From positions 1 through 64,000 of the forward strand of contig NZ_WPCC01000002.1 in assembly GCF_009741925.1 (NCBI RefSeq): a DNA stretch of 64,000 nucleotides, written 5' to 3'. Below, piece by piece: positions 1 to 64,000 of the stretch. Below the pieces are notes generated by a model that did not search any database, was not told where the DNA came from, and saw only the letters and a list, made by a program, of their open reading frames with translations. Origin of the DNA: Natronomonas sp. CBA1123 (GTDB taxonomy: Archaea > Halobacteriota > Halobacteria > Halobacteriales > Haloarculaceae). The translations under genes were made by a program, and so were the position numbers. How positions within the stretch are numbered: the first letter of the stretch is position 1; each line of letters begins with the position of its first letter.

Positions 1-124
1 CGAGACAAGGACAAGGACCGAGACAAGGACAAGGACCGAGACAGGACAAGGACCGAGACAGGACAAGGACCGAGACAAGGACAAGGACCGAGACAAGGAC
101 AAAGACCGAGACAAGGACAAAGAG
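1..124. repeat. 18-bp tandem repeat tract with two 17-bp units
   Basis: Seven tandem copies of the unit CGAGACAAGGACAAGGAC start at 1, 19, 37, 54, 71, 89 and 107. The units at 37-53 and 54-70 are 17 bases long because one A is missing from each. The others are 18 bases, so they keep frame and encode Arg-Asp-Lys-Asp-Lys-Asp. The two short units move the reading frame by two bases inside the gene that follows. The tract continues to the left of the window. Confidence 0.9.
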
Positions 125-1441
125 AAAGAAACGCCGACGGAGAAACCCACTGACACCCCAACCCCGATAGCGACCCCGACAGCAACACCGACTGAGACGC
201 CGACAGCAACACCGACGGCCACACCGACTGAGACACCGACAGCAACACCGACACCGACCCCCGACGACGACGAGGCCGTGCCAAATCTCGTGGTGACGTC
301 CCCCGAGTGCGGCGTGCTCGAATTCACCAACGAGGGTGACCGGACCATCGCATACACTGCTGGGCTACCGGAGGAGGCTTCGAGGCTCTACCCTGATGAC
401 TTGCAGTTCGACCTTGACGAGATCGAACCCGGGGAAACGCAACGGCAGTCCGTGTTTATGCCGCTGGATGCGACGTACGAATTCGTTGCGTACTACCGCG
501 GCGATGACGGTGAACTCTACCCCGCCACCGTCAATAATGAGTCTAGCGACGACAACACCCTCGTGCCCGTGACGGTCGAGGGCTGCGACCAGCAGGACTA
601 CCTCGACCCGGAGGACTTCGAGATCATCCCGCTGTGTACCGACACCGAGGACGGACTCGCAGCCTTCAGCATCGAGACCAACTCCGCTGATGCTGCCCGG
701 TTGAGCTACAACACGTCGGAGAATTCGACGATGGTCGACGTCGTCACGGCACAGTCGACGGACGGCTCTCTGTACACCTACCCGAATTTAGAACGCATTC
801 CAGATGAGCAGATCACCGTACGGACCGACGACGACGGTAAGGTGACGGTACACCTCTACCTGGATGGGGAACAGATCGATTCCGCCTCGAACGACGTCAC
901 TGCGTGCGATCTCGGCCCGCCGAATGATGGCTCAGACCCCGAAGAGACGGAAACTCCAGAACCACCCTCTACTCCCACCGAAACGCCGACACCGAGCGAG
1001 CCGTTGAGCCTCAGTTCCGAGCAGTCGTGCGAGCGACTGGTGATCACGAACACGCTCGATCAGACAGTCGATTTCACGTCGTACTACTACGATGAGGACG
1101 ACGAGGGGGCGACGCTGCTCGAGCCCGGTGAATCGCTGACGTTCACCCAGCCCGGAACCTGGGAGTTCGTCGCCAGCACCGATACGGACGGAGAAGCTGA
1201 AATCGGCGCAGAGGCCGGCGGGGAAACGGTGTACATCGACGGAGAACCGACGCCACTGACGATCACCATCGAGGAGTGCCTCGACGATGAACCGACGGAA
1301 ACTGACGCGCCCGTAACTGAGGATGATAAGGAGACGCCCGAACCGACCGAAGAGACAGAAGCGACAGAGACTGACACTCCCGTAATCGAGGATGATGAGG
1401 AGACGCCTGAGCCGGCCGAAGAGACGGAAGCGACGGAATAG
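2..1441 (+). CDS. Acidic Thr/Pro-rich surface protein, 5' end outside window
   Basis: The open frame runs from the left edge to a stop at 1441, so the start lies upstream. It begins with the charged repeat tract, continues as a Thr-Pro-Glu linker of the TPTETPT kind (about 130-275), then carries two or three beta-rich globular blocks separated by a second Thr/Pro linker (about 940-1005), and ends in acidic ETPEPTEETEATE repeats. Such linkers are usual in secreted, O-glycosylated haloarchaeal surface proteins, and the acidity fits a halophile. No transmembrane anchor is visible at the C-terminus. In the present frame the upstream repeat reads Glu-Thr-Arg-Thr-Arg-Thr, whereas downstream of 71 it reads Arg-Asp-Lys-Asp, because of the two short repeat units. 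No enzymatic motif was recognised. A GTG at 278 gives a shorter ORF but is probably internal. Confidence 0.7.
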   Translation, partial: ETRTRTETRTRTETGQGPRQDKDRDKDKDRDKDKDRDKDKEKETPTEKPTDTPTPIATPTATPTETPTATPTATPTETPTATPTPTPDDDEAVPNLVVTSPECGVLEFTNEGDRTIAYTAGLPEEASRLYPDDLQFDLDEIEPGETQRQSVFMPLDATYEFVAYYRGDDGELYPATVNNESSDDNTLVPVTVEGCDQQDYLDPEDFEIIPLCTDTEDGLAAFSIETNSADAARLSYNTSENSTMVDVVTAQSTDGSLYTYPNLERIPDEQITVRTDDDGKVTVHLYLDGEQIDSASNDVTACDLGPPNDGSDPEETETPEPPSTPTETPTPSEPLSLSSEQSCERLVITNTLDQTVDFTSYYYDEDDEGATLLEPGESLTFTQPGTWEFVASTDTDGEAEIGAEAGGETVYIDGEPTPLTITIEECLDDEPTETDAPVTEDDKETPEPTEETEATETDTPVIEDDEETPEPAEETEATE

Positions 1442-1668
1442 GCACGTAAAACGACCGGTGTTGCGACGTAACGCAACGGCATCATCCTCGGCGTCGCCGA
1501 AGTCGGCGAATCTCTCGATCCGCTCGGCGACGACCTCGAGGTGTTCGACCATGTAGTTGCAAGGCCTAGAATCACCGGAATAGGTGCTGTTCCAGCGGAT
1601 ACACCACCTCTCCAACACCCGCCGTTGAGTCACCCAACCGTTAACCCCGTGGACGTGGTATGTAATTC

Positions 1669-2085
1669 ATGAACTATACAATACAGACGGCAGTAACCGG
1701 CGAGTTCGACGACGTCGTCGATACGACAATCGCAGCGCTCAAAGACGAGGGATTCGGCGTCCTCTGTGACATCGACATCCAGGCGACACTCAAGGAGAAA
1801 CTCGGCGAAGAATTCCGCCAGTACCGCATTCTCGGTGCATGCAATCCCCCGCTGGCATACGAGGGGCTGACCGAAGAAATCGAACTCGGTGCACTCCTCC
1901 CGTGTAACGTCATCGTCTACGAAACCGATGACGGTGATGTTGTTGTGAGTGCAGTTGATGCCCATCGCTTGGTCGGAATCACCGATAACGATGCGCTCGA
2001 CTCCATCGGAACCGAGGTCAACGAGCGTTTCGAGCGTGTTCTCTCGGTCGTCGCCGACGACCAAGAACCGTCGTCCGAGGCCTGA
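1669..2085 (+). CDS. DUF302 family protein
   Basis: The 138-residue product has the DUF302 pattern: an N-terminal strand-helix around the motif LKDEGFGVLCDIDIQATLKEK, then RILGACNPPLAYE near residue 58 and GALLPCNVIVYE near residue 78. The conserved cysteines of the last two motifs are present. DUF302 proteins are small cytoplasmic proteins of unknown function, often found beside redox or metal genes. The gene ends six bases before a membrane SHOCT protein on the same strand, and the two are probably co-transcribed. The ATG at 1669 is the natural family start. Confidence 0.85.
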   Translation: MNYTIQTAVTGEFDDVVDTTIAALKDEGFGVLCDIDIQATLKEKLGEEFRQYRILGACNPPLAYEGLTEEIELGALLPCNVIVYETDDGDVVVSAVDAHRLVGITDNDALDSIGTEVNERFERVLSVVADDQEPSSEA

Positions 2086-2091
2086 TCTTCG

Positions 2092-2442
2092 ATGTCTTCG
2101 TCGAACCGGCTCGATACCACGACCATCGTCCTCCTGATCATCGGGGCGATCATCGCCCTTCCCTTGCTCACGATGGGAATGGGATTCGGCGGGATGATGG
2201 GATACGGCGGAATGATGGAATATGGCGGTACTGGTGGATGGTGGCCGTTCGTCGGGATGCTCGTCCCGCTCATCTTCCTCCTCATCCTTCTCGGCGGTGG
2301 CTACCTCGTCTTCCGGCGCATGAGCGAAGCGCAAGCCTCTCGGGATCCCGCAATGGAGGAACTCCGCACGGCATACGCTCGTGGCAACCTCACTGACGAA
2401 GAGTTCGAAGCGCGCCGCGACAGGCTTGAACGCTCGGAGTAG
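2092..2442 (+). CDS. Membrane protein with C-terminal SHOCT domain
   Basis: This 116-residue protein has a hydrophobic segment at about residues 10-30, a Gly/Met-rich stretch (FGGMMGYGGMMEYGG) at about 32-46, a second hydrophobic segment at about 52-72, and a C-terminal SHOCT motif with the pattern LRTAYARGNLTDEEFEARR at about 88-108. SHOCT is a short C-terminal domain thought to mediate oligomerisation. The protein should be a small two-span membrane protein. The Met-rich loop could bind copper or another soft metal, but that is a guess. It follows the DUF302 gene by six bases and is probably in the same operon. Confidence 0.85.
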   Translation: MSSSNRLDTTTIVLLIIGAIIALPLLTMGMGFGGMMGYGGMMEYGGTGGWWPFVGMLVPLIFLLILLGGGYLVFRRMSEAQASRDPAMEELRTAYARGNLTDEEFEARRDRLERSE

Positions 2443-2749
2443 TCGGCTTGACCAGCAGCGCCAGGGTTGCTCACGTCCGCTTCTTTGGAATCTGAAATCC
2501 GTGACCCTCACAGCTTTCGGATGTGAATAGGTGTGTGGAAAAGGAACAAGACCATACTAGCTACTATGACCAAAGTACTCCCCTTTTCGCAGGAGGCCTG
2601 CGGGGCGTGCGCAACGCAGCGAGAGAAAAACGAGGGCATTGAGGACGCGCCCCTGGGCATCCAATCCCGGCAGGTCGATATGCAGTCAATCTACAGAACG
2701 ATCACCCGTGCTGTCGTCACAGAACTCTAGAAACGACACATAGCGGCTT
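2443..2749. other. Intergenic region, no supported gene
   Basis: About 300 bases between a plus-strand and a minus-strand gene. A 65-codon frame at 2533-2730 (or from ATG 2566) has no recognisable family and no clear promoter. It contains a CxxC-like Cys-Gly-Ala-Cys. It may be a remnant. Nothing else is seen. Confidence 0.4.
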
Positions 2750-3397
2750 TCACACGACTGGATCGAGCGATTTCATCGAGAAGTCCGACTTCGAGCAATA
2801 CCGCTCTGCGAGGTCCATCAACGCTCGTGTCCGCCGAATATCGGCGATGTTGTGGGTGATGAGTGGTTCAAATGCACCCTCCTCCCACGCTGTGACGGCC
2901 TCACTGCTATCGCTGAATGGATCAAGGTCGTTCATCCCTGCCCCAATCAGTTCCCTATAGACGCCGTCCAGTGTATTTTCGCTGGTGTTGAACCGTTTCT
3001 CGAAGACATCCATCACGTCAACGTACGGCAGTGTGCCGAAGGGCCACTCAAGGCCGTGCGTACAGAGCCGAGTCCGAAGAAACGGCAAATCAAACCCGCC
3101 ATTCCACCGCTCACCGTTGTACGCGACGAGTTTTGCGTTCCGTTGGGTGAGCGTTGACGTGATGAACGTCGTGAGTTCGGTTAGCAACGCCCGTTCGCTG
3201 TCGTGGTAGGTGAGTTGTACCGCCGTCTGGAGCTTCTCGTTCAGTTGGTCTGTGAGTGTTGGCGAGGGTGTCGTTCCATCCGTATTGAGAAACACTCGGG
3301 ATGCGACAGCAGAGTCAAACCCAACAACGGTGAGTTGATCTCTTGTCTCGAACCCAGTCGTTTCGATGTCGAATGCGACTGTCGACAGCTCGGTCAT
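2750..3397 (-). CDS. DEDD-superfamily 3'-5' exonuclease-like protein
   Basis: The 215-residue protein has the three Exo motifs of the DnaQ/PolB ribonuclease-H-like fold: FDIETTG at residues 9-15 (Exo I, Asp and Glu metal ligands), YNGERWNGGFDLPFL near residue 94 (Exo II Asp) and HNIADIRRT near residue 182 (Exo III). It is much smaller than a polymerase and lacks a polymerase domain, so it should be a stand-alone exonuclease acting on DNA or RNA ends. It is the last gene of a three-gene minus-strand unit, and its start overlaps the preceding small gene by four bases. The combination with a RecA-fold protein suggests DNA repair or replication of a mobile element. This role is inferred. Confidence 0.75.
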   Translation of the reverse strand: MTELSTVAFDIETTGFETRDQLTVVGFDSAVASRVFLNTDGTTPSPTLTDQLNEKLQTAVQLTYHDSERALLTELTTFITSTLTQRNAKLVAYNGERWNGGFDLPFLRTRLCTHGLEWPFGTLPYVDVMDVFEKRFNTSENTLDGVYRELIGAGMNDLDPFSDSSEAVTAWEEGAFEPLITHNIADIRRTRALMDLAERYCSKSDFSMKSLDPVV

Positions 3398-3714
3398 TCT
3401 GAACCTCCAGCGGTATTCTCTGCGGCTGATTGGTGCTGTTGCCCCTCGTCTTCCGTAATCTGTTGTTCAAGCTCGGCGAGCCGTTTTTCGTGGTCCTCGA
3501 GGCGGGCCTCCTGTTCGAGGTCGATGCTGAGTAGTGCCGGCAGGAGGGGATTCTGGTGATTTAATAGGCCACTTGCGTCGGCGTGCTCGCGGGCGTACTC
3601 GAATAGCCGGTCGAACCGCGGCTGGTCGCGCCGACGAAGCGCCCGGCGGAACTTTGCCCAGCGCTCTTCGATGGCTCGGAGGGCATCTCGATACGTCGGG
3701 TTTGTGCGGCGCAT
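3394..3714 (-). CDS. Small haloarchaeal charged protein of a DNA-metabolism operon
   Basis: A 106-residue protein starting MRRTNPTYRDALR. It has a basic N-terminal half rich in Arg and an acidic coiled-coil stretch (LEQEARLEDHEKRLAELEQQ) near residues 65-85. I chose the ATG at 3714 rather than an upstream start because it lies two bases after the stop of the preceding gene. The function is unknown. Its place between a RecA-fold protein and an exonuclease, with a four-base overlap to the latter, suggests an adaptor or accessory subunit. Confidence 0.6.
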   Translation of the reverse strand: MRRTNPTYRDALRAIEERWAKFRRALRRRDQPRFDRLFEYAREHADASGLLNHQNPLLPALLSIDLEQEARLEDHEKRLAELEQQITEDEGQQHQSAAENTAGGSE

Positions 3715-3716
3715 CG

Positions 3717-4658
3717 TTATCGGCCTCCCGAATCGGCCGCTGTCCACGTATCAAGCAAGGGGTCCGCGGTGGCCGCCACCGTCTCACCGTCAGCCGTGAC
3801 GCCCGTCCCGACCCCCTCTGGAGTCGGCGTCGACGCCGACACCGTCGGTTCCACGCCGACTTGCGTGGCGCGAGCCGCGAGCAGCTGCCGCCAGTAGGCG
3901 AACGTGGTCTGATAGAACGCGCCGTCGTCGACGGGGTAGACGAGCGTCTCGAAGTCCTCGCCGACGAATCGCGGGCCCATCCGAGTTTGCTCACATTCCA
4001 AGAGGTGGTCGGCAGCCCTGGCGACTGGCTTAGTGAACTCGTCGACCGTACTCCGAGTAAGGAGAACCGGCACATCGTAACCGTCGGCATAGGCTGCTAA
4101 CCGGGCGAGTGTCCGTGCCTGTAGTGTCTCCGCGTGTGTCTCGTTGAGGCTGTCATCGCCGCGGTACTGGGCGTCGACGGCCGGCGCGACGATGAGCGAA
4201 GGGGTGTGGGCGGACGAATATTCGTCGCGACCACTCGACTGTCGACCGCGTATGTCTGTGTTGGCGGTCGACTTCTGGATGGATTGGTTCACCGCCGACG
4301 AAAGATCACAGACGGCGCCATAGTGCTGGTAAGCAGTGAACCCGCGTGCGACATGGATTCGGTCCAGCAGCCGTTGGCTGGGCGCCATCTGTGCGAGTGA
4401 AGTCGTCGTCGCGTGGCCGTTTGCATCAACCCAGAAAGCCGGCCCATCGTGCAACAGGAGATGGTCGAGGACGAGCGACTGTATGATCGGAACGCCGCGG
4501 CCGCCTTCTACATCCAGCAGCGTGATGCCGTCGTCGAGTGAGGGGAGCAGCATTTTCTCCGTGGCTGGGTTGGCTTGGTCAGCCAGGTTCTGATTGCGGT
4601 CAGCGTCCCGTGTCGGCTGGTCTATCGCTAATTGGTTCGATGTCGAGTGCTCTCTCAT
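3717..4658 (-). CDS. RecA/RadB-like protein with degenerate Walker A
   Basis: This 313-residue protein looks like a RecA-fold ATPase: LLDVEGGRGVPIIQSLVLDH (about residues 47-66) sits where a P-loop would be, followed by a strand-helix series and a hydrophobic SLIVAPAVDAQY strand where Walker B would be. The P-loop Lys-Thr/Ser is absent (GGRGVP instead of GxxGxGK[TS]), so ATP binding is doubtful. The C-terminal 70 residues are Thr/Ala-rich and low in complexity. It is the first gene of the minus-strand trio and probably acts with the exonuclease. It could be a recombinase mediator that works without ATP hydrolysis. The family assignment is by overall pattern only. Confidence 0.45.
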   Translation of the reverse strand: MREHSTSNQLAIDQPTRDADRNQNLADQANPATEKMLLPSLDDGITLLDVEGGRGVPIIQSLVLDHLLLHDGPAFWVDANGHATTTSLAQMAPSQRLLDRIHVARGFTAYQHYGAVCDLSSAVNQSIQKSTANTDIRGRQSSGRDEYSSAHTPSLIVAPAVDAQYRGDDSLNETHAETLQARTLARLAAYADGYDVPVLLTRSTVDEFTKPVARAADHLLECEQTRMGPRFVGEDFETLVYPVDDGAFYQTTFAYWRQLLAARATQVGVEPTVSASTPTPEGVGTGVTADGETVAATADPLLDTWTAADSGGR

Positions 4659-5231
4659 ATTCGATTAGATGACCACAAGCCCGATAAGCCGCGGCGTGGC
4701 GCTTCCGCGTTTCAGGGAACCGTTGAGAGAAATGTATAATCGGACTCAGGAACCGCATTCTGGCACCGTTCGACCGTTTCCGAGAACAGTTCCAAAGCCG
4801 GAGTCAGCTAGGGCCATTAGATTTAACCAACAAAATTGAGGAAATGTGACAAATTGTTGGTTAATACCTCTAATCCACCGTTGATGTTGCCTCCACGCGA
4901 CTACGTTCCTGCTGACGGCTCCTGCATATCCCAGGGGTTGGCCGAGGGCAAGCTCTGCTGTGCAATCTTGTTTGAGCGTAGTTGGTGTAGTCTTTCCTGC
5001 CGGCCGTCAAGATGTATCCTCTGTTATCGACCCAGCCGACCTCCTGGCTGTTTCGATGCTGCGGTCGTGACGGAGGATACATACTCCGACTAAGATGGAG
5101 GACACTAGTAGCGCCGACCATCGATGTTTAGTATCAAGATCTACACCAGCTCGCGGAACTTCGTTGTGATAAACGCCCCAGATGACTTCGGCCGAAACGA
5201 TTTGTCCGATGCCTACGGGTAGGTATCTACG
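4659..5231. other. Intergenic region with mobile-element remnant
   Basis: About 570 bases without an intact gene. The 4659-4890 part is AT-richer and may hold the promoter of the minus-strand trio. The 4901-5023 part contains the transposase-like tail described separately. Nothing is recognised from 5030 to 5231 except the leader of the acyl-CoA dehydrogenase gene. Confidence 0.5.
4901..5023 (-). pseudogene. Remnant resembling the C-terminal tail of an IS200/IS605-type TnpB
   Basis: On the minus strand one frame reads about 40 residues that include LPSANPWDMQEPSAGT before a TAG at 4901-4903. I recognise this kind of ending from haloarchaeal TnpB (IS1341-type) proteins. The frame is preceded by an in-frame TAA at 5024-5026 and has no start codon or catalytic domain, so only the 3' tail remains. 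TnpB 3' ends usually overlap the guide (omega) RNA and the right end of the element, so a decayed right end may lie in 4700-4900. The recognition is from memory and needs a database search. Confidence 0.4.
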
Positions 5232-6368
5232 ATGGATTTCGAGTTGAGTGAGGAGCAGGAATCACTCCGGGCGGAAGCCGAAGAGTTTGCGACTCGGGAG
5301 ATCGAACCGGTCGTTGCCGACCTCGACGCGAAGGAAGAACACCCGACGGAAATCCTCGAATCGCTCGGAGCGAGTGGTTTCGGGGGACTCACAGTCTCCG
5401 AAGCGTATGGTGGGCGAGGGGCGGACCTGGTCGGCCTCACCGTCGTCATCGAGGAACTTTCCGCGGCGATGATGCCCGTCGCGAGTGCGCTTTCGCTCCA
5501 CCTCGGCGTTGCTGCCGTTATCGAACAGTGTGGAAGCGACGCGTTATGCGACGAGCGGCTACCGGAGATGGCCCGATTCGAGTCGGTCGCGGCGCTCGGA
5601 TTGAGCGAAACGAACGCCGGGAGCGACAAATCCAACATCGAAACCACCGCCGAACGCGATGGCGATGAGTGGGTCTTGGATGGGCACAAGCGCTGGGTGA
5701 CGAACTTCCAGCACGCCGACACCGTCCTCACCTACGCGAAGACCGGACCCGAGTCGGCCGCACCCGAGAACGTGACTGCCTTTCTCGTGCCCGCCGATGC
5801 CTTCGAAATCGAGCACATTTGGGAGACGCTCGGGGCCAAGAGCGTGAAATCACCCAAGGTGACACTCTCGTCGGTGCGGGTCCCGGACTCGGCCAGAGTC
5901 GGTCCTGTCGATACGGCCCTCGTTCAGCGGGGAGCGGTTCACACCGGCGTCAACGTGCCAGCGCGGGCCGTCGGCATCGCTCGGGCAGCAATCGAAGATA
6001 CGGTTGCCTACGTTCGCGACCGACAACAGCACGGACAACACATCGGGGATTTCCAGGGCGTTCGCTGGCGCATCGCCGAGCTGTCTGCGGATGTCGACGC
6101 CGCACGGCTTCTCACCCGACGCGCCGCCGCGGTCGCCGACCGTGGTGGTGACCCCTCCCGGGAGTTCGCCGCCGCGAAGATTCGCGCGACCGAAACGGCT
6201 GTCGACGTGACGAACGAAGCTCTCCAACTGCACGGCGGCATCGGGTATACGACGGAGACAGACATCGAACGCTACCTTCGTGATGCGCGACTGCTGACGA
6301 TTGCGGGAGGGCCGAACGAAGGCCACCGAGATACCCTGGCCGATACGGTCTTCGAAACGGGCGGCTAA
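5232..6368 (+). CDS. Acyl-CoA dehydrogenase
   Basis: The 378-residue protein has the full acyl-CoA dehydrogenase layout: N-terminal helical domain, the SETNAGSDKSN and DGHKRWVTNF FAD-binding beta-domain signatures (about residues 124-160), and the C-terminal helical domain with LQLHGGIGYT (about 331). The region where the family keeps its catalytic glutamate reads GGPNEGHRD (about 358). It should oxidise an acyl-CoA thioester with FAD and pass electrons to an electron-transfer flavoprotein. The chain-length preference cannot be read. The start ATG at 5232 gives the standard MDFELSEEQ opening. The gene stands alone between convergent small membrane genes and the remnant region. Confidence 0.9.
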   Translation: MDFELSEEQESLRAEAEEFATREIEPVVADLDAKEEHPTEILESLGASGFGGLTVSEAYGGRGADLVGLTVVIEELSAAMMPVASALSLHLGVAAVIEQCGSDALCDERLPEMARFESVAALGLSETNAGSDKSNIETTAERDGDEWVLDGHKRWVTNFQHADTVLTYAKTGPESAAPENVTAFLVPADAFEIEHIWETLGAKSVKSPKVTLSSVRVPDSARVGPVDTALVQRGAVHTGVNVPARAVGIARAAIEDTVAYVRDRQQHGQHIGDFQGVRWRIAELSADVDAARLLTRRAAAVADRGGDPSREFAAAKIRATETAVDVTNEALQLHGGIGYTTETDIERYLRDARLLTIAGGPNEGHRDTLADTVFETGG

Positions 6369-6387
6369 CCGGCGTGAGTAACGACGC

Positions 6388-6624
6388 TTATCGGACGGGA
6401 CTCTTCTGCTGACGTTTCGTAAGCCGCCGCCATACTCCCGACAGAATCGCTCTCAGAGCGAGATAGCCGCCGATTCCGAAGGTTACTGCCCAGATGGAGA
6501 GTCCACCGAGTATGAGAAACGCGGTAACAGGGTCGCCACCGAGGAGCAGCTCTCGAACGATAATTTCACCGAGTTCGACGAAGCCCGTAGCGAGTCGCCG
6601 ACCCAGCGACCCAAGCGTACTCAC
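6388..6624 (-). CDS. Small membrane protein
   Basis: A 78-residue protein with one or two hydrophobic segments (about residues 33-65, including FLILGGLSIWAVTFGIGGYL) and a basic C-terminus (RRLTKRQQKS). Its start overlaps the stop of the upstream DUF2892-like gene by four bases, so the two are translationally coupled. No family was recognised. It probably sits in the cytoplasmic membrane with the basic tail inside. Confidence 0.65.
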   Translation of the reverse strand: MSTLGSLGRRLATGFVELGEIIVRELLLGGDPVTAFLILGGLSIWAVTFGIGGYLALRAILSGVWRRLTKRQQKSPVR

Positions 6625-6851
6625 ACGTCACACCCCGCTTCGCAACTCTCGGTCGTCGTATCGAGACCGAACAGCCAGTTACAGCCACAGAAACCCACGA
6701 GAGCGTTCTGGAGAAGTCCGATTCCAGCGATTCCGGCGACTGCAGCCGTCGGTCGTCGGTCGACACGGAATGCTGCGGTGGCGACGACGACCAACCAGAT
6801 GCCGAGAACGCCTCGTATCACCCGGTCGGCGCCGCCGACGTTTTGACACAT
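6621..6851 (-). CDS. DUF2892 / YgaP-type transmembrane domain protein
   Basis: The 76-residue protein begins MCQNVGGADRVIRGVLG, which is the usual opening of the inner-membrane DUF2892 domain (NVGxxDRxIR). Two hydrophobic helices follow (about 16-30 and 38-58) and the C-terminus is Cys-containing (FCGCNWLFG and CEAGC). The family is found fused to, or beside, rhodanese and sulfur-handling proteins, which fits the sulfur-related genes further right. It is probably co-transcribed with the small membrane gene at 6388-6624. Confidence 0.8.
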   Translation of the reverse strand: MCQNVGGADRVIRGVLGIWLVVVATAAFRVDRRPTAAVAGIAGIGLLQNALVGFCGCNWLFGLDTTTESCEAGCDV

Positions 6852-6965
6852 GAATCAGGGTTGGGGATGAAGCGAAAAGTCAGTAGAGCCGAATCCATCT
6901 GGGAGGTTTATCCCTGCGTTGGCTGACCAACAGTATTTTTCCGACCCCCGTTGGGGAGTATCACG

Positions 6966-7634
6966 ATGAAGCGCGTTCGGATTACGCTCTCACCACCCAC
7001 GGACTACTTGCCGCCCGTCTATCGACTCCTCACGCAGGAGGCATCGTACCTTTCGGCGGTGGAGATCGTCAACTGGAACGTCGCGAAGCCACCGGTCGGG
7101 TTCTTACTGTTCGTTCGAGGGGAGTATCACCGACTCGAACAGGCTGTCGATGGGATGGACAACGTCAGTGATTTCGAGTTGTTCCCCAACGGCGAGACGG
7201 AGGCGTACTGTTTTTTGGCGGCTGAAGGGACGACCGTCGGACGAGCGCTGTTCGAGAACTTCACCCGTGAGGACATCCTGACGGTCCCACCGATTCGATG
7301 TCACGACGATGGGAGCAGTACGTTCACGCTCATCGGAACGGAAGCGGCGATACAGAACGCGGTCGACGGCGTTCCTGATGGAGTGGATGTTACGATTGAC
7401 GCGGTCGGTGCCGGGCCTGTCGCACAGAACACCGTCGCGGACAGTCTCTCGCCGAAGCAGCGCGAAGCCGTCCAAGCCGCACTCCAAGTCGGGTACTACG
7501 ACATCCCTCGGGAGGCGTCGACACAGGACGTCGCCGACGCGTTGGATTGTGCGACGGCGACGGCTTCCGAACACCTCCGGAAAGCCGAGTCCCGAATCCT
7601 ATCGATGCTGTTCGCCGAGACGGATACCCGATAG
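6966..7634 (+). CDS. HTH_10 (bat-type) transcriptional regulator
   Basis: A 222-residue regulator with a bacterioopsin-activator-type C-terminal HTH: LSPKQREAVQAALQVGYYD followed by TQDVADALDCATATASEHLRKAES (about residues 160-210). The N-terminal part has the alpha/beta sensor layout seen in this haloarchaeal family. I use the ATG at 6966, because the TTG at 6951 lies inside the likely promoter region (CAGTATTTTT at 6931-6940). Its target is not shown. Neighbouring genes of the sulfur/stress cluster are candidates. A second regulator of the same family lies at 17562. Confidence 0.85.
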   Translation: MKRVRITLSPPTDYLPPVYRLLTQEASYLSAVEIVNWNVAKPPVGFLLFVRGEYHRLEQAVDGMDNVSDFELFPNGETEAYCFLAAEGTTVGRALFENFTREDILTVPPIRCHDDGSSTFTLIGTEAAIQNAVDGVPDGVDVTIDAVGAGPVAQNTVADSLSPKQREAVQAALQVGYYDIPREASTQDVADALDCATATASEHLRKAESRILSMLFAETDTR

Positions 7635-7666
7635 TCGAAGCCGCGAGTCTCCGATACGCTGTGTGT

Positions 7667-8848
7667 CTATACGTTCTCCAGAGCCCGGTCTATGTCTTCG
7701 ATGAGGTCGGAGGTGCCTTCGATGCCAATCGGCATTCGAACCAGCGACTCCGAAATCCCCGCTTCTCGTCGTTCCTCCGGTGAAATGAACGACGCCGACA
7801 TCGTCCACGGGTGGTCGACGAGTGACTCGACACCGCCGAGGCTGACAGCAATCGTAAACACGTCCAGTTCTTCGAGAACGGCCCTCGTCTCCGCTTCGGT
7901 CGCGTCCAACTCGAATGAGACGATGCCGCCGAACCCGTCCATCTGCCGTCTCGCCAGCTCGTGTTGAGGATGCGATTCGAGTCCGGGATAGTTGACTCGA
8001 GAGACCGAGGGGTGTTCGAGGAGATGCTCGGCAATCGCGCGGGCGTTCCTTTCGTGTTTGTCCATCCGAAGCGGGAACGTCTTCGTCCCGCGAAGCACCA
8101 GATAGGAGTCGAACGGCGCCAGAAGGTTTCCGAGCGTGTACGCCTGTAGTTCCGAGATGCGATTGGCGAGTGCGGGGTCGCTCGTCGCCACCGCACCGCC
8201 GGTGGAATCGCTGTGACCGTTCAGGTATTTCGTAGTGCTGTGAACGACGAGGTCGGCGCCCTGCTCCAACGGCCGCTGGGAATACGGCGTCGCGAACGTG
8301 TTATCCACGCCGAGTGGGATTCCGTGGTCGTCGGCTATCGACGCCACCGCGTCTAGGTCACAGAGTTTCAACAGCGGGTTCGTCGGCGTCTCCATCCACA
8401 GTAGCGTCGTCTCGGGGCGTATCGCGGCCTCGACGTTCGTCGCGTCCGTTGCATCCACGTATTCGATTTCCACGCCGAGTTTTCCCCGGAAGAATTCCTC
8501 GAACAGGAGCCGTGTCCCGCCGTAGACGCCGTCGAAGGCGACGACGTGGTCGCCGGGGTCACACAACGCGAGGCCTGCCGTCGCGATGGCAGCAGTGCCC
8601 GAACTGAAGGCTATCGCCTCACTCGCCCCCGTCAGGTCGGCAAGTCGTGTCTCGAGCGCCTCCCGAGTCGGATTCCCGAACCGCGAGTATTTGTAGCCGT
8701 GCGCTGACTCTCCCGGCGCATCCATCTCGTGGTGGGTGGCCAAATGAATGGGCGAGACGACATCGCCGGAGACAGAACTGAGTTCGTCGGTGTTCTCACC
8801 ACTGTGGACCGCATCAGTCGCGAGGTCAGTTCCGGTGTCGTCGGTCAT
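7667..8848 (-). CDS. PLP-dependent trans-sulfuration enzyme (cystathionine gamma-synthase/lyase family)
   Basis: A 393-residue member of the Cys/Met-metabolism PLP family. It shows YSRFGNPT (about residue 53), SSGTAAIATAG (about 80), the aspartate strand GVDNTFATPY (about 175), and the PLP lysine in HSTTKYLNGHSD (about 200). The end motif LVRMPIGIEGTSDLIEDI is also typical. The family includes cystathionine gamma-synthase, gamma-lyase, O-acetylhomoserine sulfhydrylase and methionine gamma-lyase, and the residues I can see do not separate them. I chose the ATG at 8848 (MTDDTGTD), since a longer start at 8923 runs into the neighbouring regulator. It lies in a run of minus-strand genes with an HxlR regulator and an FMN reductase, which suggests sulfur assimilation or breakdown of organosulfur compounds. 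Confidence 0.88.
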   Translation of the reverse strand: MTDDTGTDLATDAVHSGENTDELSSVSGDVVSPIHLATHHEMDAPGESAHGYKYSRFGNPTREALETRLADLTGASEAIAFSSGTAAIATAGLALCDPGDHVVAFDGVYGGTRLLFEEFFRGKLGVEIEYVDATDATNVEAAIRPETTLLWMETPTNPLLKLCDLDAVASIADDHGIPLGVDNTFATPYSQRPLEQGADLVVHSTTKYLNGHSDSTGGAVATSDPALANRISELQAYTLGNLLAPFDSYLVLRGTKTFPLRMDKHERNARAIAEHLLEHPSVSRVNYPGLESHPQHELARRQMDGFGGIVSFELDATEAETRAVLEELDVFTIAVSLGGVESLVDHPWTMSASFISPEERREAGISESLVRMPIGIEGTSDLIEDIDRALENV

Positions 8849-8919
8849 GAGGGCAAGCAGTCTCGGCCCGTGAATGAATCCCTCGGGTCGGCTCGCCGAC
8901 TCGGCCCCCGCATCCCGAC

Positions 8920-9297
8920 TCAATCACGTCTCGGAACATCGCCTTCCGGGGGTTCTTCCCCCCAGTCCGCTTCCCATTCGGCCAGTTCGTCTAGCGCGTC
9001 GAGGAGTCCCTCGCCTTTCGAAGTGAGTCGATAGTAGACTGCGACCGGCGCCGCTTCCTCCATTCGGCGGGTGACGACGTCGTTCTCGACCAGTTCGTCG
9101 AGGGCGTCCGAGAGGGTCTTCGAGCGGGCGTTCGTCGCCTCCTTGAGTTCGTTGAACCGCTGTTCGCCGTCGGCGAGTGCGTAGATGACGTTCAGGCGCC
9201 ACGGCGTCCCGACCTTGTCGATGGCTTGGATGACGGGGCACGCGGAGGCGTTGTGCGCTTCGATTTCGTGTTGTCGTGTTTCGGTTTCGGCAGACAT
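8920..9297 (-). CDS. HxlR-family transcriptional regulator
   Basis: A 125-residue winged-helix protein with the HxlR signature: CPVIQAIDKVGTPWRLNVIYAL (about 20-41), FNELKEATNARSKTLSDALDEL (about 48-69) and the wing YRLTSKGEGLLDALDEL. The cysteine at about residue 20, before the first helix, is the one many HxlR/DUF24 regulators use to sense thiol or quinone stress. It lies two bases downstream of the FMN reductase gene on the same strand, so it is probably co-transcribed with it. It may regulate this cluster. Confidence 0.88.
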   Translation of the reverse strand: MSAETETRQHEIEAHNASACPVIQAIDKVGTPWRLNVIYALADGEQRFNELKEATNARSKTLSDALDELVENDVVTRRMEEAAPVAVYYRLTSKGEGLLDALDELAEWEADWGEEPPEGDVPRRD

Positions 9298-9299
9298 GA

Positions 9300-9884
9300 T
9301 TAATCAGCCGTAGGAACGGCACAGGCAGCAGGGGCGTCAGGGTACGATTCGACGTTCGCGTAGTCGACGAGTTGGCCGCCGAGCGCCTCGAGACGTTCGA
9401 GTAATCCCTCGTCGGTCAATTCGCCGTCCTCGAAGGCGCTGTGGGAGTCCGGAATCGCGACTTGCGTGGGGAGCACCCAGGCGTCCAGTTCGCGGGCAAC
9501 CGACCGAAGATGCTCCAGAGCGGGCGTCGGAAACCCACCGCCGGAGACAGCCAGCAGTCCGACCGTCGTTTCTTCGAATTCGTCGAATCCACAGTAGTCC
9601 AACGCGGTTTTCAGCGGCGAGGAGTACGACCCGTGGTACATCGGCGTTCCCAGCAACACCGCGTCGGCACGCCGGATGCGGCGACGAAGCGAGTCGGCAT
9701 CGCCGGCGTCCGTTCGGTCCGGGTCGAAGAGGGGGAGTTCGAGCTCCGAGAGGTCGATGAAGTCCGTCTCGGCACCGCGGACTTCGGCGGCCGTCAGTGC
9801 TCGCCGCAGCGCGCGATGGGTGTAGCTTCCGTCCCGCTGACTTCCACATACTGCGACTACATGTTTGGAATCGGTTACTTCCAT
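9300..9884 (-). CDS. NADPH-dependent FMN reductase (flavodoxin-like)
   Basis: The 194-residue protein has the flavodoxin-like NAD(P)H:FMN reductase pattern: AVCGSQRDGSYTHRAL (phosphate loop, about residues 11-26), DFIDLSELELPLFDPD (about 41-56), GTPMYHGSYSSPLKTALDYC (about 78-97) and LLAVSGGGFPTPALEHL (about 108-124). It should reduce FMN or quinones with NAD(P)H. The position upstream of an HxlR regulator and a trans-sulfuration enzyme recalls sulfonate/organosulfur flavin reductases or quinone reductases of stress operons. The ATG at 9884 lies 30-50 bases from TATA-like sequences at 9905-9945. Confidence 0.85.
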   Translation of the reverse strand: MEVTDSKHVVAVCGSQRDGSYTHRALRRALTAAEVRGAETDFIDLSELELPLFDPDRTDAGDADSLRRRIRRADAVLLGTPMYHGSYSSPLKTALDYCGFDEFEETTVGLLAVSGGGFPTPALEHLRSVARELDAWVLPTQVAIPDSHSAFEDGELTDEGLLERLEALGGQLVDYANVESYPDAPAACAVPTAD

Positions 9885-9950
9885 GTGTGGTCAAAACCCA
9901 CGTTAGGATAGTAAGTAAAAGCTCGGTGAGATGAATTACAGTAAATATTC

Positions 9951-10889
9951 TTATGTGTCTAATTCGCGCTCGACAGACACGTCAAACGACTCGTCGACGA
10001 CACAAACTAGCTGCTCGTCCCCGTCCTGTATCGCGACCTCGATAGCCATCGAGTCTGCCATCCGAAGGCCGATTGCATCGGCGTCGACGACGAATCCGAG
10101 GTCCCACAGGGGTGTCCGTCGAACGTCGATGCCCGCCTCGTGGAGTCGTCCCGTAATCGAAGGGCGCGACAGGAGGACAACCCCGACCGGGATGAAACTG
10201 TAGAAACTGCACCGTTCGCAGTCGACCGAGACGACCGCTGGGTGGTCGCGAGCGAAGTACTCGTCGTAGCGGTCCAGTTCTTCGAGGACGCCGATACAAA
10301 TTCCGTGGTCGTCGACGTTGCTGGCGAACTCGCGGTCGATTCGACCGGCACAGAACGGACAGACCCCATCGAGAGCACACGACCAGATAAGTCGCGTCCG
10401 TCGGTCGAAGGCGTTCACGATTTCCTCGGGGTCTCTGTCAGCCGTTCCACCGGGGTCGAACGGCCACTCCAGAGCGCGGTTCCCGCAGTCCGGACAGTGG
10501 ACACGGCCGATGAAGTCGGTGCCGTATTCGAAGGTCAATGCCGTGGCACAGTCACGGCAGTCGGCGTCGAGTTCGACGGGGTCGACGGCGGCCTGTTCAT
10601 GGAAGACGCCGCTTTGAATCGCATCGAGGACGCGGTGACCGGGATACTGGAGTTCGTAGCCGTCGTCCGTCTGAGCGACGAAGTGGCCCTGAAGCTCCGA
10701 AAGGTGATACGTGAATTTCCCGGAGTCACGTTCGCCGACTGCCGAGCGAAGCTCGGAGAACGACAGTGAGAACCCGGGCGCGTCCCACAGCGCGAGCAGA
10801 ATCTCCAGACGAAGGTCGTGGCTCAGCGTCATGAACGCCGACTCGGCGTCGGCGACGCCACCGCTCGTTTCGGTGGATTCGTTGGCCAT
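9951..10889 (-). CDS. Winged-helix regulator with zinc-cysteine C-terminal domain
   Basis: The 312-residue protein opens with an ArsR-like winged helix (LSHDLRLEILLALWD, about residues 21-35, and GKFTYHLSELQGHF, about 56-69). The C-terminal two thirds carry paired cysteines: CRDC (about 107), CPDC (about 130), CPFC (about 170) and CERC (about 216), which should bind one or two zinc ions. This fits the haloarchaeal two-domain regulators of the DUF7347/DUF7351 type. I use the ATG at 10889 (MANESTE). It lies downstream of an MFS gene on the same strand and may regulate it. Confidence 0.8.
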   Translation of the reverse strand: MANESTETSGGVADAESAFMTLSHDLRLEILLALWDAPGFSLSFSELRSAVGERDSGKFTYHLSELQGHFVAQTDDGYELQYPGHRVLDAIQSGVFHEQAAVDPVELDADCRDCATALTFEYGTDFIGRVHCPDCGNRALEWPFDPGGTADRDPEEIVNAFDRRTRLIWSCALDGVCPFCAGRIDREFASNVDDHGICIGVLEELDRYDEYFARDHPAVVSVDCERCSFYSFIPVGVVLLSRPSITGRLHEAGIDVRRTPLWDLGFVVDADAIGLRMADSMAIEVAIQDGDEQLVCVVDESFDVSVERELDT

Positions 10890-10930
10890 AGCTACCAACG
10901 CGTCCGATTCCGCTTAAAAATTGGCTCCAT

Positions 10931-12124
10931 CTACCTAGCGACAAAGAGGAGTACTGCCACAACTGCGGCACTGAACCCCGCACCGAGGAGTGTACGCTGG
11001 TAGCCGATTTCTCCGCTCAGTAGCGTGAACGCGATGGGTCCGACGGCCTGGCTGATGCCGATTGTCGTCGTCTGGAGACTCATCACGCCCCCGCGGACGT
11101 GAGTCGGGGCGAGGGAACTGATTCCGCCGAACAGTGTCGGTGTAACGAGTCCACTGCCGAGGCCGAAGACGAGAAGTCCTCCGACGAGGGCCGTCTGACC
11201 GTCAGCAAAGCCGACGATGAGAAACCCGACCGCATACAACAGGAACCCGACAGCGAGGTGCCTCGCCGTCGACAGTCGAGCGGTTACTCGCCAGTTTTGC
11301 GTCGAAACGACCGCGGTCGCCAACAGGACGGCACTCGTGACCAGCCCCACCGTCGTCGCGGTAACCCCGAACCTCCCGGTGAGATAGAAGGGAAGCGCAG
11401 TGTACAGCCCTCCGAACAGCAGGCTAAACGAGAGGAACATCACCCCATACAGCGCGAAAGCACGCCGCGCCGGAATCGTCTGCAACGCTTCCCTGAGGTA
11501 TCCCCTGTCGCTTGAACCCGATTCGGTCCGCCGTTCGTCCAGTGTCCACAGGACAAGACCCGCGACTGGGAGTGTAAGCGCGTACATGAGGAACGGCGCG
11601 TTCCACACGCGGGTCGCGAGGTATCCGCCGATGACGGGGTAGGCGGCAGTCCCGAGCGAAAGCATTGCCGATGTCACGCCCATCACGGCGTCGTGTTGGT
11701 GGCCGGTGTATCGGTCACCGACGACGGTCATCGCGAGAGCGGAGAGAACGCTCCCCGCGGCGAATCCCTGGACGACACGCAGACCGAGCGCCACCGAGAA
11801 GTCGTCGGTGAACCAGACAGCGACTCCGGCGAGGCCGAACACCACGAGACAGCCGGAGAGGACGTATCGCCGACCGACACGGTCGGCAAGCGCTCCGATA
11901 ACCGGCGCCAGTACAATACCAGGGAGCGCATACAGCGTGATGAGCAGGCCAGCACGGGACTCCGAGACGCCGAACACGGATTGGACCTCGGGAAGAACTG
12001 GACTAATCATCGGGACGTCCATCGGCGTCATCAGCGTGGCCGCGAGAATCGCGAGTAACGCCGGCGACCGCCACGGAACGCCGACTGCACTCTCCGAGGC
12101 ACTCGAGTTTTCAGTCGCCGGCAT
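10931..12124 (-). CDS. MFS transporter
   Basis: A 397-residue, 12-span major facilitator superfamily carrier. The loop 2-3 signature GALADRVGRRYVLSG lies near residue 80, and the N-terminal helix reads LLAILAATLMTPMDVPMISPVLP. The pattern is that of drug:H+ antiporters of the DHA1 type, so export of a toxic compound is the likeliest role, but the substrate is not readable. The gene starts six bases after the DoxX frame and is probably transcribed with it from the promoter at about 12672. Confidence 0.85.
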   Translation of the reverse strand: MPATENSSASESAVGVPWRSPALLAILAATLMTPMDVPMISPVLPEVQSVFGVSESRAGLLITLYALPGIVLAPVIGALADRVGRRYVLSGCLVVFGLAGVAVWFTDDFSVALGLRVVQGFAAGSVLSALAMTVVGDRYTGHQHDAVMGVTSAMLSLGTAAYPVIGGYLATRVWNAPFLMYALTLPVAGLVLWTLDERRTESGSSDRGYLREALQTIPARRAFALYGVMFLSFSLLFGGLYTALPFYLTGRFGVTATTVGLVTSAVLLATAVVSTQNWRVTARLSTARHLAVGFLLYAVGFLIVGFADGQTALVGGLLVFGLGSGLVTPTLFGGISSLAPTHVRGGVMSLQTTTIGISQAVGPIAFTLLSGEIGYQRTLLGAGFSAAVVAVLLFVAR

Positions 12125-12130
12125 GGGGTA

Positions 12131-12548
12131 TCAGAGCCCGACGCCGACTGCCAGCGGCCACGTCCCGACGGAAACCGACAGGAACAGGAGAGAAGCTCCG
12201 ATTAGGCCGGCGTTCTTGAGGAAGTGAATCTGTTCGTTCTGTCGGTCCTGGCCGTCCATCGTCCAGAAGTCGTGCATGATGACCGTAATCGGGACGAGAA
12301 AGCCCACGATTGCGAGAACACCGAGGGTCGGGTAGACGCCGAAGAGCACCGAAAGTGCCCCAACGACTAACCCGAGACTCCCCAACGGCACGGTAACCGA
12401 CGCCAGCGGTGCCCCCCTTGCTCTTGGCGTAGCCGACCGACGATTCGAGGTCGAGCAGGTTTCCGACAGCGAGGTAGCCGACTACGAGCGCGAAGAGCGC
12501 TCGACCGAGCAGGAAGGCGACATCTGAGACGGCCGCTGGAACCGCCAT
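12131..12548 (-). pseudogene. DoxX-family membrane protein, frameshifted at a poly-G run
   Basis: The start frame encodes MAVPAAVSDVAFLLGRAL and continues to GYAKSKG, a typical DoxX N-terminus with its first helix. The rest of DoxX (LASVTVPLGSLGLVVGAL, FGVYPTLGVL and the final helices) is in another frame ending at 12131. The break is at a run of six C (12412-12417, six G on the coding strand). Removing one G joins the two parts into one protein of about 138 residues. This is either a real disruption or a base-calling error. DoxX proteins are membrane components linked to sulfur and redox stress. The start codon overlaps the stop of a tiny upstream ORF (TGATG), which suggests coupled translation. 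Confidence 0.75.
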
Positions 12549-12643
12549 CAGTTCTCACCTCGCTGGAACCCGCGAATGAGCTGGCTTCCGTTCGATAGCG
12601 TCGTTCCGACGATTACGTATCGGATGTCGTTCGGTGACTTCAT
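12548..12643 (-). CDS. 31-residue leaderless small protein ahead of doxX
   Basis: This short frame encodes MKSPNDIRYVIVGTTL and 15 more residues. Its TGA overlaps the ATG of the DoxX gene (TGATG), and its ATG at 12643 lies about 30 bases downstream of a TATA element (12672-12680, read on the minus strand), so it would be translated from a leaderless mRNA. It may be a real microprotein or a leader that couples translation. No family was recognised. Confidence 0.5.
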   Translation of the reverse strand: MKSPNDIRYVIVGTTLSNGSQLIRGFQRGEN

Positions 12644-12667
12644 CGCATTTGGAGAAAAAGGGGTCAA

Positions 12668-12720
12668 GTAAATATATTTCAGGCAGATTACACTATACCT
12701 GGTTTACTCCGGTATACCTG
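12668..12720 (-). promoter_or_regulatory. Promoter with shared upstream element, doxX-MFS operon
   Basis: Read on the minus strand, CCTGAAATATAT (12672-12683) forms a BRE/TATA element about 30 bases before the first ATG. The block directly upstream (12684-12695) repeats that of the promoter at 13991-14014 with two mismatches over 24 positions. A GGTATACC palindrome lies at 12711-12718. The same core recurs at 17386-17397. Confidence 0.65.
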
Positions 12721-12813
12721 GATTCGAATTGCGGTGATTTACCGACTAATAGGCTGTAGAAGCCCTGGTTAACAGAACTGGTCGTCCTCTGTACAGATTA
12801 GAAGATTTGATGA

Positions 12814-13761
12814 TTAACCGATGTTCCCTCGGTCGTGTGGCTTCTCCCAGTCGGTTTCGGGACCGACAGGGACGAACCCAGTCGGGTTGATGTCATTGTG
12901 GCTGCGGTAGTAGTGGGCCTTGACGTGTTCCGTATTGCACGTCTCTGCGACGCCCGGCGTCTGATAGATGTCCCGAGCGTAGTCGAAGAGGTGCTCGAAG
13001 TCACGGAGCCGCCGGACGTTACACTTGAAATGCGTGTGATACACCGAATCGAACCGATAGAGGGTCGGAAAGAGGAACACGTCGGCAAGTGTCAGTTCCT
13101 CCCCCAAGAGGTAGCGACGCTGACCGAGGGTGTCGTCCCACTGTTCGAGTGCTTCGAACAGGTCCCGGACGGCCGCCTCGTATTCGGATTGTGTGTCGGC
13201 AAATCCGGCTCTGTACACTCCGAGATTGATGTCACGATGAATCGAGTTGATGATGCTATCGATTTCGTCGCGTTTGTTCTCGGGGTAGAGTTTCCGTTCT
13301 CGAGTGGCGTGGGTTTCGAATGCTTCGTCGAGCATCCGAGCGATGTCCGCCGACTCGTTGTTGACGATTGTTTCCGTCTCGGTGTCGTAGAGGACGGGCA
13401 CCGTGACTCGACCCGTGTAGGATGGGTCCGTCCGGGTGTACACCTCTCGGAGATAGTCGGCGCCGTGTATCGAGTCGGGCGTACACGCGCGTTTCGAGGG
13501 GGTGAATTCCCATCCTTCGTCCCGGCGAACGGGGTCGACGATGTCGAGAGAAATCACGCCTTCGAGTCCCCTGAGGCGGCGCACCAGCGCGGTTCGGTGC
13601 GCCCACGGACAGGCCCGAGATATGTACAGGTGGTACCGATTCGGTTCGGCAGGGAAGGCGGGAGCGTGGGCTCTGGACAACTGAATCCACGCATCGAACC
13701 CTTGGCCATCACGCTCTCGTTCGGTTTCCGTCACCCACTCTCCGTCGACGAGTCGGCCCAT
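12814..13761 (-). CDS. Glutathione S-transferase family, glutathionyl-hydroquinone reductase-like
   Basis: The 315-residue protein has the Xi-class GST layout: a thioredoxin-fold half with the catalytic cysteine in SRACPWAHRTALVRR (about residues 47-61), then ESADIARMLDEAF (about 135), and an all-helical C-terminal half with LTLADVFLFPTLYRFD (about 223-238). Bacterial homologues (YqjG/PcpF) reduce glutathionyl-hydroquinones. Haloarchaea use gamma-glutamylcysteine as their main thiol, so the substrate is probably a conjugate of that thiol. This is inferred. I chose the ATG at 13761 over a GTG at 13767. The neighbours (HxlR, FMN reductase, DsbA-like) support a role in quinone or thiol stress. 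Confidence 0.88.
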   Translation of the reverse strand: MGRLVDGEWVTETERERDGQGFDAWIQLSRAHAPAFPAEPNRYHLYISRACPWAHRTALVRRLRGLEGVISLDIVDPVRRDEGWEFTPSKRACTPDSIHGADYLREVYTRTDPSYTGRVTVPVLYDTETETIVNNESADIARMLDEAFETHATRERKLYPENKRDEIDSIINSIHRDINLGVYRAGFADTQSEYEAAVRDLFEALEQWDDTLGQRRYLLGEELTLADVFLFPTLYRFDSVYHTHFKCNVRRLRDFEHLFDYARDIYQTPGVAETCNTEHVKAHYYRSHNDINPTGFVPVGPETDWEKPHDRGNIG

Positions 13762-13977
13762 CCTCACATCCCTCCGAAAAGTACGATACAGTTGCTGTCG
13801 GTTCTCCGACCCGGTTGGAAGGCTTCTTCGAACATCTTCAACCGACTGTTTCAGCTACTCCAACTAAGCATTCAGACACGGTCAAAGGAACCAGGTATGA
13901 CGAACGAAACCGGGGCGTAACTCCAGTACCCGCAGCCCTCGTGGGGCCGAAATCAACTACGGCATCGGGTTCATCGC

Positions 13978-14014
13978 GGTATACCTGATTTAGTGTAAGT
14001 TGCCTGAAATATAT
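13978..14014 (+). promoter_or_regulatory. Promoter with shared upstream element, dsbA-like operon
   Basis: GGTATACC at 13978-13985 is followed by TAGTGTAA (13991-13998) and TGCCTGAAATATAT (14001-14014). The last part holds a BRE/TATA element 28-36 bases before the ATG at 14042, so the transcript should be almost leaderless. The block matches the doxX promoter (12672-12695) on the opposite strand except for the two bases 13999-14000. Confidence 0.65.
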
Positions 14015-14041
14015 CGGGGGCGGACGGGTAGTTGTGAGTGC

Positions 14042-14887
14042 ATGACGGCAGAATCAGACGAACGGCCGACGATAACGCAGTTCACGGACCCGATGTGTAC
14101 GTGGTGCTGGGGGTCTGAACCGGTTATCAGGCACCTTCGGGTTGCCTACGGGAACCAGATACGAATCGAGTACGTGATGGGTGGGCTCATCGAGGACTTC
14201 GATGATTTCTACGATGCGGCCAACGACATCTCCGAACCGAGCGAAGTCGGCCCACACTGGCTTGAGGCCTCGGAAGCACACGGAATGCCGGTCGATACGG
14301 CCATCTTCGATGAAGACCCCGCCCAGTCGACGTATCCCGCCAGCATAGCCTACGTCGCCGCGCGCCAGCAGGACGAAACACTGGCGAGCCGATACCTGCG
14401 ACGGCTCCGTGAGGCCTACGCCACTCAGGTCCGGAACGTCAACCACCGTGAGGAACAGGTCGAGATTGCGGCGTCGGTCGGACTCGATGTGGACGAGTTT
14501 ACCGCGGCGCTGGACGACGGAACCGCTCGGGCCGAATTCGAGGCGGACCTCTCTCGGACCCGGGCAACCGGAGTTCGGGCGTTTCCGACCTACGAGATAG
14601 ACGGGCCCGAGGGGACACGGCTGGCCGGCGGCTTCCAGTCTTTCGAGGAGCTGGCGGCTGCGTTGACGGCCGTCGCTCCATCACTGGAGCAACACTCTCC
14701 TCCCACAGTAGAGCGATTCGTCGCTGATTACGGTCCCGTTGCGACTCGGGAGGTTGCCGAAGTGTACGAACTCGGAGACGGCAAGACACGGCAGACCCTG
14801 CGGACTCTCGCCGACGACGGCGCCGTTCGCTGTGAATCCCGTGGAAACGGCCTGTTTTGGCATTCGACCACTGGAGGTGATAGCTGA
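14042..14887 (+). CDS. DsbA-family (FrnE-like) thioredoxin-fold protein with C-terminal winged-helix-like tail
   Basis: The 281-residue product carries the active site CTWC in TDPMCTWCWGSEPV (about residues 15-28), as in FrnE-type DsbA proteins, and the cis-Pro segment GVRAFPTYEI near residue 179. The last 65 residues (VERFVADYGPVATREVAEV and TLRTLADDGAVRC) look like a winged helix, which is unusual for DsbA proteins. No signal peptide is present, so it acts in the cytoplasm as a disulfide reductase or isomerase. I use the ATG at 14042, which fits the promoter. The stop overlaps the start of the citrate-synthase-like gene by one base. Confidence 0.82.
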   Translation: MTAESDERPTITQFTDPMCTWCWGSEPVIRHLRVAYGNQIRIEYVMGGLIEDFDDFYDAANDISEPSEVGPHWLEASEAHGMPVDTAIFDEDPAQSTYPASIAYVAARQQDETLASRYLRRLREAYATQVRNVNHREEQVEIAASVGLDVDEFTAALDDGTARAEFEADLSRTRATGVRAFPTYEIDGPEGTRLAGGFQSFEELAAALTAVAPSLEQHSPPTVERFVADYGPVATREVAEVYELGDGKTRQTLRTLADDGAVRCESRGNGLFWHSTTGGDS

Positions 14888-16014
14888 TGGAGGACCTCCA
14901 CCCCGGACTCGAAGACATCTCGGTCGCCGAAACACGGCTCAGTTCCATCGACGGCGAGGCTGGCGAACTCCTCATCGGCGGCTTTCCGGTCGAGGAACTG
15001 GCAGCTAATGCGACCTACGAGGAAACCGTCTTCCTGCTGTTGAACGACCGGCTGCCGACTGTCGAGGAACTGAACGCGTTTCGGTCGGCGTTGGCGAGTC
15101 ATCGTGCCATCGGCGAGGAGACACGAGCAGTCCTTCGACGAGCGGCCAACGAAGAGAAGCCGCCGATGGACGCCCTCAGGATGGGTCTCTCGGCGGCCTC
15201 GCTCGGCGTCGAGGACGAAACAACCCAAACCGCAGTTCGGAGAGTCATCGCCGTCGTCCCGACCATCGTCTCGACGTACTGGCGATACCGGGAGGATAAG
15301 GACCCAATTGCGCCCCGAAGCGACCTTCGACACGCTGAGAACTATCTGTACATGATGACCGGAGACGAGCCAACTCAGGCGGCGGTTCGTGGGCTCGAAA
15401 CGTATCTCAACACGGTTGTCGACCACGGGCTGAACGCCTCGACGTTCACCGCCCGAGTGGTGGTTTCGGCGGAGTCCGACGTGGTGTCAGCGGCGACTGC
15501 GGCCGTCGGGACACTGAAGGGACCGCTCCACGGCGGTGCTCCCGGCCCGGTCTTGGAGATGCTCGAAGAAGTGTTTGAAACGGGCGGTCCCGAAGCGTAC
15601 GTTCGGACGAAACTCGACGCCGGAGAGCGACTGATGGGGTTCGGACACCGAGCGTATCGGGTTCGCGACCCACGTGCCGAGGTGCTTTCGACAGCCGCCG
15701 AGCAGTTCTACGACGCGGGTGGTGACGCTGAGTTCTTCGCTGCGACGAAGACCTTCGAGGACGTGGCTACTGACCTGTTGGCCGAACACAAGCCGCAACG
15801 ACGGTTAGAGACGAACGTCGAGTTTTACACTGCCGTGCTCCTTGCCGGTGTCGGCGTCCCGAAGGAGCTTTTCACGACGACGTTCGCCGTGGCGCGGGTC
15901 GGGGGATGGATGGCCCACGCGCTCGAACAATTGGACGACAACAAACTCGTTCGGCCTCGGAGTCGCTACACGGGCCGGACGGACCGACGGTGGAAACCGA
16001 TTGACGACCGATAG
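14887..16014 (+). CDS. Citrate synthase-like protein
   Basis: The 375-residue protein matches the citrate/2-methylcitrate synthase family: LIGGFPVEELA (about residue 28), GPLHGGAPGPVLEML (catalytic His, about 213-227), GFGHRAYRVRDPRAEVL (catalytic His, about 252-268) and the end YTAVLLAGVGVPKELFTTTFAVARVGGWMAHALEQ with catalytic Asp region replaced or shifted (usual Asp in VDFYSG is here NVEFYTA, about residue 310). That Glu in place of the catalytic Asp is notable. It should condense an acyl-CoA with a keto acid. It is coupled to the DsbA-like gene and is unlikely to be the housekeeping citrate synthase. Confidence 0.85.
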   Translation: MEDLHPGLEDISVAETRLSSIDGEAGELLIGGFPVEELAANATYEETVFLLLNDRLPTVEELNAFRSALASHRAIGEETRAVLRRAANEEKPPMDALRMGLSAASLGVEDETTQTAVRRVIAVVPTIVSTYWRYREDKDPIAPRSDLRHAENYLYMMTGDEPTQAAVRGLETYLNTVVDHGLNASTFTARVVVSAESDVVSAATAAVGTLKGPLHGGAPGPVLEMLEEVFETGGPEAYVRTKLDAGERLMGFGHRAYRVRDPRAEVLSTAAEQFYDAGGDAEFFAATKTFEDVATDLLAEHKPQRRLETNVEFYTAVLLAGVGVPKELFTTTFAVARVGGWMAHALEQLDDNKLVRPRSRYTGRTDRRWKPIDDR

Positions 16015-16111
16015 TTCGGCTCACCGTTGACGCCCGCACCATTAGCATCCTCGTTTTCCACCCCCCGAACGTATCTCGACTGTTCGGCGGTCTTCGAGCT
16101 CGAAAAACAGC

Positions 16112-16426
16112 TCAGAGTATCACGACGGCCCTGCGAAGCACGAGGACGGTGAAGATGCCGGTGCCGAGGGACAACAGGATACTGTCCGTGCGGCGAACGA
16201 CGACGAGAACAACCGCTGCAGCAGCCCATTCTGGTGGACCTCCTTGGAGGAGTTCCGGGGCGAGAATCGCGATGATGATACCTCCGGGTAACGCTTCCAG
16301 CCCGGATTTCGCACGGTCGGATAGCTCTACTTGCTCTAATACCCAGAGTCCTCCTGCCTTCGTCACGTAGGTGAGGACGGCCATCCCGAGGATAATCGAG
16401 ACGGGGATAACCGAGGCTTCAATCAT
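16112..16426 (-). CDS. azlD: AzlD-family branched-chain amino-acid exporter subunit
   Basis: A 104-residue protein with three or four hydrophobic helices (IILGMAVLTYVTKAGGLWVL at about 8-27, GLEALPGGIIIAILAPELL at about 42-60, then two more). The size and the T-K-AGG motif in helix 1 match AzlD. It forms the small subunit of the AzlCD exporter in the cytoplasmic membrane. Its start overlaps the end of azlC by eight bases. Confidence 0.85.
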   Translation of the reverse strand: MIEASVIPVSIILGMAVLTYVTKAGGLWVLEQVELSDRAKSGLEALPGGIIIAILAPELLQGGPPEWAAAAVVLVVVRRTDSILLSLGTGIFTVLVLRRAVVIL

Positions 16427-17153
16427 ACCGCATCACCTTGATGAGACTCGCTGTGAGTCCGCCAATCAAAATGTACCACCGTCCGGGAAGCCACATGAAA
16501 CCCAGTATCGCCGTTCCCGCCGCGAAGCTCCACGAAAGAGCGGTTTCGGTTCCTTCCCAAAACCCGACCACGAGCGTCAGAAACACGGCCGTCAGAACGA
16601 AATCCAGGCCGTACACTGATGGGTCGTCGATGACCCCTCCAGCCGTCGACCCCACAATCGTCGCCACGACCCAGAACGACCAGATAGCGAGGCCGCTTCC
16701 GAGGAGGAAGGCACCCTGCTGATTGCCATCACGCAGCTCCTTAATCGTGAGTGCCCAGTTCTCGTCGGCCGTGAAGAAGATACTCCCGTAGGCCTGCAGC
16801 GGCGTGAGTTTGCTGAACCACGGCCGCAACGCCGCACCCATCAGGACGTATCTAAGGTTCACGATGAACGTCGTCAGAAGTATCGCCACCGCGGGCACCG
16901 GTGAACTCCACAGCTCGACGGCGATTAGCTGTGCCGCACCGGCGAGTACGGTCGCACTCATCAGGGTCGCTTCGAACGGTGTGAGTCCCGCTTGCCGGGC
17001 CAACACGCCGAATAAGATTCCGTAGCCCGCGACCCCGAGCGCTATGGGGACACACTGTAGGTAGCCCTGATACAGCCCAGTAAGCGAGAAGGTCAGCTCT
17101 GGCGATGAGTGGTCGTCGTCCTCTCGTCCGGTCTTGTTACCATACTCAGTCAT
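16419..17153 (-). CDS. azlC: AzlC-family branched-chain amino-acid exporter subunit
   Basis: The 244-residue membrane protein shows the AzlC pattern: GYGILFGVLARQAGLTPFEATLMSATV (about residues 43-69), AGAAQLIAVELW (about 72), LLTTFIVNLRYVLMGAALRPW (about 92-112) and FFTADENWALT (about 128). AzlCD exports branched-chain amino acids or analogues. The operon is preceded by a 54-residue ORF whose promoter carries the element shared with the doxX and dsbA-like units, which links export to the same regulon. Confidence 0.88.
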   Translation of the reverse strand: MTEYGNKTGREDDDHSSPELTFSLTGLYQGYLQCVPIALGVAGYGILFGVLARQAGLTPFEATLMSATVLAGAAQLIAVELWSSPVPAVAILLTTFIVNLRYVLMGAALRPWFSKLTPLQAYGSIFFTADENWALTIKELRDGNQQGAFLLGSGLAIWSFWVVATIVGSTAGGVIDDPSVYGLDFVLTAVFLTLVVGFWEGTETALSWSFAAGTAILGFMWLPGRWYILIGGLTASLIKVMRYD

Positions 17154-17192
17154 TGTTGAGGGGTTGTTCCGATTAGCAGTGCTGGTTCGACT

Positions 17193-17357
17193 CTATCCCA
17201 GAATTCGGTCATCGGCGACTAAGCCTCCAGTTCCGTCGTCCAGCAACCATCTCGGGTCAGCCAGTTCCCACGGAATGCTGTCCGTTGGCAAGCGCTGAAC
17301 AGTCCCTGACACAACCGACCGACTGAATCCTGCGCTGTTTTCTCGATGCGAACCCAT
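17193..17357 (-). CDS. 54-residue leaderless small protein ahead of azlCD
   Basis: The frame from ATG 17357 encodes a 54-residue acidic protein that starts MGSHRENSAGFSRSV and includes WELADPRWLLDDGTGGL. The ATG lies about 30 bases downstream of the minus-strand TATA element (17386-17397), as expected for a leaderless haloarchaeal gene, and azlC follows after 40 bases. A longer frame from 17408 would start upstream of the TATA box, so I reject it. No family was recognised. It may be a real microprotein of the exporter operon. Confidence 0.5.
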   Translation of the reverse strand: MGSHRENSAGFSRSVVSGTVQRLPTDSIPWELADPRWLLDDGTGGLVADDRILG

Positions 17358-17385
17358 TACAACTCGAACGTCTCCCTGTCCACCA

Positions 17386-17402
17386 ATATATTTCAGGTAT
17401 AC
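17386..17402 (-). promoter_or_regulatory. Promoter with shared core, azlCD operon
   Basis: Read on the minus strand the core CCTGAAATATAT (17386-17397) is identical to those at 12672-12683 and 14003-14014. It is preceded by GTATA, part of a GGTATAC-type half-palindrome. The longer upstream block differs more from the other two promoters. Confidence 0.55.
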
Positions 17403-17561
17403 TACCATATTCTTGGTGTAGTGCGCTATATCTGGTTCGACACCGACTGTCTTGCCGAATCGGGAGGTTCGTGGCTGCCCTCATCGTTCGCACTGGCCGG
17501 TCCCGGCAACCCTTTACTGACCGACAATTCGATTATTCTGTAGCGAAAATGGTCCACGATA

Positions 17562-18278
17562 ATGACCGACCCAGCCAGCACGGACGGCGCCGTCCACATC
17601 TCACTGGATTTGTGGTATCCGGACTGTTGGGAAATCGAAACGACGGAGCGATTCGACGTGGGTATGCTCGGGTACGGCATCTACACGACGGGGGAGCGAG
17701 TCAGCACGCTGTTCACGCTGCATGCCGACACGCAGGCGGCCATCGACTCGGCTATCGACTACATCGCGGACTATCCGTACGTCCACGCCGTCTCGGAGAT
17801 GAATCCGACATACCGACACGCGACCACCCCTGTACCGGGCAATGCCATGCGGGACCTGCTCGTCGACCACGACGGTCGAAAGCAGATTACCAACGCGTTG
17901 ATGTCACGAGGGTTCGTCTGCGCCGGGCCAATCGACATCAGAGACGGCCGGGAATTTTGGTCGCTTGCCACGAACCACGACCGCGAAACCGTCCAGTCGA
18001 AACTCAACGAAGTGCGTGACGAGCGGGATGCGGACATCAACGTCCGCAAAATCACGAACTCCACTTGGCAGTCGGGAGCCAACGCATTGCCGACCGAGCG
18101 GCTGACCCAGCGGCAACTCGAGGTGTTTCGCCTCGCTCGGGACGAGGGGTACTACGACTATCCGAAGGAAGCTTCGGCGAGGGAAATCGCTGAGGAACTC
18201 GAAATTTCGACCTCGACTCTCCACGAACACCTGCACAAGGCAGAGGCGATACTGCTCGGACAGAACGACGAACGGTGA
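17562..18278 (+). CDS. HTH_10 (bat-type) transcriptional regulator
   Basis: The 238-residue protein has a C-terminal HTH_10 domain: LTQRQLEVFRLARDEGYYDYP then REIAEELEISTSTLHEHLHKAEA (about residues 180-228). The N-terminal 170 residues form a beta-alpha sensor-like region starting HISLDLWYPDCWEIE. It is divergent from the azlCD unit and sits between the two halves of the stress cluster, so it is a good candidate for the regulator that binds the shared promoter element. That link is inferred from position only. Confidence 0.85.
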   Translation: MTDPASTDGAVHISLDLWYPDCWEIETTERFDVGMLGYGIYTTGERVSTLFTLHADTQAAIDSAIDYIADYPYVHAVSEMNPTYRHATTPVPGNAMRDLLVDHDGRKQITNALMSRGFVCAGPIDIRDGREFWSLATNHDRETVQSKLNEVRDERDADINVRKITNSTWQSGANALPTERLTQRQLEVFRLARDEGYYDYPKEASAREIAEELEISTSTLHEHLHKAEAILLGQNDER

Positions 18279-18340
18279 CCGGTCGCCGCCGGCAAGCCGA
18301 ACCCCAGCGAAACGCGATAACGGTCACCGAAGTGACGTGG

Positions 18341-19564
18341 CTACGATTCGGGGGCGAACCAGGCAAGGACGAGGCCCACCACGGCGATTCCGGCCGCATA
18401 GGCGAATGCGCTGGTGTACGTCTCCGTCGTGTCGATTAATACGCCCGCGACCAGCGGTGCGCTGAATGCCCCGGAAACACCTGCGGTTCCGAGCAACGAG
18501 AGGGCGGTCCCCGACACGTCCAGGTCCACCGACTCCTGTACGTAGGTGTACACGACCCCGAAGGTGAGTTGGATGACGAACCCGGAGACGACCAGTAAGA
18601 GCGCAATCAGCCGAACGCTCGACGTGCGAGCGATGAGGAGTACAACGGGGAGGGCCACCAGGAACGAGACCTTGATGACTGGTAGCCGGCGCCGCCCGAG
18701 CACCCGGTCGGAGAGGTAGCCACCGCCCGCCCGCGAAACGACGCCCACTGCTGGAAACAGCGAGGCTAGCAGGCCGCTGAGGCCCAGCGAGATGCTGAAG
18801 TTCTGAGACAAGTACGTCGGCATCCAACTGTTCATAAACAGGTACAGGGAGTAGGCCGCGAAGGCCAGAACACAGCCGAATCGCACGGGTCGTGATTGGA
18901 GCACCTGTGAGAAGTTCTGAATCGCGGTTTCGGAGGTCTCCCGTGGCTGTCGTTGAACGAACCGAAGCGATACCCCGAACACTGCCAGTGCAGCAACGGC
19001 ACACAGCGCTACGATGAGGAAAGTGGCTGCCCAGGCGTGTGAGCGCGCGACGATTGGTGTCACGATTTGGGCGAGAGCGAACCCGGCCGGCGCACTCGTC
19101 GTGAACAGTCCGAGCGCCGTCCCCCGAGTGTCGTGGGTAAACACCTGCCCGACGACGTTTGCCGATGCGGTCCAGATGACTCCGATACCGGCACCGGCGA
19201 TGACACGTGCCACGAGGAGCAGCCAGAACAGGCCGTTCGCTCCGGCCCACCAGCTGAGTATCGATGCGCCAGCGACGGTGAAGGTGGCGGCAACCGTCGC
19301 TGTCACGTCGCCGTACCTGTCGATCCCGGCACCCAATAGGAAGTTCGTTACCGCCCACGCTCCGGGCGTTGCACTAACAATCCAGACCGCGGTCGAGGAG
19401 GAGACGCTGAACTCCGACGTGATAATCGGGAGCACGCTCGCTGGGACGATGATGTATCCCTGGGTGACCACCGAAAGCAGCCAAGCCCCGATGAGACACC
19501 CGATTGCGCTCCGCTGGTCGGTGAAACTGGCAGTCGAGACCGAGGAACCAGTTCGGGTTGCCAT
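18341..19564 (-). CDS. MFS transporter
   Basis: A 407-residue major facilitator superfamily protein with 12 predicted spans. Visible signatures are LGAGIDRYGDVTAT in loop 2-3 (about residue 74), ARVIAGAGIGVIWTASAN (about 114) and GGYLSDRVLGRRRLPV in loop 8-9 (about 268). The symmetric layout resembles the nitrate/oxalate or NNP-like group of MFS carriers, but the substrate cannot be read. I chose the ATG at 19564 (MATRTGSS), because the longer form from 19621 adds a non-hydrophobic extension. It converges with the HTH_10 gene at 18278. Confidence 0.82.
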   Translation of the reverse strand: MATRTGSSVSTASFTDQRSAIGCLIGAWLLSVVTQGYIIVPASVLPIITSEFSVSSSTAVWIVSATPGAWAVTNFLLGAGIDRYGDVTATVAATFTVAGASILSWWAGANGLFWLLLVARVIAGAGIGVIWTASANVVGQVFTHDTRGTALGLFTTSAPAGFALAQIVTPIVARSHAWAATFLIVALCAVAALAVFGVSLRFVQRQPRETSETAIQNFSQVLQSRPVRFGCVLAFAAYSLYLFMNSWMPTYLSQNFSISLGLSGLLASLFPAVGVVSRAGGGYLSDRVLGRRRLPVIKVSFLVALPVVLLIARTSSVRLIALLLVVSGFVIQLTFGVVYTYVQESVDLDVSGTALSLLGTAGVSGAFSAPLVAGVLIDTTETYTSAFAYAAGIAVVGLVLAWFAPES

Positions 19565-19724
19565 TACTCGAAGACTCCCCGCTTTGACGGTGAGTACACA
19601 CCCGGATATGGCAGGTCCCATCCAGCAATCGGAGATTCACAATCAAGGCTTGGTTTGAGGGTAATCGGGGGTTCTGTGACTTACGCCCCGTATTCAGCAC
19701 GATGCCCGAAACTCCATTTTATAA

Positions 19725-19763
19725 TTACTTGCGTGAGGATTCTGGCCTGTCTGAATCTGCCAT
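19725..19763 (-). pseudogene. Truncated partner gene, first 12 codons
   Basis: Eighteen bases downstream of the decayed gene at 19782-20224 an ATG opens MADSDRPESSRK and then stops. This looks like the start of a partner gene cut short, since haloarchaea often have a second small gene in this place. The evidence is weak. Confidence 0.25.
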
Positions 19764-19781
19764 AGTCCCGTTCATCTATCA

Positions 19782-20224
19782 TCAATCGGCGGTGAGTGCC
19801 AGTATTCGATCCTCGAATAGTCTTTCGAGTGCCGTCCATAGGATTTCCGTTGGAACCGTCTTGCTGAACCGCGCCCGCTCGTGGCCGTCGTCTTCGCGCT
19901 GTGGAGTTTCGTATTGGAAATGCAGTGGGCCAAGCTCTGAGTAGTCGTCGTCTCGGTGCCACCCACAATTGAATCCCGTTCGGGTCGGCGTAGTGAATCC
20001 GATAGAACGCTGTCTCATCGGCAACCGCCATTCGAATCCAGCGTCGGTATCTCAGGCCCGGTCGGCGGAACGATACGGTCGGGGTCGATTCCTGCCTGGA
20101 GGGACCGTTTGATGATGCTGTCTGGTTTGTAGACGACGTTCGTGGTGACTGGATGCCGTTTCAGCACATCTCGGAGTCCCTCGTAGGCCGAACAGTCGGT
20201 CGTTCCTGAAAGCCCCATCTGCAT
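19782..20224 (-). pseudogene. Conserved haloarchaeal protein broken by two frameshifts
   Basis: Three overlapping frames make one protein. The first (from ATG 20224) gives AYEGLRDVLKRHPVTTNVVY up to PEIPTLDSN. The second gives MAVADETAFYRIHYADPN. The third gives NCGWHRDDDYSELGPLHFQY and ends ILWTALERLFEDRILALTAD at 19782. Joining them needs removal of one A near 20032 and insertion of two bases near 19984. I recognise the layout (PTLxxx, FYRxHYADPN, GFxCGWHRDDD, LGPxHFQY) as a conserved haloarchaeal small protein, perhaps of the TumE/DUF6516-like toxin group, but the family is uncertain. Two independent shifts make real decay more likely than sequencing error. The start overlaps the orc1/cdc6 stop by one base. 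Confidence 0.65.
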
Positions 20225-21252
20225 TACTGCACCGGCGACGCGGCGGCCGAATCGACAAGCGAGTATTCTCGGTCCCGGCTTGTTCCCTTGGCTTCGAGGA
20301 GGTTGTACTGGGCCATCTTGGAGAGATACGACCGAACCGTCCGCTTCGTCCGGGGGTCATCGACTTCTTCGCTGTAGCGGTCGTGAATCTCACTTGGACT
20401 GAGCGGACCGCGGTCACGAACGATGTCGTAGACTGTCCGCTGATGGGGCGTGAGTGAATCGAGGCTCTTCTGTCTGATCTGGGCACGGGCATCCTCGGCG
20501 GCGTCCAGAAGAATATCATCGGTAATCCGCCCACGATTTTCGCGGTCAGCCTTGTTAGCGGCCGTCCGCAGGATACCGATGGCGAGGCGGGCGTCGCCGG
20601 CGGCCGCATCGGCGATCCGATAGAGCTGGTCGTCGTCGACAACGTCCTTCTCAAGCCCCCACTTCGCTCGGGCACTCACGATGTCGTACAGTTGCTCGTC
20701 GTGATATTTGTCCATCCGGACGTGTTCGCTGGAGCGCAGCCGGCTCACGAGACGGTCGTCGACGCGGCTGAACAGCTCCTCTTCTTTGTTCGCGATGCAA
20801 ATGATTGCGAACTGCGGGAGGCTATGGAGGTCGTAAATGACGCTTGGGTCTTCGAGCTGGTCGGCTTCGTCAAGGATGACGACCGTCCGGGGGCCGTCGT
20901 GTTGCTGCAGGCGGTCGATGAGTTCGTCGTGTGGTGTCGACTGCCGGTGGATGTCGATAGTCGCGCCGATGTCGTCGAGAATCTGGTAGAGCGCTCGGAA
21001 TCGGGTGTAGTTTCGCCAGCAGTTGACGTAGGTGGCCTCAACGTCGAGGACCTCTTCCCGAAGACGCTCGGTGACGAATTTCGAAATACAGGTCTTTCCA
21101 GTCCCGCTCGGCCCAGTGACGACAGCGGTATCGGCGGGATCGCCGTTCGTGATCGGTTCGAGGACACTGGAGAGGTGGTTGACCTCGGCGTCGCGATGCT
21201 CGATTTCTCGAGGGACGAACCCGGCCCGAAGCACGCGAGCATCACGAATCAT
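20224..21252 (-). CDS. Orc1/Cdc6-family replication initiator
   Basis: The 342-residue protein is an archaeal Orc1/Cdc6 AAA+ ATPase: Walker A GPSGTGKTCISKF (about residues 47-59), YVNCWRNYTRFRALYQIL (about 75-92), Walker B VVILDEADQLED (about 123-134), sensor 1 ICIANKEEELF (about 151) and arginine-finger/sensor-2 GDARLAIGILRTAANKA (about 218). The C-terminal winged helix begins at SLTPHQRTVYDIV (about 265). It binds origin repeats and loads the MCM helicase. The short N-terminus and separate origin-like DNA directly upstream suggest a plasmid or secondary-replicon initiator. Confidence 0.93.
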   Translation of the reverse strand: MIRDARVLRAGFVPREIEHRDAEVNHLSSVLEPITNGDPADTAVVTGPSGTGKTCISKFVTERLREEVLDVEATYVNCWRNYTRFRALYQILDDIGATIDIHRQSTPHDELIDRLQQHDGPRTVVILDEADQLEDPSVIYDLHSLPQFAIICIANKEEELFSRVDDRLVSRLRSSEHVRMDKYHDEQLYDIVSARAKWGLEKDVVDDDQLYRIADAAAGDARLAIGILRTAANKADRENRGRITDDILLDAAEDARAQIRQKSLDSLTPHQRTVYDIVRDRGPLSPSEIHDRYSEEVDDPRTKRTVRSYLSKMAQYNLLEAKGTSRDREYSLVDSAAASPVQ

Positions 21253-21420
21253 CTGTTGTTGACAGCCCTGTTTTTTTGGCTAGTACTAAAAAACGTAACC
21301 GGGGTGTTTCCGGAAACGACCCATTTTATGTTCTCGCAACTGGCCCAATCAGCGCGCTGTGGTGCGTTTCTTGTTTGTGGAAACAAAGCGTTTCAGGGAT
21401 TTCCCGAATCAACTCACAGG
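21253..21420. other. Candidate replication origin upstream of orc1/cdc6
   Basis: Directly before the initiator gene lie an inverted repeat with GTTTTTT and AAAAAAC arms (21270-21294), a perfect palindrome GTTTCCGGAAAC (21306-21317), and TTGTTT-GTGG-AAACAA (21371-21386) followed by a GCGTTTCAGGG tract. Motifs of the TTTCC/GGAAAC plus G-run type are typical of haloarchaeal origin recognition boxes, and the A/T runs could serve for unwinding. The position next to orc1/cdc6 supports this. Confidence 0.5.
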
Positions 21421-21628
21421 GTGCAAGTGATGCAGCAGACGCTCATCGAACCGGTCCGGACCGCCACGAACGGCCTTGAGATGCGCAACGTCGACGGCGT
21501 TCGGATCGGGACCGCAGTAATCTGGTTCCTCGAGCAGCTGAACGCACAGGGCGACGGCTGAGACTGGCTGGACGGTCCCGTCAGGCTCCGATGTGCAAGC
21601 TCTGTGCATACGCCGAAACGGTTATCAC

Positions 21629-21653
21629 TCTATGTGCAGAACTTGCACATAGA
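21629..21653. promoter_or_regulatory. Palindromic operator of the toxin-antitoxin operon
   Basis: A perfect inverted repeat with 10-base arms (TCTATGTGCA and its complement) and a GAACT spacer ends one base before the antitoxin ATG at 21654. Two more TGTGCA half-sites lie upstream at about 21590-21608. The palindrome covers the expected transcription start, as expected for autorepression by a ribbon-helix-helix antitoxin. Confidence 0.75.
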
Positions 21654-22022
21654 ATGAGCGCAAGCGACGATCCGCGACGGGTCCATTTCCAGTCTCCGGA
21701 GTATCTCGTCGACCGACTGGATGCGATCGCGGAGCTCTTCGATAAGGATCGGACAGATCTGCTTGTCGAGGCGATTCGTGAGTACATCGAAGACACCGCC
21801 GATAGCGAGACGTTCCAGGAGCTCGTCGCGACGAAGTACTACGACGACCAGCTTGAGTTCGAGACGGTCAAGCAGCTGGTCGGCGCCGAGACTGCCCAGC
21901 GACTCCGTCTTCTCAAAGCGGATCTCGAGGATGAACCACTCGATCTCGCTGCCCCCGACGACGTCGACGTCTACGATGGCGACGCGACGGCGGTCGAGAC
22001 CGGAGCCGACGACGAGCGATGA
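21654..22022 (+). CDS. Ribbon-helix-helix type antitoxin (VapB-like)
   Basis: The 122-residue protein begins with a ribbon-helix-helix pattern: RVHFQSPEYLVDRLDAIAEL then DRTDLLVEAIREYIED (about residues 9-45). The remaining acidic region probably wraps the toxin. The ATG at 21654 directly follows the operator palindrome. A longer frame from 21591 would run through the operator, so I reject it. The stop overlaps the start of the PIN-domain gene by four bases (ATGA), the usual antitoxin-toxin arrangement. Confidence 0.8.
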   Translation: MSASDDPRRVHFQSPEYLVDRLDAIAELFDKDRTDLLVEAIREYIEDTADSETFQELVATKYYDDQLEFETVKQLVGAETAQRLRLLKADLEDEPLDLAAPDDVDVYDGDATAVETGADDER

Positions 22023-22588
22023 GCGGCCGGCGACTGCGAACGGTTGTCGCCGACACTAGTGCGCTCGTCAGTCTCGCGGTTCCCCGAGCCGACGCGACCG
22101 TCGGTACCGACACCCCGGATCCGTTCCAGTATCTCCTCACCTCGTGTGAGGTGTTCGTGCCGCCAGAAGTGGTCGCGGAACTCCGTGATATCACGCAGTA
22201 TCAGGATATCCACGCCGCGGCTGCGAACAACGTCCTCGCGGCCCGCGACTACTACACGATTGACGACCCCTACGAACGCGAGGATACACCAGACTCGCGG
22301 CCAACGTTTGGCCTTGACGACGGCGAAACCGACGGCATCGTCCTCGCAAACGCGCTTGATGTCGATGGGTTTCTCACCGACGAATTCGGCGGAACGAACT
22401 TCCCGCTCATCCACGCCGTTCTTCAGGGGCCGCGGATCGTCCCGACACCACGCCTCATCGTCGAATACGCTCGGAACGGACATCTGAGCCCCGAAGAGGC
22501 TCGAACGCTGATCACGACGATTAGCCCGCATCGGAGCTGGGAGAATAGTCCCTACGTCACGCAATTGCTCCACCGTCTCGAGGAGTAA
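22019..22588 (+). CDS. PIN-domain protein, probable VapC-like toxin
   Basis: The 189-residue protein has the PIN-domain acidic residues: VVADTSALVSL with Asp at residue 12, VPPEVVAELRDI (about 51-62), DDGETDGIVLANAL (about 101-114, Glu and Asp) and GFLTDEFGG (about 118, Asp). PIN proteins are metal-dependent RNases. With the antitoxin just upstream this is probably a VapBC-type toxin. It is longer than the usual 130-residue VapC because of an insertion after strand 2 and a C-terminal helical extension, so a different PIN clade is possible. Confidence 0.82.
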   Translation: MSGRRLRTVVADTSALVSLAVPRADATVGTDTPDPFQYLLTSCEVFVPPEVVAELRDITQYQDIHAAAANNVLAARDYYTIDDPYEREDTPDSRPTFGLDDGETDGIVLANALDVDGFLTDEFGGTNFPLIHAVLQGPRIVPTPRLIVEYARNGHLSPEEARTLITTISPHRSWENSPYVTQLLHRLEE

Positions 22589-23187
22589 CCAGCCTTCGAG
22601 TGGCGACGCCGAACACCCAGCGTCGGCGACGGCACTCGAAAGCCCTCGGCCGCTCGGCATCCCGCGACCGCGCGCGACTGCGTCTCGCTGGCCCTCGTTC
22701 GCTTCGCTCACGAGAACGCCGCTGCGCGCCTCGTCCCTGCGGTGCCCTCAGGCGATGCCTGAGGACTAGCGAGAGCTTCGCTCTCGCGTCGCTTGCGAGG
22801 TCGGGGGACGTTCGCGGCGCTTTGCGCCGCGAGATCGGGAAACGCAGTCTCCCGGCGACCGAGGCGCCCTCGCCCTTTCTGAGCCCGTTAGGACGGTTGA
22901 TGGCAGGCCGAGTGACGTGGTGCCACCGGAAGAGCTCGCCCAGCAACTCGACGCCGGCGGGACGGAGGGCTGAGACGACCCCACCGCATGGCGAACGACG
23001 CGGCAGAACCTCTCGACGTTGCCCAAGCCACGCTCGCTTACGAGGCCAACCACCAACTCTCTGTCTGAGCGATCACGGTCGACGAAGAGTCCGGATCGAT
23101 CTAGCTCTTTTGAAGAGGTTTTGATTGTTTACTGCGGGAACAGGTCCCTGACGATACTTTCATCACAGATCACGGCGATTCGCCTGC
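22589..23187. repeat. Hairpin-rich noncoding region
   Basis: No supported gene lies in these 600 bases. At 22746-22832 there are three perfect hairpins with three-base loops: CCTCAGGC-GAT-GCCTGAGG (22746-22764), GCGAGAGC-TTC-GCTCTCGC (22769-22787) and a third with nine-base arms TCGCGGCGC around TTT (22812-22832). A weaker one (TTCGCTTCGCTCACGAGAA region, about 22695-22720) precedes them. Downstream, 22919-22972 reads like a protein tail (EELAQQLDAGGTEG then stop) and 22988-23068 could encode 26 residues starting MANDAAEPLDVAQ. Both look like remnants of plasmid genes. Confidence 0.7.
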
Positions 23188-24222
23188 GTGTATCTCTACA
23201 CGCCCGACGAAATCGACCGCGAACGGGCGCACCATCAGGCGGTCATTCAGGGGGCCGACGACATCGACGGGAAGCGAATCGGCAACCTTGGCGAACTCGC
23301 CTTTGAGCAGTTCTGTCGTGAATACCTGCCCGTCGAGCTATGGGAGTGGCAAAACGAGGCCGCCATCCGCCGGTGTAACCCCGAGAGCTTCTCGGGTTAT
23401 GACTTCGAGGTCTTCGGCTACGAGGTTGATATCAAGACTTCGCGAGACGTCTCCGCATTTCGACCTGCAGCCCTCCTTGAGAACGATCCCGACGACGACA
23501 TCATCGTGATGGTCTGGCACCGCGACAACGAGGACGCGCTCATCCTGCTGGGATGGGAGCGGACAGAGACCCTCAAATCGAAGGTCAGCACGCAGTCGGC
23601 CTACTCCGGGGAGGAACCAGAGAAGCTCGCCCACCTCGCCGCCCGCCCGATGAACGAGTTCCACGAACTTGGCCCGAACACGGCACATCTCAACCAGAAA
23701 CCGCAGAACCCGTTCACACCAGGCGATCGAGTGCAGAAGGCGGGCGACTCGGAGGCATCTGTCGCCGTCGTCGTTGAGGTCTTGCCGCCGGAAAAGGAGG
23801 GACAAGTCTACGGACAAACGATGGATGGTGAGGCAGTCAGCGTCGCGTTCCCGAGTTCGCTCGACGAGGGGCCGGGGGATTGGAGAACGATCCACCCTGC
23901 CAAGCTCGCCTCCTACTGTGACGATCAAGATATCGGCCTCTACACCTACAAGCACACCAACTTGGAGTTTGCCGACAATCCGTTTGCGCCCGGTGACTAC
24001 GTCATCAAGACGGAATACGACGACCCCGATCTCGCCGTCGTGGTAGCGGTCGACGAAAATGAAGCCGACCGTGACATAAGCGTCGCCTTTCTCAACCAGT
24101 TCGACTCCGAAGACGACCAGCCATACGTCCAGCCGGCAGACCTCGTGGGGCGGTGTGAAACGGACGGTGTAAAACAGTACACCTACCATCACTCGGCGCT
24201 TGAATTCGAACCGCCGGTGTAA
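23188..24222 (+). CDS. Predicted PD-(D/E)XK-type nuclease with duplicated C-terminal domain
   Basis: A 344-residue protein from a GTG start. Residues 30-100 look like a restriction-nuclease fold: GNLGELAFEQFCREYLP (about 31, catalytic Glu helix) and YDFEVFGYEVDIKTSRDV (about 71-88), which offers Asp and the D-x-K pair. The strand IIVMVWHRD follows. The C-terminal half holds two copies of a domain of about 80 residues, starting NPFTPGDRVQKAG (about 176) and NPFAPGDYVIKTE (about 266) and both ending in YTYKHTNLEF or YTYHHSALEF. The repeats may recognise DNA or partners. The nuclease assignment rests on motif spacing only. The gene lies alone after the hairpin region. Confidence 0.55.
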   Translation: MYLYTPDEIDRERAHHQAVIQGADDIDGKRIGNLGELAFEQFCREYLPVELWEWQNEAAIRRCNPESFSGYDFEVFGYEVDIKTSRDVSAFRPAALLENDPDDDIIVMVWHRDNEDALILLGWERTETLKSKVSTQSAYSGEEPEKLAHLAARPMNEFHELGPNTAHLNQKPQNPFTPGDRVQKAGDSEASVAVVVEVLPPEKEGQVYGQTMDGEAVSVAFPSSLDEGPGDWRTIHPAKLASYCDDQDIGLYTYKHTNLEFADNPFAPGDYVIKTEYDDPDLAVVVAVDENEADRDISVAFLNQFDSEDDQPYVQPADLVGRCETDGVKQYTYHHSALEFEPPV

Positions 24223-24327
24223 CCCGCCTTCCGACTTTCCTATCTCGCGATTACCGTTAGTACATCGGCTGAACTCATCATTAATGGCTTTCAGAATTAA
24301 TGTGGTGGGGAGTCAACACACTGCCAA

Positions 24328-25239
24328 ATGAAGATTCTATCGTGGAACGTCCAAGGGGCGTTCCCCTACTATACGCCGATCGAGCGCATCGAAAACCAGA
24401 TTCAGTACATCGAACAGACAGCTGACTGTCCGGACATTCTCGCCCTGAACGAGGTCAACCGATTCCGACAGGAGACATGGCTGGATGGTCTGGCAGAGAT
24501 TGGCTATACTGATCTCGTTCATACGCTTGATTGGGCCGAAGAATTGGGAGAAAGCGACGTTCCGCCGCACCAAGATTTCAACCACGTGAATGGCAATCTC
24601 ACTGCCATACATGAAACCTGTCGTGGCAACGCACTCACTCGAGTGCACCCAAGCATTCGAGAAGGGCCATGGGAAGACACCGATCTGAAAGATTGGGATA
24701 CGAACTTCCCGGAGAAGATTCTGCATGCGACGGTCGAAGTGGATGAGTCGACGCTTGACATCTGGAACATTCGGGCGGTTCCGGGCAGCATGCACGGCGA
24801 AGAGAAAATCAAGATTCTGGAGAACACGTTCAACAGAATCAGCAAGGGTTGTGAACCACCGTGCATCCTCACAGGTGATTTCAACGCCCCTGACCGTGAA
24901 TTAGCGGATGGCACTCTCATCCCATGGCGGGCCGAGGAAGACGGAGAGCTTGCCGACCGATGGACCGAAGCCGAGTGGAATATCCTCCGCGGGTTGGAAG
25001 ACGACGGAATGGTGGATGTGTTTCGCGAGGAACATGGCTACGGCGACCTCGATATCTTAGATGTGAGCCATGCCACACAAACAGCAGAGCCGTTGACAGT
25101 GCCGCCAGCCGCCGTGGAAGGCAAACGATTCGATCATCTGATAGCGTCAAGTGACCTGCACGCACAGCACTGCTGGTACGATCAGGAGGGCTTCAGATGC
25201 AGCGACCACGCGCCGCTTCTGCTGGAGTTTTCTCTCTAA
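24328..25239 (+). CDS. Endonuclease/exonuclease/phosphatase (EEP) family hydrolase
   Basis: The 303-residue protein has the EEP motifs: KILSWNVQG (residues 2-10), ILALNEVNRF (about 38-47, catalytic Glu), ILTGDFNAPDREL (about 179-191) and CSDHAPLLLEF at the C-terminus (about 291-301, catalytic Asp-His). These give a metal-dependent phosphodiesterase acting on DNA, RNA or phospholipid. The variable middle does not reveal the substrate. It precedes a pentapeptide-like protein on the same strand after 83 bases and may form a unit with it and with the upstream nuclease. Confidence 0.88.
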   Translation: MKILSWNVQGAFPYYTPIERIENQIQYIEQTADCPDILALNEVNRFRQETWLDGLAEIGYTDLVHTLDWAEELGESDVPPHQDFNHVNGNLTAIHETCRGNALTRVHPSIREGPWEDTDLKDWDTNFPEKILHATVEVDESTLDIWNIRAVPGSMHGEEKIKILENTFNRISKGCEPPCILTGDFNAPDRELADGTLIPWRAEEDGELADRWTEAEWNILRGLEDDGMVDVFREEHGYGDLDILDVSHATQTAEPLTVPPAAVEGKRFDHLIASSDLHAQHCWYDQEGFRCSDHAPLLLEFSL

Positions 25240-25322
25240 TCCGATCTACGCCCGACTCACGATTACGACGTTCGCCTGAGTTCGCCCCCAGCTATAATTG
25301 GACAGCCAAACGAGTAAGGATC

Positions 25323-27395
25323 ATGTCCCACTCTTCCTCAAGGCAGTGTACGTACGTCTACGATCCCCCAGGTGGTGTAACTCCCGATGACCGGGTGGAC
25401 GTTACTCGACCCGAGTACGAACCATGCCCGCACGAGGTAGCTGATACCGACGAAAGCCGCTGTCTCTTCCACCAAGCCGAGACTGAATACCCAAGCGAGC
25501 GGTTTACTGAACAATTCCAACAGGCACTTGCCACCGAGACGGTCTCGCCGACGTTTACAGGCGGCCAGCTGGAAGGACTTGACCTCGCCGGTGAGACGGT
25601 CACGACGAGTGGAGGTGACCCAATCGATCTCCGCGGTGCGCTCATCAACGGCGATTTGGACTTGAGCGATGCAACGATCGAGGTACCGTTGTTACTCGAT
25701 AATGCGTCGATTACCGGCTCGGTACTCGCCGAAAACGCGGAATTCCAAGGGCCGGTGAGCCTAGTTGGCGCCAACATCGACGGAATGCATTGCCGGGGTG
25801 CAAGTGTCAACGGCGGGCTCGTCGCAAACGACCTGAACACCGGATACGTTGATGCCCGTGGACTCTCTGTGGATGGACCACTTGTCCTTGATCGAGCATC
25901 GTTCGCGTCGAACCTTTTAATCGCTCGGACGACCGTCGACGGGACGTTTTCGCTGGAAGCCGCGGAGTTTAATTGGAGTCTCGATGCCACGAGTCTCTCC
26001 GTGGCCGGTGATTTGATCGCCAATGACGTGAGTATCGATGCAGAATGTGACTGTATTGCGGCGGAAATCGGTGGGGGCGTTGAGTTACGGAAACTTCAGG
26101 TTGGCGAGGAAACCGATTGGAGTCACGCGAAAATCGGTGGAAGTCTGACGGCGCTGGACGCTCGGTTTGGTGACGAAGCGAACTTTTCGGATGTCACCGT
26201 CGGTGGCGAGGCTGCCATCTTTGATGGGACGCAGTTTACAGCGAAGGCCGACTTTGCAACGCTGACCCTCCGTGACGGCCGAGCATCGTTCTCGGATGTC
26301 GCCTTCGGTGGAGAGGCCTGGTTCACACATGCGACGATCGGTTCTGTGGCCGATTTCAGCCGAGCTACCTTTCAGGGTATGGCTCATCTCCGGGATGCGG
26401 CATTCGAGGGCGATCTTGTTCTCAGAGGTATTGAGGCAACGGACCAGTTCTTCCTCCACGGCTCAACCATCGACGGTGACTGTGAGTGTACCGACGCGTC
26501 GTTCGTCCACTTCCAGTTTTCGGCGACGGTTCGCCAGAAGGCGGATTTCAGCGATGCGACGTTCGACGAGAAGGCACTGTTTCGAGCGAGTACGTTCGGT
26601 GACCGCGTGTGGTTTGACGGCGCCGCATTCGCGGGGCATCTGGACTTCACCGATGCACGATTCACCGGGAAGACGACGTTCGACGACACGGAGTTCTTGG
26701 TTGACCCGACATTTGAGGACACGCGCTTTGCCGTCACACCGGATTTGAGCGCGGCACGGTTCCCACTCGCAGATGACATCGATCTCGCGGACCGGCGGGA
26801 ACAGATGATCCTGGCCCATCCCGAGTCCCTCCGCAACGAGGGGCAACGGCTGCCGATTGCGCAAGTGCAGGGCGAATTTTCGGTTCCAGCGCAGTCAACG
26901 CATCTCGTCGAAGACGATCTTACAATTACGCATGGGGTGGCGCAAGCCTTGGCGGATTTCGACCCGCGAACGTGGCACGACACCGTTGAGGAGCCGCTAC
27001 GGACGGCCCGAACGGCGGTGGCTCGACTCCCCGATAGTGAGGCCGGCACCCTTGTTTTCGCGTTGCATCTCGACACTACCGGGCAACCGACTGCCGACAG
27101 TATTGAGAATGTTCTCGTCGCCGGCGTGTACTGTCGCTACGACGATTCGATCGTGTTCGGGCATCTTGACCCGGCCTTCCTCGAGGCGGACTATCTCGTC
27201 CCGATTCCGGCGTCTGATGATGCCTTCGAGTCCGGTGCGGCGGTGGCGACTTCAAGCGAATTGTCGAAGGCTGCTATTCGGAACGAACGGTTCCGCGCTG
27301 CGTTACTCGCCAAGCAAGACGATGATGAGCCGCCGATTCATAGCTTGGTCGTGCCGGTGTTGGTTGGCGCTGGAACGCTTGATGAGGCAGATTGA
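25323..27395 (+). CDS. Large pentapeptide-like repeat protein
   Basis: The 690-residue protein has a short Cys/His N-terminal motif (CTYVYDPPGGVTPDD, CPHEV and CLFHQAE, residues 9-48) that recurs in proteins of this type. From about residue 90 to 495 it has many short repeats of the form (A/S)xFxGxxxFxxA, for example ARFTGKTTFDDTEF and ATFDEKALFRASTF, as in pentapeptide-repeat right-handed beta-helices. The last 170 residues are a separate globular domain. Known pentapeptide proteins mimic DNA or act as scaffolds, and the function here is unknown. I chose the ATG at 25323. An upstream start at 25197 would overlap the EEP gene. Confidence 0.8.
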   Translation: MSHSSSRQCTYVYDPPGGVTPDDRVDVTRPEYEPCPHEVADTDESRCLFHQAETEYPSERFTEQFQQALATETVSPTFTGGQLEGLDLAGETVTTSGGDPIDLRGALINGDLDLSDATIEVPLLLDNASITGSVLAENAEFQGPVSLVGANIDGMHCRGASVNGGLVANDLNTGYVDARGLSVDGPLVLDRASFASNLLIARTTVDGTFSLEAAEFNWSLDATSLSVAGDLIANDVSIDAECDCIAAEIGGGVELRKLQVGEETDWSHAKIGGSLTALDARFGDEANFSDVTVGGEAAIFDGTQFTAKADFATLTLRDGRASFSDVAFGGEAWFTHATIGSVADFSRATFQGMAHLRDAAFEGDLVLRGIEATDQFFLHGSTIDGDCECTDASFVHFQFSATVRQKADFSDATFDEKALFRASTFGDRVWFDGAAFAGHLDFTDARFTGKTTFDDTEFLVDPTFEDTRFAVTPDLSAARFPLADDIDLADRREQMILAHPESLRNEGQRLPIAQVQGEFSVPAQSTHLVEDDLTITHGVAQALADFDPRTWHDTVEEPLRTARTAVARLPDSEAGTLVFALHLDTTGQPTADSIENVLVAGVYCRYDDSIVFGHLDPAFLEADYLVPIPASDDAFESGAAVATSSELSKAAIRNERFRAALLAKQDDDEPPIHSLVVPVLVGAGTLDEAD

Positions 27396-27509
27396 CGGGG
27401 AACCTTCCATCCGAGTCCCACGTGTGATGGCACCAAACAGAGAACATCGGCCCTGTAGGACAATCAGAAGGTGACATTTCTTGCCCTGGTTGCGGTCATT
27501 ACAGATGCG

Positions 27510-27668
27510 TTACAGAGTAGCTCCATCCACCAGTTGGGTAATCGCGAGTGCATAGAGAGATTCACAGTTATCACACCTGAGATGGACTTCTGCCTCCGCT
27601 TCTTGCTCAGGGTTCCAGTATGTTTTCTTACCATATTGACATTCGAACTCGATTCCCATTCCACTCAT
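27510..27668 (-). CDS. Small cysteine-containing protein (52 aa)
   Basis: On the minus strand a frame from ATG 27668 encodes MSGMGIEFECQYGKKTYW followed by a CDNC pair near residues 33-36 and ends at TAA 27510. The single Cys at residue 10 plus CxxC is close to a zinc-ribbon pattern, but a fourth ligand is not clear. The composition is that of a real acidic haloarchaeal protein, unlike the overlapping 66-codon frame. No family was recognised. The 240 bases to its right are AT-rich and hold nothing else that I recognise. Confidence 0.5.
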   Translation of the reverse strand: MSGMGIEFECQYGKKTYWNPEQEAEAEVHLRCDNCESLYALAITQLVDGATL

Positions 27669-27910
27669 TATAGCCTACTGAATATCACATGGGGCATCAC
27701 GATTGGGGCAAGCTAATACGGGCTTTTATAAACACAATCTCCGCTCTCTGTGGCACTTCTATCGACTGACTCTTCCAGTTCGTTTCATCTGGAGGCGTCT
27801 GTGATTGACTCGTCCCACAAATCGCTCAGTATAGAATACTCTCGTATCAGTCAACTGGCCGACTTACCCAATACCTACTAGGAACGGGATGCGAGATACA
27901 TAGAATGTAA

Positions 27911-28312
27911 TCAGTAAGCTAGAGGTGGAAAAGATTCGTAATTCTCACGAATCCAATTGATTAGTTCTTCCCCGTTCCCCGTGTTTAGTTTACATATTAT
28001 GTCGCCAGAAACTCGAGTGCTGATGTCAACAGCCACGCCCAGATTCACAATCGACTCATTTTTGGGTTTATGCTTGAGCAAAGTACCGTACTCTACTTCA
28101 ACGTGGTATTCCTTCTCTGTGAGTATCTCTAGCTGCCTTATTGGCAGCGGATATATGTAAGCGTAAAGCCCGCCACCGAGTCGTCCGTGAAGTTTGGTTT
28201 CTGCGGGGAAGCCTCCCTCTTGAGAAGACATTCCTTTCACGTTATTTTTGATGGTCTGTACAGCATCAGGGGTTGGTCTCTCTACTACTTTATATCGCCA
28301 GTCGTTGAACAT
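27911..28312 (-). CDS. Hypothetical protein, 133 aa
   Basis: The protein starts MFNDWRYKVVERPTPDAV and continues with beta-rich stretches (KLHGRLGGGLYAYIYPLPI and EYHVEVEYGTLLKH). It is less acidic than its neighbours and lies in an AT-richer area (about 27.7-28.5 kb), which suggests a different origin. There is no recognisable domain and no signal or membrane segment. It stands alone. The 265 bases to its right (28313-28577) are AT-rich and without genes. Confidence 0.55.
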   Translation of the reverse strand: MFNDWRYKVVERPTPDAVQTIKNNVKGMSSQEGGFPAETKLHGRLGGGLYAYIYPLPIRQLEILTEKEYHVEVEYGTLLKHKPKNESIVNLGVAVDISTRVSGDIICKLNTGNGEELINWIRENYESFPPLAY

Positions 28313-28577
28313 ACGAGATACTATGCAAATCTATAATCATAAATGAGGATGTAATTTTACTTTCGTATTGAATTTAGAAAGATACCAGGTGGGTGCTTTG
28401 CATTCAGTAGATTGTTTCGAAAAATCCCTGTGTCTAACAGAAAAACTGACGCTCAATACCCACCTCTCCCGGCCAGCTCTTTCATTTTGTGTTGGGTGAA
28501 AAGAATCGTATTTCAACAGAGCCGGAAGATCCTATTTGCCACCTAACATTAATCCGCGAGTGGATATACTTCCGCAT

Positions 28578-29214
28578 ATGGATACGCACGTGACCTTCGT
28601 GTTGGACTCTTCGGGGTCGATGTCGAAGATTGAGGACGACACGAAGGGCGGATTCAACGTCTTTCTTCAGGAGCAACAGGAGGGAGAAGGGACTGCCACG
28701 GTCACGCTGTACGATTTCGACTCGACGGTCGAGTTAGTCTACCGGAACCGACCGATAGCCGACGCACCAAAACTCGATAACGAGAACTACCGTCCGGGTG
28801 GGAAGACCGCACTCCACGACGCGATTGTCCGTGCCGTTGATGAAACCGCCGAACAAATCGAGACGACGGCTCCTCGCGACCAGCCTGAGAACGTCATCAT
28901 CGTGGTGCTGACTGACGGCAAAGAGAACGCGTCGGAAACACCACAGGATGTCGTTCGAGACCGGGTCGAGGAACGCCGCGAGGAGGCTGGATGGGAATTC
29001 CTCTTTATCGGTGCCAATCAAGACGCTGCCCTTACCGCCCAAGAGATGGGGGATGGATCAGGACAAGTCACTCGACATGAGCCACAGCGGCGAAGGTGCT
29101 GAAGAGGCGTATCGGTCTACGTCGCAGAGTGTGAGCCGAGCGCGACAACAGGGTTCTACGGGAGGATATACTGAGGAGGATCGACAGCGACAGCGTGACG
29201 CCGACGAATCTTAA
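28578..29214 (+). pseudogene. von Willebrand factor A domain protein, frameshifted near the 3' end
   Basis: The start ATG at 28578 opens MDTHVTFVLDSSGSMSKIEDD. The MIDAS residues are visible: DSSGS (about 9-13), GGKTALHDAIV (about 76) and VVLTDGKENASE (about 113). After AQEMG the frame shifts at a run of five G (29048-29052). Removing one G restores an in-frame tail (SLDMSHSGEGAEEAYRS to RQRQRDADES) ending at 29214, which is the natural C-terminus of such proteins. As read, the protein gains a short wrong tail (HEPQRRRC) and stops at 29102. Metal-dependent protein binding in the cytoplasm is the likely role. Confidence 0.8.
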
Positions 29215-29225
29215 GAGTCCAGAAA

Positions 29226-29327
29226 CTACTGTTCGAAGAGTTCTTCCCACTCTTCTTCGTTCTCAATTTCTCGCGTAGCATCGGGCGTCATTGGGACCGT
29301 CTCGAAGTCATGCTCATCCTCGTACAT
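29226..29327 (-). CDS. Small acidic protein or 5'-truncated gene
   Basis: The minus-strand frame from ATG 29327 encodes 33 residues, with MYEDEHDFETVPMTPDA and an acidic end EEEWEELFEQ. The reading frame stays open for nine more codons upstream (GDVIYVDMYED) to a TAA, which suggests that the true gene started further up and has been cut. No family was recognised. Confidence 0.35.
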   Translation of the reverse strand: MYEDEHDFETVPMTPDATREIENEEEWEELFEQ

Positions 29328-29410
29328 ATCTACGTATATTACGTCGCCCTCGTATTAGTTCATGACGATTCAAAATGCACAGACAATGACTTGGTGTATA
29401 TAAACGATTT

Positions 29411-29608
29411 GCCCCCTCGATTCTGGAGTTCGTTTTCAATCACACGGAGGTCGGCTACAAACAGTACCTCTCGGGGGAACAGGTTGAGGCAATCTGCAGT
29501 CTACTCGATGACATGCAGGTTATCATCGAAGGGTATCACAAATTGATGGAGATGAAGTCCAATAACGATTCGCTGTGGTTTCGAAACTGTTCGTTCAAGC
29601 CTGATTGA
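29411..29608 (+). pseudogene. Gene remnant without start codon
   Basis: A frame reading LEFVFNHTEVGYKQYLSGEQ, then CSLLDDMQVIIEGYHKLMEM, and ending WFRNCSFKPD has a protein-like composition but no ATG, GTG or TTG before the upstream stop. It is probably the 3' end of a lost gene. It lies among other truncated pieces between the von Willebrand protein and the queuosine-precursor operon. The 220 bases after it (29609-29832) hold nothing recognised. Confidence 0.4.
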
Positions 29609-29832
29609 GCATCTAGAAACTCGATTTGAGGTTGCTCGTTGTTGATGGCTCGTTATCTTGTGGTTTTGGTCTATCTCGGATGAACACGGTTCGGTCTGGA
29701 GGGGCGTTCAAATCGGTGTATGTAGAAGTGTCACAATACTGCAGCCGTATCAATAATCTCTTACTGAAGAGTGTTAGTGCAATCGCCGACCAAGTGACTG
29801 CAAAGCCCCACCTCGTTTCAACGAATTCTCTA

Positions 29833-30525
29833 TCAGTTGAACCTGGGCCGTTCGGCGTATTCAATCGGGTCTCGGGACCCAGATTGACGGAACGCTTCGA
29901 GCCGGAATGCACAGGAATCACATGTCCCGCAGGCTGGCGCTTCGTCCCGATAACACGACCACGTCATCTCGTACGGGACATCGAGCTCCAGACCACGCTC
30001 GGCGATATCGGTCTTCGACCACTCCACGAACGGAGCCTCAAGCGAAATTTCGGTGTCTGGTTTCGTTCCCACGTCGATGACTTGCTGGAACGCATCGAAG
30101 AACGCGGGACGGCAGTCCGGGTACCCCGAGAAGTCCTCCGAGTGAGCGCCGATGAAGACAGCCGAGCACTCGTTTGCTTCGGCGTAGGAGACAGCCATAG
30201 ACAGCAAGTTTGCGTTCCGGAAGGGGACGTAGGACGTTGGAATTTCGTCGCTTTCTATATCGGCCTCTTCGACCTCCATCTCCTCGTCAGTCAAGCTCGA
30301 AGCGCCGATCACCGAGAGATGACTGGTTTCGATGTGCAGAAAATCAGCCGCATCGACCTCCTCGGCCAGCGCTTTCGCACATTCGTACTCTTTGCCCTCC
30401 GTTTGCTGTCCGTAAGAGGTGTGCAAAAAGTACGGTTCGTAGCCGCGGTCCATCGCCTCGTAGACCGCCGTTGCGCTGTCCATGCCACCGGAAACCAGAA
30501 TCACCGCGCGTTCGTCGTTACTCAT
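29833..30525 (-). CDS. queC: 7-cyano-7-deazaguanine (preQ0) synthase QueC
   Basis: QueC converts 7-carboxy-7-deazaguanine to preQ0 with ATP and ammonia. The 230-residue protein has the PP-loop SGGMDSATAVYEA (about residues 12-24), YGQQTEGKEYECAKALAEE (about 38-56), FRNANLLSMAVSYAEA (about 102-117), and the zinc-binding cysteines WSCYRDEAPACGTCDSCAFR (about 192-211). The start MSNDERA at 30525 overlaps the folE stop by eight bases. It is the last gene of the four-gene preQ0 operon. preQ0 feeds tRNA archaeosine and, with a DpdA-type enzyme, DNA modification. Confidence 0.95.
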   Translation of the reverse strand: MSNDERAVILVSGGMDSATAVYEAMDRGYEPYFLHTSYGQQTEGKEYECAKALAEEVDAADFLHIETSHLSVIGASSLTDEEMEVEEADIESDEIPTSYVPFRNANLLSMAVSYAEANECSAVFIGAHSEDFSGYPDCRPAFFDAFQQVIDVGTKPDTEISLEAPFVEWSKTDIAERGLELDVPYEMTWSCYRDEAPACGTCDSCAFRLEAFRQSGSRDPIEYAERPRFN

Positions 30526-31120
30526 GGGAATCAACCGCCGAGCGGAACCGCCGCCGTTCGTTTTCAGTCAGTTCACCGACCGTAGACTGGGTCGTTGTTT
30601 CGCTTGCCGTTTCCACGCCTCGCATTGCTTCACAGAGATGTGTCGCCGTTAGTTCCACTCTGACGGCCTCCGCGTCTACTTCGTCGGCTAGCCCTTCCGC
30701 GATATCCGCCGTCAGTCCTTCCTGCACTGTCAGCCGACGCGACCGCCAGCGGACGTACCGCGCGAGTTTCGAGAGTCCAACGATATCACCGTCGGGGCGA
30801 TACGCGATGTGTGCGACGCCATGGTACGGCAGTATATGGTGCTCGCACAGACTATAAACGGGAATTCCGGTCTTAATCACCAGGTCATTCGTTTCGGCCA
30901 CGAAGGTGCGCATGTCGGGCTTTTCCGCGTCCCTGTTGCCTTCTGTGAGCGTCTTGAAGGCGGCCGGAACCCGGCGTTCCCAAGTGTCTTTCAGTCCGTC
31001 TCTATCAGGGTCTTCGCCAACCGCCTCCAGCAACATACGCGTCGCGCGCTGAGCCTTCTCCCAATCGATGCTGTCCGATTCTGCGTCCGTGCCGTTCGAA
31101 TGGTACTGCTGTCTCGTCAT
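30518..31120 (-). CDS. folE: GTP cyclohydrolase I, type IA (FolE)
   Basis: FolE converts GTP to 7,8-dihydroneopterin triphosphate, the first step to preQ0. The 200-residue protein carries SLCEHHILPYHGVAHIAY (zinc Cys and His, about residues 90-107), IVGLSKLARYVRWRSRRLTVQE (about 113-134) and ATHLCEAMRGVE (second zinc Cys, about 158-169). Many archaea use the unrelated MptA/FolE2 (type IB) enzyme instead, so a type IA enzyme inside this operon suggests acquisition with the cluster. It overlaps queE by four bases and queC by eight. Confidence 0.95.
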   Translation of the reverse strand: MTRQQYHSNGTDAESDSIDWEKAQRATRMLLEAVGEDPDRDGLKDTWERRVPAAFKTLTEGNRDAEKPDMRTFVAETNDLVIKTGIPVYSLCEHHILPYHGVAHIAYRPDGDIVGLSKLARYVRWRSRRLTVQEGLTADIAEGLADEVDAEAVRVELTATHLCEAMRGVETASETTTQSTVGELTENERRRFRSAVDSHE

Positions 31121-31893
31121 GTTCCAGGTGCGTCGTTCCAGAGATCGACGTGCAAGCGCGGCGTGTAGCGATAGCCGTATTCCATCGCCAACTCCGCGAC
31201 CTCGTTTCGCTTTGCGTCCAGTTCCTCTCGGGTCATCCCCTCGGGCATGAGTAGAACGTTCTCGTTCGGGACCGATGTCTCGGTCGCATCACGAACACGC
31301 TCGACCAGCGCCTCGATTTCGGGCATGTCGTCGCTTCCGGTCACGACGAACTTCAACTGGCTATCGTACTGATCGACGAGCGCCGAGAGAGCGTTCATGT
31401 CGATGCGACGCTGTTCGTGCCGGTCGGCCCACTCACCGTCTCCTTTCGGGTCTCGCTCCGCTGTCGGCGTACTGGAGGCAAGTTTGGGACTGATACTCGC
31501 CAGATCGATTGCCGCATCTCGGAAGATGGTTCCGTTCGTCTCGACGGTCGTGTGGTAGCCGTAGTCGGCTAACTCGTCAAGCAGTTCGACCGATTCTTCG
31601 TGAATCATGGGTTCACCGCCGGTGAAAACGACGTGGTCGGCTTGCTTGTACGACAGAATCTCGTCAACGATGTCGTCGATCGAGAGCCACGCGCCCGTCG
31701 GCTCCCACGAGGTGTGATAGGAATCACAGAACCAGCATCGGAGGTTACAGCCCGACGTCCTGACGAATACTGAGGGAACACCCGAAAGCTTGCCCTCTCC
31801 CTGCAGCGAGCAGAAGAGTTCGTTAATCGGGAGTCCATCTCCCTCAATGTCATCCCCGGGGGCGAGCTCATCGACGTTACTGGCTACGGGCAT
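31117..31893 (-). CDS. queE: 7-carboxy-7-deazaguanine synthase QueE
   Basis: QueE is a radical-SAM enzyme that rearranges 6-carboxy-tetrahydropterin to 7-carboxy-7-deazaguanine. The 258-residue protein has the cluster motif RTSGCNLRCWFCDSYHTSW (about residues 45-63, CxxxCxxC), the Gly-rich VVFTGGEPMIHEES (about 88-101) and TVETNGTIF (about 115). The start at 31893 overlaps the queD stop, and the end overlaps folE. All four steps from GTP to preQ0 are therefore in one operon. Confidence 0.95.
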   Translation of the reverse strand: MPVASNVDELAPGDDIEGDGLPINELFCSLQGEGKLSGVPSVFVRTSGCNLRCWFCDSYHTSWEPTGAWLSIDDIVDEILSYKQADHVVFTGGEPMIHEESVELLDELADYGYHTTVETNGTIFRDAAIDLASISPKLASSTPTAERDPKGDGEWADRHEQRRIDMNALSALVDQYDSQLKFVVTGSDDMPEIEALVERVRDATETSVPNENVLLMPEGMTREELDAKRNEVAELAMEYGYRYTPRLHVDLWNDAPGT

Positions 31894-32354
31894 CAGTAGG
31901 TGGCACAGAGCTCCCCTGTTTCTCGGACCGACACGGATACGTCGGAGACAGAGTCCGGAAACGCTTCCAGCATTCGCTCTTCGAGGAGGACTGCCATCAC
32001 CTCCGCTGTCGGGGGGTGGTCGAGGACGACCATCGCATCAGCGTCTCCAGAGGCTTCGAATCCCTCGATAAGCGGGTCGCCGTCTTCGACGAGGAACATG
32101 TGGTCCCACTCGTCGATTACACCTGTCACGTCGCCCTTATCGACGACCCATCCCTCTTCTGTGAGGGTTCCAGTCACCTCGACGGTGATTTGGTAGTTGT
32201 GCCCGTGTGGGCGCGAACACTTCCCCTCGTGGTGAAGAATTCGGTGGCCTGCGCTGATTCGGATCGGTCTATCATCGCCGATCCGAAGGGTTCTTTCTCC
32301 GGATTTTTCGGATAAAGTGCTATCTTGTTCTTCTCCGAAAGCACTTCGAGGCAT
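31893..32354 (-). CDS. queD: 6-carboxy-5,6,7,8-tetrahydropterin synthase QueD
   Basis: QueD converts dihydroneopterin triphosphate to 6-carboxy-tetrahydropterin. The 153-residue protein has the zinc histidines in SAGHRILHHEGKCSRPHGHNY (about residues 34-54) with the nearby catalytic Cys, DKGDVTGVIDEWDHMFLVE (about 73-91) and PPTAEVMAVLL (about 114-124). The N-terminal 25 residues are an extension compared with the usual length of about 120. It is the first gene of the operon and starts at the promoter's expected leaderless position. Confidence 0.93.
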   Translation of the reverse strand: MPRSAFGEEQDSTLSEKSGERTLRIGDDRPIRISAGHRILHHEGKCSRPHGHNYQITVEVTGTLTEEGWVVDKGDVTGVIDEWDHMFLVEDGDPLIEGFEASGDADAMVVLDHPPTAEVMAVLLEERMLEAFPDSVSDVSVSVRETGELCATY

Positions 32355-32372
32355 ACTCAGAGAATACTGGGG

Positions 32373-32383
32373 TAATACATAAA
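32373..32383 (-). promoter_or_regulatory. TATA element of the queD-queE-folE-queC operon
   Basis: On the minus strand TTTATGTATTA lies with its centre about 24 bases before the queD ATG at 32354. The gap to the upstream metallophosphoesterase stop (32385) is only 30 bases, so the operon has its own promoter and a leaderless transcript. Confidence 0.6.
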
Positions 32384-32384
32384 T

Positions 32385-33425
32385 CTATCTCCCGACGCCT
32401 TTCGACTCCGGTTGGGGAATATCGTACTGTTCGTAGGAAATCGATCCGTCGGTTACAGTTAGGAGCCATGCGACTCGATCGGTTGGGTCCTTGTTCGTGC
32501 TCATTCGCTCCGCTGCTCCCGTATACATCACCGGGATGCCGTTCCAATTGGTCATGGTCGCATCGTGGTGATGGCCCGAGACGACGAAATCGAACGTGCC
32601 ATCGAACGGCCGTTGGATTCTGCTCAAGTCAACGTTTTTTGTCCCCTCTCCGGAGAGTTGTTGGAGGGTCTGGTGTAGTACCAGAATCGATTCCCCGTTA
32701 TCGGCAGTCTTTGAGAACGTGAGGTTATCCCACGGGATGTTCCCCTCTGGCTGATGGTCGGCACCGAACAGTTGGATGTCGGTTCCTACTGTTGTCCCGG
32801 TGGTACTCAGATTGAATACGGTGATCCCTTCTAATTCGTCCAAGAGCTTGTTTCCCGCCTTCGACTCGTGGTTCCCACGAACGTAGTAGAACGGAATTCC
32901 GGCTTCGTTTAATCGTTCGAAGACCTGCTGGCGAGTGAGAAGAGTTTGTAAGTGGGTGGCGTTATCGTGGAAGATATCACCGACATGAACCACTGCGTCG
33001 ACTTCCTGATTGACGCTGTACTCTGCTGCTGCAGTGAGCGCACCAAGTGGGTCGATTTCTGCCTTCGTCTTCGGGTGCTTCTTTCGACCGATATGGGTAT
33101 CTCCAACGACGAGTATTCGTGTATTTTGCTGGGTCGAGCCCAGCGGTTCAATGACCGTTCGCTTGCTCGGAGCGAGTTGAACGTCGTGCCCTCTTCCCCC
33201 ACCAGTAACGTTACAACGAGAGATACGATATCGGTGATTCGGCTCCCAGTTGACCGAAATTTTGGCTCCTTCATAATCAATCAGTTTCAGCGGATTCTGA
33301 GCAGTATCCTGGAGTTCGACTTCAGCCCGACGCTTTTTCCCAGGATGCCAGTCTACAGCAACGACTTCGACGACGATTGGCTCTGGAAGCGTTCCACCTG
33401 CTGAGAGGTCATCAACAGTAACCAA
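32385..33425 (-). CDS. Metallophosphoesterase with N-terminal OB-like domain
   Basis: The 346-residue protein has calcineurin-like motifs: VVGDTHIGRK (about residue 107), VVHVGDIFHDNATH (about 146), YYVRGNHESKA (about 180), LVLHQTLQQL (about 250) and VVSGHHHDATM (about 279). The first 95 residues are a beta-rich domain (VEVVAVDWHPGKKR and RYRISRCNVTGGG). The layout resembles Mre11-type nucleases or DNA-linked phosphodiesterases. It lies directly upstream of the preQ0 operon on the same strand, so it may be a nuclease of the island. That role is inferred. Confidence 0.85.
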   Translation of the reverse strand: MVTVDDLSAGGTLPEPIVVEVVAVDWHPGKKRRAEVELQDTAQNPLKLIDYEGAKISVNWEPNHRYRISRCNVTGGGRGHDVQLAPSKRTVIEPLGSTQQNTRILVVGDTHIGRKKHPKTKAEIDPLGALTAAAEYSVNQEVDAVVHVGDIFHDNATHLQTLLTRQQVFERLNEAGIPFYYVRGNHESKAGNKLLDELEGITVFNLSTTGTTVGTDIQLFGADHQPEGNIPWDNLTFSKTADNGESILVLHQTLQQLSGEGTKNVDLSRIQRPFDGTFDFVVSGHHHDATMTNWNGIPVMYTGAAERMSTNKDPTDRVAWLLTVTDGSISYEQYDIPQPESKGVGR

Positions 33426-33479
33426 CAGAGATCACCGCTGTAAACCGATTCGCCCTTCAGCAAAGGGCTGCCGATTCCG

Positions 33480-33875
33480 TTAGAGCGTTCTCTCGTCGTA
33501 CTGTTCTTTCATATTGGGCCAAATCTTGTACAGGAGTGTGTCCGGTTCGATTCCCCAATCGTCTATGTAGTCTAGGGTCCACTCGACGCCATCCGTCGCT
33601 GGGCCGTGTTCGTATTCGATATCGCCGTCTTCCGTGAGATCCATGTCCTCAAGCGGCTGGAAGTCATTGGTTTCGTTGAACCGCCATGACGGGGCATTTT
33701 GCGTCAGTTTCATGAGTTCGCCTTTGTGTAGCAGCTCTCTCTTGTAGTACAGGTTGGTGGCTTCGGCGAAGTCACCATCCTTGTGGCCGATCTTCCACAC
33801 TATTTTCCGGTCGCCTTGTTCAGCAATCCGTGCTGCTAAGATGTACCCCTCGCCTTCAAATTCGAGGGCGGTCAT
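33480..33875 (-). CDS. Hypothetical protein, 131 aa
   Basis: The protein starts MTALEFEGEGYILAARIAEQ. A C-terminal segment reads VEWTLDYIDDWGIEPDTLLY. No domain, signal or membrane segment was recognised. It lies 54 bases upstream of the metallophosphoesterase on the same strand and could be co-transcribed with it. Its acidic composition matches the host. The 217 bases on its right (33876-34092) contain only an AT-rich stretch. Confidence 0.6.
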   Translation of the reverse strand: MTALEFEGEGYILAARIAEQGDRKIVWKIGHKDGDFAEATNLYYKRELLHKGELMKLTQNAPSWRFNETNDFQPLEDMDLTEDGDIEYEHGPATDGVEWTLDYIDDWGIEPDTLLYKIWPNMKEQYDERTL

Positions 33876-34092
33876 GATTTCCGACTGAATTGGTTTATTA
33901 TGCGAGTCGTCGCCGGCGTCGTTCGACTTTTCGACTATTACGAAAAATCAGCCGATAGACGTTCTGATAAGGGCTTTTTCACTAAGTGTAAAAATCTTCT
34001 CAACCCGATTGGCAACTGATTGTAGCCGGTGGTTCTGTTGAAAGTCTCGGAATCTGATAATACTGGTGTGCTGAATACAGGGCGCAAGTCGG

Positions 34093-36126
34093 TCATTCAA
34101 CTTCTGAGGGTCGAATATCGGCCTTGGGTCGGCGGACAGCGGCATCCAAATTCCATCGTTTCTGTGCGAATTCGACGATATCGTCGAGTCGCTCCTCAAT
34201 CTGGGTTTGGCCCCACTCGTCGTACGTCCGCGCTATTGCTCGGGTCATGGTGAAATCAGAATTCAGATACCCCGATTCCCCCTCATCAATCCGGTCTTTC
34301 TTCTCGTGGTAGGGTCGATTCTTCCACGAAGAATTCCGTGGCCCAGTCGTCAGCGTTAGATTTCCGAGACTGTTTTTGATCTCCTCGTGAATTTCTGCCT
34401 CTGATTCCGAGAGTTGTAACTTGCTCGTATCTTGTGGCCAGATGTGGTCTAACGTATAGTCGTTCCCCGCGTTTTCGGCGGCCTGCTGGATGTTCGTTTC
34501 ACCACCACCGCCGTCCCTATGTCGGAGATAGAGTTCATACGAAAACAGGAGATACCGGAGGTCCTTGTACCGGATTCGTTCGTAGGCATTCGGATTGCGT
34601 AGCAGTGACTCGAAGTCGTTCTGCTTCGACCGGATACGCTTTTTGAGTTTCCCAATCATCCAGTCGGCACTCGGATCGCCAGTAGCGATATCGTTCGCTA
34701 GCGTGTAGAACGTCCCACGACCGGTGTCGGACCGGCTGACGGTTGTGTAGATTCTAAACGAAGCGACTTCGATCAACTGAAGGATTTCATGTAGTGAATC
34801 ACGCGAAAGGTCGCCATCCACATGTTCGTCCCAGATAGTCAGCAACAGCGGGTAGAAGTTCCCAAGCCGATCCAGAGCAAATATTTTCTGTAACTCCCAG
34901 TTAAGTGCCGGGTCATAGTCGCCAGAACTCCCATACGACCCAATCGTCTCCATATGAGAGTAATATCGCGTGAGGCTGTCCGTGTATTCGTCAATCTCCT
35001 CGATACAATCTCGCGGGTAGTCCTCGTAGAGGTCGGGACGCTTTCCGGTGCGGAGGTTGGTAAAATGCCACTTGATTGCGCCTAGGTAGACCGGCGCGCC
35101 GGAGCGGAGCGTCTTGTTCCGCCGTGTGGTTTCCGATCGGAGGTAGCTGGCGTTGAGAGACCGGTCGATGTTCGATATGTAATGATAGCGCTGAATCTGG
35201 TCCTCGCTGAGGTCAGCAACTCGGTCAGTCTCGGAGATGTCCTGCATCCATCGATAAATCTGCCCGAATCGCTGTTGGACGGTATCAATAGAGAAGGTAA
35301 GAGGATCTACCGGTGAGTCAGCAACATACACGCTATGCATCAAGAAGCTCTTTGTCTTATCCAGGTTACTTAGGCCGATTCCCCGATCGTTGACTGACTC
35401 GAATATCAGTGTCGCTTCCTCGGGCTTATCGACAGTGTACACGATCAATCGAAGCGATTGAATCGTCCTAAGAAGTGCCGTGAGTTCGTGTAGGAACTCT
35501 TCCAGTGAAGATTCTGTCTGTCTCTGTTCGAGCGCCTCACGATAATATCGGTAGGCATCAATCAACCGCCTTTGTGATGGCGTTCGAACCGCCGTTTCAT
35601 CGACGTCCTCCTTGAGAACGCTTCGGAAGACCTCATCGTCGTCATCCTGAAGATGGAGTTTAAACTGGTTCTGGCTCCTGACTTCCCGGATCCGCTGATC
35701 GATAACAAACCGCCGCCTGTGCTCCTCAGCTGGAATCGCATCATAGAGTTTCCTCGCTTCTACAGAGAGTTCTGTTTCATCAATATTCGCGTAGACGGAT
35801 CCAATCGCACGGACCAGTAAGACGAGTGTCGTGAGCCGCTGTTGCCCGTCGACGATTCCATAGCCACGATAGTTCGGTGTATCGTCCGCCGTTTGGACAG
35901 AGCGCTGCTCGGCTCTGCAGATGACTGTCCCCAAATAGTGACCCTTGTCTGTATCGAGGATATTATACAAGTCTTGCCACAGGTCGGACCACTCGGACTG
36001 TTCCCATGAGTAGAACCGCTGATAGTCGGGTATATGGAAAACACTCCCATCAAACAGTTCACCGACGGTATAATCCGTGTTCTCAAGCTTCTCCGTAGTT
36101 TCGCCACCAGCCGACCCAGACGCCAT
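34093..36126 (-). CDS. DUF262/DUF1524 (GmrSD-like) protein
   Basis: The 677-residue protein has an N-terminal DUF262 (ParB/sulfiredoxin-fold) NTPase domain with FHIPDYQRFYSWE (about residue 30) and IVDGQQRLTTLVLL (about 88-101), and a C-terminal DUF1524 HNH-type nuclease domain with YTLDHIWPQDTSKL (about 557) and NSLGNLTLTTGPRNSSW (about 585). The single-chain fusion is typical of GmrSD type IV restriction enzymes, which cut modified phage DNA. A ParB-like protein (DpdB) also assists DpdA in the bacterial 7-deazaguanine system, so this protein could play either part. I chose the ATG at 36126, about 26 bases downstream of a TATA element. Confidence 0.88.
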   Translation of the reverse strand: MASGSAGGETTEKLENTDYTVGELFDGSVFHIPDYQRFYSWEQSEWSDLWQDLYNILDTDKGHYLGTVICRAEQRSVQTADDTPNYRGYGIVDGQQRLTTLVLLVRAIGSVYANIDETELSVEARKLYDAIPAEEHRRRFVIDQRIREVRSQNQFKLHLQDDDDEVFRSVLKEDVDETAVRTPSQRRLIDAYRYYREALEQRQTESSLEEFLHELTALLRTIQSLRLIVYTVDKPEEATLIFESVNDRGIGLSNLDKTKSFLMHSVYVADSPVDPLTFSIDTVQQRFGQIYRWMQDISETDRVADLSEDQIQRYHYISNIDRSLNASYLRSETTRRNKTLRSGAPVYLGAIKWHFTNLRTGKRPDLYEDYPRDCIEEIDEYTDSLTRYYSHMETIGSYGSSGDYDPALNWELQKIFALDRLGNFYPLLLTIWDEHVDGDLSRDSLHEILQLIEVASFRIYTTVSRSDTGRGTFYTLANDIATGDPSADWMIGKLKKRIRSKQNDFESLLRNPNAYERIRYKDLRYLLFSYELYLRHRDGGGGETNIQQAAENAGNDYTLDHIWPQDTSKLQLSESEAEIHEEIKNSLGNLTLTTGPRNSSWKNRPYHEKKDRIDEGESGYLNSDFTMTRAIARTYDEWGQTQIEERLDDIVEFAQKRWNLDAAVRRPKADIRPSEVE

Positions 36127-36130
36127 AACA

Positions 36131-36163
36131 ACCAAGACATTTCGACTAAATTAAAACTTGGTC
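36131..36163 (-). promoter_or_regulatory. Promoter of the DUF262 gene flanked by CTTGGT half-sites
   Basis: On the minus strand a TATA-like AGTTTTAATTTAG (about 36147-36159) lies about 26 bases before the ATG at 36126. ACCAAG (36131-36136) and ACTTGGTC (36156-36163) form inverted half-sites around it. The eight-base ACTTGGTC is identical to one arm of the operator at 40060-40077, which suggests the same regulator acts on both. Confidence 0.45.
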
Positions 36164-36228
36164 ATCATCGCTATGGTGAATCTCCTCGGCGATAGCGGCA
36201 GACTGCTCACATTCCCGTCAATCACCTC

Positions 36229-36336
36229 CTATTCCTGCTCCAGCCAGCGAACCACGATACCCCGCCACTCCGTATCGACGCTGAGCAAGGCCTGTAAGTA
36301 GGCACGTGTCTCGCTCCCGGGCGTGGCTTGCTGAAC
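36229..36336 (-). pseudogene. Short gene tail remnant
   Basis: In the 316-base gap between the DUF262 gene and the next minus-strand gene, one frame reads ATPGSETRAYLQALLSVDTE and ends VVRWLEQE before TAG (36229-36231). It is preceded by a stop and has no start codon, so it looks like the end of a lost gene. No family was recognised. The rest of the gap holds nothing that I recognise. Confidence 0.35.
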
Positions 36337-36451
36337 TCAACCTCTCTATTCAGCATGACCACTGAAACCCATCAACAACGAAGAATCTCAACAAGGTCCA
36401 ATCAGTCTGAGATGACACAGTCGAAAAAGAGGAATCTCTGCACTACGGACG

Positions 36452-36727
36452 TCACTCACAGTAGCAGTGTACCGGCCCATGATTGAATTCGTTCTCGCTC
36501 GCGTCGATTTCACAAGTGAACGTTTCGCCGGTGGGATACATGATGAACCGATCCTCTTCGACGTTTTCGACACGCTCGATGTCTTCGACGTCCCAGTCGG
36601 CGTCTTCGACGCCGTTCCAAGTGTAGTAGTCCTCCTCGCCTCTGACAGCGAACTCCAGCGTGCCGTTTCCGCTACCGAGGATGTGCTCAACATCGCGGAG
36701 AATGGTCTTTTGCGAGACGACGGTCAT
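36452..36727 (-). CDS. Hypothetical protein, 91 aa
   Basis: The protein starts MTVVSQKTILRDVEHILGSG and ends with HGPVHCYCE, so it has two terminal cysteines. It is strongly acidic (VEDADWDVEDIERVENVEED). I prefer the ATG at 36727 to one at 36754. It is divergent from the DpdA-like gene, 112 bases away. It may be a small partner protein of the island, but there is no direct evidence. Confidence 0.55.
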   Translation of the reverse strand: MTVVSQKTILRDVEHILGSGNGTLEFAVRGEEDYYTWNGVEDADWDVEDIERVENVEEDRFIMYPTGETFTCEIDASENEFNHGPVHCYCE

Positions 36728-36839
36728 ACGCCTCCCTTGGACGCCCCAGCTCAAATGTGTGTGGGTTCTTCACCAAACCGAACCGTCCAGCAACCTTCAT
36801 ATGGAAATGCCCAGTAGCGATTCGTGGTGAATATCTCTC

Positions 36840-39038
36840 GTGCGGTTCTACGTTCCTGAATGGGATGACAACGTCGATGCGGATTACGACTTCGTCCACG
36901 ACGAGCACTCTTCTCTGAACCCGAGCGAACGGAACCTCTCCTACATCTGGGATATCTTTGACCGGGAGACGACGCCCATCGATGGCGTACTCATCTCGCG
37001 GGAACAAGTAGAAGACACACCCTCGAAGTTCGAACGGATCACGGAAAGCGGCGTGTACGACGCCCCGTTGCTCGACATCCCGGAGTGGCTGCCGACTATC
37101 AGCGACTGTGGCGCGTGGGGCTACAAATCGCTCCCCTTCCCTCCGTACGGGAACGAGGGGATGCTGGAGTTCTACGAGAGACTCGACGTGACCGTGGGCG
37201 TCACCATCGACCACCTCGTACTCGGAAGCGGCCACACCGCGAGACTGTACCTCGACGAACGCGCGTTCCCGGACGGCTTTACGAAATCCGACATCCCTGA
37301 CGCCGTCTCCGAGGAGGTCGATGTGATGACGGACGAATGGCCCGATGAATGGCCCGAATACGTGACGAACTACAACCCGTCCATTTCGAATACTGGAGAT
37401 GTCGAACTGTTCGACCCTGATGTATTCGAGCAACCTCTTTCGGCGCTTCTCTCCGACCTCGAAGCACACCCACACGCGGTCTATCGTGACGACGACATGG
37501 CCTTCCGGTACGATTTGACGTTGACGAACGCCCGCGAGATGAAGGATCTCTACAATCAGGGGGACTACTCGTTTCGACTCATGGTGGCAATCCAGGGTTG
37601 GAACTCTCGCTCATATGCTGATGCCGCCGAACGCGTTCTGGACATGGGGTACCAGTATCTCGGAATCGGCGGCGTCGCCGGGAGCCCCGAAGAGGCAGTC
37701 AAGGACTACGTGACTGCAGTCGGCCGCTCGGTGAAGGACTTCGAGCGCGCTCACGACACTCGAATCGATACACACGTCTTCGGGTTCGCTAAGACGGGGG
37801 CCTTCGACACCATCGGCAAAAGCGGAATGACCAGTTTCGACAGCGCGAGTATGCTGCGGGCCGCCTGGACTGGTGGCGATAACTACCACCTCGATAGCGA
37901 CCAGCGATACGATGCGATTCGTGTCAGGTACCCGCCCAATGGGGCCTCCGTCGAGGAAGCGGTCGAAAAGGCATTACGAGCACAGGAGATGTTGCACGCA
38001 CTCCGTGCCTTCGACGCAGATGAATCGATTTCCCAAGCCCTGACAGGCTGGCATCGGTCTGCCGTTACTGCGCTTGAGAGCCTCGAACCATACCTACGGG
38101 AGCATCGGCACGACAATCGTTTCGACCATTCGACTCTTCGACCCATCAAACAGGCTTTCCGAGATGACTACGAGTACGGTCATGAGGTCAGCGCGAATTT
38201 CAGCGGGAAGTTCCGAGGTGATTTAGCGAAGCTTCTCCGGATGGATAGCCACGAGAATCCGCTTCCCTTTGAGGAATACCAGAAACTTATCTCCCGTGCT
38301 CGGGATGTCTTCGGGGATTGGACTCCCACGAATCTCGAAGAGATTCAACAACGTGAGAAACGTTCCGGGGAATACGGAACCTTCGACCAACTCTGGGTTC
38401 TCGTTGCCAACTATACTGCACATGTCGGTGACGAGAACCTCCGTGACCAATACGAGGAATTACTTCGGCGCGAACCGTGGAACGACTGCGACTGTCGAAT
38501 CTGCGAAGAACACGGTATCGAAGTCGCTATTTTCCGTGGAAACAATCGGAATCGTCGCCGTGGATTCCACAATACGCGGCGCTTCTACGACGAATTCGAA
38601 CGCGACCTTCCGAAAACCGCCATCCTGACGCGTGGAGGTACTGGACTGTCGAACACCGATACCGTGGAGGAGTTCCTCCGTGCTAATCGTTCGGAATTCT
38701 GGAAACAGGTCCACGACCTCCCGGTGGCTGAAATCGGCACGGTCACGGCAAGCGGAATTCACGAATGGTGGGCGGATTCGCCGTCAACCATCTCCTTCGC
38801 TCCACGCTCTATGCGGGAGGCTCTTGAGGAATTCACGCTCCGGTATCAAGAGCTATTTATTGACGGGAGTAGTTGGACGCCGGACGAAGAGTTGATGGAC
38901 GCAGTCCGCGAGGCCGACTGTGAGATCCACGTCATCAATGAACCGGGAGAGCTTCGGACTGCTGTTCTCGAACGACTCGGCTACGAACCGGACTTCGTCC
39001 CCGATTCGACGCTACAGTCCGGACTTACGGAGTACTGA
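36840..39038 (+). CDS. DpdA-like large TGT-fold transglycosylase
   Basis: The 732-residue protein resembles a tRNA-guanine transglycosylase. ISDCGAWGYKS (about residues 87-97) takes the place of the TGT DSGGFQ motif, HVFGFAKTGAFDT (about 311) that of the substrate-site Gly-rich loop, and MTSFDSASMLRAAW (about 330-343) supplies the candidate nucleophile Asp. A CDCRIC motif with a downstream His (about 547-575) matches the TGT zinc site. It is about twice the length of a TGT, as in DpdA, which inserts preQ0 into DNA in place of guanine. It lies 5 kb from the preQ0 operon. An alternative is a divergent archaeosine TGT, but the extra domains and the defence neighbours favour a DNA enzyme. The start is GTG. 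Confidence 0.75.
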   Translation: MRFYVPEWDDNVDADYDFVHDEHSSLNPSERNLSYIWDIFDRETTPIDGVLISREQVEDTPSKFERITESGVYDAPLLDIPEWLPTISDCGAWGYKSLPFPPYGNEGMLEFYERLDVTVGVTIDHLVLGSGHTARLYLDERAFPDGFTKSDIPDAVSEEVDVMTDEWPDEWPEYVTNYNPSISNTGDVELFDPDVFEQPLSALLSDLEAHPHAVYRDDDMAFRYDLTLTNAREMKDLYNQGDYSFRLMVAIQGWNSRSYADAAERVLDMGYQYLGIGGVAGSPEEAVKDYVTAVGRSVKDFERAHDTRIDTHVFGFAKTGAFDTIGKSGMTSFDSASMLRAAWTGGDNYHLDSDQRYDAIRVRYPPNGASVEEAVEKALRAQEMLHALRAFDADESISQALTGWHRSAVTALESLEPYLREHRHDNRFDHSTLRPIKQAFRDDYEYGHEVSANFSGKFRGDLAKLLRMDSHENPLPFEEYQKLISRARDVFGDWTPTNLEEIQQREKRSGEYGTFDQLWVLVANYTAHVGDENLRDQYEELLRREPWNDCDCRICEEHGIEVAIFRGNNRNRRRGFHNTRRFYDEFERDLPKTAILTRGGTGLSNTDTVEEFLRANRSEFWKQVHDLPVAEIGTVTASGIHEWWADSPSTISFAPRSMREALEEFTLRYQELFIDGSSWTPDEELMDAVREADCEIHVINEPGELRTAVLERLGYEPDFVPDSTLQSGLTEY

Positions 39039-39040
39039 AT

Positions 39041-39757
39041 ATGCGTATACTCATCGTCGATCAGTGTTCGAGTGCGAAGAAGTCGAGCGGCCGAAACGAC
39101 CCATTAGATAGGGACACGATCGATGCTGCTCCCCCTGACGAACTCATCGGGATGGAGGGTGCGGAATCGTATCCGGCCGAAGAGTTGTACCAGGGCAGAC
39201 AACAGCAGCGAATCACCGAAGCCAAGCGACTTTTAGAGGACGCCGGTGACGATGTTGATCGGGTCTTCATTAGTGCTGGATTCGGCCTCGTCGGCGACCA
39301 AGAGGAACTCCCGTTGTATGATGTAACGTTCGCGGATATGAGCGCTGCCGAAATCGACGACCGGGCTGAGGCCCTGGAAATTCACGAAGACCTTTGTGAC
39401 CTGACCGTCGGTGGCGATTACGACGTGGTGTTCTTCGCTTTGGGGAGTGATTACTACAGAAGCGCAAAACTGGAGGATCTCCTTCCGGAGGTTTCTAACG
39501 AGACGTTCGTCGTGTTCTTCAATCAGGATGCGTTTGAGGAGGAGTACGATAACGGACTTTCGATAGCAGCACGTACTCCCGAAGCGAAGGCCTACGGGAC
39601 GATTGTTGTCGCCCTGAAAGGAGAATACCTCCGCAATTTCGCCGAACACAGAATGGCAGGTGACGAGGTAGAATCCATCGACGATATCGAAGCCTACTGT
39701 ACGGAGGAAGTTGGTTCGCAGGCAGGCTTGGACGATTACTCGTCCAGCAATTCGTAG
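39041..39757 (+). CDS. YaaA/DUF6884-like protein
   Basis: The 238-residue protein follows the DpdA-like gene after two bases. Motifs YPAEELYQGRQQQRI (about residues 46-60), VFISAGFGLVGDQEELPLYD (about 77-96) and VVFFALGSDYYRSA (about 128) match the DUF6884/YaaA-type fold (pattern: PAxxLYxG, iSAgyGLv, lpxYDxT). Proteins of this fold occur next to or fused to TGT-like enzymes in 7-deazaguanine clusters. It may act on the modified base, for example as the later step that DpdC performs in bacteria. That is a hypothesis. It overlaps the convergent regulator gene by 22 bases. Confidence 0.65.
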   Translation: MRILIVDQCSSAKKSSGRNDPLDRDTIDAAPPDELIGMEGAESYPAEELYQGRQQQRITEAKRLLEDAGDDVDRVFISAGFGLVGDQEELPLYDVTFADMSAAEIDDRAEALEIHEDLCDLTVGGDYDVVFFALGSDYYRSAKLEDLLPEVSNETFVVFFNQDAFEEEYDNGLSIAARTPEAKAYGTIVVALKGEYLRNFAEHRMAGDEVESIDDIEAYCTEEVGSQAGLDDYSSSNS

Positions 39758-40008
39758 ACTTCCTCTACGAGTTCCAAGAGCCGCTCACCGTCAGTAGTTA
39801 TCGAGTATCGCACGTCTCTGGCGTTTTTTTCATTTCGTGTAAGGAGTCCCGCGTGCTCTAACTCTCGGAGCCGCTCCGTGATGACATCACTCGACGTCTC
39901 GAACTCCGCTTCTATTTGGCTGTAGTTCTGTGTCCCCTCCGCGGCGAGATACCGGAGGATTTCGAGGGCCCATTTACGGCATACCACCTCACGAGCGATA
40001 TCGGCCAT
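39736..40008 (-). CDS. Winged-helix regulator (HxlR/MarR-like)
   Basis: A 90-residue single-domain winged helix: REVVCRKWALEILRYLAAEG (about residues 6-25), YSQIEAEFETSSDVITERLRELEHAGLL (about 29-56) and a wing with RDVRYSITTDGERLLELV. It has one Cys (position 10), as in HxlR proteins. It is divergent from the second TGT-like gene, and a perfect palindrome lies between them (40060-40077), so it probably controls that operon, and through the matching half-site perhaps also the DUF262 gene. Confidence 0.85.
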   Translation of the reverse strand: MADIAREVVCRKWALEILRYLAAEGTQNYSQIEAEFETSSDVITERLRELEHAGLLTRNEKNARDVRYSITTDGERLLELVEEVYELLDE

Positions 40009-40059
40009 CTATCCCGGTGCTCGGGGAGTAGTGATTTACAAGCATCGCTCTTCGGATTT

Positions 40060-40086
40060 ACTTGGTCTCGACCAAGTCTTTATTAC
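40060..40086 (+). promoter_or_regulatory. Operator palindrome and TATA of the second TGT operon
   Basis: ACTTGGTC-TC-GACCAAGT (40060-40077) is a perfect inverted repeat with eight-base arms. It is followed at once by a TATA-like CTTTATTACC (40077-40086). The ATG of the TGT-like gene at 40116 is about 30 bases further, so a bound regulator would block the promoter. Confidence 0.7.
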
Positions 40087-40115
40087 CCAGCCCAGCCAAG
40101 CGGAGCGCGTCGCAG

Positions 40116-41150
40116 ATGCTGTATCGACAACGAACGCTGGAGACCCCAAGCGGGCCACTACGGACGCCGACGCTCTTCCCGGTTCGGAACATCGGGAAAC
40201 GATCGTCCGATAACACGCCAGAATACGCGGATTCAATCCCGGATTTGGGTGTGGCGATGGTTAACGCCAGGGCAATCCGGCAACGAGATCCACAGTGGAA
40301 CCGCATTCGGGAGGGGGCAACACTACGAGCGGAGATGGGAGTCCCCAAAGACACCGTCGTGTTCGCCGATAGTGGAGGATTTGACTTCAGCGACGACGAA
40401 GTTGACACTACCCCAGAACGGACGCTCGAAACTCAGCGAGAAATTGGTGCGGATTTGCTGGGTACCGTCGATATCCCGTTGTTGCGGGAAAACCGAGACG
40501 CGGAAAACCAGCGTCGGGTAGAACAGAGCACCCAGTACGCCCTTCAAGCGAGCGATGCGCATGATGGCGAGGGCCTACTCATCGGTAGCGTCCACGGACA
40601 TGACCCCGAGACTGTCAGGAACACCCTGCAGTACCTGGAGCGACACGGTGACTTCGACGGATACGCACTCGGAAGCATGGTTCCGATTCGGACGGACTAC
40701 AAAAAAGTAACAAAGTTGATACTTGCTGCACGACAGGCTACCGACAAGCACCTCCACGTGTACGGACTCGGCGGCATCGTCTATCAACCGCTCCTCCTGT
40801 ACCTCGGTGTCGATAGCTTCGATTCTTCGGCATTCATCCGGAGTGCCGGCAATCGGAACTACTTGCTTCCCGGATTCGGTGGGCAAGAACTCCACACCAT
40901 CGAAGACCTGGAGTATTTGCCCTGTTCGTGTCCGGTCTGTCGTGACCGAACCCTCGACGATATCCGTGAAGACCGCGACTCCCTCACCCAGCACAATCTG
41001 TGGTCGCTGGCCATGGAACTCCGACGGTTCCGCTACATGGTGGCGGCAGGCGAGGACATCGAGGCGTATCTGGACCTCCGGTTCCGGGGCAACGAAGTGA
41101 CCTATCGGGCGTTCAAGCAGGCTAAACAGCAGGTCCGGAGGCTGACCTGA
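40116..41150 (+). CDS. TGT-fold ribosyltransferase-like protein (second paralogue)
   Basis: A 344-residue protein with the TGT hallmarks: TLFPVRNIGKR (about residues 17-27), VVFADSGGFDFSDDE (about 80, catalytic Asp 84), LLGTVDIPLL (about 119), GSVHGHDPETV and GYALGSMVPIRTDY (about 153-200), VYGLGGIVYQ (about 216) and GVDSFDSSAFIRSAGNR (about 231-247, candidate nucleophile Asp 236). The zinc site is CSCPVC with His 18 residues on (about 269-293). It lacks the PUA domain of archaeosine TGTs. In an island that already has a large DpdA-like protein, a second transglycosylase may act with it or on a different target (tRNA or DNA). I chose the ATG at 40116, downstream of the operator. Confidence 0.8.
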   Translation: MLYRQRTLETPSGPLRTPTLFPVRNIGKRSSDNTPEYADSIPDLGVAMVNARAIRQRDPQWNRIREGATLRAEMGVPKDTVVFADSGGFDFSDDEVDTTPERTLETQREIGADLLGTVDIPLLRENRDAENQRRVEQSTQYALQASDAHDGEGLLIGSVHGHDPETVRNTLQYLERHGDFDGYALGSMVPIRTDYKKVTKLILAARQATDKHLHVYGLGGIVYQPLLLYLGVDSFDSSAFIRSAGNRNYLLPGFGGQELHTIEDLEYLPCSCPVCRDRTLDDIREDRDSLTQHNLWSLAMELRRFRYMVAAGEDIEAYLDLRFRGNEVTYRAFKQAKQQVRRLT

Positions 41151-41151
41151 T

Positions 41152-42066
41152 ATGGCCGAAAGCGACGAACGGGCCACCGTTCGGCCTGTCACTCTTGCTC
41201 GCCTCGTCGAGACAGCACACATCTGCTCCGCTGAACCCCGTTCGACTGTCGACATCGAGGAACGACTGGACGTGACCCACCGTCGGGCCAGAGAGACGCT
41301 TCTCGAAGCGCTCCGCATCGACCTTATCGACGAAGATACTGCCCCTGAAGAAGCCGAGTACGAAACGACTCACGTCGGTGAGGAGTTTCTCTCCGCGGTT
41401 CGCTCGGAGGACTGGCCGACTGTTAGCGATGTTCTCGCCGCTCGAAGTCCACACTACGGGGCGTTTCTGGACGTACTTGATGATGTTGCGCCAGCAGCTC
41501 TGAATGCCGTGTTGTCGGAGTTAGAGGTTGCTGAAAAGCATACGCCACGCTCGTATAATCAGACGAGCGTCGAAGTGGTCGGAGACTGGGCTGAGCGTCT
41601 CGGGACTATCCAGCGAAACGCGTTTACCGGGAGTTACTATCCAATCGAACGGGATGAAGTCCCAGCGAACTTCCCCTATGCCCTGCTCGCGGTCTACGAC
41701 GATCTGGAAGAGACCGCCGGTGTCAGCCTTCGGCAACGATACCTTTCGATTCCGGAACTGCGGGAGACATTTTGCGAGCGACACCGCTGCAGACGTGATG
41801 CGTTTGACAGAGCACTTCGGCGGTTAGCCGGCCAGAACGTCGGACAACTCGAACTGTCCGGTGCACCGATGGACACCGGCGCGAAGGATGCGAAACTGGG
41901 AATCAAGGAGATGGAGCTGGGCGGTGACGAAGGGTTGGTCTCAACCACCCAATCGACAGAGCAGGTGATGGCCGGCGTCGAACAGTTCGGCAAACAGTAC
42001 TACTACCTCGCGGTTCACGACCGTAACCTCAGTTACGATTCGACAGAAGACACCTCAGAACCATGA
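41152..42066 (+). CDS. Unknown protein with N-terminal winged helix
   Basis: The 304-residue protein has an N-terminal region (STVDIEERLDVTHRRARETLL, about residues 26-46) that looks like a winged helix, followed by a helical middle and an acidic end. It is one base after the TGT-like gene and overlaps the ATPase gene by four bases, so the three are one operon. It could be a DNA-binding adaptor for the ATPase. No known family was recognised. Confidence 0.65.
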   Translation: MAESDERATVRPVTLARLVETAHICSAEPRSTVDIEERLDVTHRRARETLLEALRIDLIDEDTAPEEAEYETTHVGEEFLSAVRSEDWPTVSDVLAARSPHYGAFLDVLDDVAPAALNAVLSELEVAEKHTPRSYNQTSVEVVGDWAERLGTIQRNAFTGSYYPIERDEVPANFPYALLAVYDDLEETAGVSLRQRYLSIPELRETFCERHRCRRDAFDRALRRLAGQNVGQLELSGAPMDTGAKDAKLGIKEMELGGDEGLVSTTQSTEQVMAGVEQFGKQYYYLAVHDRNLSYDSTEDTSEP

Positions 42067-43223
42067 ACAACACCAATTTTACGATTACAGACGAACAGCG
42101 CGATTACTCTTCGCTCGGCCTCGAAGAAAACCCCTTCCCGTACAGTCCGGTTCCGGACGATAATCCGGAACTCTACTGTGGTCAGGAACACGCCACCAAG
42201 GCAATCAGCGATACGGTTTCGACGATGCTCTCGACCGGCAAATCGAAGCACCTCGTCGTCACCGCGAAGTACGGCAACGGTAAGTCACACACGTTGAAGT
42301 ACACCCGTTCGCTCGTCCGCGACCGGGAAGACGTCATCGTCGGCTACGTCGCCCAGCCCGGCGAGGGTTTCCGCGACATTTACCACGAGTTCCTTTACGA
42401 CCTCGGCTTTGATCGGGTACAAGAAATCGCCTACGAGTACCTGGCACAGGTTGCCCGTGAGACAACGGATCACAACCCAATTGGAGCCGATGCGATGGAG
42501 AGTCTCATCGACGACGGTAAAGTCCTGCTCTCGGAACTCGTTCCGACTGCGATTCAGCAACTGAACGACGTGACGAAGTTCGCCGACTTCGCGCGGGCCA
42601 TCGTCCATATGATCTACGAGGATACCAATCTTTACGCATGGCAGTGGCTCACGGCTGAGGGTATCCGCTACGAGCAGCGTAAAGAGATGGAGATTCACAG
42701 TGCACTCGACGACGACACCACGAGCGTTCGAGCGTTTACGGCTCTGAAGAATCTCCTACTCGAACTCAGCTACACCGGCGTGTTCGTCTTCGTCGATGAG
42801 TTCGAAGCAATCGCTCGGCTGAGCTCAAAGGATGAACAGGCTACCCTTAACAGTATTCGACACCTGATGGATCAGAACAGCCACGGCCTGTGCATGCTCT
42901 TCGGATGTGCGCCCGAGGTCTGGCAGGATGTGATGAGCGAGTACCACGCGTTCTCGGAGCGTATCGGTCAAGAAGTGGCATTACGACCGCTGACCGATAA
43001 CCATATTCAAGAGTTGGTCTCGTCCTATCTGACCCTCGCACGGATGAACGGGGCAGAGGGTATCGAGCCATTTGAGCCTGAGTGTATCAATTTGATTCAC
43101 CAGCGCTCGCAGGGAAACGTCCGCCAAGCCCTGGCACTATGTAGCCGAGTGCTTGACATGGCAGTAGATGAGGGTGAAGATGAGATTGGATCAGAGTTCG
43201 TCCAGAAAGTGCTATCTGAATAA
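42063..43223 (+). CDS. AAA/Orc-like ATPase
   Basis: A 386-residue ATPase. Walker A is KYGNGKSHTLKYTRSLV (about residues 76-92) and Walker B GVFVFVDEFEAIARL (about 239-253). Helical lid features follow (ISDTVSTML and LRPLTDNHIQELVSSYL, about 306). The GxGKSH P-loop and VDE(F/A)E motif resemble the ATPases of BREX- and Dpd-type defence clusters. It probably couples ATP hydrolysis to DNA recognition or complex assembly. The start overlaps the preceding gene by four bases. The 173 bases after the stop (43224-43396) hold nothing recognised. Confidence 0.82.
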   Translation: MNNTNFTITDEQRDYSSLGLEENPFPYSPVPDDNPELYCGQEHATKAISDTVSTMLSTGKSKHLVVTAKYGNGKSHTLKYTRSLVRDREDVIVGYVAQPGEGFRDIYHEFLYDLGFDRVQEIAYEYLAQVARETTDHNPIGADAMESLIDDGKVLLSELVPTAIQQLNDVTKFADFARAIVHMIYEDTNLYAWQWLTAEGIRYEQRKEMEIHSALDDDTTSVRAFTALKNLLLELSYTGVFVFVDEFEAIARLSSKDEQATLNSIRHLMDQNSHGLCMLFGCAPEVWQDVMSEYHAFSERIGQEVALRPLTDNHIQELVSSYLTLARMNGAEGIEPFEPECINLIHQRSQGNVRQALALCSRVLDMAVDEGEDEIGSEFVQKVLSE

Positions 43224-43396
43224 TTAACGAGTATAAATGTGACCTGAGTTCTACTGCCCATGGATGTCAATTACGTCCAGTCGGTCATGCACAAACCAAT
43301 ACGACTGGTCGAATTCCCTACAGAACCACAGTCAACTGGGTGCAACTCTTGCAGAAAATCGAGATGTTACTGAGCGGAATGGCTAGGGGAAGCCAT

Positions 43397-44050
43397 TCAT
43401 ACGGCTCCAAGATCGACGGCGAGACAGCCCTGCTCGGTGGGATAAGCGATTTTGCTCTTCCCTTCACGCTCCGAGCGAACGAAGTCCCGTTCTTCGAGCT
43501 CGGTTACGTGACGAGCGACCGTGCTCTTCGCGACGTTGAGGACGTTCGCAATAAGTTCCAGGGATGCCCCCTCATGTTCTTCGTTGACAATCACTTCAAG
43601 AGTCTCAACCACCGACTTACCCGGTGGATGGAGGAAATTCGGAATTTCTAATTCGGATACGGAACCGGAGATGTCGCTGAACTGGAGGACGCTGTCGATA
43701 CTGGACTGCCGGACGAACGTGACGAACGCTACCGGGAGATAGATATCGCGGGCGCCGCCACCGAGGATTAGGACGACATCATCCTCCGCCGCGTCGATTT
43801 GGGCGGCGGTCCGACGGATACTGTCGAAGAACCCATCCGGATCAAGAGTGACCGTCCGAATCTCGACGTTCGGTTGCAGTTCCGCGATCATCCGGCGGAC
43901 GTCATTCTTGGCTTCCTCGGCGCGAGGGTTGTCGTGGTCCGTTGGGTGAACCAGCACAATCTCGTCCTGTTCCTCAAGTCCGTATGTCAACACTGGACGC
44001 GTAACTCTGGTGCTATCGAATCCAAGTGTTGCAATGAATGTGGTCATCAC
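43397..44050 (-). CDS. csa3: Csa3-like CARF-HTH regulator
   Basis: The 217-residue protein starts TTFIATLGFDSTRVTRPVL and has VLILGGGARDIYLPVAFV (about residues 90-107), a CARF fold, followed by a C-terminal winged helix (ASLELIANVLNVAKSTVARHV, about 165-185) and a basic end. This is the layout of Csa3 regulators of archaeal CRISPR loci, which sense cyclic oligoadenylates. There is no CRISPR array or cas gene in the window, so here it may report nucleotide signals to the defence island. The promoter TATA is probably at 44118-44128 on the minus strand (CTTAAATATATTC). Confidence 0.85.
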   Translation of the reverse strand: MMTTFIATLGFDSTRVTRPVLTYGLEEQDEIVLVHPTDHDNPRAEEAKNDVRRMIAELQPNVEIRTVTLDPDGFFDSIRRTAAQIDAAEDDVVLILGGGARDIYLPVAFVTFVRQSSIDSVLQFSDISGSVSELEIPNFLHPPGKSVVETLEVIVNEEHEGASLELIANVLNVAKSTVARHVTELEERDFVRSEREGKSKIAYPTEQGCLAVDLGAV

Positions 44051-44405
44051 TCCTCACTGATGGACCGTCCCGACAAAACTGTGGTGTCCCATCTATACGA
44101 AATAGTATCGATGTATTGAATATATTTAAGATTCACACCGTCCGTTGACAAATCTGTCGAGGTCGTCTTCTCACAATCTGCTGGAGACGTCCGTTATAAC
44201 CTCCATACAAATGATAAATTCGGATTGTGGCTCATCAAATAATTACACAAACGTCCGGAAGTATTAATACCCTCGAGCCACGCGTTGTGGTATCCCTTTA
44301 CGGGGTCGCAAGCAGAGTTCGGAACCACATCACAATCGAGACCGAGGGGCAATGGGAGGTGGAACAAGGTCGCCACGCGAGAAGTGGCAACACTACGATA
44401 ACCGG
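44051..44405. promoter_or_regulatory. Divergent AT-rich promoter region
   Basis: The 355 bases between csa3 and the large operon are AT-rich at 44100-44280. A minus-strand TATA element (44118-44128) serves csa3. On the plus strand AGTATTAATACC (about 44260-44272) is a candidate TATA for the operon. If it is used, the transcript has a leader of about 110 bases, longer than the leaderless pattern elsewhere. A 77-codon frame (44227-44460) overlaps the operon start and is not supported. Confidence 0.4.
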
Positions 44406-45269
44406 ATGGAAACAGAGACCTGGTACGAGCGGTTCGACGCGGTGGAGTCGGTCGAGTTAGTCGACCTGATTCACACGGAGGCATCGACAGTCGTCGTCAA
44501 GGACGCACAATTAGAGAAGCGGGCAAAACAGGCGCGGGCGCAGCTCCGTTCACTGCCGTTGTTTGGGGCGCTCGGACTGGACACAGTTGTCCACACCGAG
44601 ATCTGGAACAACGAGTATAGCCCCATCGAATACAATCATCGCGCCGCGGGCGAGGTGACCGCCAACGAACTCGAGTTTCCGCTCCTGCATGTCGTTACCC
44701 AAGACGGAATCACCGAACACGGCGAGGAAGACCTCGTCCGAGGGCTGGTCGAGCAGTCACAGGCTGAGGACGGGACGTATATCCTCGTCACGGATACGAC
44801 GGCGCCGAAAACGCCAACCTATACAAAGAAGCCGGGTCGATCGATTGTCGACGACTTCCCACCAATCGCCGTCAGAGACTACGCATCGCTGACAAACACC
44901 TTCCTCGAGGACGTGCTAGAGGCGCGGTCGCGAATTCCTGTGGTTGACACCCGGAACGTGTTTTTCCACGCGGCCTCGGCACTCCACGCCGAAGCCGGCG
45001 CGCCGGCGGACAGCATCGAGGCGGTGTTCGACTACACCGAGGCCCCACCGGACAGTCCAGTATGGGACTCGGCCCGCTACTTCCTTGTCCACGACTTGGA
45101 AAACGTGCTGGAGGACTACTCCGAGCACATCCGGGAGGCGCTCCGCTCTTGGACAGAGAAGGGTGACACACAAAAAGTGGCCAACCACATCCTGGAAGTT
45201 CTTCAGGTCTGCGACTACGACGCATCGAAACTCGAAGACTACCGACAGCGGGACCCAGAATACAGATGA
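44406..45269 (+). CDS. Unknown protein, first gene of the 19-kb operon
   Basis: The 287-residue acidic protein starts METETWYERFDAVESVELVD. It has an alternating strand-helix pattern (for example FPLLHVVTQDGITEHGEED and GTYILVTDTTAPKTPTY, about residues 95-140) and a helical end. No family was recognised. I chose the ATG at 44406 over one at 44352. It overlaps the next gene by four bases. It opens the seven-gene unit that holds the helicases, so it is probably a core or regulatory subunit. Confidence 0.65.
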   Translation: METETWYERFDAVESVELVDLIHTEASTVVVKDAQLEKRAKQARAQLRSLPLFGALGLDTVVHTEIWNNEYSPIEYNHRAAGEVTANELEFPLLHVVTQDGITEHGEEDLVRGLVEQSQAEDGTYILVTDTTAPKTPTYTKKPGRSIVDDFPPIAVRDYASLTNTFLEDVLEARSRIPVVDTRNVFFHAASALHAEAGAPADSIEAVFDYTEAPPDSPVWDSARYFLVHDLENVLEDYSEHIREALRSWTEKGDTQKVANHILEVLQVCDYDASKLEDYRQRDPEYR

Positions 45270-46135
45270 TCGACAACTACGATTACAGCAGCAGCAAGCC
45301 AGAGACGGACCTCGTGAACTACAACACGGTACGAGTACCCGAACTGCGGCTAATCTACCGGACGCTCGACAGCGTGGGGGGACACGCTAATGTCTCGACG
45401 CTTAGAGACACGATGACCCCCGAAGACGATGACCATCTCGACGAGTGTCTCAGGTATCTCAGGGCAGTCGACCTGGTCGACCGAAATGAGGATCGCGTGG
45501 TCGAACTTGCTAACGAGGAGGTGTTCCCGAATCTCTCGTTCGAGCCGCGGCTACTTCTCCACCTGAACCAACAGGACCATCCCCAGGACCACGTCACCGA
45601 AGCCCAGCGCGTCGCGTTCGCGAAGGCGCCGAAGACGCTCCGACGGGATCAACTGGAAGTTGAACTTGAGGGCGAACTGGACTACATCGCCTGGAACGAG
45701 ACAAAACTCAACGCTTGGTACCGATTGCTGCAGGGGATTGGTGTCCTTTCGTTCATCGACTCACGGGAACTGGTGCTGTCGCCGCGACCGAGACTACTGT
45801 ACGAACTCTTCGAGACGTTCCGCGACACGGAGAACTCAACCGACTTCGGCGAGGCGGTCGCGTGGATCGAGAAGCACTTCATGTCGGTTCTGACGACCCG
45901 TCCGGGGACCCCGCGGCTCCACAAGGGTGTCACCGACACGCTGCAGACGCTACTCGACGAGGAGTACGTCAGTGTCCGTGGGATGTCGGATGCTACAAGC
46001 GAGGTGGTGCTTCCATTGACCCACTCCAGGAACGAAGAGCCCGCCGTGACGGAGTTCGAACTGCACGGCTGGCCGACGAACCCGCCGGCGAGCAAGCGTT
46101 ACCCGCTGGACCAGTTCACGGAGGCCCATACATGA
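45266..46135 (+). CDS. Unknown protein with winged-helix region (DpdG-like position)
   Basis: The 289-residue protein has a winged-helix-like section (NVSTLRDTMTPEDDDHLDEC then LRYLRAVDLVDRNEDR, about residues 42-78) and further helical segments. The size, and the place just before a large ATPase, coiled-coil protein, helicase and PLD gene, recall bacterial dpdG. The protein itself was not identified by motif. Start and stop overlap the neighbours by four bases each. Confidence 0.65.
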   Translation: MIDNYDYSSSKPETDLVNYNTVRVPELRLIYRTLDSVGGHANVSTLRDTMTPEDDDHLDECLRYLRAVDLVDRNEDRVVELANEEVFPNLSFEPRLLLHLNQQDHPQDHVTEAQRVAFAKAPKTLRRDQLEVELEGELDYIAWNETKLNAWYRLLQGIGVLSFIDSRELVLSPRPRLLYELFETFRDTENSTDFGEAVAWIEKHFMSVLTTRPGTPRLHKGVTDTLQTLLDEEYVSVRGMSDATSEVVLPLTHSRNEEPAVTEFELHGWPTNPPASKRYPLDQFTEAHT

Positions 46136-49100
46136 CAGACTATCCCATCGACTGGACGGACGACACCGTCCGCCGGTACCTGACGGCAGAGGCACACCAG
46201 AAGTCCAAAGAGGAGTTCGAAAAGACCCACATCGACATCGACAAACTCCGGGCCGAGTGGCTGTTTCCTCACCCAACGAACGACGAGTTCGTCACTCAGG
46301 AGGAGTTCCGCGACGCTATCCTCAAATCAGACATCGAAGACGACAATCGGATTTTCATCCTACGGGGGGAGACAGGTAGCGGTAAGAGTCAGCTCTGCCA
46401 GTGGCTGGAGTACCAGATTGGCCAGAACCCTGGAGAGGGTGACGACGACACCCATATCGCGCTGCATGTATCCCGAAGCGAGACTCGCATCAAGGACATC
46501 GTCGATATCCTGACTGAACCGATCGAAATGGAGATTGATGTGCGGGACGTAGGGGGGCTCGTCCCGGAGAAGGTGGCAAACGCGATGCTCGCAAACCTCG
46601 ACGCGTACGAACCAATGCTCGAAGCGGTCTCCGAGGAGGAGATCCAGTCGCTAATCGCTGACCGCTCGGGGACGGACCTCCGAGGCATCCTTGAGGAGAA
46701 CATCCAGGCGTACATTGACGCCGTCCAGAGTGACGAGGAAGAGGACATCCCGGACCTTCTGACGGAGGCTGACTACCGAGAACTTTCGATGAACGCCTTT
46801 AACCGCGGGAAGGGAGGAGATACGATTTTCCCGGCACTCCAGAGCTTCATCGACGAAGAGCTTTCGACCAAACTCGGTGTCGGCGACTTCCAGCAGCGCC
46901 TCCGGGATATCTCCGAAGAGTACGTCGAGCAGGGGCTCCGACCGGTACTGATTTGTGAGGATCTCACCACGTTTAGTGTGCTGAAAGAGCAACTGCTCGA
47001 CCATATCTTCCAACTCGATAGCGGCCAGTACGACGTTGTACTCGGGTGGACGACTGGCTGGGAGAAGGAAAACATCGACACCGCACTGGGCGCGAGTGAG
47101 GACGCACAGACGTACATGAAGGACCGGTCTGAGGGCTACCTCAGCACCACCGACGAGACCGGCCAAGCGTACTTCCTCACGGACGACGTGACCGTGGAAC
47201 TGACTCGAAAGTACCTCTCAGTCATCCGTGATGAGTCCGATGTGGACCCCGGGATGGAGATTCCCGAAGCGGACTTCGACGGGCTCTACCCGTTCAACGC
47301 GGAGTTCGTCAAACGTGCTTACCGGAACCTCGTCCAAGATGGTAACGAGCGCCGAACACCGCGCCTATTGTTGATGCGAATCGTCCGGGAGTGTCTCACC
47401 TCCACGGTCCCGCCGTTTGAGGCCATCTCCGGCAACCCGTACGTCAAGCAGTTCCCTACCCCGATTGATCTCAGGTACCCATCTGCGGTCCAGTCGATTG
47501 CCAAGTGGTACGGCATCCCGACCGCGCAGGGGGACCTCCGCGTGCCTAAGAGCGTGTTCCGCCTATTCGACGTGTCTATCCCCGACGGAACTCTCGATGT
47601 GACGGACACGGACGTCGTCTTCCAAGGAAGCGGAGACACGCCGAATCCAACACTAACACTTCGACAACTCGACGGCCATATCGAACCCGGTGCCGAACTC
47701 ACGGTGCAAGCGTTATTGAACGACCGGCCGGAACCGGATGTCGAGATCGGTGTAGATGGGGGGCATGTCGGCTATACCGACGACAACGGGAAGGTCACGT
47801 TCACGCTACCCAACGAGGAGCGCGAGGTGGAACTCCGGGCCGAAAAGAACGATCTCACCGACTCGCTCACGCTTGCGGTTGGGACCGACTCGCTCACGCT
47901 AGTCGCGACTCCGAACCGGCCCAAGGAGGGGGAGACTGTCCAGCTCACCGCTCGCTTCAATGGCGAACCAACTCCAGGCGTAGCTATTGAACGTGACGGC
48001 GACGTGGTCGGTGAGACCGATGAGGGAGGTTCCCTCGGAATTAGCGCAGACAACCCACCGTCGATGACCTTCACCGCGAGTCACGGAGACGTAGACGACG
48101 AACTCACCGTCGATATCACTGGCGCCCGGACCTTCCCCGTTGAGGTGGATTACTCACCAGAGGACGTCGAGCAGTACCGTTTTGAGTACCAGCAGTGGGT
48201 CGCGAACGGCGACAAGTATGATAGTTCGAAGATGCTGAAGAACGGAGCCGCGGCCCTACTCGACGAGTGGTACGACCCGACTCGACTCGCGAATCCGAAC
48301 GGTCCGTCGACGGGGATGGATGGAATTTACTACACCCGGGGAACCCAGACGCCGGTCTCCCTTCAGGGGGTCGACGAGCGCCAGGGGATTAGTATCGATC
48401 TGCCGTTCGGCGCTGAGCACGACTCCGTTTACGAACCACTTTTCTGGCACGGTGTCAGCCAGGATGGCGAGCTACCCCACGAGAACCGGTACGAACTCAG
48501 CTACGACCACCTCCGGAACTGGGGTGACGACGCCGTCGCCGGCTTCAAACAGACAATGCGTGAGGATATTGAGGCCTGTCTGCCAGATGGCTGGACCGTC
48601 GAAGAGTTCATCGTTCTGTCGCAGTACCTGCTGGCGAATGCTGGGCGTGGGGAACTCGACCTCACGCGAGATCTTGTGTTCGAGGATTTCCAGACTCCAG
48701 ACGCGTACGACCAACCGATTACCAAGCGGTTCAATCCAACAGATCCGTACGGCGAGGCTTATAAGCAACTCACAAAGAGCAGTAGCATCCCTCGAAGGCT
48801 GGCGGAGGGATTCTTCAAACTGAAGTCGAACTTCGTCGACGCTGACCGTTTGAACGAGGCTTACGGAGCCGTCTCGGACAACCTATCGACCTACATCGAG
48901 GAGGCGATGGTCATCGACGCCGGGGATCTTCCGGACGCGTACAAGGTCGGCACCACTCGAACGAGGGCGAGCGAGAAACTGGCTCCACTCCTCCGGCGCA
49001 TCCAGCAGTACGCCCAAGAACTCGCTGGTCTGGGCCCAAGCGATGTGGATCACATCACCGAGGCCGTCACCAAGATCGACGACTGGTACGACGATTCCCA

Positions 49101-49509
49101 CTCCGTCGTTGACCTCCGCGAACTCTACGACGGTTTACTCGACATCGTCGGGGACCTCGATGTCAACATCCTTGACCGCTGGGAGCAACAGCAGACGCTG
49201 CTTGAGGAGGACTCCGAACGACTCGACTTAAAACGATTCGGGAATGACATCGAGAAATTCCGCGATCTCGAGGCACAGGACGGGCCAGAACTCGTCGCAC
49301 TGATGCACGAGTTCGAACGGAGCAAGGAGGAAGCTGACGAGTGGAAACTCTATGCTGCTATCGGCGAGATGATTGAGGCTGCTGGTGATGTCGAGGTCCC
49401 GGAAACTGATCAAGAGCTTGAGAACGCTGTCAGAGACTCAGAAGAGTTCAGGAACCTCGTAGAGGCAGGAGACGCGGCGCAGGGGGCCATCGGGGGTGAC
49501 CACGTATGA
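46132..49509 (+). CDS. Large ATPase with embedded Ig-like domains (DpdH-like)
   Basis: The 1125-residue protein starts MTDYPIDWTDDTVRRYL. Walker A is RGETGSGKSQLCQWLEYQIG (about residues 78-97), and a Walker B-like strand VLICEDLTTF lies near residue 272. Two Ig/Big-like repeats follow at about 503-670 (LTVQALLNDRPEPDVEIGVD, then LTLVATPNRPKEGETVQLTA), which is unusual in a cytoplasmic ATPase. The C-terminal 400 residues are helical. The order (small gene, large ATPase, coiled-coil, helicases, PLD) matches bacterial dpdG-H-I-J-K by layout. A homologue of its N-terminus begins at 63691. I chose the ATG at 46132, which overlaps the previous stop. Confidence 0.8.
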   Translation: MTDYPIDWTDDTVRRYLTAEAHQKSKEEFEKTHIDIDKLRAEWLFPHPTNDEFVTQEEFRDAILKSDIEDDNRIFILRGETGSGKSQLCQWLEYQIGQNPGEGDDDTHIALHVSRSETRIKDIVDILTEPIEMEIDVRDVGGLVPEKVANAMLANLDAYEPMLEAVSEEEIQSLIADRSGTDLRGILEENIQAYIDAVQSDEEEDIPDLLTEADYRELSMNAFNRGKGGDTIFPALQSFIDEELSTKLGVGDFQQRLRDISEEYVEQGLRPVLICEDLTTFSVLKEQLLDHIFQLDSGQYDVVLGWTTGWEKENIDTALGASEDAQTYMKDRSEGYLSTTDETGQAYFLTDDVTVELTRKYLSVIRDESDVDPGMEIPEADFDGLYPFNAEFVKRAYRNLVQDGNERRTPRLLLMRIVRECLTSTVPPFEAISGNPYVKQFPTPIDLRYPSAVQSIAKWYGIPTAQGDLRVPKSVFRLFDVSIPDGTLDVTDTDVVFQGSGDTPNPTLTLRQLDGHIEPGAELTVQALLNDRPEPDVEIGVDGGHVGYTDDNGKVTFTLPNEEREVELRAEKNDLTDSLTLAVGTDSLTLVATPNRPKEGETVQLTARFNGEPTPGVAIERDGDVVGETDEGGSLGISADNPPSMTFTASHGDVDDELTVDITGARTFPVEVDYSPEDVEQYRFEYQQWVANGDKYDSSKMLKNGAAALLDEWYDPTRLANPNGPSTGMDGIYYTRGTQTPVSLQGVDERQGISIDLPFGAEHDSVYEPLFWHGVSQDGELPHENRYELSYDHLRNWGDDAVAGFKQTMREDIEACLPDGWTVEEFIVLSQYLLANAGRGELDLTRDLVFEDFQTPDAYDQPITKRFNPTDPYGEAYKQLTKSSSIPRRLAEGFFKLKSNFVDADRLNEAYGAVSDNLSTYIEEAMVIDAGDLPDAYKVGTTRTRASEKLAPLLRRIQQYAQELAGLGPSDVDHITEAVTKIDDWYDDSHSVVDLRELYDGLLDIVGDLDVNILDRWEQQQTLLEEDSERLDLKRFGNDIEKFRDLEAQDGPELVALMHEFERSKEEADEWKLYAAIGEMIEAAGDVEVPETDQELENAVRDSEEFRNLVEAGDAAQGAIGGDHV

Positions 49510-50279
49510 GCGATTCGACACTCGAAAAAACAATCCAGAATCTGGAAACGAAAGCTGACCGGTACCAAGAAGCTACCAACTTCGAGGCGAAACTCACAGA
49601 GTATACCAGTAACGCATCGTCAGCCAAGAGCTCCGTTTACGGGCTGCAAAACCGTCTAGAGGAGATGGAGCGGCTCTACGCCATCTACTCAGAAGTTTTC
49701 ACACCCCGTAACGGACCGGACGACCCAGAGGACATCAAAGGGCTCGTTGAGGACGCCCGGGATCGAGCACGGCGAGTCCTTGATCGGACACCGGATGACT
49801 ACTGGGAACTCATTGACAGCGGCGAAATCAATGACTACGAGGGGAAGGTTCAGGGGGCTAAGAGCGATGTCGACGAAGCGCGCCAGAACCTTCGTGACGC
49901 ACTAAATCGACGGCAGAAGTACTGGCAGGACCGCGTCGAGACTGGTCGGACGGTCCTAACCCTGATGTCCGATACCGGCGATGCAGAGAGCCTGTTGGCC
50001 GATATCAACCAATTCGTCTCCAGCCAGATCTGGGACGACTCCAACAGCATCACATCCCTCGATTCCGAGTGGCAGGGCATCCAGCGCAAGCTAGAGAGCG
50101 GGACCGTGGCGGACTGGGACGAGTTCCGGAAGCAGCACGACCTGAGTCCTGACACGATCGACATACTCAAACGGCTCGCGCAGGGGAACCGTGTGTCATT
50201 CGACCAACTCGACAGCGTCGTCGTCGACGACATGCTCAGCGTCGACGATCTGCGGAACGCGCTCGAGGTGACACTCTGA
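49506..50279 (+). CDS. Coiled-coil protein (DpdI-like position)
   Basis: The 257-residue protein is mostly helical, with heptad stretches at about residues 1-60 (LEKTIQNLETKADRYQEA) and 100-150 (EGKVQGAKSDVDEARQNLRD), and a C-terminal part with DSVVVDDMLSVDDLRNALEV. It has no catalytic motif. It is overlapped by the ATPase gene and lies one base before the first giant helicase, so it is probably a structural or bridging subunit of the complex. Confidence 0.7.
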   Translation: MSDSTLEKTIQNLETKADRYQEATNFEAKLTEYTSNASSAKSSVYGLQNRLEEMERLYAIYSEVFTPRNGPDDPEDIKGLVEDARDRARRVLDRTPDDYWELIDSGEINDYEGKVQGAKSDVDEARQNLRDALNRRQKYWQDRVETGRTVLTLMSDTGDAESLLADINQFVSSQIWDDSNSITSLDSEWQGIQRKLESGTVADWDEFRKQHDLSPDTIDILKRLAQGNRVSFDQLDSVVVDDMLSVDDLRNALEVTL

Positions 50280-50280
50280 G

Positions 50281-53200
50281 ATGGAAGACCCCGCTCGCCG
50301 GGCGACCGACGCTGTTGACGCCTACAGGAACCACTTCATCGGGCGAGTGGGGCCAGCGGCCCGGAGCGTCGCCAACCGGCAGGCCCGCACGCCGACGGAG
50401 AACCAGAATCTGGTGAACATTCGTGGGCCGTACCTTCAGGCACTCGATATCCCGAACTGGAGCGACGAGTCTTGGGAGTCGTTCGCCTCACGTGTGGGAT
50501 TGAATCCGCTAATAAAGAAGGCGTTCTCAGACCTCGGCTTCAGGCGCCTCTACGATTTCCAGGAACGAAGCGTCGAGGCCATTAGCGAGGGCCACGATAC
50601 CGTCGTGACGGCAGCGACCGGGCGTGGGAAGACAGAGGCCTGGCTCCTCCCCATCCTAGACCGTATCCTCGAAAAGAAGCGCCGCGGCGAGGCCGACGGA
50701 ACAACGGCGACGCTAATTTATCCAACAAAAGCGCTCGCACAGGACCAGTTCAAGCGACTGGTACAGTACCTATACCAAATCAACGAGCAGTGGCCGTCGA
50801 ACCAACAGATTACTATCGGCATCTACGACGGCGACACGCCTACCAACGTCGGGTCGAAGGCACAGGGTTACCTCCAGTCCTCGTTCAAATACTTCGACTG
50901 TCCGGGGGCGAATGACGATCTCGAGAAGTGCCGGAACTGTGGCCAGGGCGTACACGTCCACCACGGCGGTCAGGCCTACGAACTTCGTCCGGAGAAGCGC
51001 CAGTGTACTGACGACGTGCCACTGGACTTCATCCGCTTGACCAAGAACGCCATCCTCACGGAAGGGGTAGACATCCTCCTGACGAACCCCGACACAATCA
51101 ACATGAAACTCGTGAATGTTAATGCCCCTGACGAGCACGAAGCCTTCGTCTACGACCCGGAATTCCTCGTCTTTGACGAGGTACACACCTACGACGGCCT
51201 GTTCGGGAGCTACACCGCCACGCTGACGAAGCGGTTACGGGCACTCCGGGCCGATCGGGACTGCGACCCGCTGCAGGTAATCGCGAGCAGCGCGACCGTA
51301 GAGAACGACGTGGAACTGTTCCGACGGATTAGCGGCGCTCGAGAGGTCGCGCACGTTGACGAGCAGCCACGAACGCTCAACCGGCCCGACGAGACGGCCG
51401 TTCCTCCGGCATTCGTCGAGACGACACTCTCCGAATCGGACTTCTTCGCGTTCGCACGGGGGCGCCGAACGCCTCCGCTGCTTGAGGGCATCGAGTTCGA
51501 CGTGGACGCCGAGACCTACGACGACGACCGGCTCCTCGATATGCTGGCAGACGAACTGTTCGACCATTTCACCACTGAGAAGGACGCCGGGGAACGTGAC
51601 TCAGTCGTCTCGCTGGTCCAGAAGGTCCACGGAGAACTTCGAGAGGAGCCAAGGCAGTACGACGCGTTCCGAGCTTGGCTAGCTGATGAGTTCGATCTCC
51701 CGACCGACGACGCGGACCGGCTACTGGATAACTTCGTCGCCCTCGGGACGTTCTCCGGCCTGCTTGAGAACCGGACGCACCTGTTCTCCTGGCCGGTTGA
51801 CGGATTCTACTCCTGTGCTGCCTGTGATGCGGTGTACTCGGCACCAAGGGAAACGTGTGCGGCCTGCGATTACGGGTTCGTCACCCGGAGCGCCCACTGT
51901 AGTCGATGTGACGACGAGGCACTAATTGCGTGGTACTGCCCAGCCTGCGAGCAACTGGAACCGTACGTGCCAAGCGAGGAAGGTGAGCACCAGTGGGACG
52001 ATAGTCACGCCTGTCAGCGGTGTCTGGTTGCGCGCGAAGAAGAAATCCAGAGCCTCCGCGTGACCTTCCAGCCCACGCTAGAATGTACGGCCTGCGAGAC
52101 ACGTAACACCCGGACAACAGCTGCGGATTGTCCGGATTGCACAACCGACATGGTCCACCTCACGCCGGATCAATACCAGTGCCCGAACCCCACGTGTGAG
52201 ACGACCCGCTCCTACGAATCCGACTGTCCCACCTGTGGGGACAATCAGCGACCCCTTACTGGGAACGGCCCCGTCGATTGTCCGGCCTGTGGGCGGTCGT
52301 ACGACAGTGCCCCAACCGACGGATGCGAATGTGGCCGACGCCTACTCCAGACACGGTTCGTTCCATGGGTCTGTCGAAACGACGAGTGCAACCGCGAGTT
52401 TTTCGACACTCCGCCGGACACCTGCCCCTGTGGGTCATACACGTTCGCCCGGGCGGGCCTGTTCGAGGTATTTACGGACACCTACTGTGAGGCCTGTGGG
52501 ACGAGTGCCGTTGAGGGCCCGGCCTGCGATTGCGAGGACGCCAAGCAACGGACTCGCGAAGGTGCTCACCGGGCGTACCAGACACTCCAACCGGACGGCG
52601 GCGTGAGGGCCGTTAGTAGTATCTCAGCGGTCGCTCCCTGCACTCATCAGGGGCTCAACTACAATCCAAACAATCGATACGACGAACTGATTCGGGGCCC
52701 GGGTAATCTGGCGGCAACGACCAGCCAGTATATGCTCCGCCGCGTCGCCGACGAGGAAGGATACGAGGCGGCGAAACTCCTCTCGTTCGCCGACTCGCAT
52801 CGTGACATGAAGGAATTGGACCGTGATTTCACTGAACCGGAGGTGGCGACAGTATTAGACCAGACACTAGTCGAGAGCCTTCGTGAGCATGGCCCCTGGA
52901 CGACAGCGGACACAGTAATCGAAGGGGCGCTCGCTCGACTCGACGCCCTCAGCGAGGAACTCTCGCCGCCACAGAACGTGCAGGGGCTGACGTTCGACCT
53001 GACGACAGAACTAGTCGATACAGCACGCCGACATATGGACCCCCGCGAGGCGATCCGGGACCGCCTCCGTCGACGGCTCTACCCGCACCCGTACAGTCAG
53101 CGCTACGGTGAGTTCGAGGGCGCACTAGCCGATGACGGCCTCGTCGACGTGCGGCTGACTCCGGAGACTCGCGACGCTCTTGGAGAAGATGAGCGCGCGG

Positions 53201-55848
53201 TCCTACGGGCGGTTATCGACCGCGGGGGCGGTGGGGCGATCGACGACATTTCTCCACCGAGTCCAGATGCGAGCGTTCAGGACCTTGTCGGGAGCCTCAA
53301 CGCGGACGGGGTATTGACCCTCGACAACGACTACGTGACTCTTGCGCCAGGGGCGCTGGAGGTAACGCTGGCCGGTGAGGACGATGGGCTCCGTTATCTG
53401 CCCAGGACGAGCCGCTTCGAGCAGACGCTCGAGGCGCAGTTCGGCGCAACCAGCGGCGACGGTGTCCCCTTCGAAACGACGCTGGCCGAGCAGGCCGACC
53501 CGACCCACCCGAGGTTCAGTTCACGGGCCTATCGGACGACTTACTCCCGGGCCCGCGTGCTGGTCAGCCAGGTCTACCACGGGCTAACTGACAAGAAAGA
53601 GCGACGGGAACTGGAATACCTGTTCCGTGAGGGGAACCACCCACATTTCCTCTCCTCAGGCCCGACAATGGAACTCGGGGTCGATATCGGAGAGCTCGAC
53701 GCACTCTTGCTGTACGGGACGCCACCTAACATGAACGCCTACCTCCAGCGAATCGGGCGAGCAGGTCGGAGTTCGAACGCCTCGCTCGTGCACTCTGTGA
53801 GTCAGCGCAACCCCATTGATTACTACTATTACGAGCAACCGAACGACCTGATGGCCGCCGACCCACAACCTGTCCCGCTCAAGGAGTACAACGAGGAGGT
53901 GCTCCGGGTCTCACTAACGTGGGGCGTCCTCGACTACGTCGCAGCCAACTTCGTGGTCCCCTGGGAAGTAGACGGGTACGGTCCCTACAAGTCGGTCTCT
54001 GGTGGTGACGAGTTCGACCGCCGACAGCCCACGACCGACGACGATGCCGCAAAGTTCACGCACGTCATGTCGGCCCGGACGAAGGAGCTCGGGCTGGAAT
54101 CGCGGAACTCGAAGTTAGCTGCCCTCGGGACGCTCGTCCACGACTACCGTCGTGAAATCAAAGGCCATCTCGAGACCTTACTTGACCACGGCTACTGCGA
54201 GGCCTGCAGTCGCAAGTACGACCACGACGATGTCGACGGGTCGTGTGATGAACCCGATTGCACAGGGGAGATTCGTAGTGCACAGGCGGACTTTGGCCAT
54301 CTCGCTGAAGAGGCTGTCAACGGGTTCGAGGAGCGATTTATTACCCAGTACGCTGCTTACCGTGACCGGCTCGACGACGAACTGGAGACGGTCCAGCGTC
54401 GTCTGAACAGCCTCCGACGGGATCGGCGCCGGGCATCGTCTACCGAGGAGGGACGCCAGATTGCAGCCGAACGGAGTGCCCTCGAGGAACGCAAGCAGGC
54501 GCTACAGGGCCGGCTCGACCGGATTGAGAGTATGGAATACCTCGACTTCCTCCGAGAATCACGGCAGAGCCGCTACGCATTCAACATGCGGTCAGTCACC
54601 AATAACGTCGGTCTGACACTAGTCGACGAGGGCGAGGATGGCTACGAGTCCCGGAGCGCTGGCGACGACGACGGTCGGTCGATGCGAATGGCGATTAGCG
54701 AACTCCATCCCGGCGCTGCCTACCTCGATCAGGGTGACGTGTACGTCGTCTCTCGTCTCCGGACCGATGACTTCGCCTCGTCGGAACTCCGCGAGCACGT
54801 CCGCGGGAGCGGGGTCGACGAGTTGGCTGGTGAGTACATCTGTCAGGCGTGTGGGGCGGCGACCACAGACCCGAACGCGGCCTGTGACTGTGGTAAGGAG
54901 GCAGGGTGGAAGCGTCGACGCCTCGTTGTACCGGAGTCAGTTCGAGCTCACCGTTCGGACCTCCGGATGACTGCGGAGGGCGACCCTGCCCGAGCGGTGT
55001 ACGGGGAAGAGTCAGGGACAATCCAGAACACCTATGCCGAGCGCCAGACAGACGTCCTGGAGTTCGAAGCCAGACGCACGCACGAGTTTACCGGGCCAGA
55101 CGGTGACCAACTCGGTCAGGTTACGTACGGCGACATCGACGTTCTCCTACACACTGACAGTTACCGGGCGAAGTACAAGTCCGGCGAGATGGATGCCGAA
55201 GAGACGTCGTTCAGAATCTGTGGTGCTGACGACTGTACTGGAATCGTCTACGAGAGTGAGGACGAGCAACTCCGCTGCAGCGCCGATGCCGATCATCAAC
55301 CCAATGGCGACGACGGCTTCGAACTGGTTCGCCTCGGCTACCGTTACGGGACCGAGGGTATCCGAGTTGATCTCGCGGACACGGCCCAGGCCCACACGCT
55401 TGTCCACGGGTTCCGGGTAGCGCTCCAATACCTCGGCGGTGTGAGTATCCGGGAACTCTCGGAGGTGGTCCATGGCGACGGCGTGGTCGACCTTTTCGAC
55501 GCACAGGAGGGTGGTGCGGGAGTCACCCGCCTCCTGTTCGAGGCCGGGCCCGGGGGCCAAGACACGCTCCGACAGGCGATCGAACTCCTCCAGAAACACT
55601 TCCAGTGTGACTGTGAGGACGGCTGTCCGCTGTGTCTCTACCAGTACGGCTGCGACACCCACAACCGGGGCAGTACGTTCGACCGCGAGGGCCTGTTCGA
55701 CCGGCTCGACACGGCAGAGGCGGGCGAAAATCCCGTTGTCGGGGATGGCGGGATAGCCTCCGAAACAGGCGTCGAGCAGAATGAGTCCACGGGCGACACC
55801 AGCAACGGCGAAGAAACGACAACCAACACCACCGACATCGACACATGA
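50281..55848 (+). CDS. Giant zinc-rich DEAD/DEAH helicase with DUF1998 domain (first copy)
   Basis: The 1855-residue superfamily-2 helicase has Walker A in AATGRGKTEAWLLPIL (about residues 110-125), a DEVH box in VFDEVHTYDG (about 296-305) and SSATVEN (about 338). After about 170 more residues a block of some 12 CxxC zinc knuckles fills residues 510-760. RecA2 motifs follow: MELGVDIGELDALLLYGTP (about 1130) and QRIGRAGR (about 1155). A coiled coil at about 1360-1420 and the DUF1998 end with GCPLCLYQYGC (about 1782) complete it. Relatives are DrmA of DISARM, DpdJ and DruE of Druantia. It probably unwinds or moves along DNA during restriction. Confidence 0.9.
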   Translation: MEDPARRATDAVDAYRNHFIGRVGPAARSVANRQARTPTENQNLVNIRGPYLQALDIPNWSDESWESFASRVGLNPLIKKAFSDLGFRRLYDFQERSVEAISEGHDTVVTAATGRGKTEAWLLPILDRILEKKRRGEADGTTATLIYPTKALAQDQFKRLVQYLYQINEQWPSNQQITIGIYDGDTPTNVGSKAQGYLQSSFKYFDCPGANDDLEKCRNCGQGVHVHHGGQAYELRPEKRQCTDDVPLDFIRLTKNAILTEGVDILLTNPDTINMKLVNVNAPDEHEAFVYDPEFLVFDEVHTYDGLFGSYTATLTKRLRALRADRDCDPLQVIASSATVENDVELFRRISGAREVAHVDEQPRTLNRPDETAVPPAFVETTLSESDFFAFARGRRTPPLLEGIEFDVDAETYDDDRLLDMLADELFDHFTTEKDAGERDSVVSLVQKVHGELREEPRQYDAFRAWLADEFDLPTDDADRLLDNFVALGTFSGLLENRTHLFSWPVDGFYSCAACDAVYSAPRETCAACDYGFVTRSAHCSRCDDEALIAWYCPACEQLEPYVPSEEGEHQWDDSHACQRCLVAREEEIQSLRVTFQPTLECTACETRNTRTTAADCPDCTTDMVHLTPDQYQCPNPTCETTRSYESDCPTCGDNQRPLTGNGPVDCPACGRSYDSAPTDGCECGRRLLQTRFVPWVCRNDECNREFFDTPPDTCPCGSYTFARAGLFEVFTDTYCEACGTSAVEGPACDCEDAKQRTREGAHRAYQTLQPDGGVRAVSSISAVAPCTHQGLNYNPNNRYDELIRGPGNLAATTSQYMLRRVADEEGYEAAKLLSFADSHRDMKELDRDFTEPEVATVLDQTLVESLREHGPWTTADTVIEGALARLDALSEELSPPQNVQGLTFDLTTELVDTARRHMDPREAIRDRLRRRLYPHPYSQRYGEFEGALADDGLVDVRLTPETRDALGEDERAVLRAVIDRGGGGAIDDISPPSPDASVQDLVGSLNADGVLTLDNDYVTLAPGALEVTLAGEDDGLRYLPRTSRFEQTLEAQFGATSGDGVPFETTLAEQADPTHPRFSSRAYRTTYSRARVLVSQVYHGLTDKKERRELEYLFREGNHPHFLSSGPTMELGVDIGELDALLLYGTPPNMNAYLQRIGRAGRSSNASLVHSVSQRNPIDYYYYEQPNDLMAADPQPVPLKEYNEEVLRVSLTWGVLDYVAANFVVPWEVDGYGPYKSVSGGDEFDRRQPTTDDDAAKFTHVMSARTKELGLESRNSKLAALGTLVHDYRREIKGHLETLLDHGYCEACSRKYDHDDVDGSCDEPDCTGEIRSAQADFGHLAEEAVNGFEERFITQYAAYRDRLDDELETVQRRLNSLRRDRRRASSTEEGRQIAAERSALEERKQALQGRLDRIESMEYLDFLRESRQSRYAFNMRSVTNNVGLTLVDEGEDGYESRSAGDDDGRSMRMAISELHPGAAYLDQGDVYVVSRLRTDDFASSELREHVRGSGVDELAGEYICQACGAATTDPNAACDCGKEAGWKRRRLVVPESVRAHRSDLRMTAEGDPARAVYGEESGTIQNTYAERQTDVLEFEARRTHEFTGPDGDQLGQVTYGDIDVLLHTDSYRAKYKSGEMDAEETSFRICGADDCTGIVYESEDEQLRCSADADHQPNGDDGFELVRLGYRYGTEGIRVDLADTAQAHTLVHGFRVALQYLGGVSIRELSEVVHGDGVVDLFDAQEGGAGVTRLLFEAGPGGQDTLRQAIELLQKHFQCDCEDGCPLCLYQYGCDTHNRGSTFDREGLFDRLDTAEAGENPVVGDGGIASETGVEQNESTGDTSNGEETTTNTTDIDT

Positions 55849-58800
55849 GTTCACATCTTGACACCATCGACCTCGCGGAGTTGACCAAACGCTCTTACGC
55901 GGAACACTATGTTGCGGCTGGCAAACCACGGGTGCTCCGCGATGTCATCGATCGCTACGAGGAGACCGACCCGGGGTCGTCGCTTGACGAGGCCGTCACA
56001 GAATTCACGCGGACGCGGGGGCCGTATCTCCAGGCGCTTGACCTACCGCGACGGGGTCCCGACTGGGAGTCGTTCGCTGACGACGTTGGCCTCCATGAGG
56101 ATGTGATGCGGACGTTCCGCGCTGCCGGGTTCGAGTACCTCTACGAGTTCCAAGCTGAAACAATCCGCTCAGTAATTGAGGGTGACCATACACTCGTTAC
56201 TGCCGGAACCGGTCGGGGGAAGACCGAGAGCTGGCTAATCCCGATTCTTCAGTATATTACGGAGGCCAAGGCTGGGGAACACCCTGACCACCCACCCCAG
56301 AGCGTCAAGTGTGTCCTGACGTATCCAACGAAAGCGCTCGCCCAGGACCAGTTGAAGCGTCTCATCGAGTACTTATACGAGCTCAATCGGAACCGGACGG
56401 GGGCCGACCGAATCACGATTGGCATCTTCGACGGTGACACGCCGAACAACGACGCCAGCGAGTACGAATATCTCAAAACGGCCTATCAGTTCTTCGAGTG
56501 CCCGTGTGAGCACTGTGATGCCTCACTAACCGTCGAACGAACCGAAGATGAGCGGTTCCGTGTCGACCATAACGCTCCCAAGGCGCCGGAGATCGACCTC
56601 GACTTCATCCGACTCACTCGTGACGAGGTCGTCGAGGAGGAGGTCGACATCCTCCTGACCAACCCGGACACGATTAACTACCGACTATTCAACGTGAACC
56701 AGGCTGATGAACAGGCTGTCTTCGTCGAGGAACCCCGATTCATCGTGTTCGATGAGATTCACGAGTACGCCGAGCTGTTCGGAGCCTTTACCGCGACGCT
56801 GATGCGTCGGTATATCCGTGCCCGGCAGGCGCTGCGCGGTCATGAGACGCTCGACGACGACGACCTGCAGGTGGTCGGCGCGAGCGCGACCGTCGCGAAT
56901 CGACGGGCGATTTTCAATCGGGTCCTCCCGTTCACCGACCCGGAAACCGCAGTCGTCACGGAGGACCCACAGACGCTCGACGCGCCCACTCCATCGGCGG
57001 TTCCCGACGTGTTCAGGACGGAGAAACTGGACGTACCGGCGTTCATCGAGGCGCTGGGCGACGGAAACGATCCTGGACCAGTCGGCCAGTTCCTCAGAGA
57101 GTTCGTTGACATCGATCTGCCACCCGATACTGATGCCGAAACCGTCCGGACCCTAATCCAGGAGAGCCTCTACGAACGGTTGTTGAGCGACAGTGGCGAC
57201 GACCTCGATATCATCAGGGCACTCTACGCGACTCTTTACGATGATGCCCAGACGCCGGCAGAGTTGACCGAGACCATTGAGGACGCGCTCGCGGTCGACG
57301 CCGATACTGCTGAGACAGTCCGTGAGAACTTCGTTGCAATCGGCCGGTTAGCCGGCGTCCTCGAAAGCCGAGTTCATCTGTTCTCGTGGCCGATAGACGG
57401 CTACTATACCTGCCTGAACTGCGCGACGGTGTACGGAACGCCACAGAGCCAGTGTCAGTCGTGCGATCACCACTTCGTCACCAAATTCGCCTACTGTAGC
57501 CACTGTGGCGAGGAGGCGCTCGAATCCTGGTTCTGCCCGGCCTGTGAGCGGCTCGAACCGCTAACTGTTACCTCCGAGCAGGGCCAGTTTGAGTACTTCA
57601 ATACACAGGTTTGCCGGTGTGACGCGGGCGCGGAGAGCGAGACAGAGATGATTCGGACGCTGTGGCGACCATTCTACACTTGCAGCGAGTGTGGCGACCG
57701 CCAGCAACTCGACCGCGTCCGAGAGTGTTCAACCTGCAATACTGGTGCGCCGATGACACTAACAGTCGATCGGGAAGCCTACGAGTGTACGAACCCAACT
57801 TGTGACGGCCGAGAGCAGGCGACGCGGGCACACGAGTGCCAATCCTGCTCGCATGAGGCGCTCGACCCACTCGCCGAGGACACTCTCTACTGTGTCGAGT
57901 GCGACGAAACCTACCCAGAAACGGACGGCGAGCGATGCACCTGCGGCGGCGCACTCCTGCCAAAGCGGTTTCTCGGTTGGCAGTGTAGCGGGACCGACTG
58001 CGACGAGGTCTACCTCGGTGAACCGCCGAACACGTGTGACTGTGGTAAGCGTCGGTTCGCCCGGACGGCGCTGTTCGACCTCAATCGGGTTGAAGAATGC
58101 AACTCCTGCGGCCGTGAGCTGTTCCCTGGGAAGGAGTGCTTCTGTGATGACCCCGATACGAACACCCGAGTCACCGGGTTCAAGAATTTCCAGATGGTCG
58201 ACGAGCGCGGACAGGTCCGTAATGCGAGTGATTTCCCTGGTGCGGTCCCCTGCTATGACAAGGGACGCTCGTACTCCAAGACCCACCGATATGAGTCGAT
58301 GCTTCGAGGGCCCGGGAACGCCGCAGTCACCTCCTCACAGTACCAGTTGCGAGCGATCACGAACCCGGACAATCCCGAGACGTTCCAGGAGGCGAAACTC
58401 CTCTCCTTCGCCGATAGTCAGTCCGATATGAAGGAACTGGCCCGGGACTTCGAGGAACCGGAGGAGGATCTGTTCTTCACACAGCAGGTCATCCACGCAA
58501 TCGCCGACGCAGCTGAGGGATGGACCACATTAGACGTGGCCGCCGATCGCGTCTGGACGGCTGTCCAGGAATATGAAACCCTTCTAGAGACGGATGCTGA
58601 CACGCAACAGTCGCCGCTTGAACGCCGACTAACCCGCTACGATGAGTCGTTCGAGCAGTTCGTCAGAGCTGAAGTCGTCGCCCGCGTCCTCGCGGGGCAG
58701 TACAACAACCGACGACGGACCCCTCACCTCGCAAACCGGGGGCTAGTTGATGTCAGACTAGCCGTCGATGTCGACACACTAGACGAGACAAAGCGCGAAC

Positions 58801-61349
58801 TGCTCGCCGCGTTCCACGCACAGGGGACTCGCTACGTTTCGACGCTCGCTGAGGAAATCGAGGGCGCCGGCCACCACGTTGAGGAACTCGTCGACATGGG
58901 TGTTCTGGCGAAGGAACAGTCCGACGGCAGCGTGGTTGTCTCGCTCAGCCCCGACGTAGTCGAACTCACCCTCACGGATGCAACGACGCCCGTTCAGTAC
59001 GACCCGGAAGCCGAGCGGTTCTACACGACATTCGACCGGACCTGCCGCAACGTCGATGTCGAACTCGTCCCGTTCGAGGCCGACTACCAGGACCGGGCAA
59101 CGTTCACCCACCCGCACTTTGACAGGGTGGCCTACCGAATCGACGCCTCTGACCCGCTGATGCTGCTGAGCGACTCCTACTTCGGGCAGACCGAGCGGTC
59201 GGACCGGCGTCGACTCGAATACCAGTTTCGCGAGGGGCGACACCCGAACTTCCTCTCATCGGGTCCAGCCATGGAGGTGGGCGTCGATATCGGGGACCTG
59301 GACTCATTACTCCTCTATGGGACACCTCCGAACACGAACTCCTACCTGCAACGAGTCGGCCGAGCAGGGCGTGACTCGGGGGCCTCGATCGTGCACTCTG
59401 TGAGTCAGCGTAACCCCATCGACTACTACTACTTCCGTCAACCCGGCGAGTTAATCCAGTCCGCTGCGCAGCCGGTCCCTCTCAACGAGGCCAACCGCGA
59501 GGTGCTCCACCGGTCACTAATCTGGGCAGTCCTTGACGCGGCGGCGTCGACTAGGTGGATTCCATGGCGTCGCGAGGAGAGCGCTATGGACGACCTGTTC
59601 GTCTACGATGACGACGTAGACATCCATTCACGGACAGATATACAGGAACGTCCCAACGACATCGTGTCGTTCAGTACACTCCTCGCCAACGCCTGCCAAC
59701 AACTCCAACCCGGCGCTGAGATATCGCCACTGGAAGCGCTTCGGGACCTCGTAACGGACGATACGGAGCGCGCAGCGATTGAGAGGTGGCTCGAGGACCT
59801 CCTCCGATACAGCGCCTGTGAGACGTGTGGCCGCAAACATGACGCCGGCTACGAGGGCCCCTGTGCGGACCCTGAGTGTAGCGGTACCACCGTCTCGATG
59901 CTCGACAGGCACCGGGATCTCGTCGACGTGGCCATCGATGCGTTCGAGGCGGAGTTGGTTGACCGGTTTGTCGATTTCGAGGATGAACTGTTCGAGGAAC
60001 TCGACCACGTCGAAGACCGCATCAGCGACCTCCGACGTAGCTCTCGGAGTCGTCGCCGCGGACGTCAGAATGAGGGCGACGGGACGAGTGAGCGAGAGGA
60101 ACTGGATCGGCTCCGCTCCCGGCGGACCCGACTAGACGAGTTCCTCACGCGACTCGGTCAAATGGATTTTGGCGAGTTCCTCACGCGGCACAGCGAAGCG
60201 GCGTTCAGTCTCCGGTCTGTTGGGGCAACCGTCAGCTACGAACTCATCGGTGAAGGGTTCGAACCCGCTACCGAGAGCACCCTCGAGCGAGACCGCGGAA
60301 TCGCCCTCTCAGAACTCCATCCAGGTGCCGCCTACCTCCACAACGACGACGAGACCTACGTTGTGACCGAGGTCGTCGAAGACGCCCACGAAACCCAGGC
60401 GATCAAGGAGTCGGTTGCCGACGCGGCAATCTGTCGGCAGTGCGGTCAGGAGTACGATATTGACACCGCACGGTGTGAGAACTGTGACCGGCGGCTCGAG
60501 CAACTCGAGACAATCGTCCCGCGGCGCGTTCGTGCTTACCAGGCCTCCCTCCCAATCGACCGCCGTGCTGACGGTAGTGCACTCACCCCGTCGGTAATCT
60601 ACCGATCTCAAGGCCCCGAGGTACAGAGCACCTACGCACCTGTTGAAACAGAGGCCGTCACGTTCGATTCCACCGAGGGTCGCCGATTCGCTATCGTGAC
60701 CGAAGCCGGCGAGCGGGTCGGGGTGATCGAACACGGGTCTCTCCGAATGCGATCCTCGGCAACCCAGTTCTTCGCCACCTACACGGGCGGAGGGTCGGAC
60801 TACCTGCCGACCGTTTTTGAGGTCTGTGGCCGGAACAACTGCTCGGGTGTCATTGCTCGGACCGACGAAACCGCCTACTGCCTGCAAAATCCCGAGCACG
60901 ACACCAGCGACTCGACTGCAGTCCGCTTGGCGACTGAATTCGAGACGTCCGGCGTCCGCCTCGCGATGGCCTCCGAGGAGTTAGAGCACACCCTGGCGCA
61001 TGGCCTTCGTGCAGCACTTCAGTACATCGGTGGTGTTAGTGTCCGGAAGGTTCCAGAGACTATTGAGGAGGACGGGACATTCATCTACGACGGCGACGAA
61101 GGGGGGAGCGGCATCAGCGTTCTCCTGACCGATGGCGTGGATGGTGAGAACCCTAGCAACTTCCAGCGTGCGACCGATATTATTGCGGAGACATACGAGT
61201 GCGACTGCGAGGCTGGGTGCCCATTCTGTCTCTATCAGTACGGATGTACCAACCGCAACGACCCGGATAGTTTCGCAAAGGGCGAGGTAGTGTCACTACT
61301 CGACGCCGGCCTGCGTCTCGAACCGCTCGCGGAGGGTGAGGATGCGTAA
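55845..61349 (+). CDS. Giant zinc-rich DEAD/DEAH helicase with DUF1998 domain (second copy)
   Basis: The 1834-residue paralogue overlaps the first copy by four bases and shares its whole plan: GPYLQALDLPRRG near residue 56, Walker A in TGRGKTESWLIPIL (about 122-135), a DEIH box in VFDEIHEYAE (about 300-309), zinc knuckles (about 520-765), RecA2 with MEVGVDIGDLDSLLLYGTP (about 1142) and QRVGRAGR (about 1168), and DUF1998 with GCPFCLYQYGC (about 1790). The two are clearly diverged (loops and N-terminal arms differ), so this is an old duplication rather than a recent one. They may act as a heterodimer. Confidence 0.9.
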   Translation: MSSHLDTIDLAELTKRSYAEHYVAAGKPRVLRDVIDRYEETDPGSSLDEAVTEFTRTRGPYLQALDLPRRGPDWESFADDVGLHEDVMRTFRAAGFEYLYEFQAETIRSVIEGDHTLVTAGTGRGKTESWLIPILQYITEAKAGEHPDHPPQSVKCVLTYPTKALAQDQLKRLIEYLYELNRNRTGADRITIGIFDGDTPNNDASEYEYLKTAYQFFECPCEHCDASLTVERTEDERFRVDHNAPKAPEIDLDFIRLTRDEVVEEEVDILLTNPDTINYRLFNVNQADEQAVFVEEPRFIVFDEIHEYAELFGAFTATLMRRYIRARQALRGHETLDDDDLQVVGASATVANRRAIFNRVLPFTDPETAVVTEDPQTLDAPTPSAVPDVFRTEKLDVPAFIEALGDGNDPGPVGQFLREFVDIDLPPDTDAETVRTLIQESLYERLLSDSGDDLDIIRALYATLYDDAQTPAELTETIEDALAVDADTAETVRENFVAIGRLAGVLESRVHLFSWPIDGYYTCLNCATVYGTPQSQCQSCDHHFVTKFAYCSHCGEEALESWFCPACERLEPLTVTSEQGQFEYFNTQVCRCDAGAESETEMIRTLWRPFYTCSECGDRQQLDRVRECSTCNTGAPMTLTVDREAYECTNPTCDGREQATRAHECQSCSHEALDPLAEDTLYCVECDETYPETDGERCTCGGALLPKRFLGWQCSGTDCDEVYLGEPPNTCDCGKRRFARTALFDLNRVEECNSCGRELFPGKECFCDDPDTNTRVTGFKNFQMVDERGQVRNASDFPGAVPCYDKGRSYSKTHRYESMLRGPGNAAVTSSQYQLRAITNPDNPETFQEAKLLSFADSQSDMKELARDFEEPEEDLFFTQQVIHAIADAAEGWTTLDVAADRVWTAVQEYETLLETDADTQQSPLERRLTRYDESFEQFVRAEVVARVLAGQYNNRRRTPHLANRGLVDVRLAVDVDTLDETKRELLAAFHAQGTRYVSTLAEEIEGAGHHVEELVDMGVLAKEQSDGSVVVSLSPDVVELTLTDATTPVQYDPEAERFYTTFDRTCRNVDVELVPFEADYQDRATFTHPHFDRVAYRIDASDPLMLLSDSYFGQTERSDRRRLEYQFREGRHPNFLSSGPAMEVGVDIGDLDSLLLYGTPPNTNSYLQRVGRAGRDSGASIVHSVSQRNPIDYYYFRQPGELIQSAAQPVPLNEANREVLHRSLIWAVLDAAASTRWIPWRREESAMDDLFVYDDDVDIHSRTDIQERPNDIVSFSTLLANACQQLQPGAEISPLEALRDLVTDDTERAAIERWLEDLLRYSACETCGRKHDAGYEGPCADPECSGTTVSMLDRHRDLVDVAIDAFEAELVDRFVDFEDELFEELDHVEDRISDLRRSSRSRRRGRQNEGDGTSEREELDRLRSRRTRLDEFLTRLGQMDFGEFLTRHSEAAFSLRSVGATVSYELIGEGFEPATESTLERDRGIALSELHPGAAYLHNDDETYVVTEVVEDAHETQAIKESVADAAICRQCGQEYDIDTARCENCDRRLEQLETIVPRRVRAYQASLPIDRRADGSALTPSVIYRSQGPEVQSTYAPVETEAVTFDSTEGRRFAIVTEAGERVGVIEHGSLRMRSSATQFFATYTGGGSDYLPTVFEVCGRNNCSGVIARTDETAYCLQNPEHDTSDSTAVRLATEFETSGVRLAMASEELEHTLAHGLRAALQYIGGVSVRKVPETIEEDGTFIYDGDEGGSGISVLLTDGVDGENPSNFQRATDIIAETYECDCEAGCPFCLYQYGCTNRNDPDSFAKGEVVSLLDAGLRLEPLAEGEDA

Positions 61350-63294
61350 CGACTTGCTACAGGACCTCGCCGTAACGCTGGCGATCGATAATCCGGAGAG
61401 GCTGTGGGGCGTCTCACCTGAGAGTACGTACGCCGCGCTCGACGCAGTAGCAACCGACAAGTCGCTGTTAGATGCCCTTGAGGGGTACCACACGCTCGCG
61501 CTGGCGGCCACAAACCAAGAGCGTGAGCGTGACATACTCGTCGATTTCCACCGGGAATTCCTCAGAGCTGTGAACCTCGTTGCGGACGGTGAGGTGACGG
61601 AGATCGGTGCGCTTGTCCTTCGGAGCAACGATTCACGGGCCCTGCTGCAAACGCTCGTCGCCACCCATTCCGAGGCCACCAGACGCGTCCTGCGTGACTG
61701 TCTAGCGATCGAGGATATTGTTCCTCGCCGGGAGTATGAGACGCTTCTTCGGGATAATCACGAAATAGAGGTTCTGACACCGGTGTTTGGATCGTTCAAT
61801 TTACTCCGCATGTTCCCCGACGGCGTCGAACTGTCAGTCGAGGCAGTCGAGCGGAGCCTCAAAGCCCACGATATTGGTTCCGAGGAGGCAGCTCGGGCTA
61901 GCCTCCACCGGAGCCTCCTGCGCTCGTTTTCTGGGTTCGATGCCGAAGTCGCCGAGGAGATTACGGCGCAGCATCTCGGCCGACGAGGCAGGGGAATGAC
62001 TGAACAGGCGATTGTCGCGACGCTCGGGGATGCAGACGCGGAGAGATTTGATTACGAAGCCGTACGTACTGCCATAGACGAGGCGCGTGCGGAGTACGAC
62101 CGACTCGCGGCCCGGAGCGTCGACTTGCTCACGGCAGGTGGTGGGGACGTGACCGTAACCTCCGGCGAGGAAATCACGGTTGAGGATGTTCGAGAGCACG
62201 CCGAGTCGGACACGGCCCCGGCCATCATCGACCTTTTCGCGATGGTAGTAGCTCAGCGACTGGACCGGGTCCACGCCCGGTACGTCGCGTCACAACTCGA
62301 CATGTCGCTCTATCCAGCATTCAATGCGATTAATTCGGTGCCCGGTGTCGAGTGTGAACTGCAGGACGAGGTGCTGGTTCTCGACCAAGTGCCAACAGTC
62401 GTCGGCGGCACCAGCCACTACGACCGATACGTTGAGTTCCTCCTCGACGAGCGTGAGACATTCGCATCCCGTCGCGAGACGCTCGCGGAGTCGAGCATCA
62501 CCCTTGAAGGAGTGGATGTGGACGCACACCTCGTGACGCGGATCAGCGAAATCGAGAGCCGACAGGTCGCGCCGACGTACTTCGCGTTCACGCTGATTGA
62601 CCCGGACGCCCTCGGTCAGGAAGTCATGGAAGAGTACGTCGGTGACTCCCGTGGCCTCGGGCGGGAGCGAGCTCGTCTTCGACGGTGGCACGGGTCGCGC
62701 CCGAGCGACTTGCGTTCGTATACTGCGATGACGGATCGCCTGTTCAGTCGGGGTCTCGAATCCAACCTAGATCAGCAGGTGCTGCGTGTCATGACGCCGT
62801 ACGACGACGATACGTTCGCCGAGTACGCGGCGCAACTCCGCCGCCTACTGGAGGCTGGGCACGAACTGCGATTCCTGACACGGCACACCAAGGAACCCTG
62901 GGAGTGGAAACGACTCCGGGATAACCTGTTGAAACCCCTCGACGCTAACCGTGAGCAGGTGTCTATCAGGACCTACTCGCGGTTCAAACAGCACCAGAGG
63001 ATTACCCCCGAAACAGACCGGAGCCAAGTCAGCGAGGTCGGAATCCACGGGAAGTTGCATATCATCGGCGGACCACACGAGGGCGCGGCCCTCCTCGGAT
63101 CGGCCAACTTCATGGAGAATAGCTACCACTGGAACCCAGAGTGTGGTGTCTACACCGAGCGGACCGCATTCGTCAGGGCCGCCACCGAGTTCTTCGACGT
63201 CGTCTGGGACCTCGCCGAGGCTGATCAACTCTCCCTAAATCGACTGCAGGAAATTCCGGACCGAGAGTTCATCCCGAGCTACTACACATCCTAA
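61342..63294 (+). CDS. Phospholipase-D-type protein (DpdK/DrmC-like)
   Basis: The 650-residue protein has one HxK-type PLD motif near its C-terminus: GIHGKLHIIGGPHEGAALL then GSANFMENSYHWNPECG (about residues 573-610), preceded by VLRVMTPYDDDTFAEYAAQL (about 478-497) of the same fold. The N-terminal 450 residues are helical and unlike known PLDs. A PLD of this type needs to dimerise to build a full active site, and it would serve as the nuclease of the system, as DrmC does in DISARM. The start at 61342 overlaps the second helicase stop by eight bases. Confidence 0.85.
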   Translation: MRNDLLQDLAVTLAIDNPERLWGVSPESTYAALDAVATDKSLLDALEGYHTLALAATNQERERDILVDFHREFLRAVNLVADGEVTEIGALVLRSNDSRALLQTLVATHSEATRRVLRDCLAIEDIVPRREYETLLRDNHEIEVLTPVFGSFNLLRMFPDGVELSVEAVERSLKAHDIGSEEAARASLHRSLLRSFSGFDAEVAEEITAQHLGRRGRGMTEQAIVATLGDADAERFDYEAVRTAIDEARAEYDRLAARSVDLLTAGGGDVTVTSGEEITVEDVREHAESDTAPAIIDLFAMVVAQRLDRVHARYVASQLDMSLYPAFNAINSVPGVECELQDEVLVLDQVPTVVGGTSHYDRYVEFLLDERETFASRRETLAESSITLEGVDVDAHLVTRISEIESRQVAPTYFAFTLIDPDALGQEVMEEYVGDSRGLGRERARLRRWHGSRPSDLRSYTAMTDRLFSRGLESNLDQQVLRVMTPYDDDTFAEYAAQLRRLLEAGHELRFLTRHTKEPWEWKRLRDNLLKPLDANREQVSIRTYSRFKQHQRITPETDRSQVSEVGIHGKLHIIGGPHEGAALLGSANFMENSYHWNPECGVYTERTAFVRAATEFFDVVWDLAEADQLSLNRLQEIPDREFIPSYYTS

Positions 63295-63583
63295 TCCCAA
63301 GCTGGACTATCCGAGGCTGGAATGCAGGCTCAAAGAGTTTTGCCAGCTCAATAATGTAGACCCGTTTACGCTGTGCACTATTGAGTTCTGCTGGCGTTGA
63401 CTCGTATTCGATTGCAGCTACTTCCTCAGCGAGGCTTGAGACGGGGACGGGTTTTGACTCGCTGATTGCAAGTACGTCCATGAGTGCTCGCCCCCGTTCG
63501 GGTTTGAGCAAATCGAATACCTCTGATCGTTCAAGAGTCACATCAACGTGTTCTCGAGGATGGCCTGTGCGAGTACCTCCCAA
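63269..63583 (-). CDS. DUF7344-like winged-helix protein, possibly degraded
   Basis: The core (EVFDLLKPERGRALMDVLAI, SLAEEVAAIEYESTPAEL, RKRVYIIEL, about residues 21-80) matches the small haloarchaeal DUF7344 winged-helix family. The usual ending after the RKRVY motif is not seen, and the N-terminus lacks a clear start, so the gene may be truncated or frameshifted at both ends. It converges on the PLD gene with a 26-base overlap. Confidence 0.5.
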   Translation of the reverse strand: MGGTRTGHPREHVDVTLERSEVFDLLKPERGRALMDVLAISESKPVPVSSLAEEVAAIEYESTPAELNSAQRKRVYIIELAKLFEPAFQPRIVQLGIRMCSSSG

Positions 63584-63690
63584 GTACTCGAAGAAGCTAC
63601 GGAGAACAGTGTATCTCCGCGTGCAACCGCGAGCGGTAACTGTTCTGTGTCCCTAGCTATACGGTTCCCGAGGTCCAGTAATATCTAACT

Positions 63691-64000
63691 ATGTCGCCGA
63701 TGTCACGAGATTGGGATCAGAACACTGTTGACCGGCACATCAATTTTCTCCCCTCTCAACAGTCAAAAAACATCTTTCACGATACTCATTATCCAATCGA
63801 TAGAGTCTACGCTAACTATATTAGATCTCCTGTCCGGTATGATGAGTTCCTCACCCAAGAAAATATTCTGGAGTCAATCACCTCATCTAAACTAACCAAC
63901 GACAATCGACTCTTCATCATTGAAGGAGCAAGCGGATGTGGGAAAACCCAACTCTGCACATGGCTTTCACACCAACTTGGTCGCGAACTAGAGAGTGGTC
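63691..64000 (+). CDS. Second large ATPase, 3' end outside window
   Basis: An open frame from ATG 63691 (or 63700) runs off the right edge. Its 103 visible residues resemble the start of the 1125-residue ATPase at 46132: DWDQNTVDRHI against DWTDDTVRRYL, VRYDEFLTQENILESI against TNDEFVTQEEFRDAI, and Walker A EGASGCGKTQLCTWLSHQLG (residues 78-97) against the same residues of the other protein. The gene has AT-richer codon use than the 19-kb operon. It probably begins a related second cassette. Confidence 0.75.
   Translation, partial: MSPMSRDWDQNTVDRHINFLPSQQSKNIFHDTHYPIDRVYANYIRSPVRYDEFLTQENILESITSSKLTNDNRLFIIEGASGCGKTQLCTWLSHQLGRELESG

Follow-up and report, generated by a model that had tools for sequence, protein, structure and literature searches.

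The window, the whole 64,000-nt stretch of Natronomonas sp. CBA1123 DNA that was analyzed, carries an island with genes for two proteins of the TGT fold (Table 1). As the earlier note had described, there is a protein of 732 residues with a DCGAW motif and one of 344 residues with DSGGF, each with two Asp motifs and a zinc site; open reading frames and conservation confirm these features. Profile searches of the window found DpdA together with preQ0 synthesis genes, a combination by which a Dpd system is recognized. The genes next to the TGTs can be read as two units. Unit A would comprise DpdA and the DpdC-like protein, whose ORFs share one frame in 26 of 53 loci. Unit B would comprise, in this order, the small TGT, a putative DNA-binding protein with several winged helices and a BrxD/ORC-type AAA+ ATPase. 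An HxlR-type regulator gene is found in only part of the loci.

Table 1. Genes of the island, with positions in the window and the matches on which each assignment is based
Feature	Position	Strand	Basis
QueC (preQ0 synthesis)	29833..30534	-	PF06508 243.4 bits
FolE, GTP cyclohydrolase I	30518..31120	-	PF01227 177.8 bits
QueE, radical SAM	31117..31893	-	PF04055 67.2 bits; syntenic L208 gene annotated QueE
QueD / PTPS	31893..32354	-	PF01242 74.6 bits
DpdA, homologue of DNA-guanine transglycosylase, 732 aa, with DCGAW and Zn site	36840..39038	+	NF041059 266.6 bits (profile search; curated cut-off 200); Salmonella DpdA 7ui4 E 3e-39 (phmmer)
DpdC-like protein (DUF6884), 238 aa	39041..39757	+	PADLOC DpdC E 1.9e-7; PF21818 23.6 bits, under cut-off 30
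HxlR-type winged-helix regulator, 90 aa	39736..40008	-	PF01638 45.2 bits
Small second TGT (DSGGF), 344 aa, catalytic domain alone (predicted)	40116..41150	+	PF01702 97 bits (profile search; cut-off 26.3)
Multi-winged-helix protein, 304 aa, small-TGT partner	41152..42066	+	adjacency to small TGT; winged-helix matches of predicted model
BrxD-like (ORC/Cdc6 type) ATPase, 386 aa	42063..43223	+	PF10923 58 bits (cut-off 22.2); PADLOC BrxD 1.2e-11
Two proteins, family unassigned, accompanying the DpdH-like gene	44403..46135	+	recurrent neighbors of DpdH (several loci)
DpdH-like large ATPase, 1125 aa	46132..49509	+	PADLOC DpdH 5.7e-13; NF041065 59.3 bits, under cut-off 450
DEAD helicase, DruE/DpdJ kind (YprA-like), 1855 aa	50281..55848	+	
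Second YprA-like helicase, 1834 aa	55845..61349	+	36% identity to first, 1863 columns
PLD-type putative nuclease, 652 aa	61336..63294	+	PF13091 25.5 bits, just below cut-off 27; PADLOC DrmC 9e-4

Judged by homology, the 732-residue protein is DpdA. Its active site consists of D89 (of DCGAW), D124, Q252 and the nucleophile D334, and its zinc site of C550/C552/C555/H577. Each of these residues is invariant in all 50 full-length haloarchaeal rows, and the catalytic Asp residues and the CxCxxC..H zinc site are equally invariant in 12 of 12 diverse DpdA proteins. The frame of the second protein is open from 40062 to 41150 on the plus strand; as the alignment with its relatives begins at the ATG at 40116, its length is given as 344 residues. 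It matches TgtA of P. horikoshii (1iq8) with an E value of 3.3e-22. Its active site is formed by D85 (of DSGGF), D119, H160 and the nucleophile D236, and its zinc site by C270/C272/C275/H293, each residue being invariant in 53/53 haloarchaeal rows, two of which (L005 and L121) are one contig read twice. D85, D236 and H160 align to D95, D249 and Q169 of TgtA, with numbers counted by hand from a pairwise alignment. Conservation of motifs and active sites in both TGTs is far beyond chance.

H160, present in 53/53 haloarchaeal rows, is Gln in TgtA and, by eye, also in four small TGTs from other classes (T2_G598, T2_G523, T2_G614 and T2_G590). Since His replaces Gln at this position, the base preference of the small TGT may differ. 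The idea that this His is a DpdA signature swapped into the small TGT was dropped because most DpdA proteins of the set, whether alphaproteobacterial, cyanobacterial or haloarchaeal, have Gln, whereas the Enterobacter/Salmonella type has His (AHGW).

The AlphaFold model of the small TGT (pLDDT 65, from a thin alignment) covers residues 19..353 of TgtA, whose chain has 577 residues, in a structural alignment with a Z score of 29.3. On this model, the protein consists of the TGT catalytic domain alone; the C-terminal PUA-bearing domains of TgtA are missing from its 344 residues. Among the best 50 of 1000 chains compared, TgtA, a tRNA enzyme, was the nearest solved fold, and the absence of 7ui4 from these 50 is uninformative. 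Its nearest relatives of solved structure act on tRNA. Where TgtA has its PUA region, the small TGT has a winged-helix protein as its neighbor.

A TGT of an archaeon might simply be the housekeeping archaeosine enzyme, the role that the earlier note would have assigned to the small protein if it were the only TGT of the genome. It has company: TgtA (278.8 bits) and ArcS are both encoded on another contig, C52. This TgtA shows a reading-frame change in its C-terminal part, and genome G214 gave no TgtA match, both of which would suit a housekeeping role of the small protein. However, the catalytic part of TgtA is intact, a separate TgtA is present in 10 of 11 genomes searched, and the small TGT reaches only 150.7 bits with TIGR00432, for which the curated cut-off is 350. 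With TgtA and ArcS elsewhere in the genome, and with the small TGT present in just 51 of the order's 392 genomes, the housekeeping enzyme is not the small TGT; this reading is refuted in the main, with hardly any probability left to it.

The earlier note had proposed a comparison with archaeosine TGT and DpdA trees. In the tree, archaeal small TGTs form a single, old clade (support 100/99) apart from both TgtA and DpdA. Of these two, TgtA is the one to which the clade is nearer; a tree constrained to hold the small TGT and TgtA together gave a borderline p-AU of 0.044. Proximity to TgtA in the tree and in the fold comparison (Z 29.3, best 50 of 1000 chains) is what one would expect if the small TGT served the system as a regulator or effector by modifying an RNA of the host (tRNA) or of a virus, while DpdA alone modified DNA. 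We regard this as quite unlikely, because the protein is devoid of the PUA-bearing region of TgtA, has a winged-helix protein and an ORC-like ATPase as partners and is missing from 341 of 392 genomes. PUA has a role in tRNA binding. Such a role is also mentioned in the accessible part of PMC6884629. The missing PUA region, the accessory distribution and the two partners equally argue against the action on tRNA that had been suggested for the small protein.

The two TGTs almost always occur together. Among the 392 genomes of the order, 51 have the small TGT and 52 have DpdA; both occur in 50, the small TGT alone in one (G108) and DpdA alone in two (G213 and G256), corresponding to a Fisher p of 1e-59 in a statistic that ignores kinship. 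In a search of the phylum, DpdA exceeded the cut-off in 12 of 294 genomes. Eight of these belong to the order and all eight have the small TGT; the remaining four, from other classes, all encode, besides TgtA, a small TGT that stands alone and shares its contig with DpdA at a distance of about 17-24 kb. Co-inheritance of a mobile island could by itself give rise to such co-occurrence.

Unit B is the tightest part of this arrangement. The winged-helix gene adjoins the small-TGT gene, and the whole unit is adjacent, in 49/53 haloarchaeal loci and in 4/4 non-haloarchaeal genomes; it stays together even where unit A is on the opposite strand (L095, L096 and L116). Distance correlations are highest inside the unit (Spearman 0.85-0.89 vs 0.73-0.77 with DpdA). 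The predicted model of the winged-helix protein (AlphaFold, pLDDT 70, residues 229-304 unreliable) matches winged-helix structures. Two genomes have the winged-helix gene without the other two genes of the unit, G060 and, at a contig edge, G356. These two genomes, and units A and B that are sometimes apart or on opposite strands, would fit a unit B that serves another defense function and is just carried along by DpdA islands. Such hitch-hiking is very unlikely, however, as the pairing is also found in other classes of the phylum, and DpdA-linked second TGTs in DpdB-less loci recur across three bacterial phyla.

DpdB and a second TGT were not seen side by side in the bacterial or phage-labelled loci covered. 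In 19 bacterial or phage-labelled dpdA loci, for 10 of which the stretch covered was about 6 kb on each side of dpdA, DpdB was found in 13, none with a second TGT (0/13), and a second TGT in four, none with DpdB (0/4); two loci (L171 and L173) had neither and none had both. A tblastn search of whole plasmid records with two second TGTs listed no further TGT places at E 1e-3. Of 21 archaeal genomes searched for DpdB, 20 gave no hit and one gave a hit at E 8.8e-4; the Natronomonas genome gave none, and a DpdB (DGQHR) profile matched nothing among the ORFs of the window. DGQHR (DpdB-like) proteins lie elsewhere in three haloarchaeal loci holding the small TGT (L087, L090 and L094). An absolute law of one helper or the other was rejected, as neither was found, within the stretches covered, in L171, L173 and 8 of 10 viral loci. 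Phage-type DpdA thus appears, from its gene context, to be functional without either helper, and the viral loci leave a strict chemical need for a helper unestablished.

The same viral loci are compatible with two independent DNA transglycosylases that act at different sites, on different strands or at different stages and form no single machine. Both active sites are complete, the two genes belong to units (A and B) that can be separated, and Q252 of DpdA against H160 of the small TGT hints at differing pockets. Nevertheless, both TGTs are kept in 50 of the 53 genomes having either, and DpdB-bearing bacterial Dpd loci make do with one TGT, which renders independent action unlikely. The earlier proposal that the two enzymes work together or divide their labor hence persists without its tRNA branch, backed by near-perfect co-occurrence and intact active sites.

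Because the small TGT accompanies DpdA in nearly all archaeal genomes examined that have either, and has a putative DNA-binding protein and an ATPase of its own as neighbors, the data suggest that archaea replaced the bacterial helper protein by a second enzyme. We infer a DNA substrate for the small TGT, its contact with DpdA, a role of the ATPase and an equivalence to DpdB, and propose the following course. The adjoining FolE, QueD, QueE and QueC would supply preQ0. The winged-helix protein and the ATPase would be loaded onto the host's DNA, where they select sites or open them; there the small TGT and DpdA, in a hetero-complex or a relay, would jointly replace guanine by preQ0. Conversion of dPreQ0 to dADG may follow, by the DpdC-like protein, and the products of the DpdH-like, helicase and PLD genes would attack unmodified DNA. 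Unit B would thereby fill the place of DpdB in proteobacterial Dpd. Probably, this haloarchaeal antivirus island swaps a modified guanine into DNA. That it is a modification-restriction system of the Dpd type (BRIGADE class) in which two TGTs make up the base-exchange machine is, on balance, somewhat probable. More generally, a two-TGT machine is probably at work in archaeal Dpd/BRIGADE systems, with the small-TGT unit substituting for DpdB.

A still broader view is offered tentatively. Cellular 7-deazaguanine DNA modification may come in two architectures, DpdA with DpdB, or DpdA with a small, DNA-acting and NTPase-driven TGT and no DpdB; the two-TGT form might be the archaeal rule and recur in cyanobacteria, Paenibacillus and Deinococcus, and the archaeal small TGT might be a second DNA-guanine transglycosylase family that predates the split of haloarchaea and the other classes searched. 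Should DNA be the substrate of the small TGT, the protein would constitute such a second family, and its ATPase and DNA-binding partner could confer the choice of sites. Archaeal and cyanobacterial second TGTs as a single clade were not rejected (p-AU 0.181), and those of Paenibacillus, Deinococcus and G340 are long, unplaced branches; for these reasons, repeated recruitment of TGTs to DpdB-less loci is unsupported. A viral origin of the pair was likewise set aside: the small TGT had no match in IMG/VR or, at E 0.01, in phage records, and the DpdA of the window had none in IMG/VR.

Like bacterial Dpd systems (Salmonella Montevideo etc.; DpdA, DpdB and DpdC, then DpdD-K), the island has a DpdA above the NCBIfam cut-off, a DpdC-like gene, preQ0 genes, a DpdH-like ATPase, DpdJ-like helicases and a PLD gene. 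Unlike them, it has two large YprA-like helicases and, instead of a detected DpdB, a second TGT with a winged-helix protein and an ORC-like ATPase; several of its Dpd proteins score below curated cut-offs. Compared with Salmonella DpdA (7ui4), the haloarchaeal protein is homologous but longer, with Gln at the position that His occupies in the Enterobacter/Salmonella type. The small TGT shares fold, catalytic Asp pair and zinc site with TgtA (1iq8), from which it differs by the missing C-terminal PUA region, its separate clade, its accessory distribution and, in haloarchaea, His in place of Q169. The queuine TGT heterodimer to which the earlier note likened the pair, and which it called bacterial, is an inexact model. 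The QTRT1/QTRT2 heterodimer is eukaryotic, and one of its subunits is non-catalytic and without the catalytic Asp, whereas DpdA and the small TGT both keep intact active sites.

Among published defense loci, BRC with a TGT likewise combine a TGT and BREX-like ATPases without DpdB. According to the accessible part of the report (PMC12839542), BRC are defined by HerA/FtsK, PglZ and DUF6079, and a DpdA beside the TGT, as present here, is unreported there. A survey of dpd islands that, in its accessible text, required dpdA plus dpdB (PMC11888242) would miss the DpdB-less class. By its gene content the island fits BRIGADE, a class already in print, with a PLD match of 25.5 bits against a cut-off of 27. 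As far as the accessible text of that preprint (PMC12458937) goes, the two have in common halophilic archaeal hosts, a predicted 7-deazaguanine cluster, two YprA-like helicases and a PLD gene. Neither "TGT" nor "transglycosylase" occurs in its main text, which therefore does not discuss a TGT pair. Thus, the island class is already known, and the pairing of DpdA with a small TGT seems new within the literature covered, which was open-licence with few subscription journals. In contrast to the Type II helicases of BRIGADE, termed nearly identical in the accessible text of PMC12458937, the two helicases of this island have diverged to the identity given in Table 1.

The two TGT-fold genes lie on a contig of 207,538 bases (C13) in a draft genome of 3.45 Mb (89 contigs, 97.04% complete). 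By its profile matches, the 732-residue protein can be assigned to DpdA, the DNA-guanine transglycosylase family; Salmonella DpdA 7ui4 (3e-39) was the only solved relative found. The 344-residue protein, here called small TGT, scored 150.7 bits against the profile of the archaeosine tRNA-guanine transglycosylase TgtA, far below the cut-off of 350, and its nearest named relative is a Halapricum hydrolyticum protein (94% identity), by which the host is taken for a haloarchaeon. Its predicted model (pLDDT 65.2, pTM 0.70) matched TgtA 1iq8 best (Z 29.3, rmsd 2.9, 321 aligned) and covers residues 19..353 of the 577-residue chain, which portrays small TGT as a predicted bare catalytic domain without the PUA-bearing C-terminal region of TgtA.

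Features of the island and of compared records
Feature	Record	Positions	Strand	Remarks
QueC, FolE, QueE, QueD	window	29833-32354		strand opposite to TGT genes
Mre11-like protein	window	32385-33425	-	adjoins preQ0 genes
GmrSD-type protein	window	34093-36135	-	HEC-06/SspE-like matches; adjoins preQ0 genes
DpdA, 732 aa	window	36840-39038		NF041059 266.6 bits, cut-off 200; PADLOC DpdA 5.9e-71
Small TGT, 344 aa	window	40116-41150		PF01702 97 bits
Csa3-like CARF/winged-helix regulator	window	43397-44050	-	recurs ahead of DpdH-like block in several loci
Start of further protein	window	63691-64000	+	P-loop; DpdH-like by eye
TgtA of same genome	L016 (contig C52)	2593-4112	-	
Second DpdA of G340	L120	9465-12605		
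DUF6884-DpdA fusion	L128	12206-14326		
Two larger TGT-annotated genes	L205	7956-12655		
Lone TGT	L207	7680-8615		

The earlier note reasoned that small TGT would likely be the housekeeping tRNA enzyme if it were the only TGT of its genome. The proposed search for a separate archaeosine TGT settled the matter otherwise: contig C52 carries TgtA (278.8 bits) and ArcS, which argues against a housekeeping role. The catalytic domain of this TgtA is intact and its C-terminal part runs on in another frame, through either an assembly error or true damage. Elsewhere, genome G214 (96% complete; L077, L186) had small TGT and a divergent DpdA only, neither TgtA nor ArcS being found there at E 0.01.

When 59 TGT-fold proteins were placed in a tree over 338 columns, nine haloarchaeal and four other small TGTs grouped as a single clade (100/99); its neighbours were TgtA, ArcS and queuine TGT, and DpdA lay apart. 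The comparison suggested earlier thus sets small TGT apart from both the archaeosine TGT and DpdA. A union with TgtA was rejected at a borderline level (p-AU 0.044). Together, these results make small TGT an old, separate family rather than a recent copy of TgtA or DpdA.

Across 392 genomes of the order, small TGT was present in 51 (E 1e-60), DpdA in 52 (E 1e-20) and both in 50 (Fisher p 1e-59, kinship of genomes disregarded). Small TGT stood alone in G108, and DpdA alone in G213, listed with 10% contamination, and in G256, where its gene ends 899 bases from the contig end. Small TGT shadows DpdA across genomes. A phylum-wide DpdA search retrieved 12 of 294 genomes above cut-off. Eight belong to the order, and each is one of the 50 with both TGTs. 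The other four represent other classes; besides TgtA, each encodes a small TGT (open frames of 342-354 aa) whose gene shares a contig with DpdA at a distance of ~17 to 24 kb. The second DpdA of G340 is adjoined by its own divergent 302-aa second TGT. Two larger genes of the Haladaptatus plasmid L205 carry the annotation tRNA-guanine transglycosylase, and this record was absent among the DpdA matches.

Directly behind small TGT, 49 of 53 haloarchaeal loci carry genes for a 304-aa protein and an ATPase of 386 aa, which together with small TGT make up unit B. Of the remaining four, L005 holds a fragment and L007 a split gene; L105 and L107 have longer called frames, and tblastn showed both partner genes there. 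The trio is also together in all four other-class genomes (E 1e-44 to 1e-103), and the 304-aa protein occurs in 53 of the 392 genomes. At 44 of the 53 loci DpdA lies upstream of unit B and shares its strand; three have DpdA on the opposite strand and one has the other order, and in five it falls outside the stretch. Pairwise distances from 45 loci correlated at Spearman 0.85-0.89 within unit B versus 0.73-0.77 with DpdA. The model of the 304-aa protein, reliable over approx. residues 9-228, matches winged-helix proteins such as RPC62, SelB and MarR. The ATPase is BrxD-like (PF10923, 58 bits); BrxD is described in the available text of PMC12839542 as an ORC/Cdc6 AAA+ ATPase linked to a helicase in Type-2 BREX.

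The zinc site and Asp motifs noticed earlier in both proteins proved general: no catalytic Asp or zinc ligand varied among the aligned small TGTs (53 rows) and full-length haloarchaeal DpdA (50 rows), nor among 12 diverse DpdA. Both enzymes thus look active. The eukaryotic queuine enzyme pairs a catalytic with a non-catalytic subunit; DpdA and small TGT are not a combination of this kind, because the active-site residues are invariant in both. His160 of small TGT occupies the position of Gln169 of the archaeosine enzyme in 53/53 rows.

The Dpd system of Salmonella and other bacteria includes DpdB, a DGQHR protein. Among 19 bacterial or phage-labelled dpdA loci (18 plasmids and one phage-labelled record), 13 had DpdB beside or near DpdA without a second TGT, four had a second TGT without DpdB (Nostoc, Picosynechococcus, Paenibacillus, Deinococcus), two had neither and none had both. 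DpdB was searched for in 21 of 56 DpdA-bearing archaeal genomes; 20 gave none and one a match at E 8.8e-4. As evidence to the contrary, DGQHR proteins (E 1e-18 to 1e-24) occur elsewhere in three haloarchaeal loci. In Nostoc and Picosynechococcus the second TGT is flanked by two DEAD helicases, and in the Nostoc protein no CxCxxC zinc motif was seen by eye; in Paenibacillus and Deinococcus the genes after it encode a protein of 243-246 aa and an NTPase resembling DpdH. A putative NTP-driven partner thus accompanies the second TGT each time. A Nostoc sp. MS1 plasmid (L207) carries a lone TGT close to dnaB, MT-A70 and DNA cytosine methyltransferase genes. DpdA is fused to a DpdC-like DUF6884 in one Deinococcus taeanensis plasmid protein (L128); in 26 of the 53 haloarchaeal loci, DpdA and DpdC occupy a single frame.

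A two-TGT DNA-modification machine would explain the findings most simply, with unit B filling the role that DpdB has elsewhere. From the association, the lost PUA and the DNA-type partners, we infer that small TGT acts on DNA jointly with DpdA. One chief rival makes small TGT an RNA-directed effector; the other takes the two TGTs for independent DNA enzymes sharing no machine, in line with the viral DpdA loci, 8/10 of which have neither DpdB nor a second TGT. Judged by these loci, DpdA would not always need a helper. According to the available text of PMC6884629, phage DpdA does not depend on the host TGT for its activity in E. coli.

Beyond the proposed two-TGT machine, the island resembles known systems. 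On the 3′ side of the TGT genes come a DpdH-like ATPase, a pair of YprA/DruE/DpdJ-like helicases sharing 36% identity and a PLD-type gene. The core order recurs on a Salinigranum plasmid, whose annotations include queC, folE, QueE, TGT and 'BREX system ATP-binding'. The published class BRIGADE is presented in the available text of PMC12458937 as confined to halophilic archaea and as combining two YprA helicases and PLD with a 7-deazaguanine cluster; neither 'TGT' nor 'transglycosylase' occurs in the main text, as far as available. With preQ0 (7-deazaguanine) genes, two YprA-like helicases and a PLD-type gene all present, the island fits the BRIGADE description.

What the first reader, a model, noticed from the sequence alone, without database searches (positions are those of the whole stretch)
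50281..61349. Tandem giant zinc-finger DUF1998 helicases
Two paralogues of 1855 and 1834 residues, overlapping by four bases, share Walker A, DEVH/DEIH, about 12 zinc knuckles inserted between the RecA domains, and a four-Cys DUF1998 end. Known systems (DISARM, Dpd, Druantia) carry one such helicase, so an obligate pair would be a new architecture.
Basis: seen in the sequence. Interest (0 to 1): 0.8.

Follow-up and report, generated by a model that had tools for sequence, protein, structure and literature searches.

The report
Paired helicases of haloarchaeal BRIGADE defence
Two giant, duplicated DNA helicases sit side by side in a salt-loving archaeon's antiviral gene cluster that probably marks its own DNA with unusual guanine bases; the cluster belongs to a recently described class (BRIGADE type II), and comparing it with relatives suggests the first helicase is the constant part while the second, with its nuclease, is an exchangeable arm.

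Summary
In detail: two intact ~1,850-residue SF2/YprA (DUF1998-type) helicases, 36% identical, overlap by ATGA at 50281-61349. They are not a new architecture. The cassette (preQ0 genes, DpdA, DpdC-like, second TGT, BrxD-like ATPase, DpdH-like ATPase, two helicases, PLD nuclease) matches BRIGADE type II, described in a September 2025 preprint as usually carrying two YprA helicases and confined to halophilic archaea. What I add: HelA and HelB are anciently diverged sister clades (35-39% identity in every locus, not 'nearly identical'), co-inherited almost perfectly (distance correlation 0.99, 21 loci), all motifs intact in both. The pair is not obligate: HelB was not seen without HelA, but six HelA-bearing genomes lack HelB, and exactly those lack the PLD nuclease genome-wide. 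Five of the six carry a split Dpd-branch helicase with PD-(D/E)XK nuclease and/or a UvrD-PD-(D/E)XK protein instead. A sister class has one helicase plus PLD. The modification genes form a second module with an independent history. Best model: an ancestral self-pairing helicase became a HelA-HelB heteromer; HelA is the constant translocase, HelB-PLD the exchangeable destructive arm against unmarked DNA. Heteromerisation and activity are inferred.

The parts
50281..55848 (+). HelA: YprA-family SF2 helicase, 1855 aa, the constant helicase
55845..61349 (+). HelB: paralogous YprA-family helicase, 1834 aa, ATGA overlap with HelA; found only beside HelA and with a PLD nuclease
61336..63294 (+). PLD-family nuclease (PLDc_2 just below cut-off; conserved HxK...GSAN), DpdK/DrmC-like effector; overlaps the end of HelB
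49506..50279 (+). coiled-coil-rich protein in the position of DpdI (no detectable homology)
46132..49509 (+). DpdH-like P-loop ATPase, 1125 aa
45266..46135 (+). orfY, 289 aa, position of DpdG (weak profile similarity, 55% probability)
44406..45269 (+). orfX, restriction-module protein of unknown function, conserved in HelA loci (upstream start at 44352 possible)
43397..44050 (-). Csa3-like CARF-wHTH regulator, divergent from the restriction operon
   Evidence: Csa3_N PF22662
42063..43223 (+). BrxC/BrxD-type ATPase, travels with the modification module
41152..42066 (+). conserved 304-aa partner of the BrxD-like ATPase (winged-helix-like by eye; no Pfam hit), modification module
40131..41150 (+). 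second TGT-family transglycosylase (TgtA-like, below the archaeosine equivalog cut-off); canonical TgtA lies on another contig
39041..39757 (+). DpdC-like / DUF6884 protein; fused to DpdA (~970 aa) in many relatives
36840..39038 (+). DpdA, DNA preQ0 transglycosylase (264 bits against cut-off 200), with an insertion
31893..32354 (-). QueD (6-pyruvoyl tetrahydropterin synthase family)
31117..31893 (-). QueE-like radical SAM protein
   Evidence: relatives annotated QueE
30518..31120 (-). GTP cyclohydrolase I (FolE)
29833..30534 (-). QueC, preQ0 synthase

Best explanation
This is a BRIGADE type II restriction-modification-like defence system of a haloarchaeon. QueC/FolE/QueE/QueD supply preQ0. DpdA, with the DpdC-like protein, the second TGT and the BrxD-like ATPase with its partner, installs a 7-deazaguanine mark in host DNA. 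A separate restriction module (orfX, orfY, DpdH-like ATPase, coiled-coil protein, HelA, HelB, PLD nuclease) attacks unmarked DNA. HelA and HelB arose by one duplication of a helicase that probably acted as a homodimer, as its relative DruE does, and now work as a heteromer. HelA with the DpdH-like ATPase is the constant loading/translocating part; HelB delivers DNA to the PLD nuclease and is the exchangeable arm. Shown here: gene content, motif integrity, sister-clade relationship, co-inheritance, HelB-PLD linkage, alternative helicase-nucleases in most HelA-only genomes, two-module structure. Inferred: heterodimer, division of labour, the chemical mark, antiviral activity. Identity as BRIGADE type II is about 0.95 likely; the heteromer and division of labour about 0.45.
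For: Gene content and families; match to the published BRIGADE description. Tree: HelA clade 0.97 / UFBoot 97, HelB clade 1.0 / 100, A+B 1.0 / 99, with single-helicase+PLD systems as sister. HelA and HelB distances correlate at r=0.99 over 21 loci with equal rates, and 50 Cys are shared; motifs intact in both. PLD is present in 13/13 genomes with HelA+HelB (one of them degraded), 3/3 single-helicase class C genomes and 0/6 HelA-only genomes, genome-wide. The split Dpd-branch helicase (MrfA Zn-binding subunit plus PD-(D/E)XK nuclease) is in 3/6 HelA-only genomes and 0/16 paired or class C genomes; UvrD-PD-(D/E)XK in other HelA-only loci. DruE is a homodimer whose ssDNA can reach the neighbouring protomer.
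Against: No direct evidence of contact between HelA and HelB; full-length pair modelling was not possible. The HelA-only genome G191 has a lone HelA far from its DpdA and no replacement arm found near it, so HelA may have uses outside the system or be a relic. UvrD-PD-(D/E)XK proteins are common, so their role as replacements rests on neighbourhood only. orfY-DpdG similarity is weak and the coiled-coil protein has no detectable link to DpdI. No experiment on any BRIGADE system is known to me.
Confidence: 0.6

Rival explanations
1. Two parallel, non-interacting restriction machines: HelA and HelB are independent homodimers with different DNA structures or virus targets, sharing only the mark and the accessory proteins.
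For: HelA persists without HelB in several lineages; both keep every catalytic motif; class C shows one helicase with PLD can suffice.
Against: HelB is not seen without HelA, lies directly after it, overlaps it by ATGA in several loci, and the two share history and rate (r=0.99).
Confidence: 0.3
2. HelB is mainly a dosage or decoy-resistant backup of HelA: redundancy against viral inhibitors rather than a distinct role.
For: Shared architecture and Cys positions.
Against: 62 positions are fixed differently in the two clades, and HelB presence is tied to PLD, not to HelA alone; equal rates argue against relaxed redundancy.
Confidence: 0.1
3. The cluster serves DNA repair or replication rather than defence, marking DNA for another purpose.
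For: The closest solved relative by sequence is the repair helicase MrfA.
Against: Tree placement with ARMADA/Druantia-type helicases rather than the DpdJ root (repair YprA sequences were not in the tree), best PADLOC hits to DruE, PLD nuclease, patchy distribution (12/146 family genomes, 14/146 in an even draw from the order), plasmid location in several species, Dpd-type content.
Confidence: 0.05

Closest known systems
BRIGADE type II (Bell et al. 2025 preprint, PMC12458937)
   Same: Halophilic archaea; 7-deazaguanine gene cluster with Dpd homologues; two ARMADA-like YprA helicases; PLD nuclease in a separate gene; zinc insert in RecA1, coiled coil and zinc module after RecA2
   Different: The preprint calls the two helicases nearly identical; here they are 35-39% identical, in two old sister clades. 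It does not, in the main text, report HelB-PLD linkage or separate histories of the modification and restriction modules (its supplementary figure could not be read)
Dpd (dpdA-dpdK, bacteria)
   Same: DpdA, DpdC-like, DpdH-like ATPase, helicase plus PLD, order G-H-I-J-K paralleled by orfY-DpdH-CC-HelA/HelB-PLD
   Different: No DpdB, DpdD or DpdE match, DpdF only to the HelB motif region; two zinc-rich ARMADA-like helicases in place of DpdJ; BrxD-like ATPase and second TGT in the modification module
Druantia (DruE)
   Same: Long zinc-rich YprA helicase; best PADLOC hits are DruE models; DruE structures are the second-best PDB sequence match
   Different: DruE of type III carries its PLD domains fused at the C-terminus and is a homodimer; no Dpd genes in Druantia
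ARMADA
   Same: Helicase family and domain layout
   Different: Needs BrxHII-like helicase, PglX methyltransferase and a fused Vsr nuclease; none matched here

Membership tests
BRIGADE type II | Two ARMADA-like YprA helicases in one cassette | tested here: met
   both group with ARMADA/Druantia rather than DpdJ
[quoted passage not shown]
   QueC, FolE, QueE, QueD, DpdA
BRIGADE type II | PLD or PD-(D/E)XK nuclease nearby, not fused to the helicase | tested here: met
   separate 652-aa PLD protein; helicases show no nuclease domain
BRIGADE type II | Zinc module inside RecA1, zinc module plus coiled coil after RecA2, two zinc inserts in the OB region | tested here: met
   conserved Cys at HelA 207-242, 1306-1327, 1521-1537, 1647-1666; coiled-coil-like stretch about 1344-1420 read from the sequence
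BRIGADE type II | BrxA-like helical domain after RecA1 | tested here: inconclusive
   helical domain at HelB 388-503 in the right place; BrxA resemblance not tested separately
BRIGADE type II | Halophilic archaea only | tested here: met
   full-length relatives all haloarchaeal
BRIGADE type II | The two helicases 'nearly identical' (wording of the preprint) | tested here: not met
   36% here, 35-39% in all paired loci. Taken as loose wording (the architectures are nearly identical), not as a defining feature
Dpd (canonical) | DpdJ-type helicase without the 4-Cys cluster | tested here: not met
   DpdJ model 103-111 bits against cut-off 800; C-terminal Cys cluster present
Dpd (canonical) | DpdB, DpdD, DpdE, DpdF | tested here: not met
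   no DpdB, DpdD or DpdE match in the window; DpdF matches only HelB's motif region
Dpd (canonical) | DpdA transglycosylase | tested here: met
   264.5 bits, cut-off 200
ARMADA | BrxHII-like helicase, PglX methyltransferase, fused Vsr nuclease | tested here: not met
DISARM | Helicase and DUF1998 module in separate genes | tested here: not met
   single polypeptides
Any of these | Protects against viruses or plasmids | not testable with these tools
   experiment needed

The most novel reading that the evidence does not exclude
BRIGADE runs on a two-helicase rule: a constant HelA that must pair with a second helicase-nuclease, either its own duplicate HelB with a PLD nuclease or a distantly related split Dpd-branch helicase (or a UvrD protein) with a PD-(D/E)XK nuclease, while the DNA-marking module is swapped freely between them. 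This would be a homodimer-to-heterodimer transition with exchangeable effector arms reading one shared mark.
Probability: 0.4. Interest if true: 0.68.

Novelty: new member of a known kind. Interest (0 to 1): 0.47.

Why it matters
BRIGADE has been named but, as far as I could find, not tested. The survey gives concrete handles: which helicase is constant, which is tied to the nuclease, what replaces it, and that marking and cutting genes evolve as separate units. That makes it possible to ask how a giant defence helicase chooses a nuclease partner, and whether different cutting machines read the same modified base.

Tried and rejected
A sequence-only single-protein scan of genome contigs found nothing; the two-paralogue alignment worked. 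Large class/order searches failed on the server and were replaced by smaller draws. Viral contigs held only one short 33% match, so no evidence that viruses carry the pair. One-copy inactivation was tested and rejected. Profile links of orfX to any Dpd protein tried, and of the coiled-coil protein to DpdI, failed. The PLD structure model was confident only in its N-terminal half and gave only weak matches (best TrmBL2, E 4e-3). The HelB core model was moderate (pLDDT 69); its best matches are MrfA structures, but its RecA2 end was unreliable. Fragment G138 (MAG contig start, frameshifted) was left out of counts.

Full report
Observation. The window holds two long + strand ORFs, 50281-55848 (HelA, 1855 aa) and 55845-61349 (HelB, 1834 aa), overlapping as ATGA. 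They align end to end at 36% identity and both keep the SF2 motifs. Across 18 HelA and 16 HelB or class C homologues the motifs GRGKTE, DExH, SAT, G(V/I/M)DIG and QRxGRAGR are intact. Fifty cysteines are conserved in both clades: three to four inside RecA1, 31 between the RecA domains, four after RecA2 before a coiled-coil-like stretch, seven in the OB region and five at the C-terminus. Pfam's MZB model did not fire, but the nearest solved protein by sequence is MrfA/YprA followed by DruE, and the top Foldseek matches of a model of HelB 1-1200 are MrfA.

Surroundings. Downstream, a 652-aa PLD-family protein (61336-63294) overlaps HelB; its HxK...GSAN signature is conserved. Upstream lie a coiled-coil protein, a DpdH-like ATPase, orfY and orfX, then a divergent Csa3-type CARF regulator. 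Further upstream are a BrxD-like ATPase and its partner, a second TGT, a DpdC-like DUF6884 protein and a bona fide DpdA, then QueD, QueE, FolE and QueC on the other strand. Canonical TgtA is elsewhere in the genome, so the second TGT is extra. Gene order orfY-DpdH-CC-HelA/HelB-PLD parallels dpdG-H-I-J-K of Enterobacter, although only DpdH, the helicase and the PLD fold are supported by similarity.

Identity. A September 2025 preprint (PMC12458937) defines BRIGADE: haloarchaeal hybrids of Dpd and ARMADA, usually with two YprA helicases; in type II both are ARMADA-like. The window meets each tested feature except 'nearly identical' copies: identity is 36% here and 35-39% in all 14 paired loci compared. 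Canonical Dpd, ARMADA and DISARM membership fail.

Is the pair obligate? Loci from named haloarchaea (read) give 13 with HelA-HelB-PLD in fixed order, three with HelA only, one cut off, and two with a single distant helicase plus PLD (class C). Whole genomes give 13 genomes with the pair (one degraded, G251), six HelA-only, three class C. HelB without HelA was not seen, apart from an unusable contig-edge fragment. Trees place HelA and HelB as sister clades (FastTree 0.97 and 1.0; UFBoot 97 and 100) with class C outside (97), so the duplication is old and HelA-only lineages, at least two of them nested among paired ones (G021, G248), have probably lost HelB. Distances within HelA and HelB match at r=0.99 over 21 paired loci with slope 0.99.

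What goes with HelB? A genome-wide search found the PLD protein in all 13 paired genomes and all three class C genomes, and in none of the six HelA-only genomes. HelA-only genomes instead carry, in three of six (plus named loci L032 and L115, read), a separate Dpd-branch helicase split into a ~900-aa core and a ~700-aa MrfA-Zn-binding subunit next to a PD-(D/E)XK nuclease (the nuclease was seen in L115 and G248, and L032's contig ends inside the helicase); none of 16 paired or class C genomes has that subunit. That set resembles BRIGADE type I. UvrD-PD-(D/E)XK fusions sit beside HelA in further loci. G191 has a lone HelA and is unexplained. These counts are not corrected for relatedness, but the HelA-only state appears in about four places in the tree.

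Two modules. Pairwise distances of HelA correlate with HelB 0.997, PLD 0.95, DpdH 0.99 and orfX 0.98; DpdA, TGT2, BrxD and its partner correlate with each other at 0.91-0.93; across the two sets the values are 0.19-0.32, DpdA-HelA 0.62. The window shows it plainly: its modification genes are 71-94% identical to those of G002, whose restriction genes are of the other type (HelA 45%), while its helicases are 71-73% identical to those of Natronorubrum L109, whose DpdA is 59%. So the BrxD-like ATPase belongs with marking, perhaps in place of the missing DpdB (inference), and different cutting modules probably read the same mark (inference).

Mechanism. DruE, the solved relative, is a homodimer whose single-stranded DNA can extend to the next protomer (PMC13192584). 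A single ancestral helicase with PLD (class C-like) duplicating into HelA and HelB fits a homodimer-to-heterodimer change. HelA's clade-specific RecA1 residues agree with class C more often than HelB's do (8 against 2), so HelB looks the more derived there. Shown: genes, motifs, history, linkage. Inferred: heteromer, roles, mark, defence.

Noticed in passing
34093-36135 (-): GmrSD-type (type IV, modified-DNA-targeting) restriction enzyme between the preQ0 genes and dpdA; its coexistence with a base-modification system is intriguing.
   Followed up: no
63691-64764 of the contig (L104:692-1765); starts in the window near 63691: A 357-aa P-loop ATPase whose start resembles the DpdH-like ATPase, just after the PLD gene.
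   Followed up: partly
36840-43223 against 44406-63294: Modification and restriction genes have separate histories; the modification genes match genome G002 (Halapricum) at 71-94%.
   Followed up: yes
43397-44050 (-): Csa3-like CARF regulator sits divergently at most paired loci, hinting at cyclic-oligonucleotide control of a non-CRISPR defence operon.
   Followed up: partly
25197-27395 and 28536-29102: Pentapeptide-repeat protein and a vWA-domain ORF near the cassette.
   Followed up: no
L110:32044-32703: A queuosine-precursor transporter is encoded next to the cassette in Natronococcus sp. CG52, which has no preQ0 genes annotated in the fetched stretch.
   Followed up: no
G191:C2:1314638-1319983: Lone HelA far from its genome's DpdA, without HelB, PLD or the DpdH operon nearby.
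   Followed up: no
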